Shown here: in pieces, positions 1 to 64,000 of the stretch
How positions within the stretch are numbered: the first letter of the stretch is position 1
How the letters are laid out: every line of letters starts with the position of its first letter
Origin: Cepaea nemoralis
Lineage: Eukaryota > Mollusca > Gastropoda > Stylommatophora > Helicidae
Direction of reading: 5' to 3'
Assembly: GCA_014155875.1 (NCBI GenBank)
Contig: JACEFZ010003474.1
Coordinates: forward strand, 380,501-444,500
DNA length: 64,000 nt
Notes under the pieces: model-generated
Seen by the model: only the letters and a program-made list of their open reading frames with translations
Told to the model about the DNA's origin: nothing
Database searches by the model: none
Program-made: the position numbers and the translations under genes

Positions 1-338
1 ACCCCTCTTTTAATTTGCTGCTCTCGCAGTCTGGCCATGGTTGTAGATTCACAGTCATCACTTGATTCTCGCAAAAGTCTTACTTCTCGTAGAGCATTCA
101 GAATGTCGGCCTGGTCCATGGCGCGTCCGCCCTCCACAGTAGCCTCACCTGCGAGCTTGTCAGCCCGCTCATTTCCTTGTACTCCCGCATGCCCTGGCAC
201 GAAGATGAAACTAATCTTTGCCAATCGAGACCGCTCCAGAGGCAGCAACCATTCTCTTCGGATCGACCCCTCCTCTATCCTCTTGATCATGTTCATTGAG
301 TCGCTAAGGAAACAAGCCCTAGTGAATGTCTGTGTCTC
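1..338 (-). pseudogene. RNase H C-terminal fragment of a non-LTR retrotransposon (runs off left edge)
   Basis: Read on the minus strand from 338 to 1, this gives one open frame of about 112 codons without a stop. It shows the third RNase HI aspartate in the context LSDS and, about 50 residues later, the GHAGVQGNERAD block with the last catalytic aspartate. The same protein family, in the same order, is seen at 22451-23176 on the plus strand, where the first aspartate and the glutamate are also present. The 5' side is cut at about 338, where the 41-bp minisatellite begins, so the first half of the domain is absent. The frame is open to the window edge, so more of the element may lie to the left. 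I see this as a retroelement relic, not a host ribonuclease H gene. Confidence 0.8.
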
Positions 339-339
339 G

Positions 340-1974
340 AGCCATGTTATTGCATGTTATTGTAGTTTGTTACTGTGCTGGATATTATTCTCTTGGGATT
401 GTCTAGTTTGTTACTGTGCTGGATATTATTCTCTTGGGATTGTCTAGTTTGTTACTGTGCTGGATATTATTCTCTTGGGATTGTCTAGTTTGTTACTGTG
501 CTGGATATTATTCTCTTTGGATTGTCTAGTTTGTTACTCTGCTGGATATTATTCTCTTGGTATTGTCTAGTTTGTTGCTGTGCTGGATATTATTCTCTTG
601 GGGTTGTTACTGTACTATTTATTATTCTTTTGGGATTGTCTAGTTTGTTTGTTACAGTGCTGGATATTATTCTCTTGGGATTGTCTAGTTTGTTACTCTG
701 CTGGATATTATTCTCTAGGTATTGTCTAGTTTGTTGCTGTGCTGGATATTATTCTCTTGGGATTGTCTAGTTTGTTACTGTACTATTTATTATTCTTTTG
801 GGATTGTCTAGTTTGTTTGTTACAGTGCTGGATATTATTCTCTTGGGACTGTCTAATTTATTACTGTACTATTTATTATAATCTTGGTATTGTCTAATTT
901 GTTGCTGTGCTGGATATTATTCTCTTGGGATTGTCTAGTTGTTACTGTACTATTTATTATTCTTTTGGGATTGTCTAGTTTGTTGGTTACTGTGCTGCAT
1001 ATTATTCTCTTGTTATTGTCTAGTTTGTCACTGTGCTGGATATTATTCTCTTGGGATTGTCTAGTTTGTCACTGTGTTGGATATTATTCTCTTGGAATTG
1101 TCTAGTTTGTTACTATGCTGGGTATTAATCTCTTGGGATTGTCTAGTTTGTTACTCTGCTGGATATTATTCTCTTGGTATTGTCTAGTTTGTTGCTGTGC
1201 TGGATATTATTCTCTTGGGATTGCCTAGTTGTTACTGTACTATTTATTATTCTCTTGGGATTGTCTAGTTTGTTTGTTACAGTGCTGGATATTATTCTCT
1301 TGGGACTGTCTAATTTATTACTGTAGCTGATTATTATTCTCTTAGGTATTGTCTAGTTTGTTGACTGTGCTGAATATTATTCTCTTGGAATTGTCTAGTT
1401 TGTTACTGTGCTGGATATTATTCTCTTAGGATTGTCTAGTTTGTTACTGTGCTGGATATTATTCTCTTGGGATTGTCTAGTTTGTTACTGTGCTGGATAT
1501 TATTCTCTTGGGATTGTCTAGTTTGTTACTGTGCTGGATATTATTATCTTGGGATTATCTAGTTTGTCACTGTGCTGGATATTATTCTCTTGGGATTGTC
1601 TAGTTTGTCACTGTGCTGGATATTATTATCTTGGGATTGTCTAGTTTGTTACTGTGCTGGATATTATTCTCTTTGGAGTGTCTAGTTTGTCATTGTGCTG
1701 GATATTATTATCTTGGGATTGTCTAGTTTGTTACTGTGCTGGATATTATTATCTTGGGATTGTCTAGTTTGCCACTGTGCTGGACATTATTCTCTTGGGA
1801 TTGTCTAGTTTGTCACTGTGCTGGATATTATTATCTTAGGATTGTCTAGTTTGTCACTGTGCTGGATATTATTATGTTAGGATTGTCTAGTTTGTCACTG
1901 TGCCAGATATTATTCTCTTGGGATTGTCTAGTTTGTCACTGTGCTGGATATTATTCTCTTGGGATTGTCTCGTT
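340..1974 (+). repeat. 41-bp minisatellite (about 39 copies)
   Basis: Successive units start at 399 and 440, giving a 41-bp period. The unit reads TTGTCTAGTTTGTTACTGTG followed by CTGGATATTATTCTCTTGGGA. Variants include TTATC for TTCTC, CACTG for TACTG, and a class with TACTATTTATT replacing GCTGGATATT. Open frames of 60-136 codons here are by-products of the repeat. A leftover piece appears at 5131-5166, beyond the hAT insertion. Confidence 0.97.
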
Positions 1975-2059
1975 CAGGGGTGGCCAACCTTTTCAGCAGG
2001 CGGGCCAAATTTCAGAAATAATATTTCCTGTGGGGCCATGCACCTAATTTTTCTTTTAT

Positions 2060-3409
2060 TGTTGTTATTAATTAAAGTAAATAAGCAAGCGTGCAACAGC
2101 TTCCACCACATCGTCGCTTTCCTGTAGGTCCCAGATCGTGCTCAAACGCTTGCCTGGTTTAATGTAAACAAAAAATATATATCTTGTTAATTAATTTACC
2201 TTTCCCTTGTAGATGAGTATTAACGTCATTTAGGTGGCCAGTTATATCAACCAGAAATGCAAAGTCGCAAACTCACTCTTTGTCTTCAAACTCTTCGACT
2301 TGCTTGCAAAGAATGATTGTATTTCATGTTGCAAATCAAACACTCTTTTCAACAATTTGGCACGGGTCAGCCTCTTACTTCTGCATAAAATGTAACGTCA
2401 TGATAATCTGAGTCCAAAGACTAGAAATTCTTGGAACTGACGGTGATTCAACCCATTCGACTTCATGAAGATCACTATTTTGATGACCACTTTCATGACA
2501 TGGTCCATTTTGAGGGCCTTCAAACATAAATTCTCCTGATGATTAATGCAATGAAAATTTAGCATTGAAGTGTTACCGACTTTGGAGGCCTCATTTTCAA
2601 TCAATTTTACTAAACCTTCGGGTTTCCCAACCATAGCTGGAGCACCATCCGTTGTTAAGCCCGATAAGTTGTTTAGTTGTAACAAAAAGCGATTCAATGT
2701 CGATGTAACTGCTTCTAACGAATCTCGTAACTTAGTAGTGTCCTTAAGTGGATACAGTGCAGCTAATTCTTCTGTCTTTTTAAAATGGATATCAACACCC
2801 ACGATAAAAATTGTCAGTTGGGCAGTATCTGCCATATCTGTGCATTCATCCACTGCTAGAGCATAAAATATAAACTCGGATGCTCGACTTTTCAAATTAT
2901 CTTCAATATATTTTCCAATGTCGTCCACACGCCTAGTAATAGTCTGACGAGACAGATTTATTTTTTGAGAAATCCTTCTTCTTTTCTGGACACAGAGTTT
3001 CAACGACGCTCTCCAAACATCCCTTAACCATTTCACCATCTGAATATGGCTTCGTTTTTTGTTTTGTTTTATTTCTGTACTGCATAACTAGCTTTTACAT
3101 AGCATGTTGACTCTGAACCCGCTCTAGAAATTATCCTTTGTTGTGCAGAAATGTTTTTTTAAAGTCATTTACTTGGTCTTGTCGAAATTGCCCTTTGTAC
3201 TTATAAAACTAATTTGCATGTTTAATCTCATAGTGCCGTTTGATGTTATTCTCTTTCAAGACAGAAACAGGTTCTTTGGATATCAAGCATATGAGCTTTG
3301 TTTTAATTTCCATGAAAAAATAGTATATAGTCCACCTGTCTTGAAAACCTCTTAATTCTTCTGTGATTCTTCTCTTCTTTGGTCCAACGTCTTTACTAGT
3401 TGACGCCAT
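2060..3409 (-). pseudogene. hAT transposase pseudogene (ZBED5/GTF2IRD2-like group)
   Basis: On the minus strand the protein starts at the ATG at 3409 (MASTSKD) with a degenerate N-terminal zinc-finger-like block ending KRHYEIKHAN, whose cysteines are largely lost. Stops and shifts follow between about 3190 and 3040. A 213-codon open stretch (3039-2398) holds hAT core motifs: ALAVDECTDMADTAQL, TTDGAPAMVGKPEGLVKLIE and CINHQENLC. After a frameshift near 2398 the frame continues as LTRAKLLKRVFDLQHEIQ, then a stop, then a fragment resembling HLQGKGKLIN. The C-terminal dimerisation region is largely absent. The enzyme class cuts and pastes DNA between short inverted repeats. This copy cannot encode an active product. 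Confidence 0.85.
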
Positions 3410-3824
3410 GGTTACGTAATACCTCAAATACACATAATGAATATTCACATAACAAAAACCCACATCAAAATAATATTAATAATCTATATTAATCATACCT
3501 TTCTCACTGATGTTCTCAGCCAATATCCAACCAATATTATTTCTTCCTTCAACAACATCCACTCAGAGAAATATCAGGAACAGAGAGTTTATATCTAATA
3601 CCACAAGGTCTTTTCACAAACTAAACCACCATGGTTCCTACAGTCTATGGTCCATAATATTCCCTTTACGAATGTTCATGTTCAAGTCACTGGAGTAGAA
3701 CTAGCCAGGTTAATAAGTTCCCAAGGTGCACATATTCATTCGGCTAAATGTTCCGGAATTGGGAGTATCCAGTGCAACATTCCTCAAGCGGTGAAATATA
3801 CCTGATAATAAATTTCCTCAGAAG

Positions 3825-4150
3825 TTATGAATATCCACAGGGCAGATTAACTTCAGGAGTTATAAATGGCCATAGTTCAGATAAAGTTCAGATGTTATAA
3901 ATATCCACAGGGCTGGAAAACTTCAAGAGTTATAAATATCCAAAGGGCATATAAACTTCAGGAGTTATACACATCCATAGGGCAGATAAACTTCAAGAGT
4001 CATAAATATCCATAATGATACCAGTCAAGGATGGAAATTATCCATACATGATAAACGACGGGCAGTAATAAGTTTCAGGCGGTGAAAAATATCCACGATG
4101 ATGCCGTTCAGGTTTTCAAAATGTCCTCATAGATAAAGTTCAGGTCTTAA
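3825..4150 (+). repeat. Imperfect tandem repeat, about 35 bp, inside the hAT element
   Basis: Degenerate units of the form CTTCAGGAGTTATAAATATC followed by CACAGGGCAGATAAA recur about seven times, with spacing drifting between roughly 33 and 40 bp. Later units (4080-4200) decay to GTTCAGG...AAATGTCC. No coding content is visible. The rest of 3470-3825 and 4200-4870 holds nothing I recognise apart from a short poly-G tract near 4760. Confidence 0.7.
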
Positions 4151-5130
4151 AAATGTCCAGGTGGAAACAATCCATGTTTTGTAAATGTCCATCTGGATAA
4201 CTGCCAGGTTTCGCCAATGTTCATAACCCTTCTCTTGAATTTAACAACTAGCAATGAAGGGAGGACTCAACTGGTGCATTTACTTGAGTGGTAGGTACAT
4301 TGGTGTTGGCCAGGCCATCCTCTTATATACATTGATCATTCACTCAATGGACTTCTGTAATGTTGGGGTTGCCTTAAACTTGGAGAGCAAATAATATTAA
4401 GGAAATTCTGCTCTTACAGCAATATGAAGGCGAATCCTTTTCATCCTGTGCCGATGAATCAGCCACTCCACATGAGAGCTAGAGCATTTGTACTATGCTT
4501 CATGTTTGGCTAAGGCACAGTCCACCATCCTGGAGTCCAAAGAACCCCTCTGTATGCAATACGGAAAATACAGCTGGTTGCTAGAAAAGCATTTCTCAGA
4601 CTCCTTACAGTTCTCAATGTCACCCCTTAAAAACTTCTCAATTCAATCCACCCACTCGATTTCTTTTAATGTACCTATCCTAGGCGCACTTTTAGCACGG
4701 AACATGACAGCTTGATGGGGCTGGTGTCTAGGAAAGGGCCGGGCTGGAGAAAGAGAGAGAGGGGGGGGGGGGGCAGTAGTGTTGCCATCTCCCGTCTTCT
4801 TGTCACCCACCAGATGGTCACGCGTGTTCTGTTCCTATGTTGTGTGGACACAGTTTCCAACTCCTGTCAACGTCAAACGTTCCGGCGGCTTAAGTGTTAT
4901 GGTTAGAAAATTGGGCTTGGCCTCGAATTAACATTGTGACCTCTGAATACACAGTTTAATAGGGAATCCAAGTGTCGTTGATAGGCATAAAATATTGGAA
5001 ATATGTCACAATGACTCATGATGTAATGTTATTTTGGTGATATGTATAATAAAGTTAACATTTATGTTCATTTGACCTAGCTCCACGGGCCGCAACATGA
5101 CCCTCGGCGGGCTGCATGCGGCCCGTGGGC

Positions 5131-5166
5131 TAGTTGTTACTGTGCTGTTTATTATTCTCTAGTTTT
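5131..5166 (+). repeat. Leftover unit of the 41-bp minisatellite
   Basis: TAGTTGTTACTGTGCTG followed by TTTATTATTCTCTAG matches variant units of the array at 340-1974 (for example near 930). It shows that the hAT element landed inside or at the edge of the array. Confidence 0.8.
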
Positions 5167-5344
5167 GGTGTCTGAAAATATTGCACATGGGAACAGAATG
5201 CGTGCAAAAATGAACCCACCACCTTTGTAGCTCCATGCAGGTAGCTTGACCATCGGCATGGAGACACCATAGATAAATTAAAATCATGTGGTTGATAATG
5301 TTTGACATTAAAGCACTGACACACGTGTCTTTTGTTGACTTCAG

Positions 5345-5456
5345 CTACAGACTGAGAGATCCCTATGGAGATAAGCCCTGCTTTGGCATCAACCTTGCAA
5401 ATGACAAGCCAGGAAAGATTAAGGTTGGAGATCCTGTCTATGCTACCCTCTTGTAA
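5345..5456 (+). CDS. MTARC: Terminal exon of a mitochondrial amidoxime-reducing component-like gene (MOSC domain C-terminus)
   Basis: A good 3' splice acceptor (pyrimidine-rich CTTTTGTTGACTTCAG) ends at 5344. The exon then reads 36 codons to a TAA at 5454-5456, beginning YRLRDPYGDKPCFGINL and ending KPGKIKVGDPVYATLL. The closing G-x-IKVGDPVY motif and the preceding P-CFGINL segment are the conserved end of the MOSC domain in mARC proteins. That family are molybdenum-cofactor enzymes of the outer mitochondrial membrane that reduce N-hydroxylated compounds. The first base of the exon completes a codon begun in the previous exon. Upstream exons are not in this window. The minisatellite and hAT block at 340-5166 would lie in the last intron. 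Another MOSC-domain protein remains possible. Confidence 0.75.
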
Positions 5457-6654
5457 GATGCTAACTGATGTGATATTTTGGGGGGAACAAGTTTAATGTT
5501 TCAACTGTGAAGATTTCATTCATAATCAGGTATTTAAGCAGAATTTCATTAACAGCAAAGGCAGGCAATAATTTCATAATCAGAATAGATTTTTTTCAAG
5601 CATTTGCATGCTACAGTTTTGTCCTTTTATGTAAGTACATTTTGTTCTCTGCATACTGTCTTATTTTCCTCTTCTGTCTTTCTGCTTTCACTGTTATGCT
5701 TTTGAGCTTCAGGTTATTAAGAGCTTTCTTGACAAAGTTTTTGTGTGCTGTCGCTTGGTAAAATCTATTGTTGACATCTACATACAGACTTCTTTATGTT
5801 ATCATTTCATCTCTGTCTCTTCTTGTAACATTATGTATTCTCCAGGGGGATTTCATTTGTCCTTTTTTGTCACATTACATATTTTCCTGAGGCATTTCAT
5901 CACTGTCTCTTTAGGCTTGGAAATATAAACCTTCCACATACTAATCTTCTGTCAGTGGCGCTTGGAAATGTCAGCTTTCTAAATACTAGTTTTCCAGTCA
6001 GAAATATTGGGAACTGCCAGTTGCCCAAAAAGCTGGCTCCCACCTGTTAAGAGTTCATGTTTTATGCTGTGAAATAATAGTGAAGTTCATTCAGTTTGTA
6101 TGCTTCCATTCTCTGTTTTTTCTTGTCACATGATGTATTCTCCAGGGGTATTTATATTTTATACGGTTGTGAAATAAAAGTGAAGTTCATTCAGCCCATT
6201 TGCTCTGTTGCTTTAACTGCAGATATGTTGCACAATTGTCAAAGTAATAAAAATATTGTTCATTTAAAATCAGTTTATGATTTCATTTTCAACATTCCTG
6301 TCATTAATGATGATCATAATTACCTTTAAGCTAAAAAATTATTGTGTAACATTCTTATCATCGCTAAAAAAGCATCACCACCAACAGCAACCTGTCTTGA
6401 GCATGGAGGAGTTATTGCAGTTATGTCCCTGTTTGGAAGCCACTTGCTAGATACCATGATATTGTGATGTTTTTGCAGTTTGTTTTTGTCACAATGGCTG
6501 TGCTGAGCTCATCAGAATCATTGATATAAGAAGGATAGTTCTTCCAACATGTATAATTAAGAAAAAATAATATGTATCCTAAATAATATCTTGTATAAGT
6601 AAGATTTTAATAATGTTTTGTGTGCTACATTTTTAACACATGAACCATGCATTT
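5457..6654 (+). other. AT-rich non-coding DNA downstream of the mARC-like exon (probable 3' UTR and beyond)
   Basis: No coding exon is visible. The stretch contains loose internal duplications: three related blocks with CTTGT(A/C)ACAT...TGTATTCTCCAGGGG near 5820, 5870 and 6120, and two copies of GTGAAATAA(T/A)AGTGAAGTTC at about 6070 and 6170. An AATAAA near 6173 could serve as a polyadenylation signal, but this cannot be settled from sequence alone. Confidence 0.5.
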
Positions 6655-7130
6655 AAGTGGGCAGAGATTTGAATTTACAGAGAACAACAATCACCTTCAC
6701 ATTAATATCCTATTTGTGGCTGACTGTCACAGCTTCTGGGGGTTTTGGCTAAGATCAAAGTATAGTTTCTGCACTTGATCTTGCCAGGACCACATGCCGA
6801 ATGACATACAGGGATGTGCGGACCTAATGGGGTGGCTCTGACCCCTGGGGAACCATGAGCCCTTATTTTTTTTTAAAGTCACAGGATTATTAATCTGAGC
6901 CCGGCAATGGACTCTAATATAACTTCTCTTGTGAGGCTGATCGGGGTAGAGGTAATGATAGAAGGGAATAGAATACATCATTATCCCTATGGATGACAAT
7001 CCCTTTCAGATTAATATAAATGTGGCTGATTCAGCCACAGAATTATTCCTCTGAGGTTAGGATGATCCCTAATTATAGCTTCTCATTTGAGGTTGAACGG
7101 GGTAGGGGTAATGGAGAAAAGAGAGAGAGA
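6655..7130 (+). repeat. Dispersed repeat family C, two adjacent partial copies
   Basis: The block ATTAATCTGAGCCCGGCAAT...CTTCTCTTGTGAGGCTGATC...GGGGTAGAGGTAATG (about 6885-6950) recurs as a diverged partner at 7050-7115, ending GGGGTAGGGGTAATGG and a GA run. A better partner lies at 27355-27545. The shared order of blocks at distant sites indicates an interspersed element of unknown class. Confidence 0.65.
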
Positions 7131-7194
7131 GAGTTTATTTTAATTCAATCACATATTAATGTCAATTATTAAAGTCAATTATTAATAAAATCAC

Positions 7195-7250
7195 AATCAG
7201 CCAAAAAATGCTGGGGTTGACTGCAACATCCTGTAAAGGATATGCAACTA
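7195..7250 (-). repeat. SINE-like family A, short partial copy
   Basis: Reverse complement of the family A core: ...GCATATCCTTTACAGGATGT followed by TGCAGTCAACCCCAGCATTTT. Other copies lie at 8160, 13315, 14290, 16285, 21985, 26085, 30295 and 33535. Confidence 0.7.
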
Positions 7251-7374
7251 ACTTTTTAAAAATATTAATTCTTGCTGCATTTACACACTTAGCAAGTTCT
7301 TATATTGTAATCAGATATTAATGTTACATTGTTTTCTGAACCAGGTCAGTCAATTGTATACCATTCATAAAGTA

Positions 7375-7565
7375 AAGGGAAGCCAATGAGCTTGGTGGTC
7401 ATGTGTTTGAATCCTTATACAGACCAATGTTTTAAAAATTGACCTGAGCTCCCAGCCTAAACAGAGTACCAGGAAATGTTGTGGGAAGTAAAGGTGGCAT
7501 ACTTTGTCTTGACCATATGATTTTAGTACAACAATTACAGGACCATCGTACACGCCTTGAGGCAT
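7375..7565 (-). repeat. SINE-like family B copy (left half of an inverted pair)
   Basis: Minus-strand copy of the family whose core includes TTTACTTCCC...TTTCCTGG...AGGCTGGG...AGGTCAATTTTT. It runs head to head with the plus-strand copy at 7566-7765, both showing the GACAATTACAGGACC motif at the junction. Confidence 0.75.
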
Positions 7566-7765
7566 ATTGACCACATGACAGGACAATTACAGGACCGTTT
7601 TACGTGCCTGCAGCTATATTGGCTATATGGTACTAGCCAGATATTTTCGTAGACCAATCAGCACTTCATGAATGATTTGATCACCTTTACTTCCCAGAAA
7701 ATTTCCTGCTACCCAACTGAGGCTGGGTTAAACTTGAAGCCCCGGTCAATTTTTAAAACTTCCCA
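7566..7765 (+). repeat. SINE-like family B copy (right half of an inverted pair)
   Basis: Contains GTAGACCAATCAGCACTTCA, TTTACTTCCCAGAAAATTTCC, GAGGCTGGGTTAAACTTG and GGTCAATTTTTAAAACTTCC in the family order, which is repeated at 9110-9395 and 60365-60645. Confidence 0.75.
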
Positions 7766-8159
7766 CCTCAAGGGGAATTTGAATACCATTAATAGTGAAA
7801 GATGTGTGATACACCTTGTTTATTCAATAACTGCTGTTTTAAAGTGTCAACGTTGTTTTTATTTGTTAAGGGCATCTTTGTTGTTTATACTATAAGTTAT
7901 AACAAGATTGTAAATGTATATCGTAAAGATTGTTATCTGCATGCCTTTTATATATGCTTTTAACTTTACTGTGATATCATTTGTCATTTACACAGGTGTT
8001 AACTACTTCAGGTAATAAACACATAATGTCTGTGAACTATTTACTATGTTCATGGTCTGATTTATTTGGCTTATTTGTTGTGTAATATGTTGATCCTGTG
8101 ACATGTAATGCTATAGTAGTGTACAATTTTAAATGGGTTAAATTGGTTAAGCCGGTCTC
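7766..8159. other. No gene seen
   Basis: AT-rich DNA with no exon-like or element-like signal that I can support. Confidence 0.5.
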
Positions 8160-8400
8160 CGTGGCGAAGGGCTTATGGACGCAATTCATAAGCCTGTTTA
8201 CCCACGGTCTAAACACAGCTGCGACCGATTTGGCAGCAGACCGCATTGTGCTGGGTTTTAACATGTTGGTATGGGAGTCGGTCATTCAGAAAGCAATGAC
8301 AAACTACTGAACGTAAACTTGCCAAGACATCAACAATGGCAGTAAAATGCTGGTGTTGACAGCGATGTCCTGTAAATAGGATATGCAAAAACTGGTTAAA
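8160..8400 (-). repeat. SINE-like family A copy
   Basis: On the minus strand it reads TTGCATATCCTATTTACAGG, then CATCGCTGTCAACACCAGCA, then TTCAGTAGTTTGTCATTGCT TTCTGAATGACCGAC, then a GCGGTCTGCTGCCAAATCGG block. This is the full family order. Confidence 0.75.
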
Positions 8401-9109
8401 GTTATAAAAAATGCATGCATTAAGTGGGGAGGGGGAGGATGAGAACCAAGTCAAAAGAGGGACCATTATCAGTGTGGCACATCAAGGCAGACAATGACCA
8501 GGACTCCCACAGCTGTAGATGGAGGCCAGGATAGGTGTGATGTCAGAAAGCCCTCATCAACAAACAAAGATGAGGTGCATATCTCAGATGATGTGAATCA
8601 CAATGCATACATTGAATCCTCCAAGGAAATAATCAAGAGGATTAGATTAGCCAATAGAAGATGACAACAGAGGTCAAAGGGCGTAGGGAAAGAGGGGATG
8701 AAGCAGGAAGTGGGAGAAAGGTCAACAGCTACATATTAACAAGGAAGTGGGAGAAAGGTCAACATTAGCCAGGAAGGGAGTATATCATTCAGGTATCACC
8801 CTGGACAAAAAAGGAGAAGGTTCAGGAGAAAAAGGTCAAGGCAAGAGAATAGAAAACAAAAGGTAAGTACAGAGAAACAATAGATAGGATAATAGGTGGG
8901 GGAAGTGAGAACGAAGGGTGTCGGATGAAATGGGGAAAATGGAAAAGATGGTAATAAAAGTTAAATGAAACTTGTGTTGGACATTGAGACCTTGTGGCAA
9001 GAGGCATCCCATCTGGAAGATAAAGTAGTTTTGAAGAGCTGTGTGATATCTTACATAGAAGGAGCAAGATTTCATAGTCCTGACCTAGACATCCGATACC
9101 CCACTGTAT
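8401..9109. other. Purine-rich intergenic DNA, no gene seen
   Basis: The plus strand is rich in A and G. A short direct repeat GGAAGTGGGAGAAAGGTCAACA occurs twice between 8700 and 8765 (first copy lacks one or two leading bases). Nothing coding is supported. Confidence 0.5.
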
Positions 9110-9395
9110 TTAAGTATAGGACCCTTTTGTACACCTGAAGGTGTATTGGACACACGATGCTAGTCTCTATATTTATAGATCAATTAGCACTCAGTGGGCG
9201 ATATGGTCAGTATCTCGAAAGTTGACTTTACTTTCCAAAACATTTCCTGGCAGCCATTTTTAGGCAGGGTTGACCTGGAAGCTTAGGTCCATTTTTATTA
9301 TCTGCCCCAATGCAGGTTTGAAGCCATGGCCACTGGGTCCGGCAGGTGAGCCTCTAGTCTCCCAAATACCATGCCCCATAGCACGAACCTGTGTG
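9110..9395 (+). repeat. SINE-like family B copy
   Basis: Carries the family order: TATAGGACCC...TATAGATCAATTAGCACTC...GACTTTACTTTCC...TTTCCTGGCAGCC...AGGCAGGGTTGACCTGG, ending with a tRNA-gene-like GCCACTGGGTCCGGCAGGTGAGCC. Confidence 0.75.
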
Positions 9396-9474
9396 GGTAT
9401 GTGATGTGTTATGACCATCACACTTTGTAGGCCTGAGTGTGCAGAAGAAGAACACCCCCCAGTTATCGGTACTA

Positions 9475-9700
9475 TTCAAATATGTAGGTACTATTTATGG
9501 TCAGTACAAATGATGTTGAAGAAGTGTTATCTAAGTCTGTCTGCGATGTTCAAATATGTAGGTACTGTTTATGGTCAGTACAAATGATGTCAGAGAAGTG
9601 TTATCTAAGTCTGTCTGCGATGTTCAAATATGTAGGTACTGTTTATGGTCAAGTACACGTGATGTCAGAGAAGTGTTATCTAAATTTATGCGCGATGCTA
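9475..9700 (+). repeat. Three-copy tandem repeat, about 74 bp
   Basis: The start TCAAATATGTAGGTACT occurs near 9475, 9549 and 9624. Each unit continues with TTTATGGTCA, GATGT and GAAGTGTTATCTAA. Open frames here of 62-75 codons simply read the repeat in several frames. Confidence 0.9.
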
Positions 9701-9984
9701 CAATATTTGCAGATGACAGCATAAATGACATTGTGGTTTATGTTGAAAAGAAACCTTGAGGAATGCAACAGTCAAAATTTGTACTACTAATGGACAGGCC
9801 CTACTAGGTCACTGTATAATGAGATTTGGTGAACACCCCTTTTCCTCATCATCTTTCCCTTCTTGAAAATTATCTGCCCCTATTTCCCGAAGCTGATCAG
9901 AAAGAGTTCAGTTCTATCAGTGTTGAGAATTGTCCCGCAGACCACCGTGTTGGTCAGCTGAGCCACTAACCACTACGCTTCCAA

Positions 9985-10285
9985 GATTGTTGTGCTGCAA
10001 TAAAGCAATGTAATGTTCTCGAACATATTAATCATTATCCAGTGGCTTGTCTTGTGCAGAACTTTTCCTCCATAAGTATTTTGAAATGTCTCTCTGTCTT
10101 AAGCCAGATGTCCCGCCTTTGTTTCTGTTGCGTGTCAATTATCTGTCACATCTTGATTTCATCTACTTCATGGTCTTTCTCTTCTTCGCCTCCCCAGCAC
10201 ACTTCCCTCCATAGTTACCTTTTCTAGACCATCATGTCTTTTTACATGTTCAAACTATTTCATTTTCTTCATGTTTGTTTGTCTT
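9985..10285 (-). pseudogene. Decayed C-terminus of an RTE-type retrotransposon
   Basis: Minus-strand translation gives, with frame breaks, FEHVKRHDGLEKVTMEG followed by a basic GRRRR segment. This parallels FCHLKRHESLERKIMEE and GKRGRGRPKRR at the end of the RTE element at 17808-20663. Only the tail is present and it contains stops. Confidence 0.6.
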
Positions 10286-10331
10286 CATAACCAGTCTTCT
10301 TTAACATTGAAAATTGATATCAAGTACTGGA

Positions 10332-10333
10332 TT

Positions 10334-10364
<31 letters not shown>

Positions 10365-10365
10365 G
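10332..10365 (+). repeat. Poly-T / poly-G homopolymer pair
   Basis: Twelve T followed by about 22 G. Tract length may be unreliable in an assembly. Confidence 0.9.
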
Positions 10366-10545
10366 TGCTCGCTCGCTTTGAACTCAAGCGTAGTCCATAC
10401 ACACTACTCCTAGTAGTGCTGGACTGAATTTTGCGTGTGGATTAGCTCTCCCTATTAACAGTGTCCCTCGCCATCAGACAAACCCACTTCGACTTCAGAG
10501 GTACTTGTAATATACGTTCCCAAGTCAAGGACAATAGGTGAACAT
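10366..10545 (+). repeat. Dispersed repeat family E, copy 1
   Basis: TTTGAACTCAAGCGTAGTCC, then CACTACT, TAGTGCTGGACTG, GTGTGGATTAG, CCCACTTCGAC and GAGGTACTTGT recur in the same order at 32388-32560. A poly-G or pyrimidine run precedes both copies. Confidence 0.7.
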
Positions 10546-10724
10546 GTAGGGGTTGCATCAGCGCACCAGATGTTTAAGAGCACGCGTTCTTATCCATTCG
10601 GCAATGCTGATCTACAAGTATACTGGATTTGAACATTGACAAGTTACACAATAACTGAGATTATCAAAATATGTGTATGTCAGAAACAGATGCTTGAACT
10701 ATTTTGTGGGTCAGTCTCGTCTCC

Positions 10725-10825
10725 CCTTTTTGTTATATTCAGCCGATTTCTTCCATTTTCGAATTGCCCCCCTTAACAGTCGAATTGCCCCCCTGTGGGG
10801 CGTGGGCCCCACGTTGGGAAACACT
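10725..10825 (-). mobile_element. Terminal fragment of a hAT-like DNA transposon
   Basis: Read on the minus strand from 10825 it begins CAGTGTTTCCCAACGTGGGG and continues with GCCCACGCCCC and two GGGGGGCAATTCGA-type blocks, the layout of hAT ends whose repeats start CAGTGTTTCCCAA. No matching second end was found nearby, so this is a solo end. Confidence 0.6.
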
Positions 10826-11033
10826 GGTTAGCCTGTACAGTGGCTTATTTGGCCTACTCTTGTTTTTAACTAACCAGGGATTTTTTATTTTCACAATATG
10901 ATCACAAATCCTTCTAGCTTTTTGTCCACATCTGAGATGGCTCGACAACTAATCCACTACCCTAGAATCAGAAAGGAAGTATACCATTTTCAGGTTAGAC
11001 TAATCTCAGCCCATAGTTGGCTTATTTACCAAT

Positions 11034-11305
11034 CTAGCTGATTGGATTAATCTAAGCCTGGAGATGGCTGATTGGATCAATCTGAATAAGAGTTGGCTGA
11101 TTGGTTCAATCTGAACTCAGAATTGGCTAACTGGATCAATCTGAACTCAGAACAGACTGACTGGGTCAATCTGAACGCGGAGCTGGCTGACTGGATCATT
11201 CTGAATAAGAGCTGGTTGATTGGTTCAATCTGAACTCAGAACTGGCTGACTGGATCAGTCTGAACCCATAGCTGGTTGACTGGATCAATCTGAACCCGGA
11301 CTGAA
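11034..11305 (+). repeat. 30-bp minisatellite (about nine copies)
   Basis: Units resemble GGCTGACTGGATCAATCTGA followed by ACTCAGAACT, with 29-30-bp spacing. Two unit types (ACTCAG and ATAAGAG endings) are interspersed. Confidence 0.9.
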
Positions 11306-11601
11306 TCCACGACAGCCAAGTATTGTCTTTAATAAGAGCAGATGGTGTTTACTGACGATCAGATAGACTGTTTATTTTTGCTGTTTGCCTGGGTGCAGCT
11401 GTCACGATTCCTGACTGCTCAAAGATCATTAGCAGCCATTTCACAGAAACCAGGCAGAACGATCAGCAGCATGTAAAACTCTGTCACAACGATAGCTGGG
11501 ATTATGTTTGTAACACAACCAGTTGTGTTTCTCACGAGGATTCTGATCAGGTTGTGATAGAACTTGAAAATGTTTGGTTGTGGGGCACACTCTCCTGAAG
11601 C

Positions 11602-11772
11602 CCCAGTGGCGGACTGTTCAGGGTATCAGCCAGCCCTCTGGCAAGTGGGTCCAGTGAGACCATGGTGATGTGGGCCCCCTTGAACAATAGACAATATGTT
11701 TAAAATATTAATATACTTTCATTAGCCTTGTCCGCGGGCGGCTAGTATTTGTAGACCCAGTCCGCCACTGGG
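11602..11772. mobile_element. 171-bp MITE with 15-bp terminal inverted repeats
   Basis: CCCAGTGGCGGACTG at 11602-11616 is exactly complementary to CAGTCCGCCACTGGG at 11758-11772. The CAGTGGCGGA terminus suits hAT-derived MITEs. The flanking 8 bases do not match, so the target duplication has been lost or the boundaries differ by a few bases. Confidence 0.7.
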
Positions 11773-12299
11773 AACAGTCGTTAGTGATTGAATTCCCAGC
11801 AATGACAGGAATCATGTTTTCTTATCAGCAGCATTCTAGAGTCGAACAAGCTTCATAAAAAGGACACCAGTCAATTTTCTGAAAATTGTGTGGGATAGAA
11901 CGGCAGCGAGGAATGAAAATGGTCGCTTCCACATGCCGTGGCCTAGAAATATACGCAGGCCAAACACTTCACACTCAGCAACTCTCTGTTATTGGACTGC
12001 TTTTTATACACTTGGTGAAACAGCGGTGATGCATTCTGTTCCCAGCGCCACCTACACCGAGGATGAATTAGAGTCTTAGCTCTAGTTGTTTGCTGACCTT
12101 GACACAAGTTTTCAAGATGTGTGTCGGTAACTGCTTTTCTCTATTTTTCTGCGTCTGCAGTTCAAGCGCGTATTAAGAAACCCAGGCAGCGTGTGATTGT
12201 ATGCAGAGTATAAAATATTGTTGGGTCTTGTTTTTAACTGCTACAACATAGAGACAACCAGAATCAACATATTTTTTTTTTCTGGAATAATAATTAATA
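11773..12299. other. No gene seen
   Basis: Mixed-composition intergenic DNA. A 63-codon frame at 11888-12079 has no recognisable motif. Confidence 0.5.
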
Positions 12300-12302
12300 A
12301 TA

Positions 12303-12400
12303 ATCTTTGTGGACAAAAATGTAAGAGGACTGACCAGGGATCGAGGTGCTTTTCAACGGGCAGTGATGAGAACGACTTTCTGCAAGGACCTGCTGATCAC
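12303..12400 (+). pseudogene. Possible RTE retrotransposon tail remnant
   Basis: Translation shows TRDRGAFQRAVMRTTFCKDL, which resembles YDREVFRKVVMGARFCKGH at the very end of the RTE element at 20600-20663. Only about 25 residues are involved, so chance similarity cannot be excluded. Confidence 0.35.
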
Positions 12401-12710
12401 CACCGAGCATATGTTTGTCTTTTACCACGGCCCATGGACAGAATGGTTTGTTTGGTCTGTACAGGATCACCGCCATTGCACACGGATACTCCCATGCTTG
12501 TTGTATTCTCCTTTCAAAATTACGCAAGCAGAATCGGAGCACAGTGCACAAACATTCTTGCATCTGTTAGGTTCCAACAGTGCGTATGCCACAATCACAC
12601 ATGCTTTCAATGTTCATTTGTAGATACGTTTTAAAATGTGACATTTAACCCCGCCCGACAGAAGTCTATACAGCCTTTCTTTTCAATTTCCACTTGCAGA
12701 TGTATTTTTA

Positions 12711-12930
12711 ATGTCCATTTCTCCCCCCGTCCGTTGGTCTTTACTATCTTTCTATCTGCCTACGTCTCTGCCTATCTGTGTGTCTGATTGTCTGTCTGCA
12801 TCTGTCAGACTACCTATGTATCTATGTTATCCATCCGTACAACCATCTTCACACCTGTCTGTCCCATACATTCTTCTTCTTCTTCCTCCTTCCTCCTCTT
12901 CACCCTCCTGCGTTTCCTTCTTCTCTTTCG
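12711..12930 (+). repeat. Pyrimidine-rich low-complexity tract
   Basis: Decayed CTGT/CTAT-type units grade into CTTCTTCTTCTTCCTCC. The open frames here (76-145 codons, both strands) reflect composition. Confidence 0.8.
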
Positions 12931-13314
12931 CTGTAGTTCTAGTAATGGCGACAAAAGAAGTCCGGTTTCTATATTTCTATGTTGCTGTATTGAAGATCTG
13001 GTTGAGACTCCCAGATAGCTCCACGTCAATGTTTGTTTCCGTGGACCAATGTTCAGTTCGCAACTGACAAAATATATGACTGTCTTAAAGGATATGTCCT
13101 GCTAGTCAGTTCTGCCAGTACTCTTGTGCTCATCAGTGACGGAACCAACTTCAGTCTGTATAAGTGTCTGTTAGTCTGTCCTGGTCTATACTGATACGAA
13201 ACAGGATCATCTGTTTCGCTCGATCAAGGTAGTAATAGCTGTCTTGTTGGCTCAGTTATCTAACAGACTTGATTAGGAGCACCTTTTCATTTAAAAAGTT
13301 ACTTGTGTGTTCTT

Positions 13315-13535
13315 TACACGATGTTGCAATCAACTCCAGCATTTATCGATTGTTTATGATTTATTAGGCAATATTAGTTCAGTAATTTGTCATTCCTTCT
13401 GAACGACCGACACCTCATACCATCGAAATCAACGCAAAGCTTTCAAATTTCCCACAGCTTATCTCGAACCCTCAACTCAGTGTAACGGCAAATTATAAAA
13501 CTGCGCGTTTCACTATCCTCTAAGCCACAGTACGG
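13315..13535 (+). repeat. SINE-like family A copy
   Basis: TTTACACGATGTTGCAATCA ACTCCAGCATTTATCG, then TTATTAGGCAATATTAGTTC, CTTCTGAACGACCGACACC, ATCGAAATCAACGCAAAGC and AAACTGCGCGTTTCACTATC follow the full family order. The best partner is 33535-33765. Confidence 0.85.
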
Positions 13536-14289
13536 TAGCCTTTACATAGAAGGTGATTTATTTAACTATTTGTTCTCTCTGTGTTCCTTTAGCTGCTCTA
13601 CCATGTCTAATAACCTCGTGAGTTGTCATCTTCGAGGACCACAATGATGTCATAACAACCCACCTCCCACCCCACATTGACTAGCCTCCCGGGGCAATGG
13701 TGCGGGAAGCAGGAGTTGACGTCACAAACATTAGATCGGCAAGGGAAAATCGCACAAATATAGGTCACATCGGTCGTCGCCCTGACAAATTTCTCAATGA
13801 AAACATTTGGCCATAACAGAATATTTGTGTACATTGTAAACAGGAAGCCAAATCCTGTTGCTGAACAGAAAGACCATCTCTTGTGACGGCGTAAAGGCGT
13901 AACTTGGGTAAATATTGCTGTCAAGCGGATGTGAGGTCACAGCAAAACCAACATCACATTCTAGCGGACGAAGAGTGATGTTTGTCTAACTGTTGATTGT
14001 ATACGTGCAATTCTTTTCTTTCATTCTTATGGTTCATTCACAAGAGAACAACACATAAAATTCCATGCCCAAGTCGAAAACACATAGACACACAACACAC
14101 AATATAACTAAGAGACTTAGAAGATGAAACAGTAACAGACGAAATCCTTAACAACGGAACAAGAACAAAAAGATGATAAATATATAAACAAACAAAGCAA
14201 ATGTCTACTTCCATAGTTGCTTGTTCGATCAAGGAAAATGAGAACTGAACACTGACTTCTTGTACAGACAGCAATGTCAAATTAGAGAT
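13536..14289. other. No gene seen
   Basis: Frames of 105 codons (13607-13924, minus) and 117 codons (14038-14391, minus) have no recognisable domain, no splice context and SINE-derived sequence in the second. I do not call them. Confidence 0.5.
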
Positions 14290-14365
14290 CGTAAAATTTC
14301 CTAGACAATCAACCTGAGTTTGATCGCAATGTCCGGCAAAGGACATGCAATATTTATATGGTGTT
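14290..14365 (-). repeat. SINE-like family A partial copy
   Basis: Minus strand: GCATGTCCTTTGCCGGACAT followed by TGCGATCAAACTCAGGTTGA. Confidence 0.7.
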
Positions 14366-14389
14366 TGTCCATCAAGAATGATGATGACC

Positions 14390-14742
14390 ATTCATTTCAT
14401 CCAATGGGGTTGACAGTTTGCAGCCGTGAGTTCTAAGGTGGCTGGCAAGGCGGCACGGCCTATTATGGCTCGAAGTATTCTTTGACAATGTGGGAAAAGA
14501 ATGCTTGACGTTCCAGGAGGGGGAATCTCCTGCAGTGGTCTCTCCCCTCCCTCCCCAGCCCTTGCGCACAATTTTTTTCGCAGATCTTGCAGTCCTGTTT
14601 GCTTCACAAGTGACTACACCCTTGCGTAATGATGAACACCACGAGTTTCGATCTTTGGCAGCAGCCTCCAAAGTGTCGTGATGAATTTCAAAAAGCTTTT
14701 AGTGAGATCTTAAGAGTGTCTTTAAAACGTTTCCTCTGGCCG
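14390..14742 (-). pseudogene. C-terminal fragment of a non-LTR retrotransposon ORF2 with zinc-finger-like tail
   Basis: Minus-strand translation begins GGQRKRFKDTLKISLKAF, breaks by a one-base frameshift near 14692, and continues HHDTLEAAAKDRNSW and LRKGVVTCEANRTARS. It closes with FPTLSKNTSSHNRPCRLASH LRTH. The order (basic KRFKDTLK helix, DR-W motif, R-rich linker, Cys/His tail ending SHLRTH) is a common C-terminus of non-LTR elements in marine invertebrates. The finger cysteines are mostly mutated, so the piece is dead. Confidence 0.7.
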
Positions 14743-15331
<589 letters not shown>

Positions 15332-15337
15332 AATTGA

Positions 15338-15417
15338 ATGAAGAATTACTTGCGCGATGAATTTGATTAAAGTGAGGAAGAGTTGCGTAATTAGTCGACC
15401 ACACTCTCTCGCCAAAA
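15338..15417 (-). repeat. Family G repeat, inverted partner of 17556-17634
   Basis: On the minus strand: GCGAGAGAGTGTGGTCGACT, then ACGCAACTCTTCCTCACTTT, AATCAAATTCAT and GCAAGTAATTCTTCAT. The same order appears on the plus strand at 17556-17634 with scattered substitutions. Confidence 0.85.
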
Positions 15418-15859
15418 TCAGTCTGAATCCAGAGACAAGACAAGTCAAGACGATTGGGGACGAATACAGGTGAAGTGGATGACCAGGGCGCTCATTACGT
15501 TCCACAATGCTTTGCAGGTAAACGCCGTCTTGCCCGTTGAATCATCAACGATTTCTTCCACGCAGTCTGCTGAATCCTGTCTTCACATGTTGGGTAGGCA
15601 TACCCTAGTTCACCTATTGACTATTGGTTTGACGCCGAATCTGTTACCTTCGCCTGGTTTTGCCGGTCTGTCACAGCCGTTGCCCAGGGGGTGGCCGCTG
15701 TCGCATGCTGACAACAACTAGGAGCCACAAGCGTGAGCTGGATGTCAGGCTTGGACCAGTGGGGAATGGGCCCTGAAAATGGCGTGACAGCCATCCTTAC
15801 CAAAGGTACTACCGATGCCTTTTCATCCCAGAACTCCGCCCCCCCCCCCCATAGACATC

Positions 15860-15863
<4 letters not shown>

Positions 15864-15918
<55 letters not shown>

Positions 15919-15979
15919 GGCAGGCAGACAGACAGACAGACAGACAGGCAGGCAGGCAGACAGACAGACAGACAGACAG
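15864..15979 (+). repeat. (CAGA)n microsatellite with CAGG interruptions
   Basis: About 28 tetranucleotide units, with CAGGCAGG blocks at two places. It is preceded by a run of C (15838-15850). Complementary (CTGT)n/(CTGC)n sequence lies at 17155-17520. Confidence 0.98.
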
Positions 15980-16284
15980 GGGAGATGGAGAGTCATGATC
16001 GCCAATATCTGCTCAGACAAGACACACGAAGAAGGAGAAACTTCTAGCTGCATGTACTCTACAGTACTTTACAATCAACCCCGGCTTTTATTGGCTGTTC
16101 ACGACGTTCTAGACAATTGTACGTTCAGCAGTTTGCCACTACACGACGGTGTGTTTCTTAGAGGAGAACGAGACGCACGGTTTCATAATTCCACGTCACA
16201 CGGAGTCGAGGGTTCGAAATCAGCTGCGGGGAAGCAGGCTGTTTTGTGTTGATTTATATGGTTTGAGGCGTCGGCGGTTTATAA

Positions 16285-16545
16285 AGGAATGGCAAACTAC
16301 TGAAATAACATTGCCTAGTAAATCACAAACAGCCAATGCACTCTGTGATTAATTGCAACTTCCCGTAAAGGACATGCAAAAACGCAGTTTGCCATTACCT
16401 TCTGAACGGCCGACGCCTCAAACCATAACATTGTGAAAATCAACGCAAACGTCTGCGGTTGATTTATGACCCAGTATTCGGTATCACAGCCGGGGAACGC
16501 AGTTTCAACTACGTTCACTAACCTGCAAGCCAAAACGCCGAGGGG
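16285..16545. repeat. SINE-like family A, two pieces in inverted arrangement
   Basis: 16285-16385 is the 5' part on the minus strand (reading TTGCATGTCCTTTACGGGAA, then GATTTACTAGGCAATGTTAT). 16386-16545 is the 3' part on the plus strand (GCAGTTTGCCATTACCTTCT GAACGGCCGACGCC, then ATCAACGCAAACGTCTGCGG). The shared TTTGCCATT motif sits at both ends, so the copy looks internally inverted or formed by twin priming. Confidence 0.75.
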
Positions 16546-17154
16546 AAGGAGTTATCTCTATTATTAGAATGATTGGTGGATACTAAAGTCCCGGTCTAAA
16601 TATGTGGCGTGTTTATCTCCCAGTATAATGGTTCATTCACCCCTGTGATCTAAATACACACAATTCCTTGCTGAAATCAGGAAGTATTGGTGAGAATGCG
16701 CAGATACCACTGCTTCGCTGAAAACGGATACGACTTTAAGCAACGTCATTTTCGCGAGGAAGAAAACAATGCTAGATGTATTAATGGTGGCCTGTATATC
16801 CGCAGCCGTTTTATTCCATGTTTTAATGGTTCATTCATCGGTGGGAAATGAATAAATAAAACTCCTGGTTGCAGTAGGATGTGTCGTTCAAGGGGTGCCA
16901 AGATCACTGCCGCGGAGTAAATGGATGCGACGCATCCGTTGTCAAGAATGGTGGTTTCAACTGTACCTAGCTTATTGTTCACTCACGATGCTTTAGGGGC
17001 AGCAACATAAGCTAATTGCGATATAGCTGTGAACATTTACCAGTAAAGTACATTAGCTGTCTTTATTTAAATGAACAAAGCAAGGGCACAACGATTATAG
17101 CGGACATTGTCGTCATAAAACCTTCATCAGCTAACAAAAAACAATGATAATTCA
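16546..17154. other. No gene seen
   Basis: Non-repetitive at this scale, with no coding signal. Confidence 0.5.
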
Positions 17155-17446
17155 ATGTTAATATTAACTGTCTGTCCTTCAATCCTTCCGTCGTTCTGGC
17201 TGTCTGTCTGTCTGCCTGCCTGCCTACCTGACTGCCTGCCTACCTGCCTGCCTGCCTACCTGCCTGCCAGTCTGTCTATTTGTTCGTCCGTCTGTCCTTC
17301 CGTCCATCCGCCTATCTGTATAACTGTCTGTCCTTCCGTCCGTACGGCTGAAATTCTCCCTTGCTCATCCCTCCGTCTGTCCGTCCGCTCGCATGTTTGC
17401 CTGACAGTATGTCTGTCTATCTGCCTGCCTGCCTGCCTGCCTGCCA

Positions 17447-17498
<52 letters not shown>

Positions 17499-17520
17499 CG
17501 TTAGTGTCCGTCCGTCCGCC
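17155..17520 (+). repeat. (CTGT)n/(CTGC)n/(CCGT)n tetranucleotide tract
   Basis: Long imperfect array of CTGT, CTGC, CTAC and CCGT units, with a pure (CTGT)n core at about 17449-17498. The 206-codon frame across it is an artefact of repeat phase. Confidence 0.95.
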
Positions 17521-17555
17521 CGTTTATCCTGTCCTCATATCTTTTTTCCTCATCA

Positions 17556-17634
17556 TACGAGAGAGTGTGGTCGAGAAATTATGCAACTCTTCCCCACTTT
17601 AATCCAATTCATAGGGCAAGTCATTCTTCATCTG
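17556..17634 (+). repeat. Family G repeat, partner of 15338-15417
   Basis: GAGAGAGTGTGGTCGAGAAA, then TGCAACTCTTCCCCACTTTA, ATCCAATTCAT and GCAAGTCATTCTTCAT, complementary in order to the copy at 15338. Confidence 0.85.
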
Positions 17635-17807
17635 ACTTCGCCAATGTATTTTTACCCGTCTGTCTGTCCATTAGTTATTTCATTGAATATTGACTTTGTC
17701 CCTGATTATTCAATAAGTTTGGGGATGTTGACATTGTCATTCTATTCTATTAGTTTTAACGTATCTCCAATATAAATTATCTTGTTTTTGAAGCTTGCAG
17801 TCTTTCT

Positions 17808-20663
17808 CTCTGTATGAGGGAAAGCTTAAAGTTGTATGTGATGAGATTGAAAGGTTAAAATATTCAAATTTTAGGAATTAGTGAACATCGTTAGAGAGGC
17901 AAAGGACAGTTTACAACTGAAAATGGAAGTCTTTTCATTTATTCTGGTAGAGACGTCGGGGGCCAGAGTGGAGTGGCATTTTGTTTAGATAAAATAACTG
18001 CAAAAGCTTTAATAGAAATAACCCAGTTAGTGATAGAATCCTCACTATTAGACTTAAAGGCCGTCTAAAAAAAAAAACACCTCTCATACAGATATATGCA
18101 CCTACTTCAAAAGCAGAGGAGAACGAAATTGAAGATTTTTACAACACACTGCAAAACACATTAAATACAATTGGTCATAATGGTATAGCAATAATAATGG
18201 GAGATTTTAATGCAAAAGTAGAAGAGCTGAAAATGAGAGACACGTTTTAGGAAAATTTAGGTTGGGAAATAGAAATGATGCAGGTGACAAATTAATTGAA
18301 TTTTGCACATAAAATGAGTTAACGATAGCCAACACACTTTTTAAACAACACCCAAGAAGACTCTTCACATGGAAGTCCCCGGACAGTATTACCAAAAACC
18401 AGATAGATTATATTTTAATACAAAGAAGATGGAGATCAGCATAACATCTGCAAAAACCCTACGAAGTGCAGACTTTGATACATATCATCAGCTGTTAGAA
18501 GCAGATCTGAAATTAAAACTCAGAAAACTTATCCAAGGACGAAGACCACTTCGTTTTGATCTCACAAAAATACCAGATGCATACAACGTAGAAGTTAAAA
18601 ATCGTTTTGGGGTCTTGATGTCTGTACAAGAGGAATTGACACCTGATGAACTGGCAGTACAAACTAGATATCTTGATAACTGCAGCCAAAGATTTAATTC
18701 CGATCAACAACAACAACAAAAAAAGCAACACAAGGCATGGATTACATCAGACACGTTAGAATTAACAAAACAACGAAGGGAACTTAAACAGAAAGGAGGT
18801 GAATCCGATAACAGCAGGATGAGGTATAAATCTTTAACTCGAGAAATAAGAAAGAACACAAGAAAGGACAAAAATCAACACACACAAGATTGTTGCACCA
18901 AAATAGAGCAATATCGTAAGACTGGAAGATATTACGAAATATTCAAAGAAATGAAGTTATTGACAAGAAAATTTCAACCTCAATTGAATGTTATCTGTGA
19001 CAAGTTGGGAAATACCCTAACAGAATCTAGACAAATTTTAGAAAGATGGCAGGAGTACTGCAGTGGAATGTATGATATGAGTGACACTGAGGATCAGGAT
19101 ATAAAGGAGATACCTGAGCCAATGACAGCAGAGACAGAACCCGAACCCTCACTAGATGAAATTGCATGGGCAATGAAGAACCTGAAGAATGGTAAATCAC
19201 CTGGATGTGATGAGATACCAGCTGAACTAATAAAACCGGGAGGAGAAGAAAGCATACAAATCTATCACGCATTATGTAAAAAGATATGGAAATATGGTAT
19301 ATGGCCAAGAGAATGGAAGAGAACTATCTTCATTCCAATACCAAAATAGGGCAATATGAAATTATGCACCAACTATAAAATCGTTGCCCTGATCAGTCAT
19401 GCAAGTAAAATTCTACTAAACATCACAATGGGAAGACTTTGTAAGAAAATGGAAGAAGAAATTAACGTGGTTCAAGCTGGATTTAGACAAGGAAGAGGAA
19501 CAAGAGATCACATTCTCAACATGTGTTTAATAATAGAGAAGTGCAGAGAATTTAATGTAAACATATTCTCATGTTTTGTGGATTATTCAAAGGCATTTGA
19601 CTGTGTACAACATCAGAAACTTTGTGAAATCTTGAGGAATATGGGCTTTCCATCACATGTAAAACAACTCTCTTAAAAACTCTATCTAGACCAACAAGCA
19701 GCGGTTAGAATAGATGGCGAGACATCAGATTGGTTTGACATCAAGCAAGGAGTCCGTCAGGGATGTGTGCTGTCCCCCTATTTGTGTAACCTGTACGCTA
19801 AAAATATAATGAGAAATGTAAGAGATGATATAAACAGGGAGCTATATGATGCCCTAAATATCGGTGGTCATGACATACCGGAGATTCGATATGCTGATGA
19901 TACAGTATTGCTATCCACAACACAGAATGGTATAGAAAACCTAATAGCCTCAACCCAATTGAATAGTGAAAATCACAACTTATATCTTAACGTAGCAAAA
20001 ACAAAAATAATGCATACAGATAAAACTACTATGGAGAAAGAAATATATGTTAAAGAGGAAAAATTGGAGGTGGTGGAAAATTTTGAATATCTTGGGTCAT
20101 TGATTACCAACAACGGTGACACAATGAAAGAAATTAAACGACGACTATCAATTGCTCTTCAAAGACTAAAACAACTGAATAAATTATGGAGTGGGACAGA
20201 TAGAACTACAAACATTAGATTTTTAAGAGCATGCATCTTTCCCATTGCAACATACGCCTGTGAGACCTGGACACTTACTAAACAAGCTGAACAGCGCATA
20301 AATGCCTTTGAAAATAAATGTTATAGACGAGTTCTAAGAATATCTTGGGTAAAGAAAAGAGCAAATGCATTCATACTTCAAGAGCTGAATATTGAAGAGG
20401 GTTGGCTATTAAAGACGATAAAACAAAGAAAATTGAAATATTTTTGTCACTTGAAACGTCACGAAAGTTTGGAGAGAAAAATAATGGAGGAGTATATGCC
20501 TGGGAAGAGAGGAAGAGGAAGGCCAAAGAGAAGATGGGTGCAGGATGTGGTGGATGGTCTCCAGATGGGTGTATCGGACGCGGGACATCTTGCTTACGAT
20601 CGAGAGGTTTTCCGGAAAGTTGTTATGGGAGCGAGGTTCTGCAAAGGACATGCTACTGAATGA
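17808..20663 (+). pseudogene. RTE-type non-LTR retrotransposon (endonuclease + reverse transcriptase), nearly full length, inactivated
   Basis: The frame starts near YEGKLKVVCDEIERL and runs through an APE-type endonuclease: ISEHRWRGKGQFTTE, then MGDFNAKVE near 18200 and TWKSPDS..NQIDYIL at 18367-18410. The reverse transcriptase follows: NLKNGKSPGCDEIPAELIK (19170-19230), QAGFRQGRGTRDHI, FVDYSKAFDCV (motif A), QGVRQGCVLSPYLCNLY (motif B) and RYADDT (motif C, YADD at 19890-19901). The C-terminus is basic, GKRGRGRPKRRWVQDV, ending FCKGHATE. Damage: a shift near 18230, a stop at 18310, a shift near 18440, and in-frame stops at 19347 and 19674. The endonuclease SDH-type motif is altered to DTYH. 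From 18440 on, the frame is otherwise continuous, so the insertion is fairly recent. ORF2 of such elements nicks DNA and copies its own RNA in place. Confidence 0.93.
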
Positions 20664-20672
20664 ATGAATGAG
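20657..20672 (+). repeat. (TGAA)n 3' tail of the RTE element
   Basis: Three to four TGAA units overlap and follow the stop codon. Short tandem tails instead of poly-A are typical of the RTE clade, and this one marks the 3' end of the insertion. Confidence 0.75.
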
Positions 20673-20999
20673 TCTTTCTCTCACACTTCATATGGCACAG
20701 ATGCAACTACTAATTACTAATGTGCGGTGTTATTAGTTTAGATGCGGCTATATTAATAGACAGATGAAGGGATAGATCAAAGAAAACATGTATAAAGCAA
20801 GCATGCATAGGATTAAAGAGATCGGTGCAAGACAGCCGGAAAACTGTGGCGTAAAAAGATGATACATCTTTGCCACCAGCTAAAGGGCTTGAATACTTGA
20901 TGAATATTATGTTAATGTGATATTACCTGCACCTTTCAGGACAAACTCTGTGGAAATGTGAACAAGCTCAAGTTGGCTGCTGCTTTCGTTAACTATACG
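20673..20999. other. No gene seen
   Basis: AT-rich spacer between the RTE element and the RNase H fragment. Confidence 0.5.
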
Positions 21000-21024
21000 C
21001 AGGTGGACGTCTGAAGGTGTACGA

Positions 21025-21129
21025 AGAAGGAGGTTGTGCCGATGTTATTAACGTCCTTAAAGACATGTCGAGAACAGAGGACTTTGACGTCAGTGAATCC
21101 ACATCGTTGTCCAGGGTGAAAGACTTGGG

Positions 21130-21133
<4 letters not shown>
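21025..21133 (+). pseudogene. Short fragment of the RNase H element
   Basis: Positions 21035-21133 repeat 22927-23028 almost base for base (GCCGATGTTATTAACGTCCT onward, ending GACTTGGGAGTAAGAA), with only a few substitutions. It breaks off exactly where the GAA array begins. Confidence 0.9.
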
Positions 21134-21162
<29 letters not shown>

Positions 21163-21400
21163 AAGAAGAAGAAGAAGAAGAAGAAGAAGAAGAAGCGGCA
21201 GCAGCAGCAGCAGCAGCAGCAGAAGAAGAAGAAGAAGAAGAAGAAGAAGAAGAAGAAGAAGAAGAAGAAGAAGAAGAAGAAGAAGAAGAATAAGAAGGAG
21301 GAGGAGGAGACGAAGAAGAAGAAGAAGAAGAAAGAAGAAGAAGAAGAAGAAGAAGAAGAAGAAGAAGAAGAAGAAGAAGAAGAAGAAGAAGAAGAAGAAA
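21134..21400 (+). repeat. Compound (GAA)n/(GCA)n/(GAA)n microsatellite
   Basis: About 20 GAA units, then about nine GCA units (21195-21220), then a long GAA run with GGA and CGA interruptions. It is a long purine-pyrimidine mirror tract on its outer parts. The 143-codon Arg/Lys-rich frame is an artefact. Confidence 0.98.
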
Positions 21401-21660
21401 CAGACGATATTAATTGTAGTTTGTTATGTGCTGACTATGAGTCTGTAACCATAACTTATAACCCATAGAGCACATGGAATTTCCCCCACGGTTGGTGGTG
21501 ATGTTTCTATCTCTTTAAATGCGCATTTATAGTTGCCATTTAAACTTAGCTATTTCCTGGAATTGTTTTATGATTCTGAAAGAAGCGTTTTAGAAATATA
21601 ACCAGTCATAAAACGAAACAAAGAGTTCATGAAAATGCTGTCCACAAGTACTGCCTGTCC
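21401..21660. other. Spacer between the two trinucleotide arrays
   Basis: No gene or known element seen. Confidence 0.5.
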
Positions 21661-21664
21661 ATTT

Positions 21665-21800
21665 TCTTCTTCTTCTTCTTCTTCTTCTTCTTCTTCTTCT
21701 TCTTCTTCTTCTTCTTCTTCTTCTTCTTCTTCTTCTTCTTCTTCTTCTGCTGCTGCTGCTGCTGCTGCTGATGCTGCTGCTGCTGCTACTACTGCCGCTG
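21665..21800 (+). repeat. Compound (TTC)n/(TGC)n microsatellite
   Basis: About 28 TTC units, then about 15 TGC-type units with GAT, ACT and CCG interruptions. It is the complementary motif pair, in mirrored order, to the array at 21134-21400. Confidence 0.98.
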
Positions 21801-21984
21801 CTCTGTCTATTCATATAATTCTTACTCTAACGTAATAAACTGTCATTTTCACGTGCAATTACAGTTATAAATGTAATGAAGAGAATGAATTAACGTTAGT
21901 GCTTGGAAATAACGGGTTATTGCAATAACCATCTCAGACATAAAGCTTACAGTGTTAAGTATGATGTTAGCGTGACATTCAATC

Positions 21985-22150
21985 TCAGCATGATTTGGCT
22001 GTGTGTTATTTACTTGGCAAATTTTACGTTCAGTTGTTGGCCATTGCTTTCTGAGCAAAAAACGCTCATGATATCGAAATAAACATAAGGCGGTCTGCTT
22101 CCAAATCCCCTGCAGTTGATTTCGAACCCTCTACTTCATATGTCGGGAGA
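21985..22150 (+). repeat. SINE-like family A diverged copy
   Basis: CAGCATGATTTGGCTGTGTG, then TTACTTGGCAAATTTTACG, GTTGGCCATTGCTTTCTGAG, GCGGTCTGCTTCCAAATCCC and GTTGATTTCGAACCCTC follow the family order. Confidence 0.65.
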
Positions 22151-22324
22151 ATCGCGAAAAGCGTTCATTGTCCAGTGTTTACTGTCCCTAATCCATAACG
22201 CCGGCAAGTTTGATTTAATATTTTCCAACAGACATTGTCTTGGACAGAAAGGCGACGTAAAATGGAACTTAGTTCCAGGAAACGGTACGGCAGCATACAT
22301 TGTTAACAGTACCTTATGGCCAAT

Positions 22325-22430
22325 CTTCAACAGCTAAGCCTTGCGTCACTGCCAAGTGTGGACGTTCTCACAGTCGTCAAAGTATAACAAGACTTCACCT
22401 AGCGCTGGCGGGAGCCCTAGCGAAGTTGAT
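22325..22430 (+). repeat. Dispersed repeat family D fragment
   Basis: TTGCGTCACTGCCAAGTGTG, ACGTTCTCACAG, CAAGACTTCACCTAGCGCT matches the unit seen in tandem at 26590-26900. It ends just before the RNase H frame. Confidence 0.6.
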
Positions 22431-22450
22431 AGCGAACTGCATTTAATATA

Positions 22451-23176
22451 ATGAGCCCGATTGGAAGTAGGCTGGTCGTTTACCAAGGTGAGGCAAAGAT
22501 TGACCACCTATTCCTTCTTGCTCTCAGGCCGGAAGTGCTCATCTATACAGATGGATCTGTTGTAAAGCAGCAGGGAAGTGCATGGGCATTTACAGCCCGT
22601 TCAGCAGGCCGAACCGTTCAAGAATCCAGTGGTGCCCACACTGTGCCCACGAGCAGCATGACGATGGAGGTGATGGCAGTTACACAGGCTTTCATATGGC
22701 TAGAAGCACAGCATTATACCAATGTATGTGTACTAAGTGATTCACTGAGCATGATTCGGAAGGTCGAAGCTGGATCTGTACGTAGACAGTGGACTGAATC
22801 GCTGCAGAAGTCTGTTGTCCGTAAAGTCACCTTCATCTTCGTCCCGGGACATGCGGGAGTCGAGGGAAATAAACGAGCTGATAAAGTGGCTGGCTCTGCA
22901 CCCCCTGCAGATGGCCAGCCCATGGATTGTGCCGATGTTATTAACGTCCTTAAAGACATGTCGAGAACAGAGAACTTTGACGTCAGTAAATCCACATCGC
23001 TGTCCAGGGTGAAAGACTTGGGAGTAAGAATTGGCACGGCCAGACACGAGAGGTACATCGGGAAAACGAGGTGCCTCGTCAACAAACACAGAACTGGCAC
23101 TATTAGCCACGGAACGCTGATGCATATGCTGGGGGGAGGATCTGAGCACCTATGGACCTTTCCGGAGTGCAATTAA
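22451..23176 (+). CDS. Stand-alone RNase HI-domain protein, retrotransposon-derived
   Basis: A 241-codon uninterrupted frame. RNase H enzymes cut the RNA strand of RNA-DNA hybrids, which in retroelements clears the template after reverse transcription. All four metal-binding residues are visible: D34 in LIYTDGS, E73 in TMEVMA, D97 in LSDS and D144 in NKRAD, with H134 in the GHAGVEGN block. The C-terminal 90 residues include KTRCLVNKHRTGTISHGTL and end LWTFPECN, resembling the Cys-containing tail of such elements. No reverse transcriptase precedes it: a family D repeat lies immediately upstream. Related fragments occur at 1-338 and 21025-21133. It is either an open 3' piece of a larger element or a non-autonomous derivative. 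The true start is unknown, and the ATG at 22451 is simply the first one. Confidence 0.75.
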   Translation: MSPIGSRLVVYQGEAKIDHLFLLALRPEVLIYTDGSVVKQQGSAWAFTARSAGRTVQESSGAHTVPTSSMTMEVMAVTQAFIWLEAQHYTNVCVLSDSLSMIRKVEAGSVRRQWTESLQKSVVRKVTFIFVPGHAGVEGNKRADKVAGSAPPADGQPMDCADVINVLKDMSRTENFDVSKSTSLSRVKDLGVRIGTARHERYIGKTRCLVNKHRTGTISHGTLMHMLGGGSEHLWTFPECN

Positions 23177-23631
23177 GATACCCCAATTGATAACTGATAG
23201 CTCTTAGGCCAACAAAATGTGACGACGCTATCATATCACATACCCATAGCAGAAAACTGATTCGAAACACATTTAATTTATAATTTTCACTTAGTGCTGC
23301 ACACAGCCAATAGAATGTTGAAAATTCCCTCTGTTAAATTTTCTAGTCAAGATTTGCGTCAATGTATAACAGAGTATCTTAGCAGATGGGGATTTAATGT
23401 GGTGTGCAATGGGAAGATTATTATGGGCACGGTTGGGCACATCACTAGGAGGTAGCTAGGGTTTGTCATCCTATGACGAGCATCTTGGGAACAAAGTTAG
23501 TTGTGACCATTCTAACATCCAAGAAGGTCGCATGATCATTGTGGGCACCATCTGGAATGAAATATGATCTGAATGTAACAATATACGTGGTTTGTACTCC
23601 AGCATTTTTGAAACGAGAAACGATGTAACCT
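23177..23631. other. No gene; weak family D similarity
   Basis: 23275-23365 contains CTTAGTGCTGCACACAGCC, GAAAATTCCCTCTGTTAAAT TTTC and GTCAAGATTTGCGTCAATG, a diverged family D unit. Nothing else was recognised. Confidence 0.4.
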
Positions 23632-25810
23632 CCTTCTTCTTCTTCTTCTTTCGTTCGCTTGAAACATGTCTACAACTGCAATGTCGTCTCTTGTATGAAT
23701 CTAACAGTCTATTTTAGTTCACTCAGCGGTCCATAGAGTATCTTCCACTGTTGTCTCTCTAGGCCAGAAGGTTCGCCTGGATATGTTGTAGTTTGGGCAA
23801 TCCTGGAGTATGTGCTCTGCTGTCTGCGATGCCAAACCACATGTGCACATGGCTGAGTCACCAATCTTGAATTTTGTATACAAGTGGTTGCGTAATCTAT
23901 TGTGTCCTGTTCTGAGGCGCAGAAGAATGACCTGTTCTGATCTGTCCATAACGTGGTAGTCGTCTTGAGTAAGGTTTGGAGGCTTTCTGATTGATTTGAT
24001 CATTCTTTTCTTTTGGTGGTATGTAATAGGCACATCAGGTTGTTCTTCTTTTGCTCCTTCCTTAGCCAATCGATCAGCTCTGTCGTTTCCGGGGACTCCA
24101 CAGTGGGATGGTATCCACAGTATGGTGATCTTACGCTGACTGCTAAGTTCAGAAAGTAGTGTCCTCAGAACTGGCAATTTCCCAGACAGGAGCGCCTCTA
24201 TTACGGATTTTGCATCTGTCAATATCACTGCAGGTTGTGTACCATGGCTGGTATTTTGTAATTTCTCTGTGGCTATCTTGATTGCCTCAATTTCAGCATC
24301 ATAGTTATGGCAGTACTTTCCTGTTGCAATTCTGGCCGTGTCTCTAGTATTATTTGGGTATTCTACGTACACTCCCGCTCCTCCATTTCGAACAGCATTT
24401 TGTGCTGACCCATCTGTGTAGACTCGGATCCAGAGGTCCTGTGGGTATTCATCATCAAGGAAGCTGAGAGTGGCTGTTCTGCGCTGCACACTGTTCTGTT
24501 CTTCCTTGTCCAATATTCCTCTCACTTTTGACTGGATTTGTAGCGATATTCTATGCTCATCTTTCCACGGGGTTCGCTCTGGAATAGTTGTCAGGGGGAT
24601 ACCAACTGTCGGAAGATCGATGGATTCTCTGCAGAGATGTTTGGCCTGGTGGATGAAACTACTTCTTTTCAACCGCCCCATAGCTAAGTTTTCAAAGCGG
24701 TTCTTCATAGGGTGGCCTGGCAAGCTGAGAAACTTTTCTGCTTGTATTAGTGTTTTTGTATCTCTGCGTTCTCTTAAAGCTTGTGTCCTCCCCATTTTCT
24801 CCATTGCTACTATAGGGGTTGATCTCATCCCTCCTGTGATGACTCTAAGAGCTTGATTTTGCACCTTGTCCAGCTCCTGCAATGTAGTTTTTGATGCTGA
24901 ACACCATGCAGTTGACCCGTATTCCAAGTGTGGTCGTATGCTCTGTTGATAAACTTTGCTAAGTATTTTCCCACTGGCTCCCCAAGTGGTTCCAGTTAGC
25001 TTTCTCAGGATGGCAATTTTCCTTCTGGCTTTTGCTACTGCTTTTTTTATGTGTTTTCTCCATGTCAGCCTGTCGTCGAATGTTACACCAAGGTATGTTG
25101 GTTCCTTATCTTCTCTTAGGGGTGTTCCATTTATCTGAATGCTCCCTGCCTTTTGTTTCGGAGAAAGGGTAAATAGAGTGGTGCTGCACTTGTCAGTGTT
25201 TATGCTGATACACCATCTATCCGCCCATGCAACAAATGTATCTACAGCTCTCTGTAGCAATATGGTGGCCACTGATGCATGTTCATTTGCGCTCCACAAA
25301 ACCAGGTCATCAGCGTACATTGCCGCTTTAATTCCGTCGGGTAGATTAGCAACAAGATCATTGATGAAGGTTAGAAAAAGTGTTGGGGACAGGACTCCGC
25401 CTTTGGGAACACCGTGACGCAATAGAACTTTCTTGCTCTTGAGACCGTCTATCTGTACTCGGGCTCTTCTGTTGTGCAAGTATGCTTTCACCCATTTGTA
25501 CATTCTTCCACTGACTTTACAGTTTCTCAGTTTCTTCATCAGACCCTCTTTCCAGACTTTGTCAAAGGCTTTCTTCAGATCTATCCAAACCGCAAGTACC
25601 AGCTTCTTCTCTTGGAATGCATCCTCAACTTCTTGAGAGAGGTAGGTTGTCTGATCTTCCGTAGAGTAGCACTGTCTAAAGGCAGCCTGTTGTGGCACAA
25701 GGATGTTTTCACTTTCAATGTACCACTGTAGTCTGTGATTGATGACGCGTTCCATTGTTTTGCAGAGACAACTGGTGAGGCTAATGGGCCTGTAACCTCC
25801 AATAAACTGT
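23632..25810 (-). mobile_element. I-type non-LTR retrotransposon, 5'-truncated, with GAA-repeat tail
   Basis: The insertion carries the RT-RNase H frame at 23719-25821, a 3' untranslated stretch of about 70 bases, and a tail of GAA units (TTC on the plus strand, 23632-23651). Truncation lies inside the RT domain near 25800. A simple-repeat tail instead of poly-A is known for I-clade elements. Confidence 0.85.
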
Positions 25811-25821
25811 AAACTAAACAA
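23719..25821 (-). CDS. Reverse transcriptase-RNase H polyprotein fragment (I-type non-LTR retrotransposon)
   Basis: A 700-codon open frame with no stop or frameshift. The protein starts part-way into the reverse transcriptase (GGYRPISLTS at residues 8-17). It then has motif A WIDLKKAFD (D81), motif B GVPKGGVLSP (137-146) and motif C YADD (169-172). A connection region follows, then RNase HI with D470 (YTDGS), E510 (YDAE), D536 (LTDAKS), H573 and D583 (SHCGVPGNDRAD). The tail has a Cys-Cys-His-Cys knuckle (CTCG..TAEHILQDCP). Endonuclease, gag-like ORF1 and the N-terminal RT are missing, and the first seven residues come from flanking DNA, so the piece cannot move alone. The open frame implies a young insertion. 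It is distinct from the RNase H family at 22451, whose catalytic blocks differ in sequence. Confidence 0.93.
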   Translation of the reverse strand: MFSLQFIGGYRPISLTSCLCKTMERVINHRLQWYIESENILVPQQAAFRQCYSTEDQTTYLSQEVEDAFQEKKLVLAVWIDLKKAFDKVWKEGLMKKLRNCKVSGRMYKWVKAYLHNRRARVQIDGLKSKKVLLRHGVPKGGVLSPTLFLTFINDLVANLPDGIKAAMYADDLVLWSANEHASVATILLQRAVDTFVAWADRWCISINTDKCSTTLFTLSPKQKAGSIQINGTPLREDKEPTYLGVTFDDRLTWRKHIKKAVAKARRKIAILRKLTGTTWGASGKILSKVYQQSIRPHLEYGSTAWCSASKTTLQELDKVQNQALRVITGGMRSTPIVAMEKMGRTQALRERRDTKTLIQAEKFLSLPGHPMKNRFENLAMGRLKRSSFIHQAKHLCRESIDLPTVGIPLTTIPERTPWKDEHRISLQIQSKVRGILDKEEQNSVQRRTATLSFLDDEYPQDLWIRVYTDGSAQNAVRNGGAGVYVEYPNNTRDTARIATGKYCHNYDAEIEAIKIATEKLQNTSHGTQPAVILTDAKSVIEALLSGKLPVLRTLLSELSSQRKITILWIPSHCGVPGNDRADRLAKEGAKEEQPDVPITYHQKKRMIKSIRKPPNLTQDDYHVMDRSEQVILLRLRTGHNRLRNHLYTKFKIGDSAMCTCGLASQTAEHILQDCPNYNISRRTFWPRETTVEDTLWTAE

Positions 25822-25879
25822 CGGACAGAGTTGGAGTGACTTCTGTTGGTGTCGTTCATCCGAACTCTATCGCCTCCTC

Positions 25880-26065
25880 CTACCACGGTTATAAATGCCA
25901 AGCTTGTACGTTCTCAAGGTAACACAAGACCTCACCACTAGCCCTACACACGGGGAATCCATTCCTCCAATACCCTGTTGAGAATCCCGTATGCCCAATT
26001 CCTCACGCAGTTTAGTCTTGCGTCGTTGTCGAGTCCGTACGTTCTCATAGTTCTCAAACTCGACA
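25880..26065 (+). repeat. Dispersed repeat family D copy
   Basis: GCCAAGCTTGTACGTTCTCA, CACAAGACCTCACC, GGGGAATCCATTCCTCC, TTGAGAATCCCGTATGCCCAA and GTCTTGCGTCGTTG appear in the family order. Confidence 0.65.
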
Positions 26066-26084
26066 ACGACTTATGTAGAATTAT

Positions 26085-26240
26085 GTAGCATGTCCTTTGC
26101 AGGACGTAACGATCAACCCCAACCCTGTATTGCTTTTCTCGGCAATTCAGTAGTTTGCCATTGCTTTCTGAAATCAACGTCGAAGTCCATCTGACCAGTG
26201 TAGGGGTTGAACCCCCATACGTCACCGTCAGCGTACTGGA
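26085..26240 (+). repeat. SINE-like family A copy
   Basis: TAGCATGTCCTTTGCAGGAC, GATCAACCCCAACCCTG, then GGCAATTCAGTAGTTTGCCA TTGCTTTCTGAAATCAACG. Confidence 0.75.
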
Positions 26241-26384
26241 AGTTTAAGCGTAATCGCATTAAGTCTCGGGGTCATATATACGCCTAACCCTTACCTGTGG
26301 CAAATGAAATGTACGGAGCGTATCGATAGATGAGAGGGCCGCGATGACGTAGTCGCTAGACACACACATACCGTCCTGGTGGTA

Positions 26385-26550
26385 GGGAGTTCGAAAAGCA
26401 TTGGCGTGGACTCGAATTTGTTTGCCTGGGTTCCCAGGTCGACCCAGCCCCAAATGGGTACCAGGGAATGTGTTGGGAAGTCAAGGCGGCCAGTGTCCTA
26501 CTAACCACATCACTCAGGAGTGCCGATTGGTCAATGCAACATATGTGTCT
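26385..26550 (-). repeat. SINE-like family B copy
   Basis: Plus-strand text GTTCCCAGGTCGACCCAGCC, TACCAGGGAATGTGTTGGGA AGTCAAGGC and AGTGCCGATTGGTC is the complement of the family B core. Confidence 0.7.
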
Positions 26551-26589
26551 ACCAACACATGCCAAAGCGCCTCTAAAAGGGATGTTACT

Positions 26590-26900
26590 TTTTCACCTAG
26601 TGCTTCCCACAGAGAATACCTTCCGCATGAACACCATTGAGAATCCCCTGTGTTCAATTTTCCACAGTCAAGTCTTACGTCATGGCCAAGTTCGTACGTT
26701 CTGAAAGTTTCGCAGAAGACCTCGCCTAACGTTACTCACAGATGAATCCCTTCCGTTTACACAGTGTCGAGAATCCCATGTCTCCAATTTTCCACAGTCA
26801 AGACTTGTGTCACTGCTAAGTTCGCATGTTCTCTATCTCTAAGTTCCCAGAATATCACAAGACCTCGCCTAGTGCTACAGACAGGCAGGTAATCCCTCCG
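26590..26900 (+). repeat. Family D repeat in two to three tandem units (about 125 bp each)
   Basis: TTGAGAATCCCCTGTGTTCA, ATTTTCCACAGTCAAGTCTT, GGCCAAGTTCGTACGTTCT and GACCTCGCCTAACG repeats at 26765 as GTCGAGAATCCCATGTCTCC, ATTTTCCACAGTCAAGACTT, GCTAAGTTCGCATGTTCT and GACCTCGCCTAGTGCT. Confidence 0.8.
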
Positions 26901-27354
26901 GCCGAAAATTCCAACCGGAAAGCTGTACAACACCGAAGTCCCACATTTAATTTCTTTATCTTCTGCCGACTGCCAGCTGATTCTGCCCGTTGTGCACATA
27001 CCATATGTCTGAGTAAACTGAAACACTATTAAATAGCGCGTAAGACGGAACAGAAATGCATGCACGGGTATTGATGAGTTCTCATAGAAGTTACTATAGT
27101 TAACCAGTTCGCTAAAGGGAGAATCAGCGACCACATCTTTCAATGTAGCCGGGAGAAACCTGGCGCTAATTGAGTGCATCTCAAGCTCAATGACGTCAAT
27201 TCTTCATCAGGAAACAGAGACGCCTGTTGATGTAACGGTTAGGAAGTTACGCTGACAAAGACATGAGTGCCATCGGACAAGGGTTCTCGTCGTTCGCTAC
27301 CTGAGGAAAAGTCGGCCACCTATTCCCCCGTACACTCAGGCCTATGTCATGTGT
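26901..27354. other. No gene seen
   Basis: A 140-codon minus-strand frame at 26757-27179 overlaps family D sequence and has no recognisable motif. I do not call it a gene. Confidence 0.5.
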
Positions 27355-27545
27355 TTGACTTCACAACACATTACTCTCATTGGACAACAAATCACAATCA
27401 CATCAATATCTAACCAGTATTTGTGGCTAACTCGGTCACGGGAATATTAATCTGAGCCTGGGATGGACCCTAATACAATTTCTCTTCTGAGGTTAAACGG
27501 GGTAGAGGTAATGGAATAATGGGGGGGGGGGGGGAGAGAGAGAGA
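27355..27545 (+). repeat. Dispersed repeat family C copy with poly-G/(GA)n
   Basis: ATCACAATCACATCAATATC, GTATTTGTGGCTAACTCGGT, ATTAATCTGAGCCTGGGATG GACCCTAATA, GGTAGAGGTAATGG matches 6655-6960. It ends in a G run and GA repeat, as the copy at 7050-7130 ends in a GA repeat. Confidence 0.75.
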
Positions 27546-28054
27546 GAGAGAATAAAAATACACACGCCAACAGCACGCCCCTACTAGGGGGCTTTTATTT
27601 GAATGTGGGGAGAGGGGAGACATACTAGATGTCAGTAGAAATGTCTGAGACCTACAGTACTTAAAAGTTTATGTGTAGGATTTACGTCCAAATTCCATAG
27701 TTGAGGTTCAAGTAGATGACACACTAGGCTATTCGTGACGTCTTTTATGTGGTGACAAGCTGTTCTTGCGTCAAAGTACCTTTCTTCTTCCGATGGGCAC
27801 TGTCGTCATTTCGAGGCCGCAGATTCGAATCCCGTTTCTATTGTCTGTTATGTTCTTTGATTTCTATTTCTTTTCTTTGCTTCTACGAGTGCCGATCAAC
27901 TTCCGTGAATATCTTTCTGTGTAATATCAATTTGCATCGGGGATTCCCCAGCTACTGAAATGTGTGTGTAAAATGTAACACAGTTGTCCAATTAACTCTT
28001 ACTAGTTGAAGAGCCAATACTTGGGTCCAATAATGAGAACATGCGGTTGCCTGC
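27546..28054. other. No gene seen; one tRNA B-box-like motif
   Basis: GCAGATTCGAATCCC near 27817 resembles a RNA polymerase III B box, but no convincing tRNA fold or A box precedes it. Confidence 0.35.
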
Positions 28055-28260
28055 AGCCCCGATGGTCATGTATTCAAATTAGGCCATCTAGACAGGAGCT
28101 TTAGTTAACAATCTACAAACCCTGACATGGGTATCAGGAAATGATCTGAGATGAAACTTGCCGACGGTGAGATGACTACCACGTCATCACCGAGAACCGC
28201 ATATGCTACTAGCACCATATACCTAGTAGGCATCAAGACATCGTAAGGGGTACTTTACTT
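28055..28260 (-). repeat. SINE-like family B diverged copy
   Basis: GATGGTCATGTATTCAAATT, CAGGAGCTTTAGTTAACAAT and GGTATCAGGAAATGATCTGA correspond to the complement of the family B core at 7375-7565. Confidence 0.55.
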
Positions 28261-28423
28261 TCTTTACCTAAAGAGAAATGGTTTCTCTAGGCTAGTAATT
28301 TGCATAATTTATTTTTGCTTCGTTTCTTCCCTTGTTATACTTTTTAAATGATTGCAGCGTAACAATGAATTGCATCACTACAATTTTGAATAACAATCAC
28401 GGAAGTGACAAAATTCAAACCTT

Positions 28424-28433
28424 ACACATACAC

Positions 28434-28488
<55 letters not shown>

Positions 28489-28499
28489 ACACACACATG

Positions 28500-28538
<39 letters not shown>
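28424..28538 (+). repeat. (CA)n followed by (TA)n microsatellite
   Basis: About 36 CA units with few interruptions, then about 18 TA units. It directly precedes the truncated retrotransposon at 28590. Confidence 0.97.
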
Positions 28539-28547
<9 letters not shown>

Positions 28548-28589
28548 GGATGACGGTATATACATTCACTCACGCTCAGATGGTGGCCG

Positions 28590-29580
28590 TATAATGCTCA
28601 GAGATTGAAGGCCAAGACCAAAATTAGGAGGGTACTAATCAGAGATTTGCTTTTTGCGGATGATGCTGCGATTACGACCCACTCTGAGGAAGAATTACAA
28701 CATCTGCTATCTGCATTCTCCAATGCTTGTTCTGAATTTGGTTTAACAATTAACAAAAAGAAGACACAGATTATGTCACAAGGTACACATGGTGTACCAT
28801 CAATCTTTATTGACGACGCCGAACTGGAGATAGTAGACCATTTTACATATCTAGGATCAGAGGTAAATAGCAAATTATCCCTCGATCAGGAAATCAACAT
28901 CAGGATTGACAAGGCAGCAACAACAATGAATATGTTAGCAAAAAGAGTCTGGGAGAACAGGAAGCTTACTGCCAAAACAAAAGTCCTCGTCTACCAAGCC
29001 TGTGTCCTTAGTACTCTTCTTTAAGGCAGTGAAACCTGGACAACTTACTCACGCCAAGAGAAACGTTTAAACAGCTTTCATATGCGGTGTCTGCGAAGAA
29101 TACTTGGTATTAAGGGGCAAGACAAAATCACAAATACTGAAGTATTGGAAAGATCAGGTTGTGTGACGGTGTATTCCATGCTCAGTCTTCGTAGACTTAG
29201 ATGGATAGGACATGTTAGGAGGATGGATGATGGTAGAATACCAAAGGACATCTTTTTTGGTGAATTACAGACGGGTAGGAGATCTCAGGATCGGCCTCTA
29301 CTACGATACAAAGATGTGTGTAAGCGGGACATGATTGATACAGGCATTGATAATGCACATTGGGAGCAAGTCGCCGCTGAACGTGTTGCATGGAGGGCAA
29401 CTATCAGAAATGGAATAACGGCAAAGGAGAAAATAATTGCAGATAAAGCACACACAGAGCGTGAGAGACGCAAGATGGTGCAAAATGGTGGAAATGACCA
29501 TGTTGTGGGCAAACATTTGCAGCAAGAATTGGCCTTACCAGCCACACTCGACACCGCCATGGGTCGTAGTTATTAAGCCT
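28590..29580 (+). pseudogene. 5'-truncated non-LTR retrotransposon (RT end + C-terminal zinc finger, frameshifted)
   Basis: The frame opens just before the RT catalytic motif, RDLLFADDAAITTHS. It continues with LTINKKKTQIM, YLGSEVNSKLSLDQEI, then after an in-frame stop at 29022 with GSETWTTYSRQEKRLNSFHM, RCLRRILGIKGQDKIT and RRLRWIGHVRRMDD. At the end, the expected C2H2 finger is out of frame: CGQTFAARIGLTSHTRHRHG reads in another frame from 29504 to a stop at 29567. The first 140 codons and the next 164 share one frame. Two defects plus 5' truncation make it inactive. A second 3' end of the same family lies at 31610-31880. Confidence 0.9.
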
Positions 29581-29640
29581 TTTTGAAGCATAATGTACCA
29601 AACTATCGTCTGTCAAGACGGAAAGGTGCCAATGATGATC

Positions 29641-29800
29641 ACACACACACACACACACACCACACACACACACACACCCACCCACCCCACACACACACAC
29701 CCACCCACCCACCCAACACACACACACCACCCACCACACACACACACACATACACACACACAACAAACACACACACAAACAAACAAACAAACAAAATCTC
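29641..29800 (+). repeat. CA-rich complex microsatellite
   Basis: CA units mixed with CCA, CCCA, then CAAA units (29764-29795). All open frames here on both strands are artefacts. It follows the 3' end of the retrotransposon fragment. Confidence 0.97.
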
Positions 29801-29814
29801 CGAGATAGCAAAAT

Positions 29815-29905
29815 CCAGTACCAAACATGGCAAAATTCGGTGTCAAACATGGCAAAATTCGGTGTCAAACAGGGCAAAATTCGGTGTCAAACATGGCAAA
29901 ATCCC
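29815..29905 (+). repeat. 22-bp tandem repeat (four copies)
   Basis: Unit AAACATGGCAAAATTCGGTG + TC, the last copy ending CAAAATCCC. Confidence 0.95.
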
Positions 29906-29921
29906 ACTCATTTTAACTGAA

Positions 29922-30125
29922 TGAGTACCACGGGATGATTAATCATCACAAGCGACTTCCCATATCTGCCATAGGCTTATATTAATGTAGTTTTCCCTAT
30001 GCACCCCAATTAATTTGATATATAATACAGCATGCCTGCTACCATATTAACAACTTTGAAGTCATAACTGTGACACACCTCTACTTCAAATTTTCCGCTA
30101 TTGATTTTTGTTTGGTCCAAACATA
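29922..30125 (+). repeat. Dispersed repeat family F, copy 1
   Basis: CACGGGATGATTAATCATCA, AGCGACTTCCCATATCTGCC, TGCTACCATATTAACAACTT and GTCATAACTGTGACACACC recur in order at 34198-34505. Confidence 0.75.
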
Positions 30126-30294
30126 CTTTTTTTTTTTTATTTGGCACTGAACCTATTATAAGAGTACATTCTTCCTGCTGTTATTTTAGGCCGTTCTATC
30201 CCAAGCACTTGCCACTGTAAAGTAATACATGTTGGGGTCTAATAAGTTAAAGTAATATATTGTTTGAGGAAAACGAATCCAAACATCAGTTGGG

Positions 30295-30395
30295 ATTAAA
30301 ATGTGGCATTTCCTTTGCAGGACATTGCTATCAACCCCAGGTTGATTTTTTTAAAGCAATGTTACTTTTAGTGGTTTGCCACTGCTTTAATCAAA
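30295..30395 (+). repeat. SINE-like family A partial copy
   Basis: TTTCCTTTGCAGGACATTGC, TATCAACCCCAGGTTGATTT, then TTAGTGGTTTGCCACTGCTT. Confidence 0.75.
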
Positions 30396-30529
30396 TCATA
30401 TATCGTGGATTAATATAACAAGTGAAAATAAGTACAGAGAGTTAGAAAATACGTAATCAACAAACTCATTGTGAGATACTTGGTAAATGACTGAATTAAA
30501 ATAAGATAGTTCATTTGGCCAGCATGGCT

Positions 30530-30990
30530 GAAGAAAAAGACTGTTAAAGTATCAAAGAGAGCCTATGTTGTTGTATACGTGTGAGACATGGACAATACCA
30601 TGAGAGACGTCTCATGGCAGTGGAAATGGAGTTTCTGGAGGAAATGCAATGAATAACACGGACGAACAGAAAAATTAATGATACCACGGACGAACAGAAA
30701 AGAAAAAAAAAACAAAAACTAATGCGACAGTCCTTCGAGAATTAGACAAAAAGTATGACTTGATTAGAGAACTGTGCTGTAGACAGGGAAGCGATTTTGA
30801 TCGTGCTGTGAGGAGCATTAACCTGAAAACTTACTGACAACAGGCAAACGTGATAGGGAAAGAGCAAGGGAAGGACATGATATAATACTTAGATGGCTTG
30901 GCCACATGGCAAGTTGAAGATAAGATCACAGACCTGATCTAAGACTGGCGAGCGTATGACATCGCGAATCATGACCGACAGATCCTATTG
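30530..30990 (+). pseudogene. Highly decayed RTE-type retrotransposon C-terminal region
   Basis: Traces in order are a CETWT-like start (GTGAGACATGGACAATACC), RRLMAVEMEFLEEMQ, then LTTGKRDRERARE and ILRWLGHM. The order matches the C-terminal region of related elements, but stops and duplications are frequent. Confidence 0.5.
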
Positions 30991-31359
30991 GCATGGCACA
31001 TGATGCTGATGATGAGTTGAAAAAATCGTGGAGGTCATTTTAGATAATAAAGGCTAGCCAGCTGCTACTGTAATTACACGGCAACACGTGACCTCATGTG
31101 TTAATAACGTTTGATTTCACTTGTGAAGGCCCTCGGGGTTTTCCCATGTTGGGTGTGCTGTCAGTTTTCTTAAGGGACAACTGTCTCCAACTAGTTATCA
31201 ATGGTTATCATCGTCATCATCACGTGCTATGCCGATAAGCGTTGTCGGTCATTGTTCGCCTTCTCGCTCAATCACCACAGCTTATTTCAGGTCGGCGTTT
31301 TTGTCACGATTATGCCATGTGGCCTATTTATCCATGTATTTACCTGTTTTTCTTTCCTT

Positions 31360-31485
31360 TGCTTTTTAAAAAAATTAATTTTGCCAGTTGTCACTAAGTT
31401 TTCAAGCTTATTTCTTCTCATTACATGCCCCAAAAGTTTTGACGGTTCACGTCTAATATATGTGATCAGTTTACCGTGTTAATTT
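31360..31485 (-). pseudogene. RTE-type retrotransposon C-terminal remnant
   Basis: The minus strand reads GKLITYIRREPSKLLGHVMR, then RNKLENLVTTGKI, the well-conserved GHVMRR-(N)-KLE-LVTTGKI segment of RTE-like elements. Sequence beyond it is degenerate. Confidence 0.7.
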
Positions 31486-31609
31486 GATTTTTTAAGAAGT
31501 GCCTCATTCGTTTTGCTGTCCGTCCATAGTAATGTTGGTAGATCCCCCAGAAACCATATTTTCACTGTTATTAGATGTTTCAGCACCCTGGAGTAAGTGG
31601 CCGCTGTTC

Positions 31610-31880
31610 GTGATGCATGGATGGCAAAGATGAAAATGGAACACAGGGAAAAATGATTGCAGATAGGTCACACCCCGAGCCTGTGAGACTTCAGATGGTG
31701 CATGATGGTAGAAATGACCATGTGTTCACATGCATCCATTGTGGAGAAACATTTACCGAGCGAATTGATGTGAACAGTCACATTCGCTACCGCCATGGGT
31801 TGTAGTTATTACGCCTTTTTTATTTTTTTGAAGCGCAATGTAACAAACTATAGTCTGTCCAGACGGAAAAGTGCCAGTAT
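31610..31880 (+). pseudogene. 3' end of the same retrotransposon family as 28590, zinc finger intact
   Basis: A 62-codon frame (31617-31805) ends RNDHVFTCIHCGETFTERID then VNSHIRYRHGL, a C2H2 finger (C-x2-C, H-x4-H). The following untranslated stretch (GAAGCGCAATGTAACAAACT, GTCTGTCCAGACGGAAAAGT GCCA) matches that after 29580, which fixes the family. Everything upstream is missing. Confidence 0.8.
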
Positions 31881-32387
31881 AATAGATGTTTCACATCTTG
31901 TCTGTTTATTGTCCATATTTCACATCTTGTCTGTTTATCGTCTGTGTTTCATGTGTACAGGCTCTATTTAGCACTGAGTTGAGCCAAGAATCCACATCAC
32001 AGCATTCGGCGCATTCCGAAACGCGTTCCGCCCTAATTTCCAACAGTCAGCGAAGAGTCCCAATATTAATGGTACAAGATTCAGTATGATTATGTGTATG
32101 CCTTGCCTTTCCTCGTGATGTCGGCAAAATCCCCTAGTCACTCCCTATCGCACCATTGTCAGTCATTTAGCACGTTAACACTGTTTTCTGTACTGCAATT
32201 GACATTTTATTTGATTGATATGCTTTCCAGCTCACAAAAGGCTACTTTACCATTTTGGATCCGCGTGACGTTTTCGTATATAATTGACGTTTAAGGATCT
32301 CTTATTTCCCGGTATTTATAAAAGAATGGCTGGACCGCATGATAAAGTAACCATGCCATCTGCCCCGCCCACTGAACATCCGGGGGG
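31881..32387. other. No gene seen
   Basis: A short two-copy repeat TTTCACATCTTGTCTGTTTA lies at 31887-31940. Nothing else is supported. Confidence 0.5.
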
Positions 32388-32560
32388 TTTTCTCTCTCTT
32401 TGAACTCAAACGTAGTCCACCCACGTGCCACTACTTCTAGTGCACTGGACTGGTTTCTACGTGTGGATTAGTTTTCCCCTTTACCCGTGTTCCTCATTAT
32501 CAGGAGAACCCATTTCGATTTCTGAGGTACTTGTGATTTACGTCCCGAAGCCAAGGATGA
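32388..32560 (+). repeat. Dispersed repeat family E, copy 2
   Basis: TTTGAACTCAAACGTAGTCC, CCACTACTTCTAGTGCACTG, GTGTGGATTAG, CCCATTTCGA and GAGGTACTTGTGATTTACG follow copy 1 at 10366. Confidence 0.75.
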
Positions 32561-32868
32561 GAAGTCAACATTTTAATCCAACTGACAAGCGTACGGGATG
32601 AACCCGCTGTCTCGGCATCTTCAGTTGGACTTACGTTGTTCAGAAAACGAGGACAATTTTCTGGCACATCCCTCCGACGGCATGGGTCAGTTCATGTGTT
32701 GACTGCCTTCCCTGCAAGATTGTCAAGAATTTATACAATGTCGTTAACCTCTTGGCCAGCTAATGGAGATAAAAATGCATGTGAAGATTCCATATGCAGT
32801 AGAAATCCATGTGAAGATACTACATGAAATTCATGTCAACCTGTCATTAATCACCTCTGATGCCTTCA

Positions 32869-32894
32869 CCCCCCCCCCCACCCCCCCCCCCCCC
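32869..32894 (+). repeat. Poly-C tract
   Basis: About 25 C with one A. Confidence 0.9.
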
Positions 32895-33005
32895 ATGGCC
32901 TAGACTCCGAGATGGACAGAGCCTAAAATATGTAGCTAGAACATTTGCTAGGAAGTAAAGGCAGTCGGCGAGATATTGACATCACACATCGTTTGTGGGT
33001 CTAAA
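32895..33005 (-). repeat. SINE-like family B partial copy
   Basis: CATGGCCTAGACTCCGAGAT, ATTTGCTAGGAAGTAAAGGC and GACATCACACATCG correspond to the complement of the family core. Confidence 0.55.
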
Positions 33006-33534
33006 CATCAGGGACTAGTGTCATATCCCCAGTAGACTTTATGTCGTGACAAGACGTCCTTGACGTACATATAACATCAGCAGATTGACCGGAAAGGGGA
33101 TTATTAAGCTGTACCGTCGTGCTGACAGACCAATAGTGCTGGATACCCATTGCAGTCGGTCTTCGCTGCGAAGACTGCAAGAGATCCAATCAATCTTGTA
33201 AGCGTTTGTTAGAATTCCCGATGAACAACTAGTGGAAGATGATGTCAATTCTGCTGACAGCCGACTGACTTTATTTTATAGGCGACCTAGGCAGAGATAA
33301 AGTCAACACTTGCTTCTCGAAACGTCCCAAATTGCGGCCAGCGTGCAGTCAGCTGACAAGTACAGCAGTTGGAAATTCCATTTCAAAACTGTGGCCTAGA
33401 AACCCGATTTGAAACTAGGTCACCTATCACTAGATAAACAGTAGACCATCTACACAGTGTGCAGGCTGCCTTATGATGTGTTGCCCCAGTTCCACGAGTG
33501 CCGCTTGTAGGTGGGTAGAGCTAATCTTAAAAGT
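33006..33534. other. No gene seen
   Basis: Mixed intergenic sequence without a supported feature. Confidence 0.5.
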
Positions 33535-33765
33535 TTGTTGCATGTCCTTTAAAGAACTTTGCAATCAACCCCAGCATTCATTGACTGCGATTTACTAGGC
33601 AATATTAGTTCAGTAGTTTTGCCATAGCTGTCTGAACGACCGACGCCTCAAACCATGGAAATCAACGCAAAGCAGTCGGTTTCCAAACCTTCCGCGGCTG
33701 ATTTCAAACCTTCGACTGGCTATGTCTGGGAATTATGAAACTGCGCTTCTCACTATTCCCTAACG
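33535..33765 (+). repeat. SINE-like family A, best-preserved copy
   Basis: GTTGCATGTCCTTTAAAGAA, CAATCAACCCCAGCATTCAT, GATTTACTAGGCAATATTAG TTCAGTAGTTTTGCC, GAACGACCGACGCCTCAAAC, ATCAACGCAAAGCAGTCGG and AAACTGCGCTTCTCACTATT are all present in order. Confidence 0.88.
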
Positions 33766-34197
33766 AGCTTATCTTACCCATAAGTACCTGATACTAACTC
33801 TAACAAGTTCCTTGGTTTTCCAGGGAAAACACGAAAGTTTAAAGATTCAAAATGAGACAAAATAGGTATGTTGAGATCCTGTAGAGAAAAAAAGTTCAAA
33901 TAGTGACCCCTTCTAGTTCCTCCATTTCATTTCATTTTCTAACGGAGCATAGGCCCTCAGCCAACTCCTGCCAAGCCCTTTGCAGACTAGTACATGATTG
34001 GTCAGGGTTTGCAGCTAAAGTTCTCTACTGTTTGCGATAGCCGGTCTCATGCCAACCCTCCGTAGTTGCCTTTTACGCCATACACGGGAGGTTTCAGTGT
34101 GACTATCATTTGCTTCCTGTATGGCTCCGTCACACAGAGGCGTAGTTGGTCCTATCTGAGCTCACTGCGGCTCTCTTTGAGAATCATTAACTGATTA
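33766..34197. other. No gene seen
   Basis: Non-coding. It could be the 5' part of the family F repeat, but no second copy in this window confirms it. Confidence 0.4.
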
Positions 34198-34505
34198 CTT
34201 GCCGTGGGATGATTAATCGTCTTAAGCGACTTCCCGTATCTGCCATGAGCTTATATATCGCCGAAATGTTGCCATTGCGTTATAATACAACACGTATGCT
34301 ACCATACAGAGAGAATAACAGAATCCATGTGAATCACGACATATGAAGCCCATAAACTGGCACACTCCCGCTGTTTATGCTTCACCTCGACACCGCAAGG
34401 TACAAGAGGAACGAAATGAGATGAGATGATGAATGTGCTACCACGTTAACAACTTTTATGTCATAACTGTGAGACACGCGTACTTCCCATTTTCCGCCAT
34501 CCATT
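34198..34505 (+). repeat. Dispersed repeat family F, copy 2 (with about 170 bp of extra sequence)
   Basis: GTGGGATGATTAATCGTCTT AAGCGACTTCCCGTATCTGC matches 29922, then unmatched sequence to about 34435, then GTGCTACCACGTTAACAACT TTTATGTCATAACTGTGAG resumes the match. Confidence 0.7.
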
Positions 34506-34719
34506 CTTTGGTTTTTGGGTATCGTGATGGAGGGCATCAGTAACCAATCTGCTCCCTATCTCTGTCCTTTGCAACACGCACAGGTGTTGACGTACTGCAT
34601 CTTGTTCATCCTTTAATGTTATCAGTCCAGAATTTTCTGTCTTCATCTTTTGCGTTTTCCCCCAACTGTTTCCTGAAGGATTAAATATGAGAGGGTGACA
34701 TGACGTTTGATGTTTAATA

Positions 34720-35195
34720 CTGGAATATCTTCAGTTTATGTCAAGCCATTTTCTGTGTTTATAAGTTCAATATAACCATAATCATTCGCTCTTTCAACTG
34801 GTCTAGGCGTTCGTGTCTCGTCATCTATCTCGGTCTTTGGTGTTCTGGAGCAACTCTGGTGATAATATACTTCCATGCCAACGTCTCAGTCTATTCAGCA
34901 TTATTTCTCTTGGTCTGCTTTTGTCTCTTTTCCCACAGGTCTTTCCAGCTGTCACGTTGTTCTCCACTACCCCTCTCCTCATAACATGACCAAAGAAAGC
35001 TGTTTATTTCTTTCTTGTTGTTGTATATAATGTTCTAGTCTCATAAGCCTCTTCCAGGAAATCGTAAGTTACTTTGGCAATCCAAGATTTTTGCAACATT
35101 CGTCTGAAGAACCACATCTCCGTTGCTTCTAAGTTCTTCCTAATTTGTTCGTGGTTAAGCATGCAACCTAACAATCAGCCGACACCCTTTGGGAG
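34720..35195 (-). pseudogene. Decayed RTE-type retrotransposon C-terminal region
   Basis: The minus strand reads LEATEMWFFRRMLQKSWIAK then VTYDFLEEAYETRTLY, AFFGHVMRRG, VTAGKTCGKRDKSRPRE and LNRLRRWHG, with later stops. These are the standard C-terminal blocks of RTE-like elements. The LTR element at 35208 begins right at its edge, so that element may have inserted into this relic. Confidence 0.75.
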
Positions 35196-35202
35196 AAGGT
35201 AT

Positions 35203-35207
35203 AAAGG
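35203..35207 (+). other. 5-bp target-site duplication, left copy (AAAGG)
   Basis: AAAGG immediately precedes the 5' LTR and occurs again at 60208-60212 immediately after the 3' LTR. Confidence 0.85.
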
Positions 35208-38200
35208 TGTAGCATGATGGAACAGAGTCCCCATTTCCAGTCCGACACATTTCATAAATATACTTTGAGTCTTAACAGGGACCATCCCAAAATAAGGGCT
35301 ATTCTTGGATCGAAGGTTCCAGAACGAGTTGGGGGAGGCGGCGGTATGCACTTGTCTTATGATTGGTTCATAAATAATGAGCCCACGCTATTCCTGGGCC
35401 ATATTTTAAAATCTAATTAGTAGGAGCGGGAATTTCACCAGGAGCGGTCGCTAGAGTGATGTGATGACCCAACAATGCCCTTGTAGATTCAATATATTGT
35501 TCTCTGGACAACAGGTACCACTTTAAAACATACTTTAATGTTGTGGCTAAACCTAATGTACGAAAGAGAAGAATATAAGAGTATTTTATGAATAATGTGT
35601 GAAAGTGGAAAACCTAACTTCTGTGCGCCAGAATTCTGAATATTGCTTCTTCAACCTTGACACGTCTTTCACGCTGTATACTCCAGGTGCATATCAATCC
35701 CTTGTTGTGACTGGTTGCGTATGCTTGAGGAATGTAGTACACTCATGCAGATTCGCAAACCAAAACCCCTTGTGCATTCTACATGCCTAGGATGACTTAT
35801 TCTTAAACCAACTGTACCTTTGCTCTCGTGCGAGTTAACAAATGGCAGTCTGGATTGGAATGAGTGATGAAACATGTACAAGTTCCTTTGTAAAAACGCA
35901 GAGATTGATGGAGTGAGTGAGTGGGTGATTTAATAAATAGCCTCTCACATTAGTGGAAGGAAAGATGCTTCAAATATCCATATGTAAACAGGACGGTGAT
36001 GGCACGCCAGAATTGCTAAGTCCATGTGATGCCTGGTTGCTATAAACTCAAGAGAATTACTATAATTTCTCTTTGAAGTATTACACTGTTACCTCTACTG
36101 TTGGATGGTTCATATAAACTAGTTCCTCAGAGAACCATAGGTGTGTGAACCTGTGTTTTAGTTGGCTGAATATAATGTATGGCTCATGCAAACTTACAAG
36201 GACTAAACATGTTTTTCCACATATGTGCTTGGTGCATATGTGAACTATTGCTATGCAATTGAGCTTCTGTTACCTACTGTGGACATTACTCAGTGGGGAG
36301 AGAGCACATGATGATGATAAAGATGATGTACCTGTGAGTCAGGTCTGTCTGAGAAAAGGGGTGAGGTCTGGCATTGCTGTGTGAATATGGAATAAGACAT
36401 TCATGCACCAACATCACAGCCATAGGAATGGATGTCTGGTCTGCTAATTGGGTAAATGCCATTAGTTAATACATAATGCATATTGCAGTTGTAAATGCCT
36501 ATTTTCCATTTCCCTTCACAATGCCTGTCCCATGTTGCTATGTCACAATGATTGCTGTACTGTGTCTGGTCCTCCTTGTGCCCAGGTCTACTGTGGTTCA
36601 AACATGGTGGAACTTAGACCACATAAATGCTTGTAATTGTGTTAAGCTACCCTGTCTCAGCATATGGTCTTGTGATTACCACAGTACATCAGAGTGAAAT
36701 TCACTACATCATCAACCTTAACCTTCCCCATCTCCATCTGTGTATGTTAATGTATGATAACATCATCTTTTAACACATGTGAAGAGATGTTGTGCCATTC
36801 TATATATCCACAGAGAACAGGAGGATGGAGGAGAGGCATCCATATATCATCTGGGAAAACTAACCAGTAGTCCCAGAATCCAGAACCAACTCTCTATAAG
36901 TGAAATCTGCTAGAACCCACAACATGGGAATTTCCTAGAGACTTTCAGCTCAGCTCTCAAACAGCTGGATATAAAAGAAAGAGAGAAAAACAGTTCTGAA
37001 GACTTCAATAATAAGAAGTACAATGATCATTAATCAAATGTCATCTGAGAAAGAAACAACAAGTCTGGTTGTTAACCCCATTCAAGACAACTTGTGAAAT
37101 GACTGGTGCAATGGATTGTTTAGCTAGGACTTATCTTGGTTAATCTCCAGCCTGGTGCTCACAGTGTTGAAGAATGTGACTTGAGGTGTAGGTGAGATTG
37201 GACTGACTGAGGGGCTGCAGTATATTGGATTTTGTTCCTATCTCTGGGTTTCTTCAGCAAGTCATGTTCTGCATGTACCGAGTATACATCTCCCAATGTC
37301 AGGAGAGTGTTATCCTCAACTTTTGAAGTATCCCGGTATCAGCATTCACAGACAGTCTGGTCAACGGTGAGAGACAGTATCATATCATCCTACCAATTCT
37401 TGTCTTCAAGAGGAATGAATCTGCCATGAAGCTTATTTTGGGAAAGCTGCTAACTGGAGCTAGTCCAACATCCATGCTGATGATAAAAGGATTCAACAGA
37501 CCCAGAACAGTAGTTTCTTCCTTGAGTTGCCCATGGATAGGATTTCCTAAATTCCCAAGAGACATGAGATGAGGATAGAGATAGATACTGTAAACAGAAT
37601 GGTGTAGTGGTACTTAGAGAGGAGAGGTGGATAAGAGTTATTAGTTGGTGGAGTATTGGAGAGGTGGTGTATCATGTTATCTGCATGCATGTTAGCATAT
37701 TTGTACATTGTGTATGTACCTGTTGAGGTGTTGACATGACAAATGGGATGAACAATGGTCATCACTAACTAGACTCACCATCAGCTCAATAAACAGTATG
37801 ATTGAACCAGTGTTTCAAGTACATGTCCCCAGTGAATTTCTTGTACAGTTGCTGTCAAGTGTTGTCTCTGGTGACTGTCTTAAGTGCTGTGGTTGGTTAT
37901 ACATATTGTGAAAAGTCCTGTATAGATGTTGTCAGGTATCTCATGATGTCTATCTTGTACACTTGTGGTGTAAACCAATTCCTTGTGAGTGTATGTTCCA
38001 CTTTTGTCAAGAAACTGTCATGTAGATGTCCTGTCCAACAGATGTAATGTACAGTTATTGTTGAAGTTTGTTTGTCTGCAAAAATTGAAGGACTACTTGA
38101 ACTGATATAGGTCATACTGACAAAATAAAGAAAGAAGAGATCTAGGTGACGGACGAACAGCACACTGTCAACAGTATAATGAGTGAGAGGGATCCTCAGT

Positions 38201-38480
38201 TGTACAGGCGCTAATAGTTCAGATCTTTTCTGGCCTTAAGGGAACCTTTTACTTCTTTTATAAATTTCTGTGTAGATACATAATAGTCTCACAGTGGGGG
38301 TTGAGCCAAAGAAAAATGGTTCTCCAAAAAGGCTATTGCGGGAATGTTTAGCTCATTTGAGTGACCTCTAGACAAAACGTGCTAAATCATATCCTTTATC
38401 TTGGTATTTATTATTCAAGATATATCTCCAGAGAACACTACAACTAGGTCCTCTGGCAACTCAATCTACAACATGTCACA
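35208..38480 (+). repeat. 5' LTR (3,273 bp), uninterrupted
   Basis: Begins TGTAGCATGATGG and ends CAACATGTCACA. A candidate promoter TATAAAAG lies at 36970-36977 and AATAAA signals at 37788-37793 and 38124-38129, an order consistent with U3-R-U5. Several frames of 60-88 codons have no known motifs. Position 35873-35878 (CATGTA) is the empty counterpart of the nested element's insertion site. Confidence 0.88.
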
Positions 38481-41400
38481 TAACTGGGTGGCTCTTTCCG
38501 GGATATCTTCTTCTTCTTCGTTCATCCGGAGTTTTTTTTCCGGATGTGATTGCGTTGTGCCTGTTTACAGCAGAGCTGCGTTCTTGCGCCGTTAGGCCGA
38601 CACATCCGACTTCTGCGGGCATTTGTTGACCGGGTTAACCTTCCCGGTTTCCGGGATATAGACCCTGTGAAAACCTGGCACATAACTGGGTGGCTCTTTT
38701 CGGGATATAGACCCTGGGAAAACCTGGTCACATAACTGGTTGCTCTTTCCAGGCTATAAACCCTGGGAAAAAGAACACTCGTCTCGGATTTAAACCCTGG
38801 TAATAACCTGCTAGGGGCTCACATACCTGTTGCCCTGATGACGGGATACAAACTTTGGGTATACCCTGCATAAGACTCACTTTTGGGATCTCTATGTTGG
38901 TATTAAAATCCGGGGTGACCTCTCGCAAATCAGACCCAATTCTTGAAGTTTTTATGGTGTTGTTTAATGGACCCTGTCTCTTATATGAGGGCAACTGTCC
39001 AGACATGTAAACCCACAATAAATCTCTAGAAGGTTTGATTTCATTAATAGTGATAATATTGCATGTATCACTGTTTTAATATATCAGTTAGGAATTCAAT
39101 GTAGCAGACTCAAATGATGTATAAATATCTTATGGGTCAACATAATTGCTTGTATCCATGATATTTGTTTTTCTCAGAATGAATTGATTATTGGCTTGTC
39201 AATAATGTTGTATAATTTTGTGCATGCTGGTTGTTCAATATATGTATCCAAAAATTAAGGTACCTGAAACACCAGAGAACACAAATTATTTTAAATATAA
39301 CTGAGACAGCTATTACAGGGGGAAATTCATTTTTGTCCCTGAAATTAGGACACTGGATCCAGTAGATAATATGGGGCCTACTCCATCCCAAAATTTAATT
39401 GCTGGCATGGGTGAGAGAGGGGAAATATTGTTGTAACTACAACATTTTTAATGTCACCACATCACATACAATAACAACTCCTTATATTCTCTTCTCCCCA
39501 TAACATGCTTGCAACACTGAGAGCAGAGAGTGTGAATCTTGATGGAAAATTTGGGCAACCATTAAGACACCTCACTAATAATCTCTCTCGGTGATAGTCA
39601 GTATTCGTACCGGCTAATGTCCAGTGTCGATTCGACATCTGGGTTTATTCTTCGGTTGTGTAATCTTGTCGGTAGCCCTGATCAAGCTGCTGAGAAAGTG
39701 AACACAATTGAAATCTCCAGGAGAAACATCCTTATCAACTCCGTCACTTGCCATTTCTGAAGTAGTGGTATTTTTAAGCGTACTTGATACGTAATGGACG
39801 AGATGAAGGGAAAATTCTACCTGATGTCATGGGCGGTCATACAAACCCGACCACAGTCTGGTGTCTATAAGACATTAGTCTATTGTTCGATGATGTAATC
39901 TCTCTGGTGCACTAGGATCCACGTCACCAGGAGTTAACTCATTGAATCTCCAGGAAGGCCATCAAAATAACTGGACCCCTAGCCATTCATATGGAAGTGG
40001 AGAGCATACGCAAAGTATGTGTCCAGGAAACGATGGATAACCAACCTGATGTCATTGGCATATCATACGACTAGGAGCACATCATGGACAACCTGAAAAA
40101 TTTCATGAAGAGATATAACAGGATCCGTCTCCGACGTCGGACGTCAATGTATCCTCCGTTGAGAAAGCGTTTCTGCCTTTAAAATGGTGGAGATTAAAGG
40201 ACGGACAAAGTTGAGAACAACTGATGTCTTTCCCCTTTTTCATTCTCAATTGGGAAGACCTTTCTGCCTGGAAAAATGGTAGGAATGTAATAAGGATTAC
40301 TGTCTCTAAACAGTTAACTCTTATATGGTAGAGCTCACTGCAATTCCAGCAGCGGACACTCTATACACAATGTCTGCGAAAGTGGACTAACGAAAGATCA
40401 GTTTTAAACAGCTGACTCCTTTCAAGATAAAGATCCCTGCAAGTCAGCAGTCGACTCTTTATATAATAAGAACAATGCATTATGCAGTGGAATCTTATAT
40501 TATTACTGAGATGCGAGGTATATTCACAGGACCTGGCCAGGCCTATCCTCAAAGTCAGTAAAAATTGGCTTCCAAAATTCCAGTCAATATTGGTAACTAA
40601 GAAGCTAACCCACATAATCACACACATTCAAAGGTAGCTGTGATAATGACGAACTTCTCTGTGCTGAGAGGATTCGCCCAATTCGCCAAAGTAAACGTTT
40701 TGCTCATGTGGGAGAGAAAGAACGGATACTTGCCAGTCACTCAAAAGCACTTAGCTAAAGCATGGCTGAAGACAACTAGTTGGAACCTCCACCTGGAATT
40801 CTATATTAGTAGTAGTAGATGTCACAGTCTAACTGCATCTACAAAATTCAGTTGCTACGTTAGAAAATAGAGCAACTAAGGAGAGAAAATGCTGTCACTT
40901 CTCACAACACATCAAAATAGAGGCATAACGGAAGGAGAGAATCTCAACCGACAAGCACCTCTAAATCTATGGTAAGACTACAGAAATAAGTCAAGGAAAT
41001 ATAATGGGAAATTGCTACCATCTGCAAACACAAGAGGCTTATTGGAAAGGTAGACCCTGTGTCCAACGCTAACCAAATCTGCTCTAGTAGGTTTTAGTCT
41101 CAAGTTCTGCAGCGGCTGCTATAGTTCACCCGGAAGAGATTGTATTTGCTCCGGTGATGATCAACAATTTTAACCCAGTTCCAAATGCCAAGATTACTGT
41201 TGGAGAAAGTGTTCAGTTAAATACACTCTCGCAGGATTATCATTTTCCAGTGGCGAATGGAAGAATGAAGTTCTGATAAGGTGAAATGTTGAGAGATACA
41301 TGGAATGCAACCATTCTCTCTAAACGTCATCTGGAAGTTGGCTTAATTGCAAAGCCATTACTTCACATAATGAATCTCTATGGAACATTCATACATTACG

Positions 41401-41774
41401 AGATGGTGTGACTCAGAGAGATCATTTATCACAACAGGAAATATAGCAAGGATGTCAGCAGTGGAACACTGTCAGAGGTAAATAGAAGAGCAGTTCACAG
41501 ATGAGTGGAGTCAGGACTCCTGATGCTCCCAGTGACTTAAAGGAACATAATGCAGGGCTAACTTCATGGTCTTTGCGTTTGCCACCAAATTCATCAACAG
41601 ATGCAATGTTGGGGCAGATTTTTTTTTAAGGAGAAAAATCACTTAGTTCCAAATGTACTACTCTAGTAGGGTAAAGGGAGACAGGGAGTAATTGACAAAA
41701 CCACCTAAGGGATCTGGAAACTGTGGATTCTGTGATCATCTGTCATACCTATGAAAGATCTAAGAGAGGGGCCA
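38481..41774 (+). other. Non-coding interior of the LTR element
   Basis: No frame exceeds about 96 codons and none shows retroviral-type motifs. The first 300 bases contain three copies of a short block, CATAACTGG(G)T(G)GCTCTTT followed by CCGGGATAT-like text (38477, about 38681, about 38731), so the LTR-interior junction is itself repeated. TGG soon after the LTR could begin a tRNA primer site, but I cannot match it to a particular tRNA. An exact tandem (AGT)n occurs near 40806. Confidence 0.7.
41751..41774 (+). promoter_or_regulatory. Candidate polypurine tract
   Basis: GAAAGATCTAAGAGAGGGG is followed by CCA and then the 3' LTR start TGTAGC at 41775. A purine run in this position primes plus-strand DNA synthesis in LTR retroelements. 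Confidence 0.65.
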
Positions 41775-42445
41775 TGTAGCATGATGGAACAGAGTCCCCA
41801 TTTCCAGTCCGACACATTTCATAAATATACTTTGAGTCTTAACAGGGACCATCCCAAAATAAGGGCTATTCTTGGATCGAAGGTTCCAGAACGAGTTGGG
41901 GGAGGCGGCGGTATGCACTTGTCTTATGATTGGTTCATAAATAATGAGCCCACGCTATTCCTGGGCCATATTTTAAAATCTAATTAGTAGGAGCGGGAAT
42001 TTCACCAGGAGCGGTCGCTAGAGTGATGTGATGACCCAACAATGCCCTTGTAGATTCAATATATTGTTCTCTGGACAACAGGTACCACTTTAAAACATAC
42101 TTTAATGTTGTGGCTAAACCTAATGTACGAAAGAGAAGAATATAAGAGTATTTTATGAATAATGTGTGAAAGTGGAAAACCTAACTTCTGTGCGCCAGAA
42201 TTCTGAATATTGCTTCTTCAACCTTGACACGTCTTTCACGCTGTATACTCCAGGTGCATATCAATCCCTTGTTGTGACTGGTTGCGTATGCTTGAGGAAT
42301 GTAGTACACTCATGCAGATTCGCAAACCAAAACCCCTTGTGCATTCTACATGCCTAGGATGACTTATTCTTAAACCAACTGTACCTTTGCTCTCGTGCGA
42401 GTTAACAAATGGCAGTCTGGATTGGAATGAGTGATGAAACATGTA
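41775..42445 (+). repeat. 3' LTR, left part (671 bp)
   Basis: Matches 35208-35878 at a constant offset of 6,567 bases and ends in CATGTA where the palindromic element begins. Confidence 0.9.
42440..42445 (+). other. 6-bp target-site duplication of the palindromic element, left copy (CATGTA)
   Basis: CATGTA occurs once in the uninterrupted 5' LTR (35873-35878) and twice here, at 42440-42445 and 57601-57606, exactly bracketing the insert. Confidence 0.93.
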
Positions 42446-42513
42446 AGTAGTAGGATACGTCCTAACTGATTAGTATTTCTGGATTGTGGTGCTGGATTGA
42501 CCCCAATCTAGCT

Positions 42514-42600
42514 GGGTTAGGGGTTAGGGGTTAGGGGTTAGGGGTAGGGGTTAGGGTTAGGGGTTAGGGTTAGGGGTTAGGGTTAGGGGTTAGGGTTAGG
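42514..42600 (+). repeat. Telomere-type repeats, left subterminal tract (87 bp)
   Basis: Mixed GGGGTTA and GGGTTA units. On the plus strand the G-rich strand reads inward. The matching tracts at the other two ends are about 107 bp (54332-54438) and 108 bp (57425-57532), which accounts for nearly all of the length difference between the arms. Confidence 0.95.
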
Positions 42601-43034
42601 TTTTTTTTTGGTCTTCTCCTAATTATACTTTCTGGATTGACCTCGCTGGATTTCCCCCAATCCAGGGCGGGTAGGGTGGGTATCTAAGTCATATGTAAGG
42701 GTTGATAATTCTAATAAAAGACATGTTTCTAAGGGCAGATAACTGAGTGTGTGTATAATATTTTAACTAATTTTAAAAAATAAATAAAAATAAATAACAA
42801 CCAAAGGCGCGCGGGGACGGTCGCAGGAGCGAGCGCGGCCGATCAGTCGCGTGGAGCGGTCGACCCAGTAAAACAGTGTCTTGTAGTACCCAAGTGGCCA
42901 GTTATTGCTGAGTGATCACTAGTCCGGTTATTGACGAGTACTGTGGTGGGGTTGGGTGGGTCGAAGCCTCGAGCCGCGCCGGGTGTCATATGAAAATTAT
43001 AATAAGTAAAAAGGTATATATGGCGTGTATATGA

Positions 43035-43245
43035 TCTGTAGTGGGTTCGTAGTGGCTTATAAACTATCATCATATAGATTAAACCTCTTCAAATGAAAAC
43101 CTTAAAACAGTAAAGATGACCGGTAGTAACGGATGTAAGGGGCATGGCTTAGTGTTATTCGTTGTTAAGGAGTAGGTGAGCGGAGAATTAGCTAGAGAAG
43201 TGCTTCTGAACATGTTAAAGGGGTGAGCGAGTGGCGAAGTGGCTA
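43035..43245 (+). repeat. tRNA-like/SINE-like unit 1 within the left arm
   Basis: Shares CTCTTCAAATGAAAACCTTA AA, GTAAAGATG and TATTCGTTGTTAAGG with 43437-43600. Position 43232-43242 (TGGCGAAGTGG) fits the polymerase III A-box consensus. Confidence 0.6.
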
Positions 43246-43436
43246 AATGAATGCGCCCGTTCCTTGATAAGAGCCAGGGTGATCGAGTGGAGAAGTGGGT
43301 AAATAATGGCATTGAGGTCTACCACTGACACATTCAACGCATAATGGCGGCGTCGGTAGTCAGAAGACCTAGGATATTTTCATTATATGTCTATTGTAAA
43401 GTGGTCGACTGTTTATTATAACGATAGTTTCTATTA

Positions 43437-43625
43437 TCTGTAGTGGATGGGACTTAAATACTATCATCATACCGTTTACAGCTCTTCAAATGAAAACCTT
43501 AAAAAGTAAAGATGGCCGATGGTTTTAGTGGGTATGACTTTGTGATATTCGTTGTTAAGGGGTGGGGTGAGTGGATGGGTAACTAGATAAACGCTTCCAA
43601 ACACTATCATCGGGTTCGAATCCCA
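43437..43625 (+). repeat. tRNA-like/SINE-like unit 2 within the left arm
   Basis: Diverged copy of unit 1, ending with GGTTCGAATCC at 43613-43623, a canonical B box. The A-box position is degenerate (GTGGATGGGTAACTAG). I see no complete tRNA cloverleaf. Confidence 0.6.
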
Positions 43626-43847
43626 GTGGGGCGGTCTAGTGGTAGAATAATATTTGGTTACTTAGTTGTAATTTCGAGCTATGGTGCTATTAACCCGGCT
43701 ATGTTTAGAAAAGGAGATGTGGTGTGCTGGCTGCGGAGTATGTTTAGGTGGTACCCCAGACACGGTGGAAGTGCTAGGTTCTAAGCTTGGAACTTTGTCG
43801 TTGGTAAAATTGCAGTCATCAACATGTGGGTCTCTAGTTGATCATGC

Positions 43848-43862
43848 GGGTTAGGGTTAGGG
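43848..43862 (+). repeat. Short internal telomere-type run
   Basis: GGGTTAGGGTTAGGG, with complementary partners at 53070-53084 and 56161-56175, next to a CG-rich CGCCGCGGCC block. Confidence 0.9.
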
Positions 43863-44661
43863 TCGCTTTGTCCGGCCTTGTCGCCGCGGCCACAAGTCCC
43901 ACCGGTGATGAAAAACACAGGCATCCGACTTCACAGCTTAACTTAACATAACATAAACGGGAGAACACAATATACCCATAACCTCAACAGGTGTTGCAAA
44001 AAATCAATACGCATCTTCATAACGGCTAATCCAGGGGATTATCATCCTCGTAATGACCAAGTCAGGTTAATAATATTTCTTATATCTCCGCCATTGCAAA
44101 TAGTTCGCGATATTAATAAAGGTTCATATAAAGGTTGGAAGGGGATTAAGAGATTAACACCTATTGTCGGGCCATCCAATAATAATTAATAACACTACCC
44201 TCGATTTTTCTCATAATTGCCGATTGGGGATTATGGGCTAGGTGTATGTGTCCTTATACAGTTAAAACAGGTGGTATGAGTAGGAGATATCACAAACAGT
44301 ATCAGCATGTGCCACTCTGATCTTAAATATCAGTAGTTCGTTATTCTTGTGACATTGAAAACGCTCGTGGTGTGAAGACGGATGGTGTACTATGTTATTG
44401 GGCGGTGTATATAGATTGACCAGTATGTGAAGTTGATAAGGTCACCCCCGTCAGCGCATCGTAGCTGTGTTGTGAATTGTCGCCTATTACATCCGGATGT
44501 GAAAATAACCAAAAATAGTTCACATCAACTCAATAGACATGCCTCTATATATCTGCACTGCGAACTTGGCTAGAGTCTACTTTAGGAAAGTATCGTGTAT
44601 CTGTGTATACGGGTTTACCACTGCTTATAGATGTGTGTAGTATTATTGGAAAGCGGCCGTT

Positions 44662-45012
44662 ATGTATACATTATCAGAGTATGTTGCCTTACAGAACTGG
44701 TATCGTGTCTATGTGTCTACCATGTTGCATGTTTTGTTCTGTTGCCTTGTAATCTTTGGAGGGAGTTTCATGCGGTTGTCTAGTGAATTAAAAAACGATG
44801 TCTCAGAATCCACAACGCCACTAGCAGTAGATGCTTTTCAACTTGTCTGCTCACTGACCTCGCTTCACAGTCATACAAAAGTACAGGGTCTATGTAGTAC
44901 TCAAGCACTCTGTGTATTACTCATTACAGTTGACAACTTTATATTAGTCAGTTTGTTTTCCAACTTGCAAAAGACAACCTTCATCACAGCGATTCTTGTT
45001 CTAACGCTTTAA
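44662..45012 (+). other. Unassigned 116-codon frame in the left arm (also in both right-arm copies)
   Basis: The predicted peptide has hydrophobic segments (MLHVLFCCLVIFGGSFM and a C-terminal FITAILVLTL) but no motif I know. It is repeated at 51921-52271 and 55013-55363 (minus), the last with one Cys-to-Tyr change. The copies are too similar for conservation to mean selection. I treat it as a chance frame unless transcripts show otherwise. Confidence 0.2.
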
Positions 45013-45540
45013 AGCCACCTCCCATCAGACATTTTTTTCTTCTGTCCTTGTAGTCTCTTGGCTACCGTTTCTCCATTTCAAGCTCCATGTCTCTACTCGT
45101 ATGCATTAGCGTGGTATAAGTAAACCGATAACTCACAAGATAGACGTATATTATCACACTGTATATGGACATGTGGGTAATGGTTGCATCCTGTCACCTG
45201 CGTAAGGGTACAACTGAGACACGTGGTTAAGAGGGGTAGTACAGGAAAAAAAACGGTATTCTTTTGGTTGTTGAACCAGGGGACCTAACTTGTGATTCAC
45301 CATGTAGGGAATGATTCTGCCCCCTCGTCAACAGGGCGTCGGAGGTTTAAAAGGGTGTTCATTCTCTCGATTTTCTATGTCTGAGTCGTCATAGGGTCAC
45401 CAAGTAACAGTAAAGAACACGAAACTACTACTACCAAGGCCTCTATAAACCACAAGGCAGTTTCGAATATAGTATACATAAATATAATCAAGTCAACCCT
45501 GTATTCAACTAATCCGTTCTCATAGACATAGAGGAGAGAT

Positions 45541-45930
45541 GTGAGCACCGAGGCCAGTTGGAGGAGGTGTACCTTTTACTTAACAGCTATCGGGTCATAC
45601 ACCGACGAGTGGTTAGATATTTTTATCACCTGTATAATATTACCCGTGAACACAACAAGCTTCCCCGGATCAGTCTTAGGCTTCTCATATAACATGACAT
45701 ATCACGTACCCGCTGGCCTGACTAGCGAAGTTATCGCGAATCAGAGCAGACATTTACACTTTCATTTACTCTTCTGTCTGGCCAAAGAGGTCTTTGCATC
45801 TTTCCCCAGAAACCTATTTCCAATGCCAATATATGATTTTCAATGTGTCGTCTCATTGCCACATTTCACAGCCAGACAAAAGTACAGGTTCTATGTTCCA
45901 CTCCAACAGACAAATAAGGAAAAATGTTAG
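45541..45930 (+). other. Unassigned 129-codon frame in the left arm (mirrored at 51003-51392)
   Basis: No known domain. It includes a 70-bp segment (45834-45903) that is a diverged copy of 44833-44902 in the previous frame (shared ACAAAAGTACAGG and TCTATGT), translated in a different frame. That argues for repeat-driven DNA rather than two proteins. Its 3' end runs into the satellite. Confidence 0.2.
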
Positions 45931-47580
45931 CCAAATTATTAAAATGTTGGCCAAATATAGAAATATATCGACCAGACGTATAAAATATAGTAAAATTTGT
46001 TAGCCAAACTGATAAAACTAGTGGTCAAAATAAGAAATATCTCAACCAAGCGTATAAGAAATAGGAAAAAGGCTAGTCAAACTAAGGAAAATGGTGGCCA
46101 AATACAGAAATATCTCGACCAACTTATAAAATGTAGGAAAAATTGTTAGCCAAACTGACAAAACAGTTGGTCAAAATAAGAAACGTCTCGACTAACATTA
46201 TAAAAAGTAGGAAAAATGGTAACCAAATTAATTAAAAAAGGTGACCAAAATAGGAAATATCTCGACCAAACTTATGAAAAGTAGGAAAATTGTTCGTCAA
46301 ATGTGATAAATATTGGGCAAGTAGGAAATCATGTTAGCCAAATAGGAAAAATATCGATCAAACTTATAGATGTCTTGTCCAAACTTATAAAATGTATGAA
46401 CATTTGTTAGCCAAAGGTGAAAAATATTGGCCAAGTAAAGAAATATCTCATCCGAATTTATAACAAGTAAGAAAACATGCTAGTAAAATCAAGAAATATG
46501 TCGACTGAAGTTATACAATAGGCGAAACGATGGACAAACTTATAAAGACGTCGACCTTTATAAGAAAATGTATTACCCAAATTAGGAAAAAATATTGACC
46601 AAGTTTTGAAATATCTCGACCAAACTTACAAAAAAGTAGGAAAATATGTCGACTAAGTAGGAACATTTGTTAGCCAAAGATGAAAAATATTGGTCAAGTA
46701 AAGAAATATCGCATCCAAACTTTTAAAATGTAGGAAACTTTATTAACCAAATGTGAAAAATATTGTCCAAGTAAAGACATGTTTCAACTAATCTTATAAA
46801 TATATCGTCCAAACTTATAAACATTAGGAAAATGTGTTAACCAAATGGGAAAAATATTGGCCAAGTGGAGAAATATCTCAACCATACTTATGAAAAAGAG
46901 GAAAATGTGTTAACCTAATGAGAAAAATATCGCCCAATTGAAGAAAAAAGTTACACAAAACTTATAAAACTTAGGAAAATGTGTTAACCTAATGAGAAAA
47001 ATATCGCCCAATTGAAGAAAAAAGTTACAAAAACTTATAAAACTTAGGAAAATGTGTTAACCTAATGAGAAAAATATCGCCCAATTGAAGAAAAAAGTTA
47101 CACAAAACTTATAAAACTTAGGAAAATGTGTTAACCTAATGAGAAAAATATCGCCCAATTGAAGAAAAAAGTTACACAAAACTTATACAACTTAGGAAAA
47201 TGTGTTAACCTATTGAGAAACATATAGCCCAATTGAAGAAAAAAGTTACACAAAACTTATAAAACTTAGGAAAATGTGTTAACCTAATGAGAAAAATATC
47301 GCCCAATTGAAGAAAAAAGTTACACAAAACTTATAAAAATGTGTTAACCTAATGAGAAAAATATTGAACAAGTAAAGAAAAACGTACACCAAACTTCTGA
47401 AAAGTAAGAAAATTTGTTAACCAAAAGGGAAAAATATATGGGCTAAACTATGAAATATGATGACCGAAGTAAGAAAATGTGTTAACCAAATGGGGAAAAA
47501 TGTTGGCCAAAACATGAAACATCTCGACCAAACTTATAAATATCTCGTGTTAACTTATAAAAAAGTAGGAACAAATATTG
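45930..47580 (+). repeat. AT-rich satellite of about 70-74 bp, left arm
   Basis: The recent part (about 46890-47370) has six near-identical units. The block AGAAAAATATCGCCCAATTG recurs at 46921 and 46995, a 74-bp period. Outer units are strongly diverged (GTTAGCCAAACTGATAAAAC / TATCTCGACCAAACTTATAA types). The homogeneous core inside diverged flanks is the usual pattern of unequal exchange. Confidence 0.95.
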
Positions 47581-48113
47581 CTTCTGTAGTTATGTCAAAC
47601 GTGTCTTGAACTTTTATCTGAACATACATTTCACAAGACATAATCATCAACGTCAACACTTTCCCTCTTTTACATTACCGAAAGCTCCAACTTATCAGTC
47701 CAGAGTATCCACTAAAGAAGCACTTATGCATACTAATCACCCAGATCTTCACACTCTTGGTTTTTTCTTTTCTAATACAAAGTGTCTCTGTCTTTCATAG
47801 ATAGCTTCACAACTTTTCTATGTAGCACCACTAACAACTCCAAACCTTCGTTGCACATGAGCTCTAATGAAACAGTCATAACAACATTTATGGCAATGCA
47901 ATCTGTGGCTCTACCTGGGATAGTTTCAATATCATCTGAGTATTCGTCAGCAAAGAGCCACTTCCCATGGCTGACATCTTCAACTTTCTATACCACAATG
48001 TCTGCTACACTAACCTTCCATTGGTCCATCTTTCAACAATACAAAGAGTGTTCTCGAAGTCTAGCTAACATAGCATTGCTTACTTTGTCCACCTCTATCA
48101 CACTTTGTCATTT

Positions 48114-48819
48114 CAAAGCTGCAATAGCGGCAAGTCTGCAACCAACCAACAGTGTCTGTTATTAAGTCGACCTTTCTTAAAGCCACGTCTGCCTTATTGA
48201 GCCCTTGAATACCCTCTACCACATCGTCTAACCGACTTTCAACGTTTCATACCAAATAACATTAACATTCTCTTTGATTACAGAACAGCTGATTTTCTGC
48301 TGACTAGGCAGATTTTCCAACCTCGTGGAGATAAATCATATGCCCCCTAACCTACTAGGCGCTATTCTAGACAACGAATATGGTCATCGACCAGCACCCC
48401 TAGGCAGAACTTGAAAAAACAACAACAGAGCTTGGGTTATTGAGACGAATGAGTTGCATTCCTTGGACTACCAGAGTGACATCAAACACAACAAACACTT
48501 TCTTACTAACCCTAACCCTAAGTATACATCATCTAATCCTAACCCTAACCCTAACCCTAACCCTAACTATACAACAAACTCTTTCTTAAGAGACATAGAT
48601 ACAAACCAGTGTTGGAAATGAAAAAGTTAAATTTATGTGATTACATTTTAATTAAAATTTAAAACTAATAAATCGCAATATTATTGCTCGCTTCACTTAA
48701 TATACATATATAGGGTAAGTATAGGTATAGGCTAGGTATAGGACACATATCAAACTTACATCTTGCGCAATAATATTGCGATTTATTAGTTTTAAATTTT
48801 AATTAAAATGTAATCACAT
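48114..48819 (+). other. Unpaired spacer of the palindrome
   Basis: About 518 bp (48114-48631) has no partner in the right arm. It includes (CCCTAA)n at 48507-48568, in the orientation opposite to the left subterminal tract. The rest is the nested hairpin described separately. A 127-codon frame (47782-48165) reads from the arm into the spacer and has no motif. Confidence 0.8.
48507..48568 (-). repeat. Telomere-type repeats in the spacer
   Basis: Two CCCTAA blocks separated by AGTATACATCATCTAATC. The second has about five units. Confidence 0.95.
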
Positions 48820-48822
48820 AAA
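48632..48822. repeat. Nested inverted repeat near the centre (56-bp stems, 79-bp loop)
   Basis: 48632-48687 (TTTATGTGATTACATTTTAA ... GCAATATTATTGC) is complementary to 48767-48822. The loop (48688-48766) is AT-rich with TAGGTATAGG-like repeats. The right stem runs directly into the start of the right arm, so this hairpin was probably the original turn of the palindrome. Confidence 0.93.
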
Positions 48823-51800
48823 TGACAAAGTGTGATAGAGGTGGACAAAGTAAGCAATGCTATGTTAGCTAGACTTCGAGAACACTCTTTGTATTGTTGA
48901 AAGATGGACCAATGGAAGGTTAGTGTAGCAGACATTGTGGTATAGAAAGTTGAAGATGTCAGCCATGGGAAGTGGCTCTTTGCTGACGAATACTCAGATG
49001 ATATTGAAACTATCCCAGGTAGAGCCACAGATTGCATTGCCATAAATGTTGTTATGACTGTTTCATTAGAGCTCATGTGCAACGAAGGTTTGGAGTTGTT
49101 AGTGGTGCTACATAGAAAAGTTGTGAAGCTATCTATGAAAGACAGAGACACTTTGTATTAGAAAAGAAAAAACCAAGAGTGTGAAGATCTGGGTGATTAG
49201 TATGCATAAGTGCTTCTTTAGTGGATACTCTGGACTGATAAGTTGGAGCTTTCGGTAATGTAAAAGAGGGAAAGTGTTGACGTTGATGATTATGTCTTGT
49301 GAAATGTATGTTCAGATAAAAGTTCAAGACACGTTTGACATAACTACAGAAGCAATATTTGTTCCTACTTTTTTATAAGTTAACACGAGATATTTATAAG
49401 TTTGGTCGAGATGTTTCATGTTTTGGCCAACATTTTTCCCCATTTGGTTAACACATTTTCTTACTTCGGTCATCATATTTCATAGTTTAGCCCATATATT
49501 TTTCCCTTTTGGTTAACAAATTTTCTTACTTTTCAGAAGTTTGGTGTACGTTTTTCTTTACTTGTTCAATATTTTTCTCATTAGGTTAACACATTTTTAT
49601 AAGTTTTGTGTAACTTTTTTCTTCAATTGGGCGATATTTTTCTCATTAGGTTAACACATTTTCCTAAGTTTTATAAGTTTTGTGTAACTTTTTTCTTCAA
49701 TTGGGCTATATGTTTCTCAATAGGTTAACACATTTTCCTAAGTTGTATAAGTTTTGTGTAACTTTTTTCTTCAATTGGGCGATATTTTTCTCATTAGGTT
49801 AACACATTTTCCTAAGTTTTATAAGTTTTGTGTAACTTTTTTCTTCAATTGGGCGATATTTTTCTCATTAGGTTAACACATTTTCCTAAGTTTTATAAGT
49901 TTTTGTAACTTTTTTCTTCAATTGGGCGATATTTTTCTCATTAGGTTAACACATTTTCCTAAGTTTTATAAGTTTTGTGTAACTTTTTTCTTCAATTGGG
50001 CGATATTTTTCTCATTAGGTTAACACATTTTCCTCTTTTTCATAAGTATGGTTGAGATATTTCTCCACTTGGCCAATATTTTTCCCATTTGGTTAACACA
50101 TTTTCCTAATGTTTATAAGTTTGGACGATATATTTATAAGATTAGTTGAAACATGTCTTTACTTGGACAATATTTTTCACATTTGGTTAATAAAGTTTCC
50201 TACATTTTAAAAGTTTGGATGCGATATTTCTTTACTTGACCAATATTTTTCATCTTTGGCTAACAAATGTTCCTACTTAGTCGACATATTTTCCTACTTT
50301 TTTGTAAGTTTGGTCGAGATATTTCAAAACTTGGTCAATATTTTTTCCTAATTTGGGTAATACATTTTCTTATAAAGGTCGACGTCTTTATAAGTTTGTC
50401 CATCGTTTCGCCTATTGTATAACTTCAGTCGACATATTTCTTGATTTTACTAGCATGTTTTCTTACTTGTTATAAATTCGGATGAGATATTTCTTTACTT
50501 GGCCAATATTTTTCACCTTTGGCTAACAAATGTTCATACATTTTATAAGTTTGGACAAGACATCTATAAGTTTGATCGATATTTTTCCTATTTGGCTAAC
50601 ATGATTTCCTACTTGCCCAATATTTATCACATTTGACGAACAATTTTCCTACTTTTCATAAGTTTGGTCGAGATATTTCCTATTTTGGTCACCTTTTTTA
50701 ATTAATTTGGTTACCATTTTTCCTACTTTTTATAATGTTAGTCGAGACGTTTCTTATTTTGACCAACTGTTTTGTCAGTTTGGCTAACAATTTTTCCTAC
50801 ATTTTATAAGTTGGTCGAGATATTTCTGTATTTGGCCACCATTTTCCTTAGTTTGACTAGCCTTTTTCCTATTTCTTATACGCTTGGTTGAGATATTTCT
50901 TATTTTGACCACTAGTTTTATCAGTTTGGCTAACAAATTTTACTATATTGTATACGTCTGGTCGATATATTTCTATATTTGGCCAACATTTTAATAATTT
51001 GGCTAACATTTTTCCTTATTTGTCTGTTGGAGTGGAACATAGAACCTGTACTTTTGTCTGGCTGTGAAATGTGGCAATGAGACGACACATTGAAAATCAT
51101 ATATTGGCATTGGAAATAGGTTTCTGGGGAAAGATGCAAAGACCTCTTTGGCCAGACAGAAGAGTAAATGAAAGTGTAAATGTCTGCTCTGATTCGCGAT
51201 AACTTCGCTAGTCAGGCCAGCGGGTACGTGATATGTCATGTTATATGAGAAGCCTAAGACTGATCCGGGGAAGCTTGTTGTGTTCACGGGTAATATTATA
51301 CAGGTGATAAAAATATCTAACCACTCGTCGGTGTATGACCCGATAGCTGTTAAGTAAAAGGTACACCTCCTCCAACTGGCCTCGGTGCTCACATCTCTCC
51401 TCTATGTCTATGAGAACGGATTAGTTGAATACTGGGTTGACTTGATTATATTTATGTATACTATATTCGAAACTGCCTTGTGGTTTATAGAGGCCTTGGT
51501 AGTAGTAGTTTCGTGTTCTTTACTGTTACTTGGTGACCCTATGACGACTCAGACATAGAAAATCGAGAGAATGAACACCCTTTTAAACCTCCGACGCCCT
51601 GTTGACGAGGGGGCAGAATCATTCCCTACATGGTGAATCACAAGTTAGGTCCCCTGGTTCAACAACCAAAAGAATACCGTTTTTTTTCCTGTACTACCCC
51701 TCTTAACCACGTGTCTCAGTTGTACCCTTACGCAGGTGACAGGATGCAACCATTACCCACATGTCCATATACAGTGTGATAATATACGTCTATCTTGTGA

Positions 51801-54506
51801 GTTATCGGTTTACTTATACCACGCTAATGCATACGAGTAGAGACATGGAGCTTGAAATGGAGAAACGGTAGCCAAGAGACTACAAGGACAGAAGAAAAAA
51901 ATGTCTGATGGGAGGTGGCTTTAAAGCGTTAGAACAAGAATCGCTGTGATGAAGGTTGTCTTTTGCAAGTTGGAAAACAAACTGACTAATATAAAGTTGT
52001 CAACTGTAATGAGTAATACACAGAGTGCTTGAGTACTACATAGACCCTGTACTTTTGTATGACTGTGAAGCGAGGTCAGTGAGCAGACAAGTTGAAAAGC
52101 ATCTACTGCTAGTGGCGTTGTGGATTCTGAGACATCGTTTTTTAATTCACTAGACAACCGCATGAAACTCCCTCCAAAGATTACAAGGCAACAGAACAAA
52201 ACATGCAACATGGTAGACACATAGACACGATACCAGTTCTGTAAGGCAACATACTCTGATAATGTATACATAACGGCCGCTTTCCAATAATACTACACAC
52301 ATCTATAAGCAGTGGTAAACCCGTATACACAGATACACGATACTTTCCTAAAGTAGACTCTAGCCAAGTTCGCAGTGCAGATATATAGAGGCATGTCTAT
52401 TGAGTTGATGTGAACTATTTTTGGTTATTTTCACATCCGGATGTAATAGGCGACAATTCACAACACAGCTACGATGCGCTGACGGGGGTGACCTTATCAA
52501 CTTCACATACTGGTCAATCTATATACACCGCCCAATAACATAGTACACCATCCGTCTTCACACCACGAGCGTTTTCAATGTCACAAGAATAACGAACTAC
52601 TGATATTTAAGATCAGAGTGGCACATGCTGATACTGTTTGTGATATCTCCTACTCATACCACCTGTTTTAACTGTATAAGGACACATACACCTAGCCCAT
52701 AATCCCCAATCGGCAATTATGAGAAAAATCGAGGGTAGTGTTATTAATTATTATTGGATGGCCCGACAATAGGTGTTAATCTCTTAATCCCCTTCCAACC
52801 TTTATATGAACCTTTATTAATATCGCGAACTATTTGCAATGGCGGAGATATAAGAAATATTATTAACCTGACTTGGTCATTACGAGGATGATAATCCCCT
52901 GGATTAGCCGTTATGAAGATGCGTATTGATTTTTTGCAACACCTGTTGAGGTTATGGGTATATTGTGTTCTCCCGTTTATGTTATGTTAAGTTAAGCTGT
53001 GAAGTCGGATGCCTGTGTTTTTCATCACCGGTGGGACTTGTGGCCGCGGCGACAAGGCCGGACAAAGCGACCCTAACCCTAACCCGCATGATCAACTAGA
53101 GACCCACATGTTGATGACTGCAATTTTACCAACGACAAAGTTCCAAGCTTAGAACCTAGCACTTCCACCGTGTCTGGGGTACCACCTAAACATACTCCGC
53201 AGCCAGCACACCACATCTCCTTTTCTAAACATAGCCGGGTTAATAGCACCATAGCTCGAAATTACAACTAAGTAACCAAATATTATTCTACCACTAGACC
53301 GCCCCACTGGGATTCGAACCCGATGATAGTGTTTGGAAGCGTTTATCTAGTTACCCATCCACTCACCCCACCCCTTAACAACGAATATCACAAAGTCATA
53401 CCCACTAAAACCATCGGCCATCTTTACTTTTAAGGTTTTCATTTGAAGAGCTGTAAACGGTATGATGATAGTATTTAAGTCCCATCCACTACAGATAATA
53501 GAAACTATCGTTATAATAAACAGTCGACCACTTTACAATAGACATATAATGAAAATATCCTAGGTCTTCTGACTACCGACGCCGCCATTATGCGTTGAAT
53601 GTGTCAGTGGTAGACCTCAATGCCATTATTTACCCACTTCTCCACTCGATCACCCTGGCTCTTATCAAGGAACGGGCGCATTCATTTAGCCACTTCGCCA
53701 CTCGCTCACCCCTTTAACATGTTCAGAAGCACTTCTCTAGCTAATTCTCCGCTCACCTACTCCTTAACAACGAATAACACTAAGCCATGCCCCTTACATC
53801 CGTTACTACCGGTCATCTTTACTGTTTTAAGGTTTTCATTTGAAGAGGTTTAATCTATATGATGATAGTTTATAAGCCACTACGAACCCACTACAGATCA
53901 TATACACGCCATATATACCTTTTTACTTATTATAATTTTCATATGACACCCGGCGCGGCTCGAGGCTTCGACCCACCCAACCCCACCACAGTACTCGTCA
54001 ATAACCGGACTAGTGATCACTCAGCAATAACTGGCCACTTGGGTACTACAAGACACTGTTTTACTGGGTCGACCGCTCCACGCGACTGATCGGCCGCGCT
54101 CGCTCCTGCGACCGTCCCCGCGCGCCTTTGGTTGTTATTTATTTTTATTTATTTTTTAAAATTAGTTAAAATATTATACACACACTCAGTTATCTGCCCT
54201 TAGAAACATGTCTTTTATTAGAATTATCAACCCTTACATATGACTTAGATACCCACCCTACCCGCCCTGGATTGGGGGAAATCCAGCGAGGTCAATCCAG
54301 AAAGTATAATTAGGAGAAGACCAAAAAAAAACCTAACCCTAACCCCTAACCCTAACCCCTAACCCTAACCCCTAACCCCTAACCCTAACCCCTAACCCTA
54401 ACCCCTACCCCTAACCCCTAACCCCTAACCCCTAACCCAGCTAGATTGGGGTCAATCCAGCACCACAATCCAGAAATACTAATCAGTTAGGACGTATCCT
54501 ACTACT
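48820..54506 (-). repeat. Right arm of the palindrome (5,687 bp)
   Basis: Complement of the left arm in full, including rare variant satellite units in mirrored order: the AACCTATTGAGAAACATATA variant at about 47208 has its complement near 49710. The satellite occupies 49365-51010. The terminus CCTACTACT ends at 54506. Confidence 0.95.
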
Positions 54507-54509
54507 GTA

Positions 54510-57500
54510 GGATTAGTTGAATACAGGGTTGACTTGATTATATTTATGTATACTATATTCGAAACTGCCTTGTGGTTTATAGAGGCCTTGGTAGTAGTAG
54601 TTTCGTGTTCTTTACTGTTACTTGGTGACCCTATGACGACTCAGACATAGAAAATCGAGAGAATGAACACCCTTTTAAACCTCCGACGCCCTGTTGACGA
54701 GGGGGCAGAATCATTCCCTACATGGTGAATCACAAGTTAGGTCCCCTGGTTCAACAACCAAAAGAATACCGTTTTTTTTCCTGTACTACCCCTCTTAACC
54801 ACGTGTCTCAGTTGTACCCTTACGCAGGTGACAGGATGCAACCATTACCCACATGTCCATATACAGTGTGATAATATACGTCTATCTTGTGAGTTATCGG
54901 TTTACTTATACCACGCTAATGCATACGAGTAGAGACATGGAGCTTGAAATGGAGAAACGGTAGCCAAGAGACTACAAGGACAGAAGAAAAAAATGTCTGA
55001 TGGGAGGTGGCTTTAAAGCGTTAGAACAAGAATCGCTGTGATGAAGGTTGTCTTTTGCAAGTTGGAAAACAAACTGACTAATATAAAGTTGTCAACTGTA
55101 ATGAGTAATACATAGAGTGCTTGAGTACTACATAGACCCTGTACTTTTGTATGACTGTGAAGCGAGGTCAGTGAGCAGACAAGTTGAAAAGCATCTACTG
55201 CTAGTGGCGTTGTGGATTCTGAGACATCGTTTTTTAATTCACTAGACAACCGCATGAAACTCCCTCCAAAGATTACAAGGCAACAGAACAAAACATGCAA
55301 CATGGTAGACACATAGACACGATACCAGTTCTGTAAGGCAACATACTCTGATAATGTATACATAACGGCCGCTTTCCAATAATACTACACACATCTATAA
55401 GCAGTGGTAAACCCGTATACACAGATACACGATACTTTCCTAAAGTAGACTCTAGCCAAGTTCGCAGTGCAGCTATATAGAGGCATGTCTATTGAGTTGA
55501 TGTGAACTATTTTTGGTTATTTTCACATCCCGGATGTAATAGGCGACAATTCACAACACAGCTACGATGCGCTGACGGGGTGACCTTATCAACTTCACAT
55601 ACTGGTCAATCTATATACACCGCCCAATAACATAGTACACCATCCGTCTTCACACCACGAGCGTTTTCAATGTCACAAGAATAACGAACTACTGATATTT
55701 AAGATCAGAGTGGCACATGCTGATACTGTTTGTGATATCTCCTACTCATACCACCTGTTTTAACTGCATAAGGACACATACACCTAGCCCATAATCCCCA
55801 ATCGGCAATTATGAGAAAAATCGAGGGTAGTGTTATTAATTATTATTGGATGGCCCGACAATAGGTGTTAATCTCTTAATCCCCTTCCAACCTTTATATG
55901 AACCTTTATTAATATCGCGAACTATTTGCAATGGCGGAGATATAAGAAATATTATTAACCTGACTTGGTCATTACGAGGATGATAATCCCCTGGATTAGC
56001 CGTTATGAAGATGCGTATTGATTTTTTGCAACACCTGTTGAGGTTATGGGTATATTGTGTTCTCCCGTTTATGTTATGTTAAGTTAAGCTGTGAAGTCGG
56101 ATGCCTGTGTTTTCATCACCGGTGGGACTTGTGGCCGCGGCGACAAGGCCGGACAAAGCGACCCTAACCCTAACCCGCTATGATCAACTAGAGACCCACA
56201 TGTTGATGACTGCAATTTTACCAACGACAAAGTTCCAAGCTTAGAACCTAGCACTTCCACCGTGTCTGGGGTACCACCTAAACATACTCCGCAGCCAGCA
56301 CACCACATCTCCTTTTCTAAACATAGCCGGGTTAATAGCACCATAGCTCGAAATTACAACTAAGTAACCAAATATTATTCTACCACTAGACCGCCCCACT
56401 GGGATTCGAACCCGATGATAGTGTTTGGAAGCGTTTATCTAGTTACCATCCACTCACCCCACCCCTTAACAACGAATATCACAAAGTCATACCCACTAAA
56501 ACCATCGGCCATCTTTACTTTTTAAGGTTTTCATTTGAAGAGCTGTAAACGGTATGATGATAGTATTTAAGTCCCATCCACTACAGATAATAGAAACTAT
56601 CGTTATAATAAACAGTCGACCACTTTACAATAGACATATAATGAAAATATCCTAGGTCTTCTGACTACCGACGCCGCCATTATGCATTGAATGTGTCAGT
56701 GGTAGACCTCAATGCCATTATTTACCCACTTCTCCACTCGATCACCCTGGCTCTTATCAAGGAACAGGCGCATTCATTTAGCCACTTCGCCACTCGCTCA
56801 CCCCTTTAAAATGTTCAGAAGCACTTCTCTAGCTAATTCTCCGCTCACCTACTCCTTAACAACGAATAACACTAAGCCATGCCCCTTACATCCGTTACTA
56901 CCGGTCATCTTTACTGTTTTAAGGTTTTCATTTGAAGAGGTTTAATCTATATGATGATAGTTTATAAGCCACTACGAACCCACTACAGATCATATACACG
57001 CCATATATACCTTTTTACTTATTATAATTTTCATATGACACCCGGCGCGGCTCGAGGCTTCGACCCACCCAACCCCACCACAGTACTCGTCAATAACCGG
57101 ACTAGTGATCACTCAGCAATAACTGGCCACTTGGGTACTACAAGACACTGTTTTACTGGGTCGACCGCTCCACGCGACTGATCGGCCGCGCTCGCTCCTG
57201 CGACCGTCCCCGCGCGCCTTTGGTTGTTATTTATTTTTATTTATTTTTTTAAAATTAGTTAAAATATTATACACACACTCAGTTATCTGCCCTTAGAAAC
57301 ATGTCTTTTATTAGAATTATCAACCCTTACATATGACTTAGATACCCACCCTACCCGCCCTGGATTGGGGGAAATCCAGCGAGGTCAATCCAGAAAGTAT
57401 AATTAGGAGAAGACCAAAAAAAAAACCTAACCCTAACCCCTAACCCTAACCCCTAACCCTAACCCCTAACCCCTAACCCTAACCCCTAACCCTAACCCCT

Positions 57501-57600
57501 ACCCCTAACCCCTAACCCCTAACCCCTAGCCCAGCTAGATTGGGGTCAATCCAGCACCACAATCCAGAAATACTAATCAGTTAGGACGTATCCTACTACT
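54510..57600 (-). repeat. Tandem second copy of the outer right arm (3.1 kb)
   Basis: Repeats 51418-54506 in direct orientation, starting GGATTAGTTGAATAC and ending at the same terminus CCTACTACT. Three bases (GTA) sit at the junction. By eye it differs from the inner copy at over a dozen positions (for example CACATCCCGGATG for CACATCCGGATG, AACTGCATAAGG for AACTGTATAAGG, GGAACAGGCGC for GGAACGGGCGC). At most of these sites the left arm agrees with the inner copy. Confidence 0.95.
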
Positions 57601-60207
57601 CATGTACAAGTTCCTTTGTAAAAACGCAGAGATTGATGGAGTGAGTGAGTGGGTGATTTAATAAATAGCCTCTCACATTAGTGGAAGGAAAGATGCTTCA
57701 AATATCCATATGTAAACAGGACGGTGATGGCACGCCAGAATTGCTAAGTCCATGTGATGCCTGGTTGCTATAAACTCAAGAGAATTACTATAATTTCTCT
57801 TTGAAGTATTACACTGTTACCTCTACTGTTGGATGGTTCATATAAACTAGTTCCTCAGAGAACCATAGGTGTGTGAACCTGTGTTTTAGTTGGCTGAATA
57901 TAATGTATGGCTCATGCAAACTTACAAGGACTAAACATGTTTTTCCACATATGTGCTTGGTGCATATGTGAACTATTGCTATGCAATTGAGCTTCTGTTA
58001 CCTACTGTGGACATTACTCAGTGGGGAGAGAGCACATGATGATGATAAAGATGATGTACCTGTGAGTCAGGTCTGTCTGAGAAAAGGGGTGAGGTCTGGC
58101 ATTGCTGTGTGAATATGGAATAAGACATTCATGCACCAACATCACAGCCATAGGAATGGATGTCTGGTCTGCTAATTGGGTAAATGCCATTAGTTAATAC
58201 ATAATGCATATTGCAGTTGTAAATGCCTATTTTCCATTTCCCTTCACAATGCCTGTCCCATGTTGCTATGTCACAATGATTGCTGTACTGTGTCTGGTCC
58301 TCCTTGTGCCCAGGTCTACTGTGGTTCAAACATGGTGGAACTTAGACCACATAAATGCTTGTAATTGTGTTAAGCTACCCTGTCTCAGCATATGGTCTTG
58401 TGATTACCACAGTACATCAGAGTGAAATTCACTACATCATCAACCTTAACCTTCCCCATCTCCATCTGTGTATGTTAATGTATGATAACATCATCTTTTA
58501 ACACATGTGAAGAGATGTTGTGCCATTCTATATATCCACAGAGAACAGGAGGATGGAGGAGAGGCATCCATATATCATCTGGGAAAACTAACCAGTAGTC
58601 CCAGAATCCAGAACCAACTCTCTATAAGTGAAATCTGCTAGAAACCCACAACATGGGAATTTCCTAGAGACTTTCAGCTCAGCTCTCAAACAGCTGGATA
58701 TAAAAGAAAGAGAGAAAAACAGTTCTGAAGACTTCAATAATAAGAAGTACAATGATCATTAATCAAATGTCATCTGAGAAAGAAACAACAAGTCTGGTTG
58801 TTAACCCCATTCAAGACAACTTGTGAAATGACTGGTGCAATGGATTGTTTAGCTAGGACTTATCTTGGTTAATCTCCAGCCTGGTGCTCACAGTGTTGAA
58901 GAATGTGACTTGAGGTGTAGGTGAGATTGGACTGACTGAGGGGCTGCAGTATATTGGATTTTGTTCCTATCTCTGGGTTTCTTCAGCAAGTCATGTTCTG
59001 CATGTACCGAGTATACATCTCCCAATGTCAGGAGAGTGTTATCCTCAACTTTTGAAGTATCCCGGTATCAGCATTCACAGACAGTCTGGTCAACGGTGAG
59101 AGACAGTATCATATCATCCTACCAATTCTTGTCTTCAAGAGGAATGAATCTGCCATGAAGCTTATTTTGGGAAAGCTGCTAACTGGAGCTAGTCCAACAT
59201 CCATGCTGATGATAAAAGGATTCAACAGACCCAGAACAGTAGTTTCTTCCTTGAGTTGCCCATGGATAGGATTTCCTAAATTCCCAAGAGACATGAGATG
59301 AGGATAGAGATAGATACTGTAAACAGAATGGTGTAGTGGTACTTAGAGAGGAGAGGTGGATAAGAGTTATTAGTTGGTGGAGTATTGGAGAGGTGGTGTA
59401 TCATGTTATCTGCATGCATGTTAGCATATTTGTACATTGTGTATGTACCTGTTGAGGTGTTGACATGACAAATGGATGAACAATGGTCATCACTAACTAG
59501 ACTCACCATCAGCTCAATAAACAGTATGATTGAACCAGTGTTTCAAGTACATGTCCCCAGTGAATTTCTTGTACAGTTGCTGTCAAGTGTTGTCTCTGGT
59601 GACTGTCTTAAGTGCTGTGGTTGGTTATACATATTGTGAAAAGTCCTGTATAGATGTTGTCAGGTATCTCATGATGTCTATCTTGTACACTTGTGGTGTA
59701 AACCAATTCCTTGTGAGTGTATGTTCCACTTTTGTCAAGAAACTGTCATGTAGATGTCCTGTCCAACAGATGTAATGTACAGTTATTGTTGAAGTTTGTT
59801 TGTCTGCAAAATTGAAGGACTACTTGAACTGATATAGGTCATACTGACAAAATAAAGAAAGAAGAGATCTAGGTGACGGACGAACAGCACACTGTCAACA
59901 GTATAATGAGTGAGAGGGATCCTCAGTTGTACAGGCGCTAATAGTTCAGATCTTTTCTGGCCTTAAGGGAACCTTTTACTTCTTTTATAAATTTCTGTGT
60001 AGATACATAATAGTCTCACAGTGGGGGTTGAGCCAAAGAAAAATGGTTCTCCAAAAAGGCTATTGCGGGAATGTTTAGCTCATTTGAGTGACCTCTAGAC
60101 AAAACGTGCTAAATCATATCCTTTATCTTGGTATTTATTATTCAAGATATATCTCCAGAGAACACTACAACTAGGTCCTCTGGCAACTCAATCTACAACA
60201 TGTCACA
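57601..60207 (+). repeat. 3' LTR, right part (2,607 bp including CATGTA duplicate)
   Basis: Matches 35873-38480 with about three single-base indels noted by eye (near 58644, 59473 and 59808) and ends ATGTCACA. The first six bases are the right copy of the CATGTA duplication. Confidence 0.93.
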
Positions 60208-60212
60208 AAAGG
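60208..60212 (+). other. 5-bp target-site duplication, right copy (AAAGG)
   Basis: Identical to 35203-35207 on the far side of the LTR element. Confidence 0.85.
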
Positions 60213-60364
60213 CAAAAGAGCTAGTGGGCATGAAGACTGAACAGACAATATGAAGTTACTGTCAGGATACAGACTAACAGAATGTACAACTTCTGGAGAT
60301 ATTTCCCAACATTCACTGCAGAGATCTCATCGCATTTAGCGAACCCTGTAAGTGGACCGGGATC

Positions 60365-60645
60365 TTTCATCAGTAAAGTAAAGGACCCTGTTACACGCGT
60401 TATGGATATATGGTGCTGGCCTCATATTTGTGTAGACCAATCGGCACTCGATGAGTGATGTGGATAATATCAGACAGACAGCCTTTACTTCCAAAGTCAT
60501 TCCCTGGTAACCGTCTTCGGCTAGGTCGACCTCAGAGCCCAGGTCAATTAATAAAATTCTCCTCGATGGACATTCAAACATATGATCACCGGATCGGCGA
60601 GGCGAGCGAGCTAGCCCTGCGCCACATCGGTTACCGGGGATCATG
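60365..60645 (+). repeat. SINE-like family B, long copy
   Basis: AAAGGACCCTGTTACACGCG, TGTGTAGACCAATCGGCACT, GCCTTTACTTCC, CATTCCCTGGTAACC, GGCTAGGTCGACC, CAGGTCAATTAATAAAATTC, ending with a tRNA-gene-like GGCGAGCGAGCTAGCCCTGC GCC. This is followed by a short (GAT)n near 60645, perhaps its tail. Confidence 0.78.
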
Positions 60646-60689
60646 ATGATGATGATGATTGTAGTTTAGTTTGGTTTGTAAACGACCAC

Positions 60690-60776
60690 TTTAATTTAAC
60701 ACAGAGATTCCTTTCGCAATCCAATCGACCACATTAATTTAACACAGAGATTCCTTTCACAATCCAATCTCCTCCC
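60690..60776 (+). repeat. Two-copy tandem repeat, about 43 bp
   Basis: TTTAATTTAACACAGAGATTCCTTTCGCAATCCAATC is present twice with a C/A difference (TTTAACACAGAGATTCC is the invariant core). Confidence 0.85.
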
Positions 60777-60789
60777 GTAGACCAGGCAA

Positions 60790-61072
60790 GGAAAACCTCA
60801 TCACTGTGGTCAAACTCTGTTCCTACCGACGAGGATCCAAATGCGGACATCTTCTTCTTATAGCCCATGCCGTTTTGGTATTGGTGATCATGTCTTCCAC
60901 AGCCTTCTGTCGCTTGTGCTGCCGACCAATTATGATACCGATGTTCGTTCATGCCACGATGTCAAACTGTCCAAAAGCTCCTCTCTGGATCTCCCCCTGC
61001 CTCTCCTCCCCTCCAACTTTCCCTTTGTGACAACATACACCAGTTTTCCCCTTCTAATTACATGCCCACAGA
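60790..61072 (-). pseudogene. RTE-type retrotransposon C-terminal remnant
   Basis: The minus strand reads GHVIRRGKLVYVVTKGKLEG, then RRGRGRSREELLDSLTSW, then a stop and RRLWKT-like text in another frame. These are the GHVMRR / VTTGKIEG / GRGRxRE-LLD blocks of RTE-like ORFs. The minisatellite starts where the upstream part of the ORF should lie. Confidence 0.75.
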
Positions 61073-61073
61073 C

Positions 61074-64000
61074 TGTGGATTGTCTACTTCTGATGAGAAT
61101 CACCAGTTCTCCTTGTGCATTAATCACAGAATTGAGACTGTCTACTTCTGATGAGAATCACCAGTTCTCCTTGTGCATTAATCACAGAATGTGGACTGTC
61201 TACTTCTGATGAGAGTCACCAGTTCTCCTTGTGCATTAATCACAGAATGTGGATTGTCTACTTCTGATGAGAGTCACCAGTTCTCCTTGTGCATTAATCA
61301 CAGAATGTGGACTGTCTACTTCTGATGAGAGTCACCAGTTCTCCTTGTGCATTAATCACAGAATTGAGACTGTCTACTTCTGATGAGAGTCACCAGTTCT
61401 CCTTGTGCATTAATCACAGAATGTGGACTGTCTACTTGTGATGAGAGTCACCAGTTCTCCTTGTGCATTCATCACAGAATGTGGACTGTCTACTTGTGAT
61501 GAGAGTCACCAGTTCTCCTTGTGCATTAATCACAGAATGTGGACTGTCTACTTCTGATGAGAGTCACCAGTTCTTCTTGTGCATTAATCACAGAATGTGG
61601 ACTGTCTACTTCTGATGAGAGTCACCAGTTCTCCTTGTGCATTAATCACAGAATTGAGATTGTCTACTTCTGATGAGAGTCACCAGTTCTTCTTGTGCAT
61701 TAATCACAGAATGTGGACTGTCTACTTCTGATGAGAGTCACCAGTTCTCCTTGTGCATTAATCACAGAATGTGGACTGTCTACTTCTGATGAGAGTCACC
61801 AGTTCTTCTTGTGCATTAATCACAGAATGTGGACTGTCTACTTCTGATGAGAGTCACCAGTTCTCCTTGTGCATTAATCACAGAATGTGGATTGTCTACT
61901 TGTGATAGAGTCACCAGTTATCCTTGTGCATTAATCACAGAATGTGGACTGTCTACTTCTGATGAGAGTCACCAGTTCTTCTTGTGCATTAATCACAGAA
62001 TGTGGACTGTCTACTTCTGATGAGAGTCACCAGTTCTCCTTGTGCATTAATCACAGAATGTGGATTGTCTACTTCTGATGAGAGTCACCAGTTCTCCTTG
62101 TGCATTCATCACAGAATGTGGACTATCTACTTCTGATGAGAGTCACCAGTTCTCCTTGTGCATTAATCACAGAATTGAGACTGTCTACTTGTGATAGAGT
62201 CACCAGTTCTCCTTGTGCATTAATCACAGAATTGAGACTGTCTACTTCTGATGAGAGTCACCAGTTCTCCTTGTGCATTAATCACAGAATGTGGACTGTC
62301 TACTTGTGATAGAGTCACCAGTTCTCCTTGTGCATTAATCACAGAATTGAGATTGTCTACTTCTGATGAGAGTCACCAGTTCTCCTTGTGCATTAATCAC
62401 AGAATGTGGACTGTCTACTTCTGATGAGAGTCACCAGTTCTCCTTGTGCATTAATCACAGAATTGAGACTGTCTACTTCTGATGAGAGTCACCAGTTCTC
62501 CTTGTGCATTAATCACAGAATTGAGACTGTCTACTTCTGATGAGAGTCACCAGTTCTTCTTGTGCATTAATCACAGAATGTGGACTGTCTACTTCTAATG
62601 AGAGTCACCAGTTCTCCTCGTGCATTAATCACAGAATGTGGACTGTCTACTTGTGATAGATGCACCAGTTCTCCTTGTGCATTAATCACAGAATGTGGAC
62701 TGTCTACTTCTGATGAGAGTCACCAGTTATCCTTGTGCATTAATCACAGAATGTGGACTGTCTACTTGTGATAGAGTCACCAGTTCTCCTTGTGCATTAA
62801 TCACAGAATGTGGACTGTCTACTTCTGATGAGAGTCACCAGTTCTCCTTGTGCATTAATCACAGAATGTGGACTGTCTACTTCTGATGAGAGTCACCAGT
62901 TCTCCTTGTGCATTAATCACAGAATGTGGATTGTCTACTTGTGATAGAGTCACCAGTTATCCTTGTGCATTAATCACAGAATGTGGACTGTCTACTTCTG
63001 ATGAGAGTCACCAGTTCTTCTTGTGCATTAATCACAGAATGTGGACTGTCTACTTCTGATGAGAGTCACCAGTTCTCCTTGTGCATTAATCACAGAATGT
63101 GGACTGTCTACTTGTGATAGAGTCACCAGTTATCCTTGTGCATTAATCACAGAATGTGGACTGTCTACTTCTGATGAGAGTCACCAGTTCTTCTTGTGCA
63201 TTAATCACAGAATTGAGACTGTCTACTTCTGATGAGAGTCACCAGTTCTCCTTGTGCATTAATCACAGAATTGAGACTGTCTACTTCTGATGAGAGTCAC
63301 CAGTTCTCCTTGTGCATTAATCACAGAATGTGGACTGTCTACTTGTGATGAGAGTCACCAGTTCTCCTTGTGCATTCATCACAGAATGTGGACTGTCTAC
63401 TTGTGATGAGAGTCACCAGTTCTCCTTGTGCATTAATCACAGAATGTGGACTGTCTACTTCTGATGAGAGTCACCAGTTCTTCTTGTGCATTAATCACAG
63501 AATGTGGACTGTCTACTTCTGATGAGAGTCACCAGTTCTCCTTGTGCATTAATCACAGAATGTGGACTGTCTACTTCTGATGAGAGTCACCAGTTCTTCT
63601 TGTGCATTAATCACAGAATGTGGACTGTCTACTTCTGATGAGAGTCACCAGTTCTCCTTGTGCATTAATCACAGAATGTGGACTGTCTACTTCTGATGAG
63701 AGTCACCAGTTCTTCTTGTGCATTAATCACAGAATGTGGACTGTCTACTTCTGATGAGAGTCACCAGTTCTCCTTGTGCATTCATCACAGAATGTGGACT
63801 GTCTACTTGTGATGAGAGTCACCAGTTCTCCTTGTGCATTCATCACAGAATGTGGACTGTCTACTTGTGATGAGAGTCACCAGTTCTCCTTGTGCATTAA
63901 TCACAGAATGTGGACTGTCTACTTCTGATGAGAGTCACCAGTTCTTCTTGTGCATTCATCACAGAATGTGGACTGTCTACTTCTGATGAGAGTCACCAGT
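61074..64000 (+). repeat. 58-bp minisatellite, about 50 copies, continues past the window
   Basis: The unit runs GACTGTCTACTTCTGATGAG, AGTCACCAGTTCTCCTTGTG, CATTAATCACAGAATGTG. Variants are ATTGA for ATGTG, TTCTTG for TCCTTG, GTGATAGAG (57 bp) for CTGATGAGAG, and CATTCATC for CATTAATC. The 63-codon frames here arise from 57-bp variant monomers and are not genes. Confidence 0.98.
62695..63232 (+). repeat. Three-monomer higher-order repeat (173 bp) within the minisatellite
   Basis: The variant pattern (58 + 57 + 58 bp) recurs at 62695, 62868 and 63041, steps of exactly 173 bp. The same trimer also occurs at 61829, where the 63-codon translation is identical to that at 62868. Confidence 0.85.

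Follow-up and report, generated by a model that had tools for sequence, protein, structure and literature searches.

The window analyzed here, 64,000 nucleotides of the gastropod Cepaea nemoralis, contains an LTR element without long open reading frames (35208-60206; LTRs of ~3.28 kb, TG..CA termini, target-site duplication AAAGG), the second LTR of which is interrupted by an insert at 42446-57600. The insert begins AGTAGTAGGATACG and finishes CGTATCCTACTACT, the two ends being exactly complementary, and is bordered on both sides by CATGTA (42440-42445 and 57601-57606), an exact 6-bp target-site duplication. The first LTR of the host keeps the empty site, uninterrupted, at 35873-35878. An earlier, sequence-only reading of the window had described these ends, borders, and empty sister-LTR site, all of which were found as described. 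The LTRs of the host align at 99.85% identity in one stretch of 2,612 columns and at 100% in another of 671; as the two copies are nearly identical, both the host element and the palindrome insertion are recent. The best organism-named protein matches of the retroelement frame of the window and of the Polinton polymerase described below were from gastropods (Littorina, Bradybaena, and Nucella).

Architecture of the palindrome

Self-alignment revealed a non-coding left arm (L, 42446-48687, forward strand), of an original length of ~6.24 kb, and a right arm (R1, 48767-54506, reverse strand) that reproduces the left arm as its reverse complement, except for 517 bp. Positions 42446-48113 and 48820-54506 are 99.6% paired over 5,688 aligned columns, with 2 mismatches and 2 gaps, one of which is a 20-bp telomere-like unit. 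The innermost parts of the arms (48631-48687 and 48767-48823) pair at 100% and flank a 79-nt loop at the dyad (48688-48766). The 517-bp segment missing from the right arm lies at 48114-48630 of the left arm (forward strand), with ATTT at both borders. Another copy in the genome, C1032, holds this segment on both sides (99.6% and 94.1%), which indicates that the arms in the window once measured ~6.24 kb. The earlier reading had put the arms at ~5.7 kb. In a control, the longest inverted self-match outside the element, among starts at 2001-42445, was 221 nt at 75%, so the palindrome is not a chance occurrence: it is a real palindrome with exact ends and a 6-bp duplication.

The left tip opens with a terminal (AGT)2 motif (42446-42451, forward strand), as in the Mavericks treated in a passage of PMC8097293. 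A telomere-like tract of GGGTTA/GGGGTTA units is found near the tip (42514-42600, forward strand), and 74-bp minisatellite units occur in the left arm between 45912 and 47505.

The whole of 42446-57600 had been taken as one palindromic element. This view was dropped after a three-way comparison of the arms, as the palindrome proper stops at 54506 and the remainder (54507-57600) is an additional, slightly diverged copy of the right tip. This extra tip, R2 (54510-57600, reverse strand), copies the outermost 3.09 kb of R1 (51418-54506) in direct orientation at 99.5% identity. It differs privately from both L and R1 at 14 places (7 substitutions and 7 one-base indels). The border sequence between R1 and R2 contains a GTA filler (54507-54509, forward strand) and reads ATCCTAC-TACT-GTAGGAT, a 7-bp inverted repeat spanning the junction, of which GGAT is common to the copied tip. 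The R1 tip is followed by GTAGGA and not by CATGTA, so the target-site duplication flanks the composite L-R1-R2. In a tree of 31 tips, R2 is placed outside the sister pair formed by L and R1 of the window; contrary to this sister relationship, one site, at arm column 3080, pairs L with R2 and R1 with C20186. An origin of R2 as a copy of C20186, a near sister, was unsupported, as C20186 shows the L/R1 state at 14/14 of the R2-private places. R2 probably formed by the joining of a tip from one linear molecule to the broken tip of a nearly identical molecule, either ahead of integration or in its course.

Coding content

No recognizable genes had been noticed in the element, and our analyses agree with this. 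The longest stop-to-stop frame is 132 aa, and a Pfam scan of the eight distinct frames of at least 80 aa gave a single match, with an E-value of 0.086, below the Pfam cut-off. The Polinton genes looked for in the window element (pPolB, integrase, capsid, ATPase, and protease) were not found, nor was any transposase of the DDE cut-and-paste or P type seen in its frames. Frames of at least 120 aa were listed in five other copies, and the longest one was taken for the Pfam scan, in which a 294-aa frame at the center of C23133 had no match. An Rfam scan of the window gave no match, and the exact tip block was not found in the viral contigs in which it was sought.

A family of palindromic copies

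Searches of the 3.47-Gb genome, in which the window is C3206:380501-444500, returned at least 47 matches to a tip probe (40 of 1,250 candidates scored), at least 40 to a mid-arm probe (40 of 2,778), and at least 41 to a dyad probe (40 of 1,862). Among the matches listed, those to the dyad probe formed pairs on 13 of 26 contigs and those to the mid-arm probe on 9 of 31, every pair being in plus-then-minus order. The dyad-probe pairs span 2.04-2.07 kb in 9 of the 13 cases and 1.53 kb in the window, as expected from its 517-bp loss; the remaining three span 1.30, 1.52, and 1.71 kb.

Both tips were read at 13 independent loci, including the window. Five elements were read whole, C8514 and C1125 in two pieces each, and C8071 in part; for C15376b, C15330, C7432, C1032, and C13030, ~1 kb was read per end, together with the center of C1032. 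C15376b and C1032 also yielded mid-arm and dyad pairs. Loci read at one tip (C8071, C20523, C17481, C6273, C20186, C5588, and C24818) were kept outside the duplication counts. Two insertions are present in apparent haplotig pairs, C22622/C15376a and C15330/C2542; C15376a and C2542 were counted as alleles and not as separate loci because their flanks match those of C22622 and C15330 in reverse.

The copies span 12.0-15.2 kb, with the exception of C13030 (9.6 kb). Exact 6-bp duplications flank the element at 10 of the 13 independent loci, and all ten are different: CATGTA, GAAATG, GATGTG, CGTAGG, CTTATT, GCCAAG, GTGGCG, CCCCCC, TTAAGG, and GACCAG. It should be noted that CCCCCC, at C15376b, sits within a C run and is a weak case. 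The duplication at C13030 matches in 5 of 6 letters (ACCGGT/ACCGGG), and C9339 and C7432 show no target duplication. All 34 tips compared (31 from palindromes and 3 from coding elements) start with AGTAGT and carry 10-24 GGGTTA in their first 260 nt; this set is without the eroded right tip of the coding element C9345, and the AGTAGT motif itself served to locate the C1032 tips and those at the far ends of C8514 and C1125.

Coding Polintons with the same tips

The same genome contains coding Polintons that share these tips and have pPolB, an rve integrase, a protease of adenovirus type, and a packaging ATPase. The tip of C9345 starts AGTAGTGGGTTACGTCC and has the same tip sequence and telomere-like tract as the palindromes; compared with four palindrome arms, it is 81-89% identical over 443-491 columns. 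Its terminal repeats are ~515 bp long (86% identity), and CCTATC is found on both sides, given a right tip shortened by ~7 nt. Pfam matches were obtained for rve (2.7e-13), Adeno_IVa2 (1.3e-05), and Peptidase_C5 (8.5e-07), and also for PC4 and Chromo. The polymerase occupies two frames; its larger piece has 1,943 protein matches among 7,993 scored and matches gastropod PF03175 proteins at 54-55%. The Pfam scan of the polymerase pieces themselves gave no match (their homologs carry PF03175), and no family was matched by the pieces from the region that, by its gene order and a likeness to known capsids, we take to be the capsid region. A PDB sequence search with the polymerase piece and the capsid-like piece returned none.

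A second element, C24545 (14.9 kb), has the same tips, including the telomere-like tract, with terminal repeats of ~0.52 kb at 95% identity, CAGGAG on both sides, and an interior matching coding Polinton sequence. Its tips are ~84% identical to one palindrome arm over 420-470 nt. The likeness of the palindrome arm to C9345 is confined to two parts, at ~1-443 and 1722-1960 in the numbering of C9339, or ~0.44 kb plus 0.24 kb of a 6-kb arm. Searching the genome with the polymerase piece gave at least 62 matches (61 of 4,335 candidates scored), many of them without stops. A source of enzymes thus exists in the genome, and none of these matches was singled out.

The genome thus contains both further copies that share these ends and have 6-bp duplications, and relatives in which the shared ends enclose coding sequence. 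Together, they support the earlier proposal of a non-autonomous, arm-dominated element of Polinton type. The suggestion of a new element class, made in the same reading, is not needed and was rejected, as the ends are common to the coding Polintons C9345 and C24545.

A symmetric Polinton that carries the polymerase

One Polinton that retains the polymerase is itself symmetric. C14018:279471-294424 (14,954 bp) has AATGTG on each side, tips that are identical across the 125 columns read, a 1.66-kb center palindromic at 97.5%, and in each half a pPolB match, the two being mirrored at 4,573 and 4,507 bp from the ends. Its symmetry is known from the tips, the center, and the polymerase matches, the last being the only points read between tips and center. 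The C14018 tip has 24-33 of its first 40 letters in common with six other tips, and the GGGTTA tract is missing within the 130 nt of tip read. C14018 is a parallel case for the palindromic family and not a shown ancestor. A second inverted arrangement is found at C6837, in which one half is 99% like C14018 and the other 80-85%, and divergent pPolB pairs, known from the polymerase matches alone, occur on C5294, C26223, and C21762. Most simply, this Polinton population has produced symmetric forms on more than one occasion, a reading that we favor over their descent from a common symmetric ancestor.

Identity of the two arms within copies

In a comparison of 3.7 kb, the arms of one copy were 99.3-99.9% identical in 6/6 copies, and the best match between copies was 98.3%; in all six, the partner arm was nearer than any other copy. 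Over the 1-kb tips, the partner arm was nearer than any other locus in 10 of 13 cases, the exceptions, with arms that are not mutually closest, being C8514, C15376b, and C13030. The first kilobase is 98.3-100% identical between arms at 11 of the 13 loci, and divergence reaches 6-7%, the two highest loci being C15376b and C13030, which are possibly chimeras. The 31-tip tree joins the arms at 9 of the 13 loci (C22622 and C15330 together with their haplotigs), leaves those of C25630 and C8514 unresolved, and separates those of C15376b and C13030. As the arms of a copy are mutually closest at 10 of the 13 loci, both arms appear to be regenerated from one template every round, as LTRs are.

This pattern could also be produced after integration. 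A Polinton-derived palindrome could have its arms kept alike by gene conversion, as in sex-chromosome palindromes; intrachromosomal palindromes are known to convert, and the high identity of the first kilobase at 11 of the 13 loci is compatible with such a process. However, the arms of C22622 differ by 11 substitutions and 5 gap columns that are present again in its haplotig C15376a, whereas 2 substitutions and 28 gap columns follow other patterns. The shared differences argue against conversion since the haplotypes split, and also against an assembly error at this locus. Moreover, the 517-bp loss in the right arm of the window element was left unrepaired, and arms diverge by up to 6-7% (with the reservation on the two possible chimeras given above). 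We consider gene conversion unlikely as the cause of the arm identity.

The other alternatives seem far less probable. Foldback elements have very long inverted arms, and the arms studied here yielded no Polinton gene, as would suit a cut-and-paste transposon from a different superfamily (Foldback or another) with ends that merely look Polinton-like. Such an origin is very improbable and was rejected, as ~440 nt of tip, the (AGT)2 motif, the telomere-like tract, and the 6-bp duplication are common to the coding Polintons of this genome; in addition, the duplications are of 6 bp and not of the 7-9 bp of Foldback/Galileo. Inverted artifacts are common in long-read libraries, so that a folded-back read or a mis-join could in principle have made the palindrome, and the one-base indels that make up 7 of the 14 private R2 differences are of the kind left by poor polishing. 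An artifact would not, however, stop at transposon tips with 6-bp duplications at 10 of 13 loci, recur with the same arm-specific differences in two haplotigs, or set the dyad-probe matches 2.04-2.07 kb apart in 9 of 13 pairs. A pure artifact was therefore rejected as the least probable of these explanations; the R2 junction alone could be a mis-join.

A proposed snap-back origin and replication in trans

The element is best explained as a palindromic relative, free of genes, of the coding Polintons in this genome, likely copied by their polymerase and inserted by their integrase. Because it departs from Polintons in both gene content and repeat length, the best reading of its sequence is that of a non-autonomous palindromic Polinton derivative and not a Polinton proper. 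In the mechanism that we propose, which the (AGT)2 ends, the coding kin, and the likeness of the arms within each copy all fit, a Polinton genome would be copied as linear DNA from its ends; at a short inverted repeat in its interior, the copying would switch strands, so that one end would be copied twice to give a snap-back genome. Since each half complements the other, the displaced strand could fold into a hairpin or panhandle, and a single arm could suffice to rebuild any copy. Rebuilding would erase the differences between arms each round; the arms would be identical at insertion and would then age as LTRs do. The end motif and the coding kin suggest that the protein-primed Polinton polymerase replicates the gene-free element in trans, and the Polinton integrase would likewise insert it in trans.

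A broader proposal, for which we see even chances, is that these mirror-image Polintons form a lasting, gene-free snap-back satellite lineage that parasitizes the replication and integration of Polintons, with both arms remade from one template per round. To our knowledge, Polinton replication in animals has been inferred from gene content. If the proposal is true, symmetric polymerase-bearing forms such as C14018 would show that Polintons repeatedly yield symmetric genomes and hence that, in animals, they are replicated as linear extrachromosomal DNA by protein priming, with virus-like defective interfering forms. A symmetric gene-free family with LTR-like aging of its arms would be a genomic footprint of Polinton replication. 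Through it, the notion of defective-interfering-type genomes would reach beyond free viruses to a virus-like transposon that is endogenous, and a class of giant palindromes that repeat-rich assemblies may break or mask would be explained.

Comparison with known systems

No palindromic Polinton was named in the titles and abstract openings of the papers listed in the literature searches; non-autonomous Polintons may be listed in Repbase. Foldback/Galileo elements resemble the family in being arm-dominated, with little or no coding content and with internal tandem repeats. They differ in using a P-superfamily transposase and in making 7-9 bp duplications, whereas the duplications here are of 6 bp and no P-type transposase was found in the window element.

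Snap-back defective genomes have been described for adeno-associated virus (PMC8235507). Symmetric recombinant genomes (SYREC and similar) are known in adenovirus. In these systems, as proposed here, one end of a linear genome is mirrored and help is provided in trans. The symmetric forms of both viruses are packaged or episomal, whereas those of C. nemoralis make up a dispersed family with target duplications in an animal genome. Linear pPolB plasmids (invertrons) integrated in fungal mitochondria have long inverted flanks, for which racquet or panhandle intermediates are invoked in the relevant part of PMC1864894. The likeness lies in a protein-primed linear DNA, which is probable here; in the invertrons, host DNA on either side of the plasmid makes up the inverted repeats (same part of PMC1864894), whereas here they are the element itself.

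The closest system is Polinton/Maverick (polintovirus, adintovirus-like). According to the passage of PMC8097293 cited above, Mavericks have (AGT)2//(ACT)2 ends, tied to jumping-back in protein priming, and 6-bp duplications, and the terminal repeats of vertebrate Mavericks measure 46-1,447 bp. The palindromic family shares the 6-bp duplication, the (AGT)2//(ACT)2 ends, the inverted terminal repeats, and the tip sequence itself. It departs from them in that no genes were found in the window element and in its arms of ~6.2 kb around a 79-nt loop, which exceed both the range given for vertebrate Mavericks and the ~0.5-kb terminal repeats of the coding elements C9345 and C24545 of the same genome.

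Tips and ends of the palindromes and their coding relatives

A telomere-like GGGTTA tract lies near the end in each of the 34 tips compared, both those of the gene-free palindromes (31) and those of coding elements (3), as at 42514-42600 in the window; it was not present in the 130 nt examined of the tip of C14018, a symmetric Polinton. One of the coding relatives, C9345, encodes a PC4 (p15 coactivator) domain in one of its frames (L028:1391-2107; Pfam, 6.4e-09).

When tips were grouped, the two tips of a single palindrome fell apart at both C13030 (L047, L048) and C15376b (L045, L046), and these elements look as if copies of the family had swapped ends. C6273 (L026), read at one end, shares the first 890 nt of its tip with the palindrome family and then runs into a different interior, which contains reverse-transcriptase-like frames. 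Among the pPolB matches listed, those of C5294, C26223, and C21762 are paired in divergent order with 6-10 kb between them; such pairs may reflect elements inserted head to head, or further symmetric forms.

Host retroelement and central insert

The LTR element hosting the window's palindrome spans 35208-60206 (LTRs of ~3.28 kb, TSD AAAGG) and is a large non-autonomous (LARD-like) retroelement; its 3.29-kb internal part has no frames longer than 115 aa. A satellite array with a 58-bp unit occupies 61067-64000 and continues past the window end.

One palindrome, C23133 (L013/L014), carries a 1.39-kb insert at its dyad (element positions 7459-8849). The insert contains a frame of 294 aa, which had no match in Pfam but whose motif looks like that of a Penelope reverse transcriptase at its end, together with GIY-YIG.
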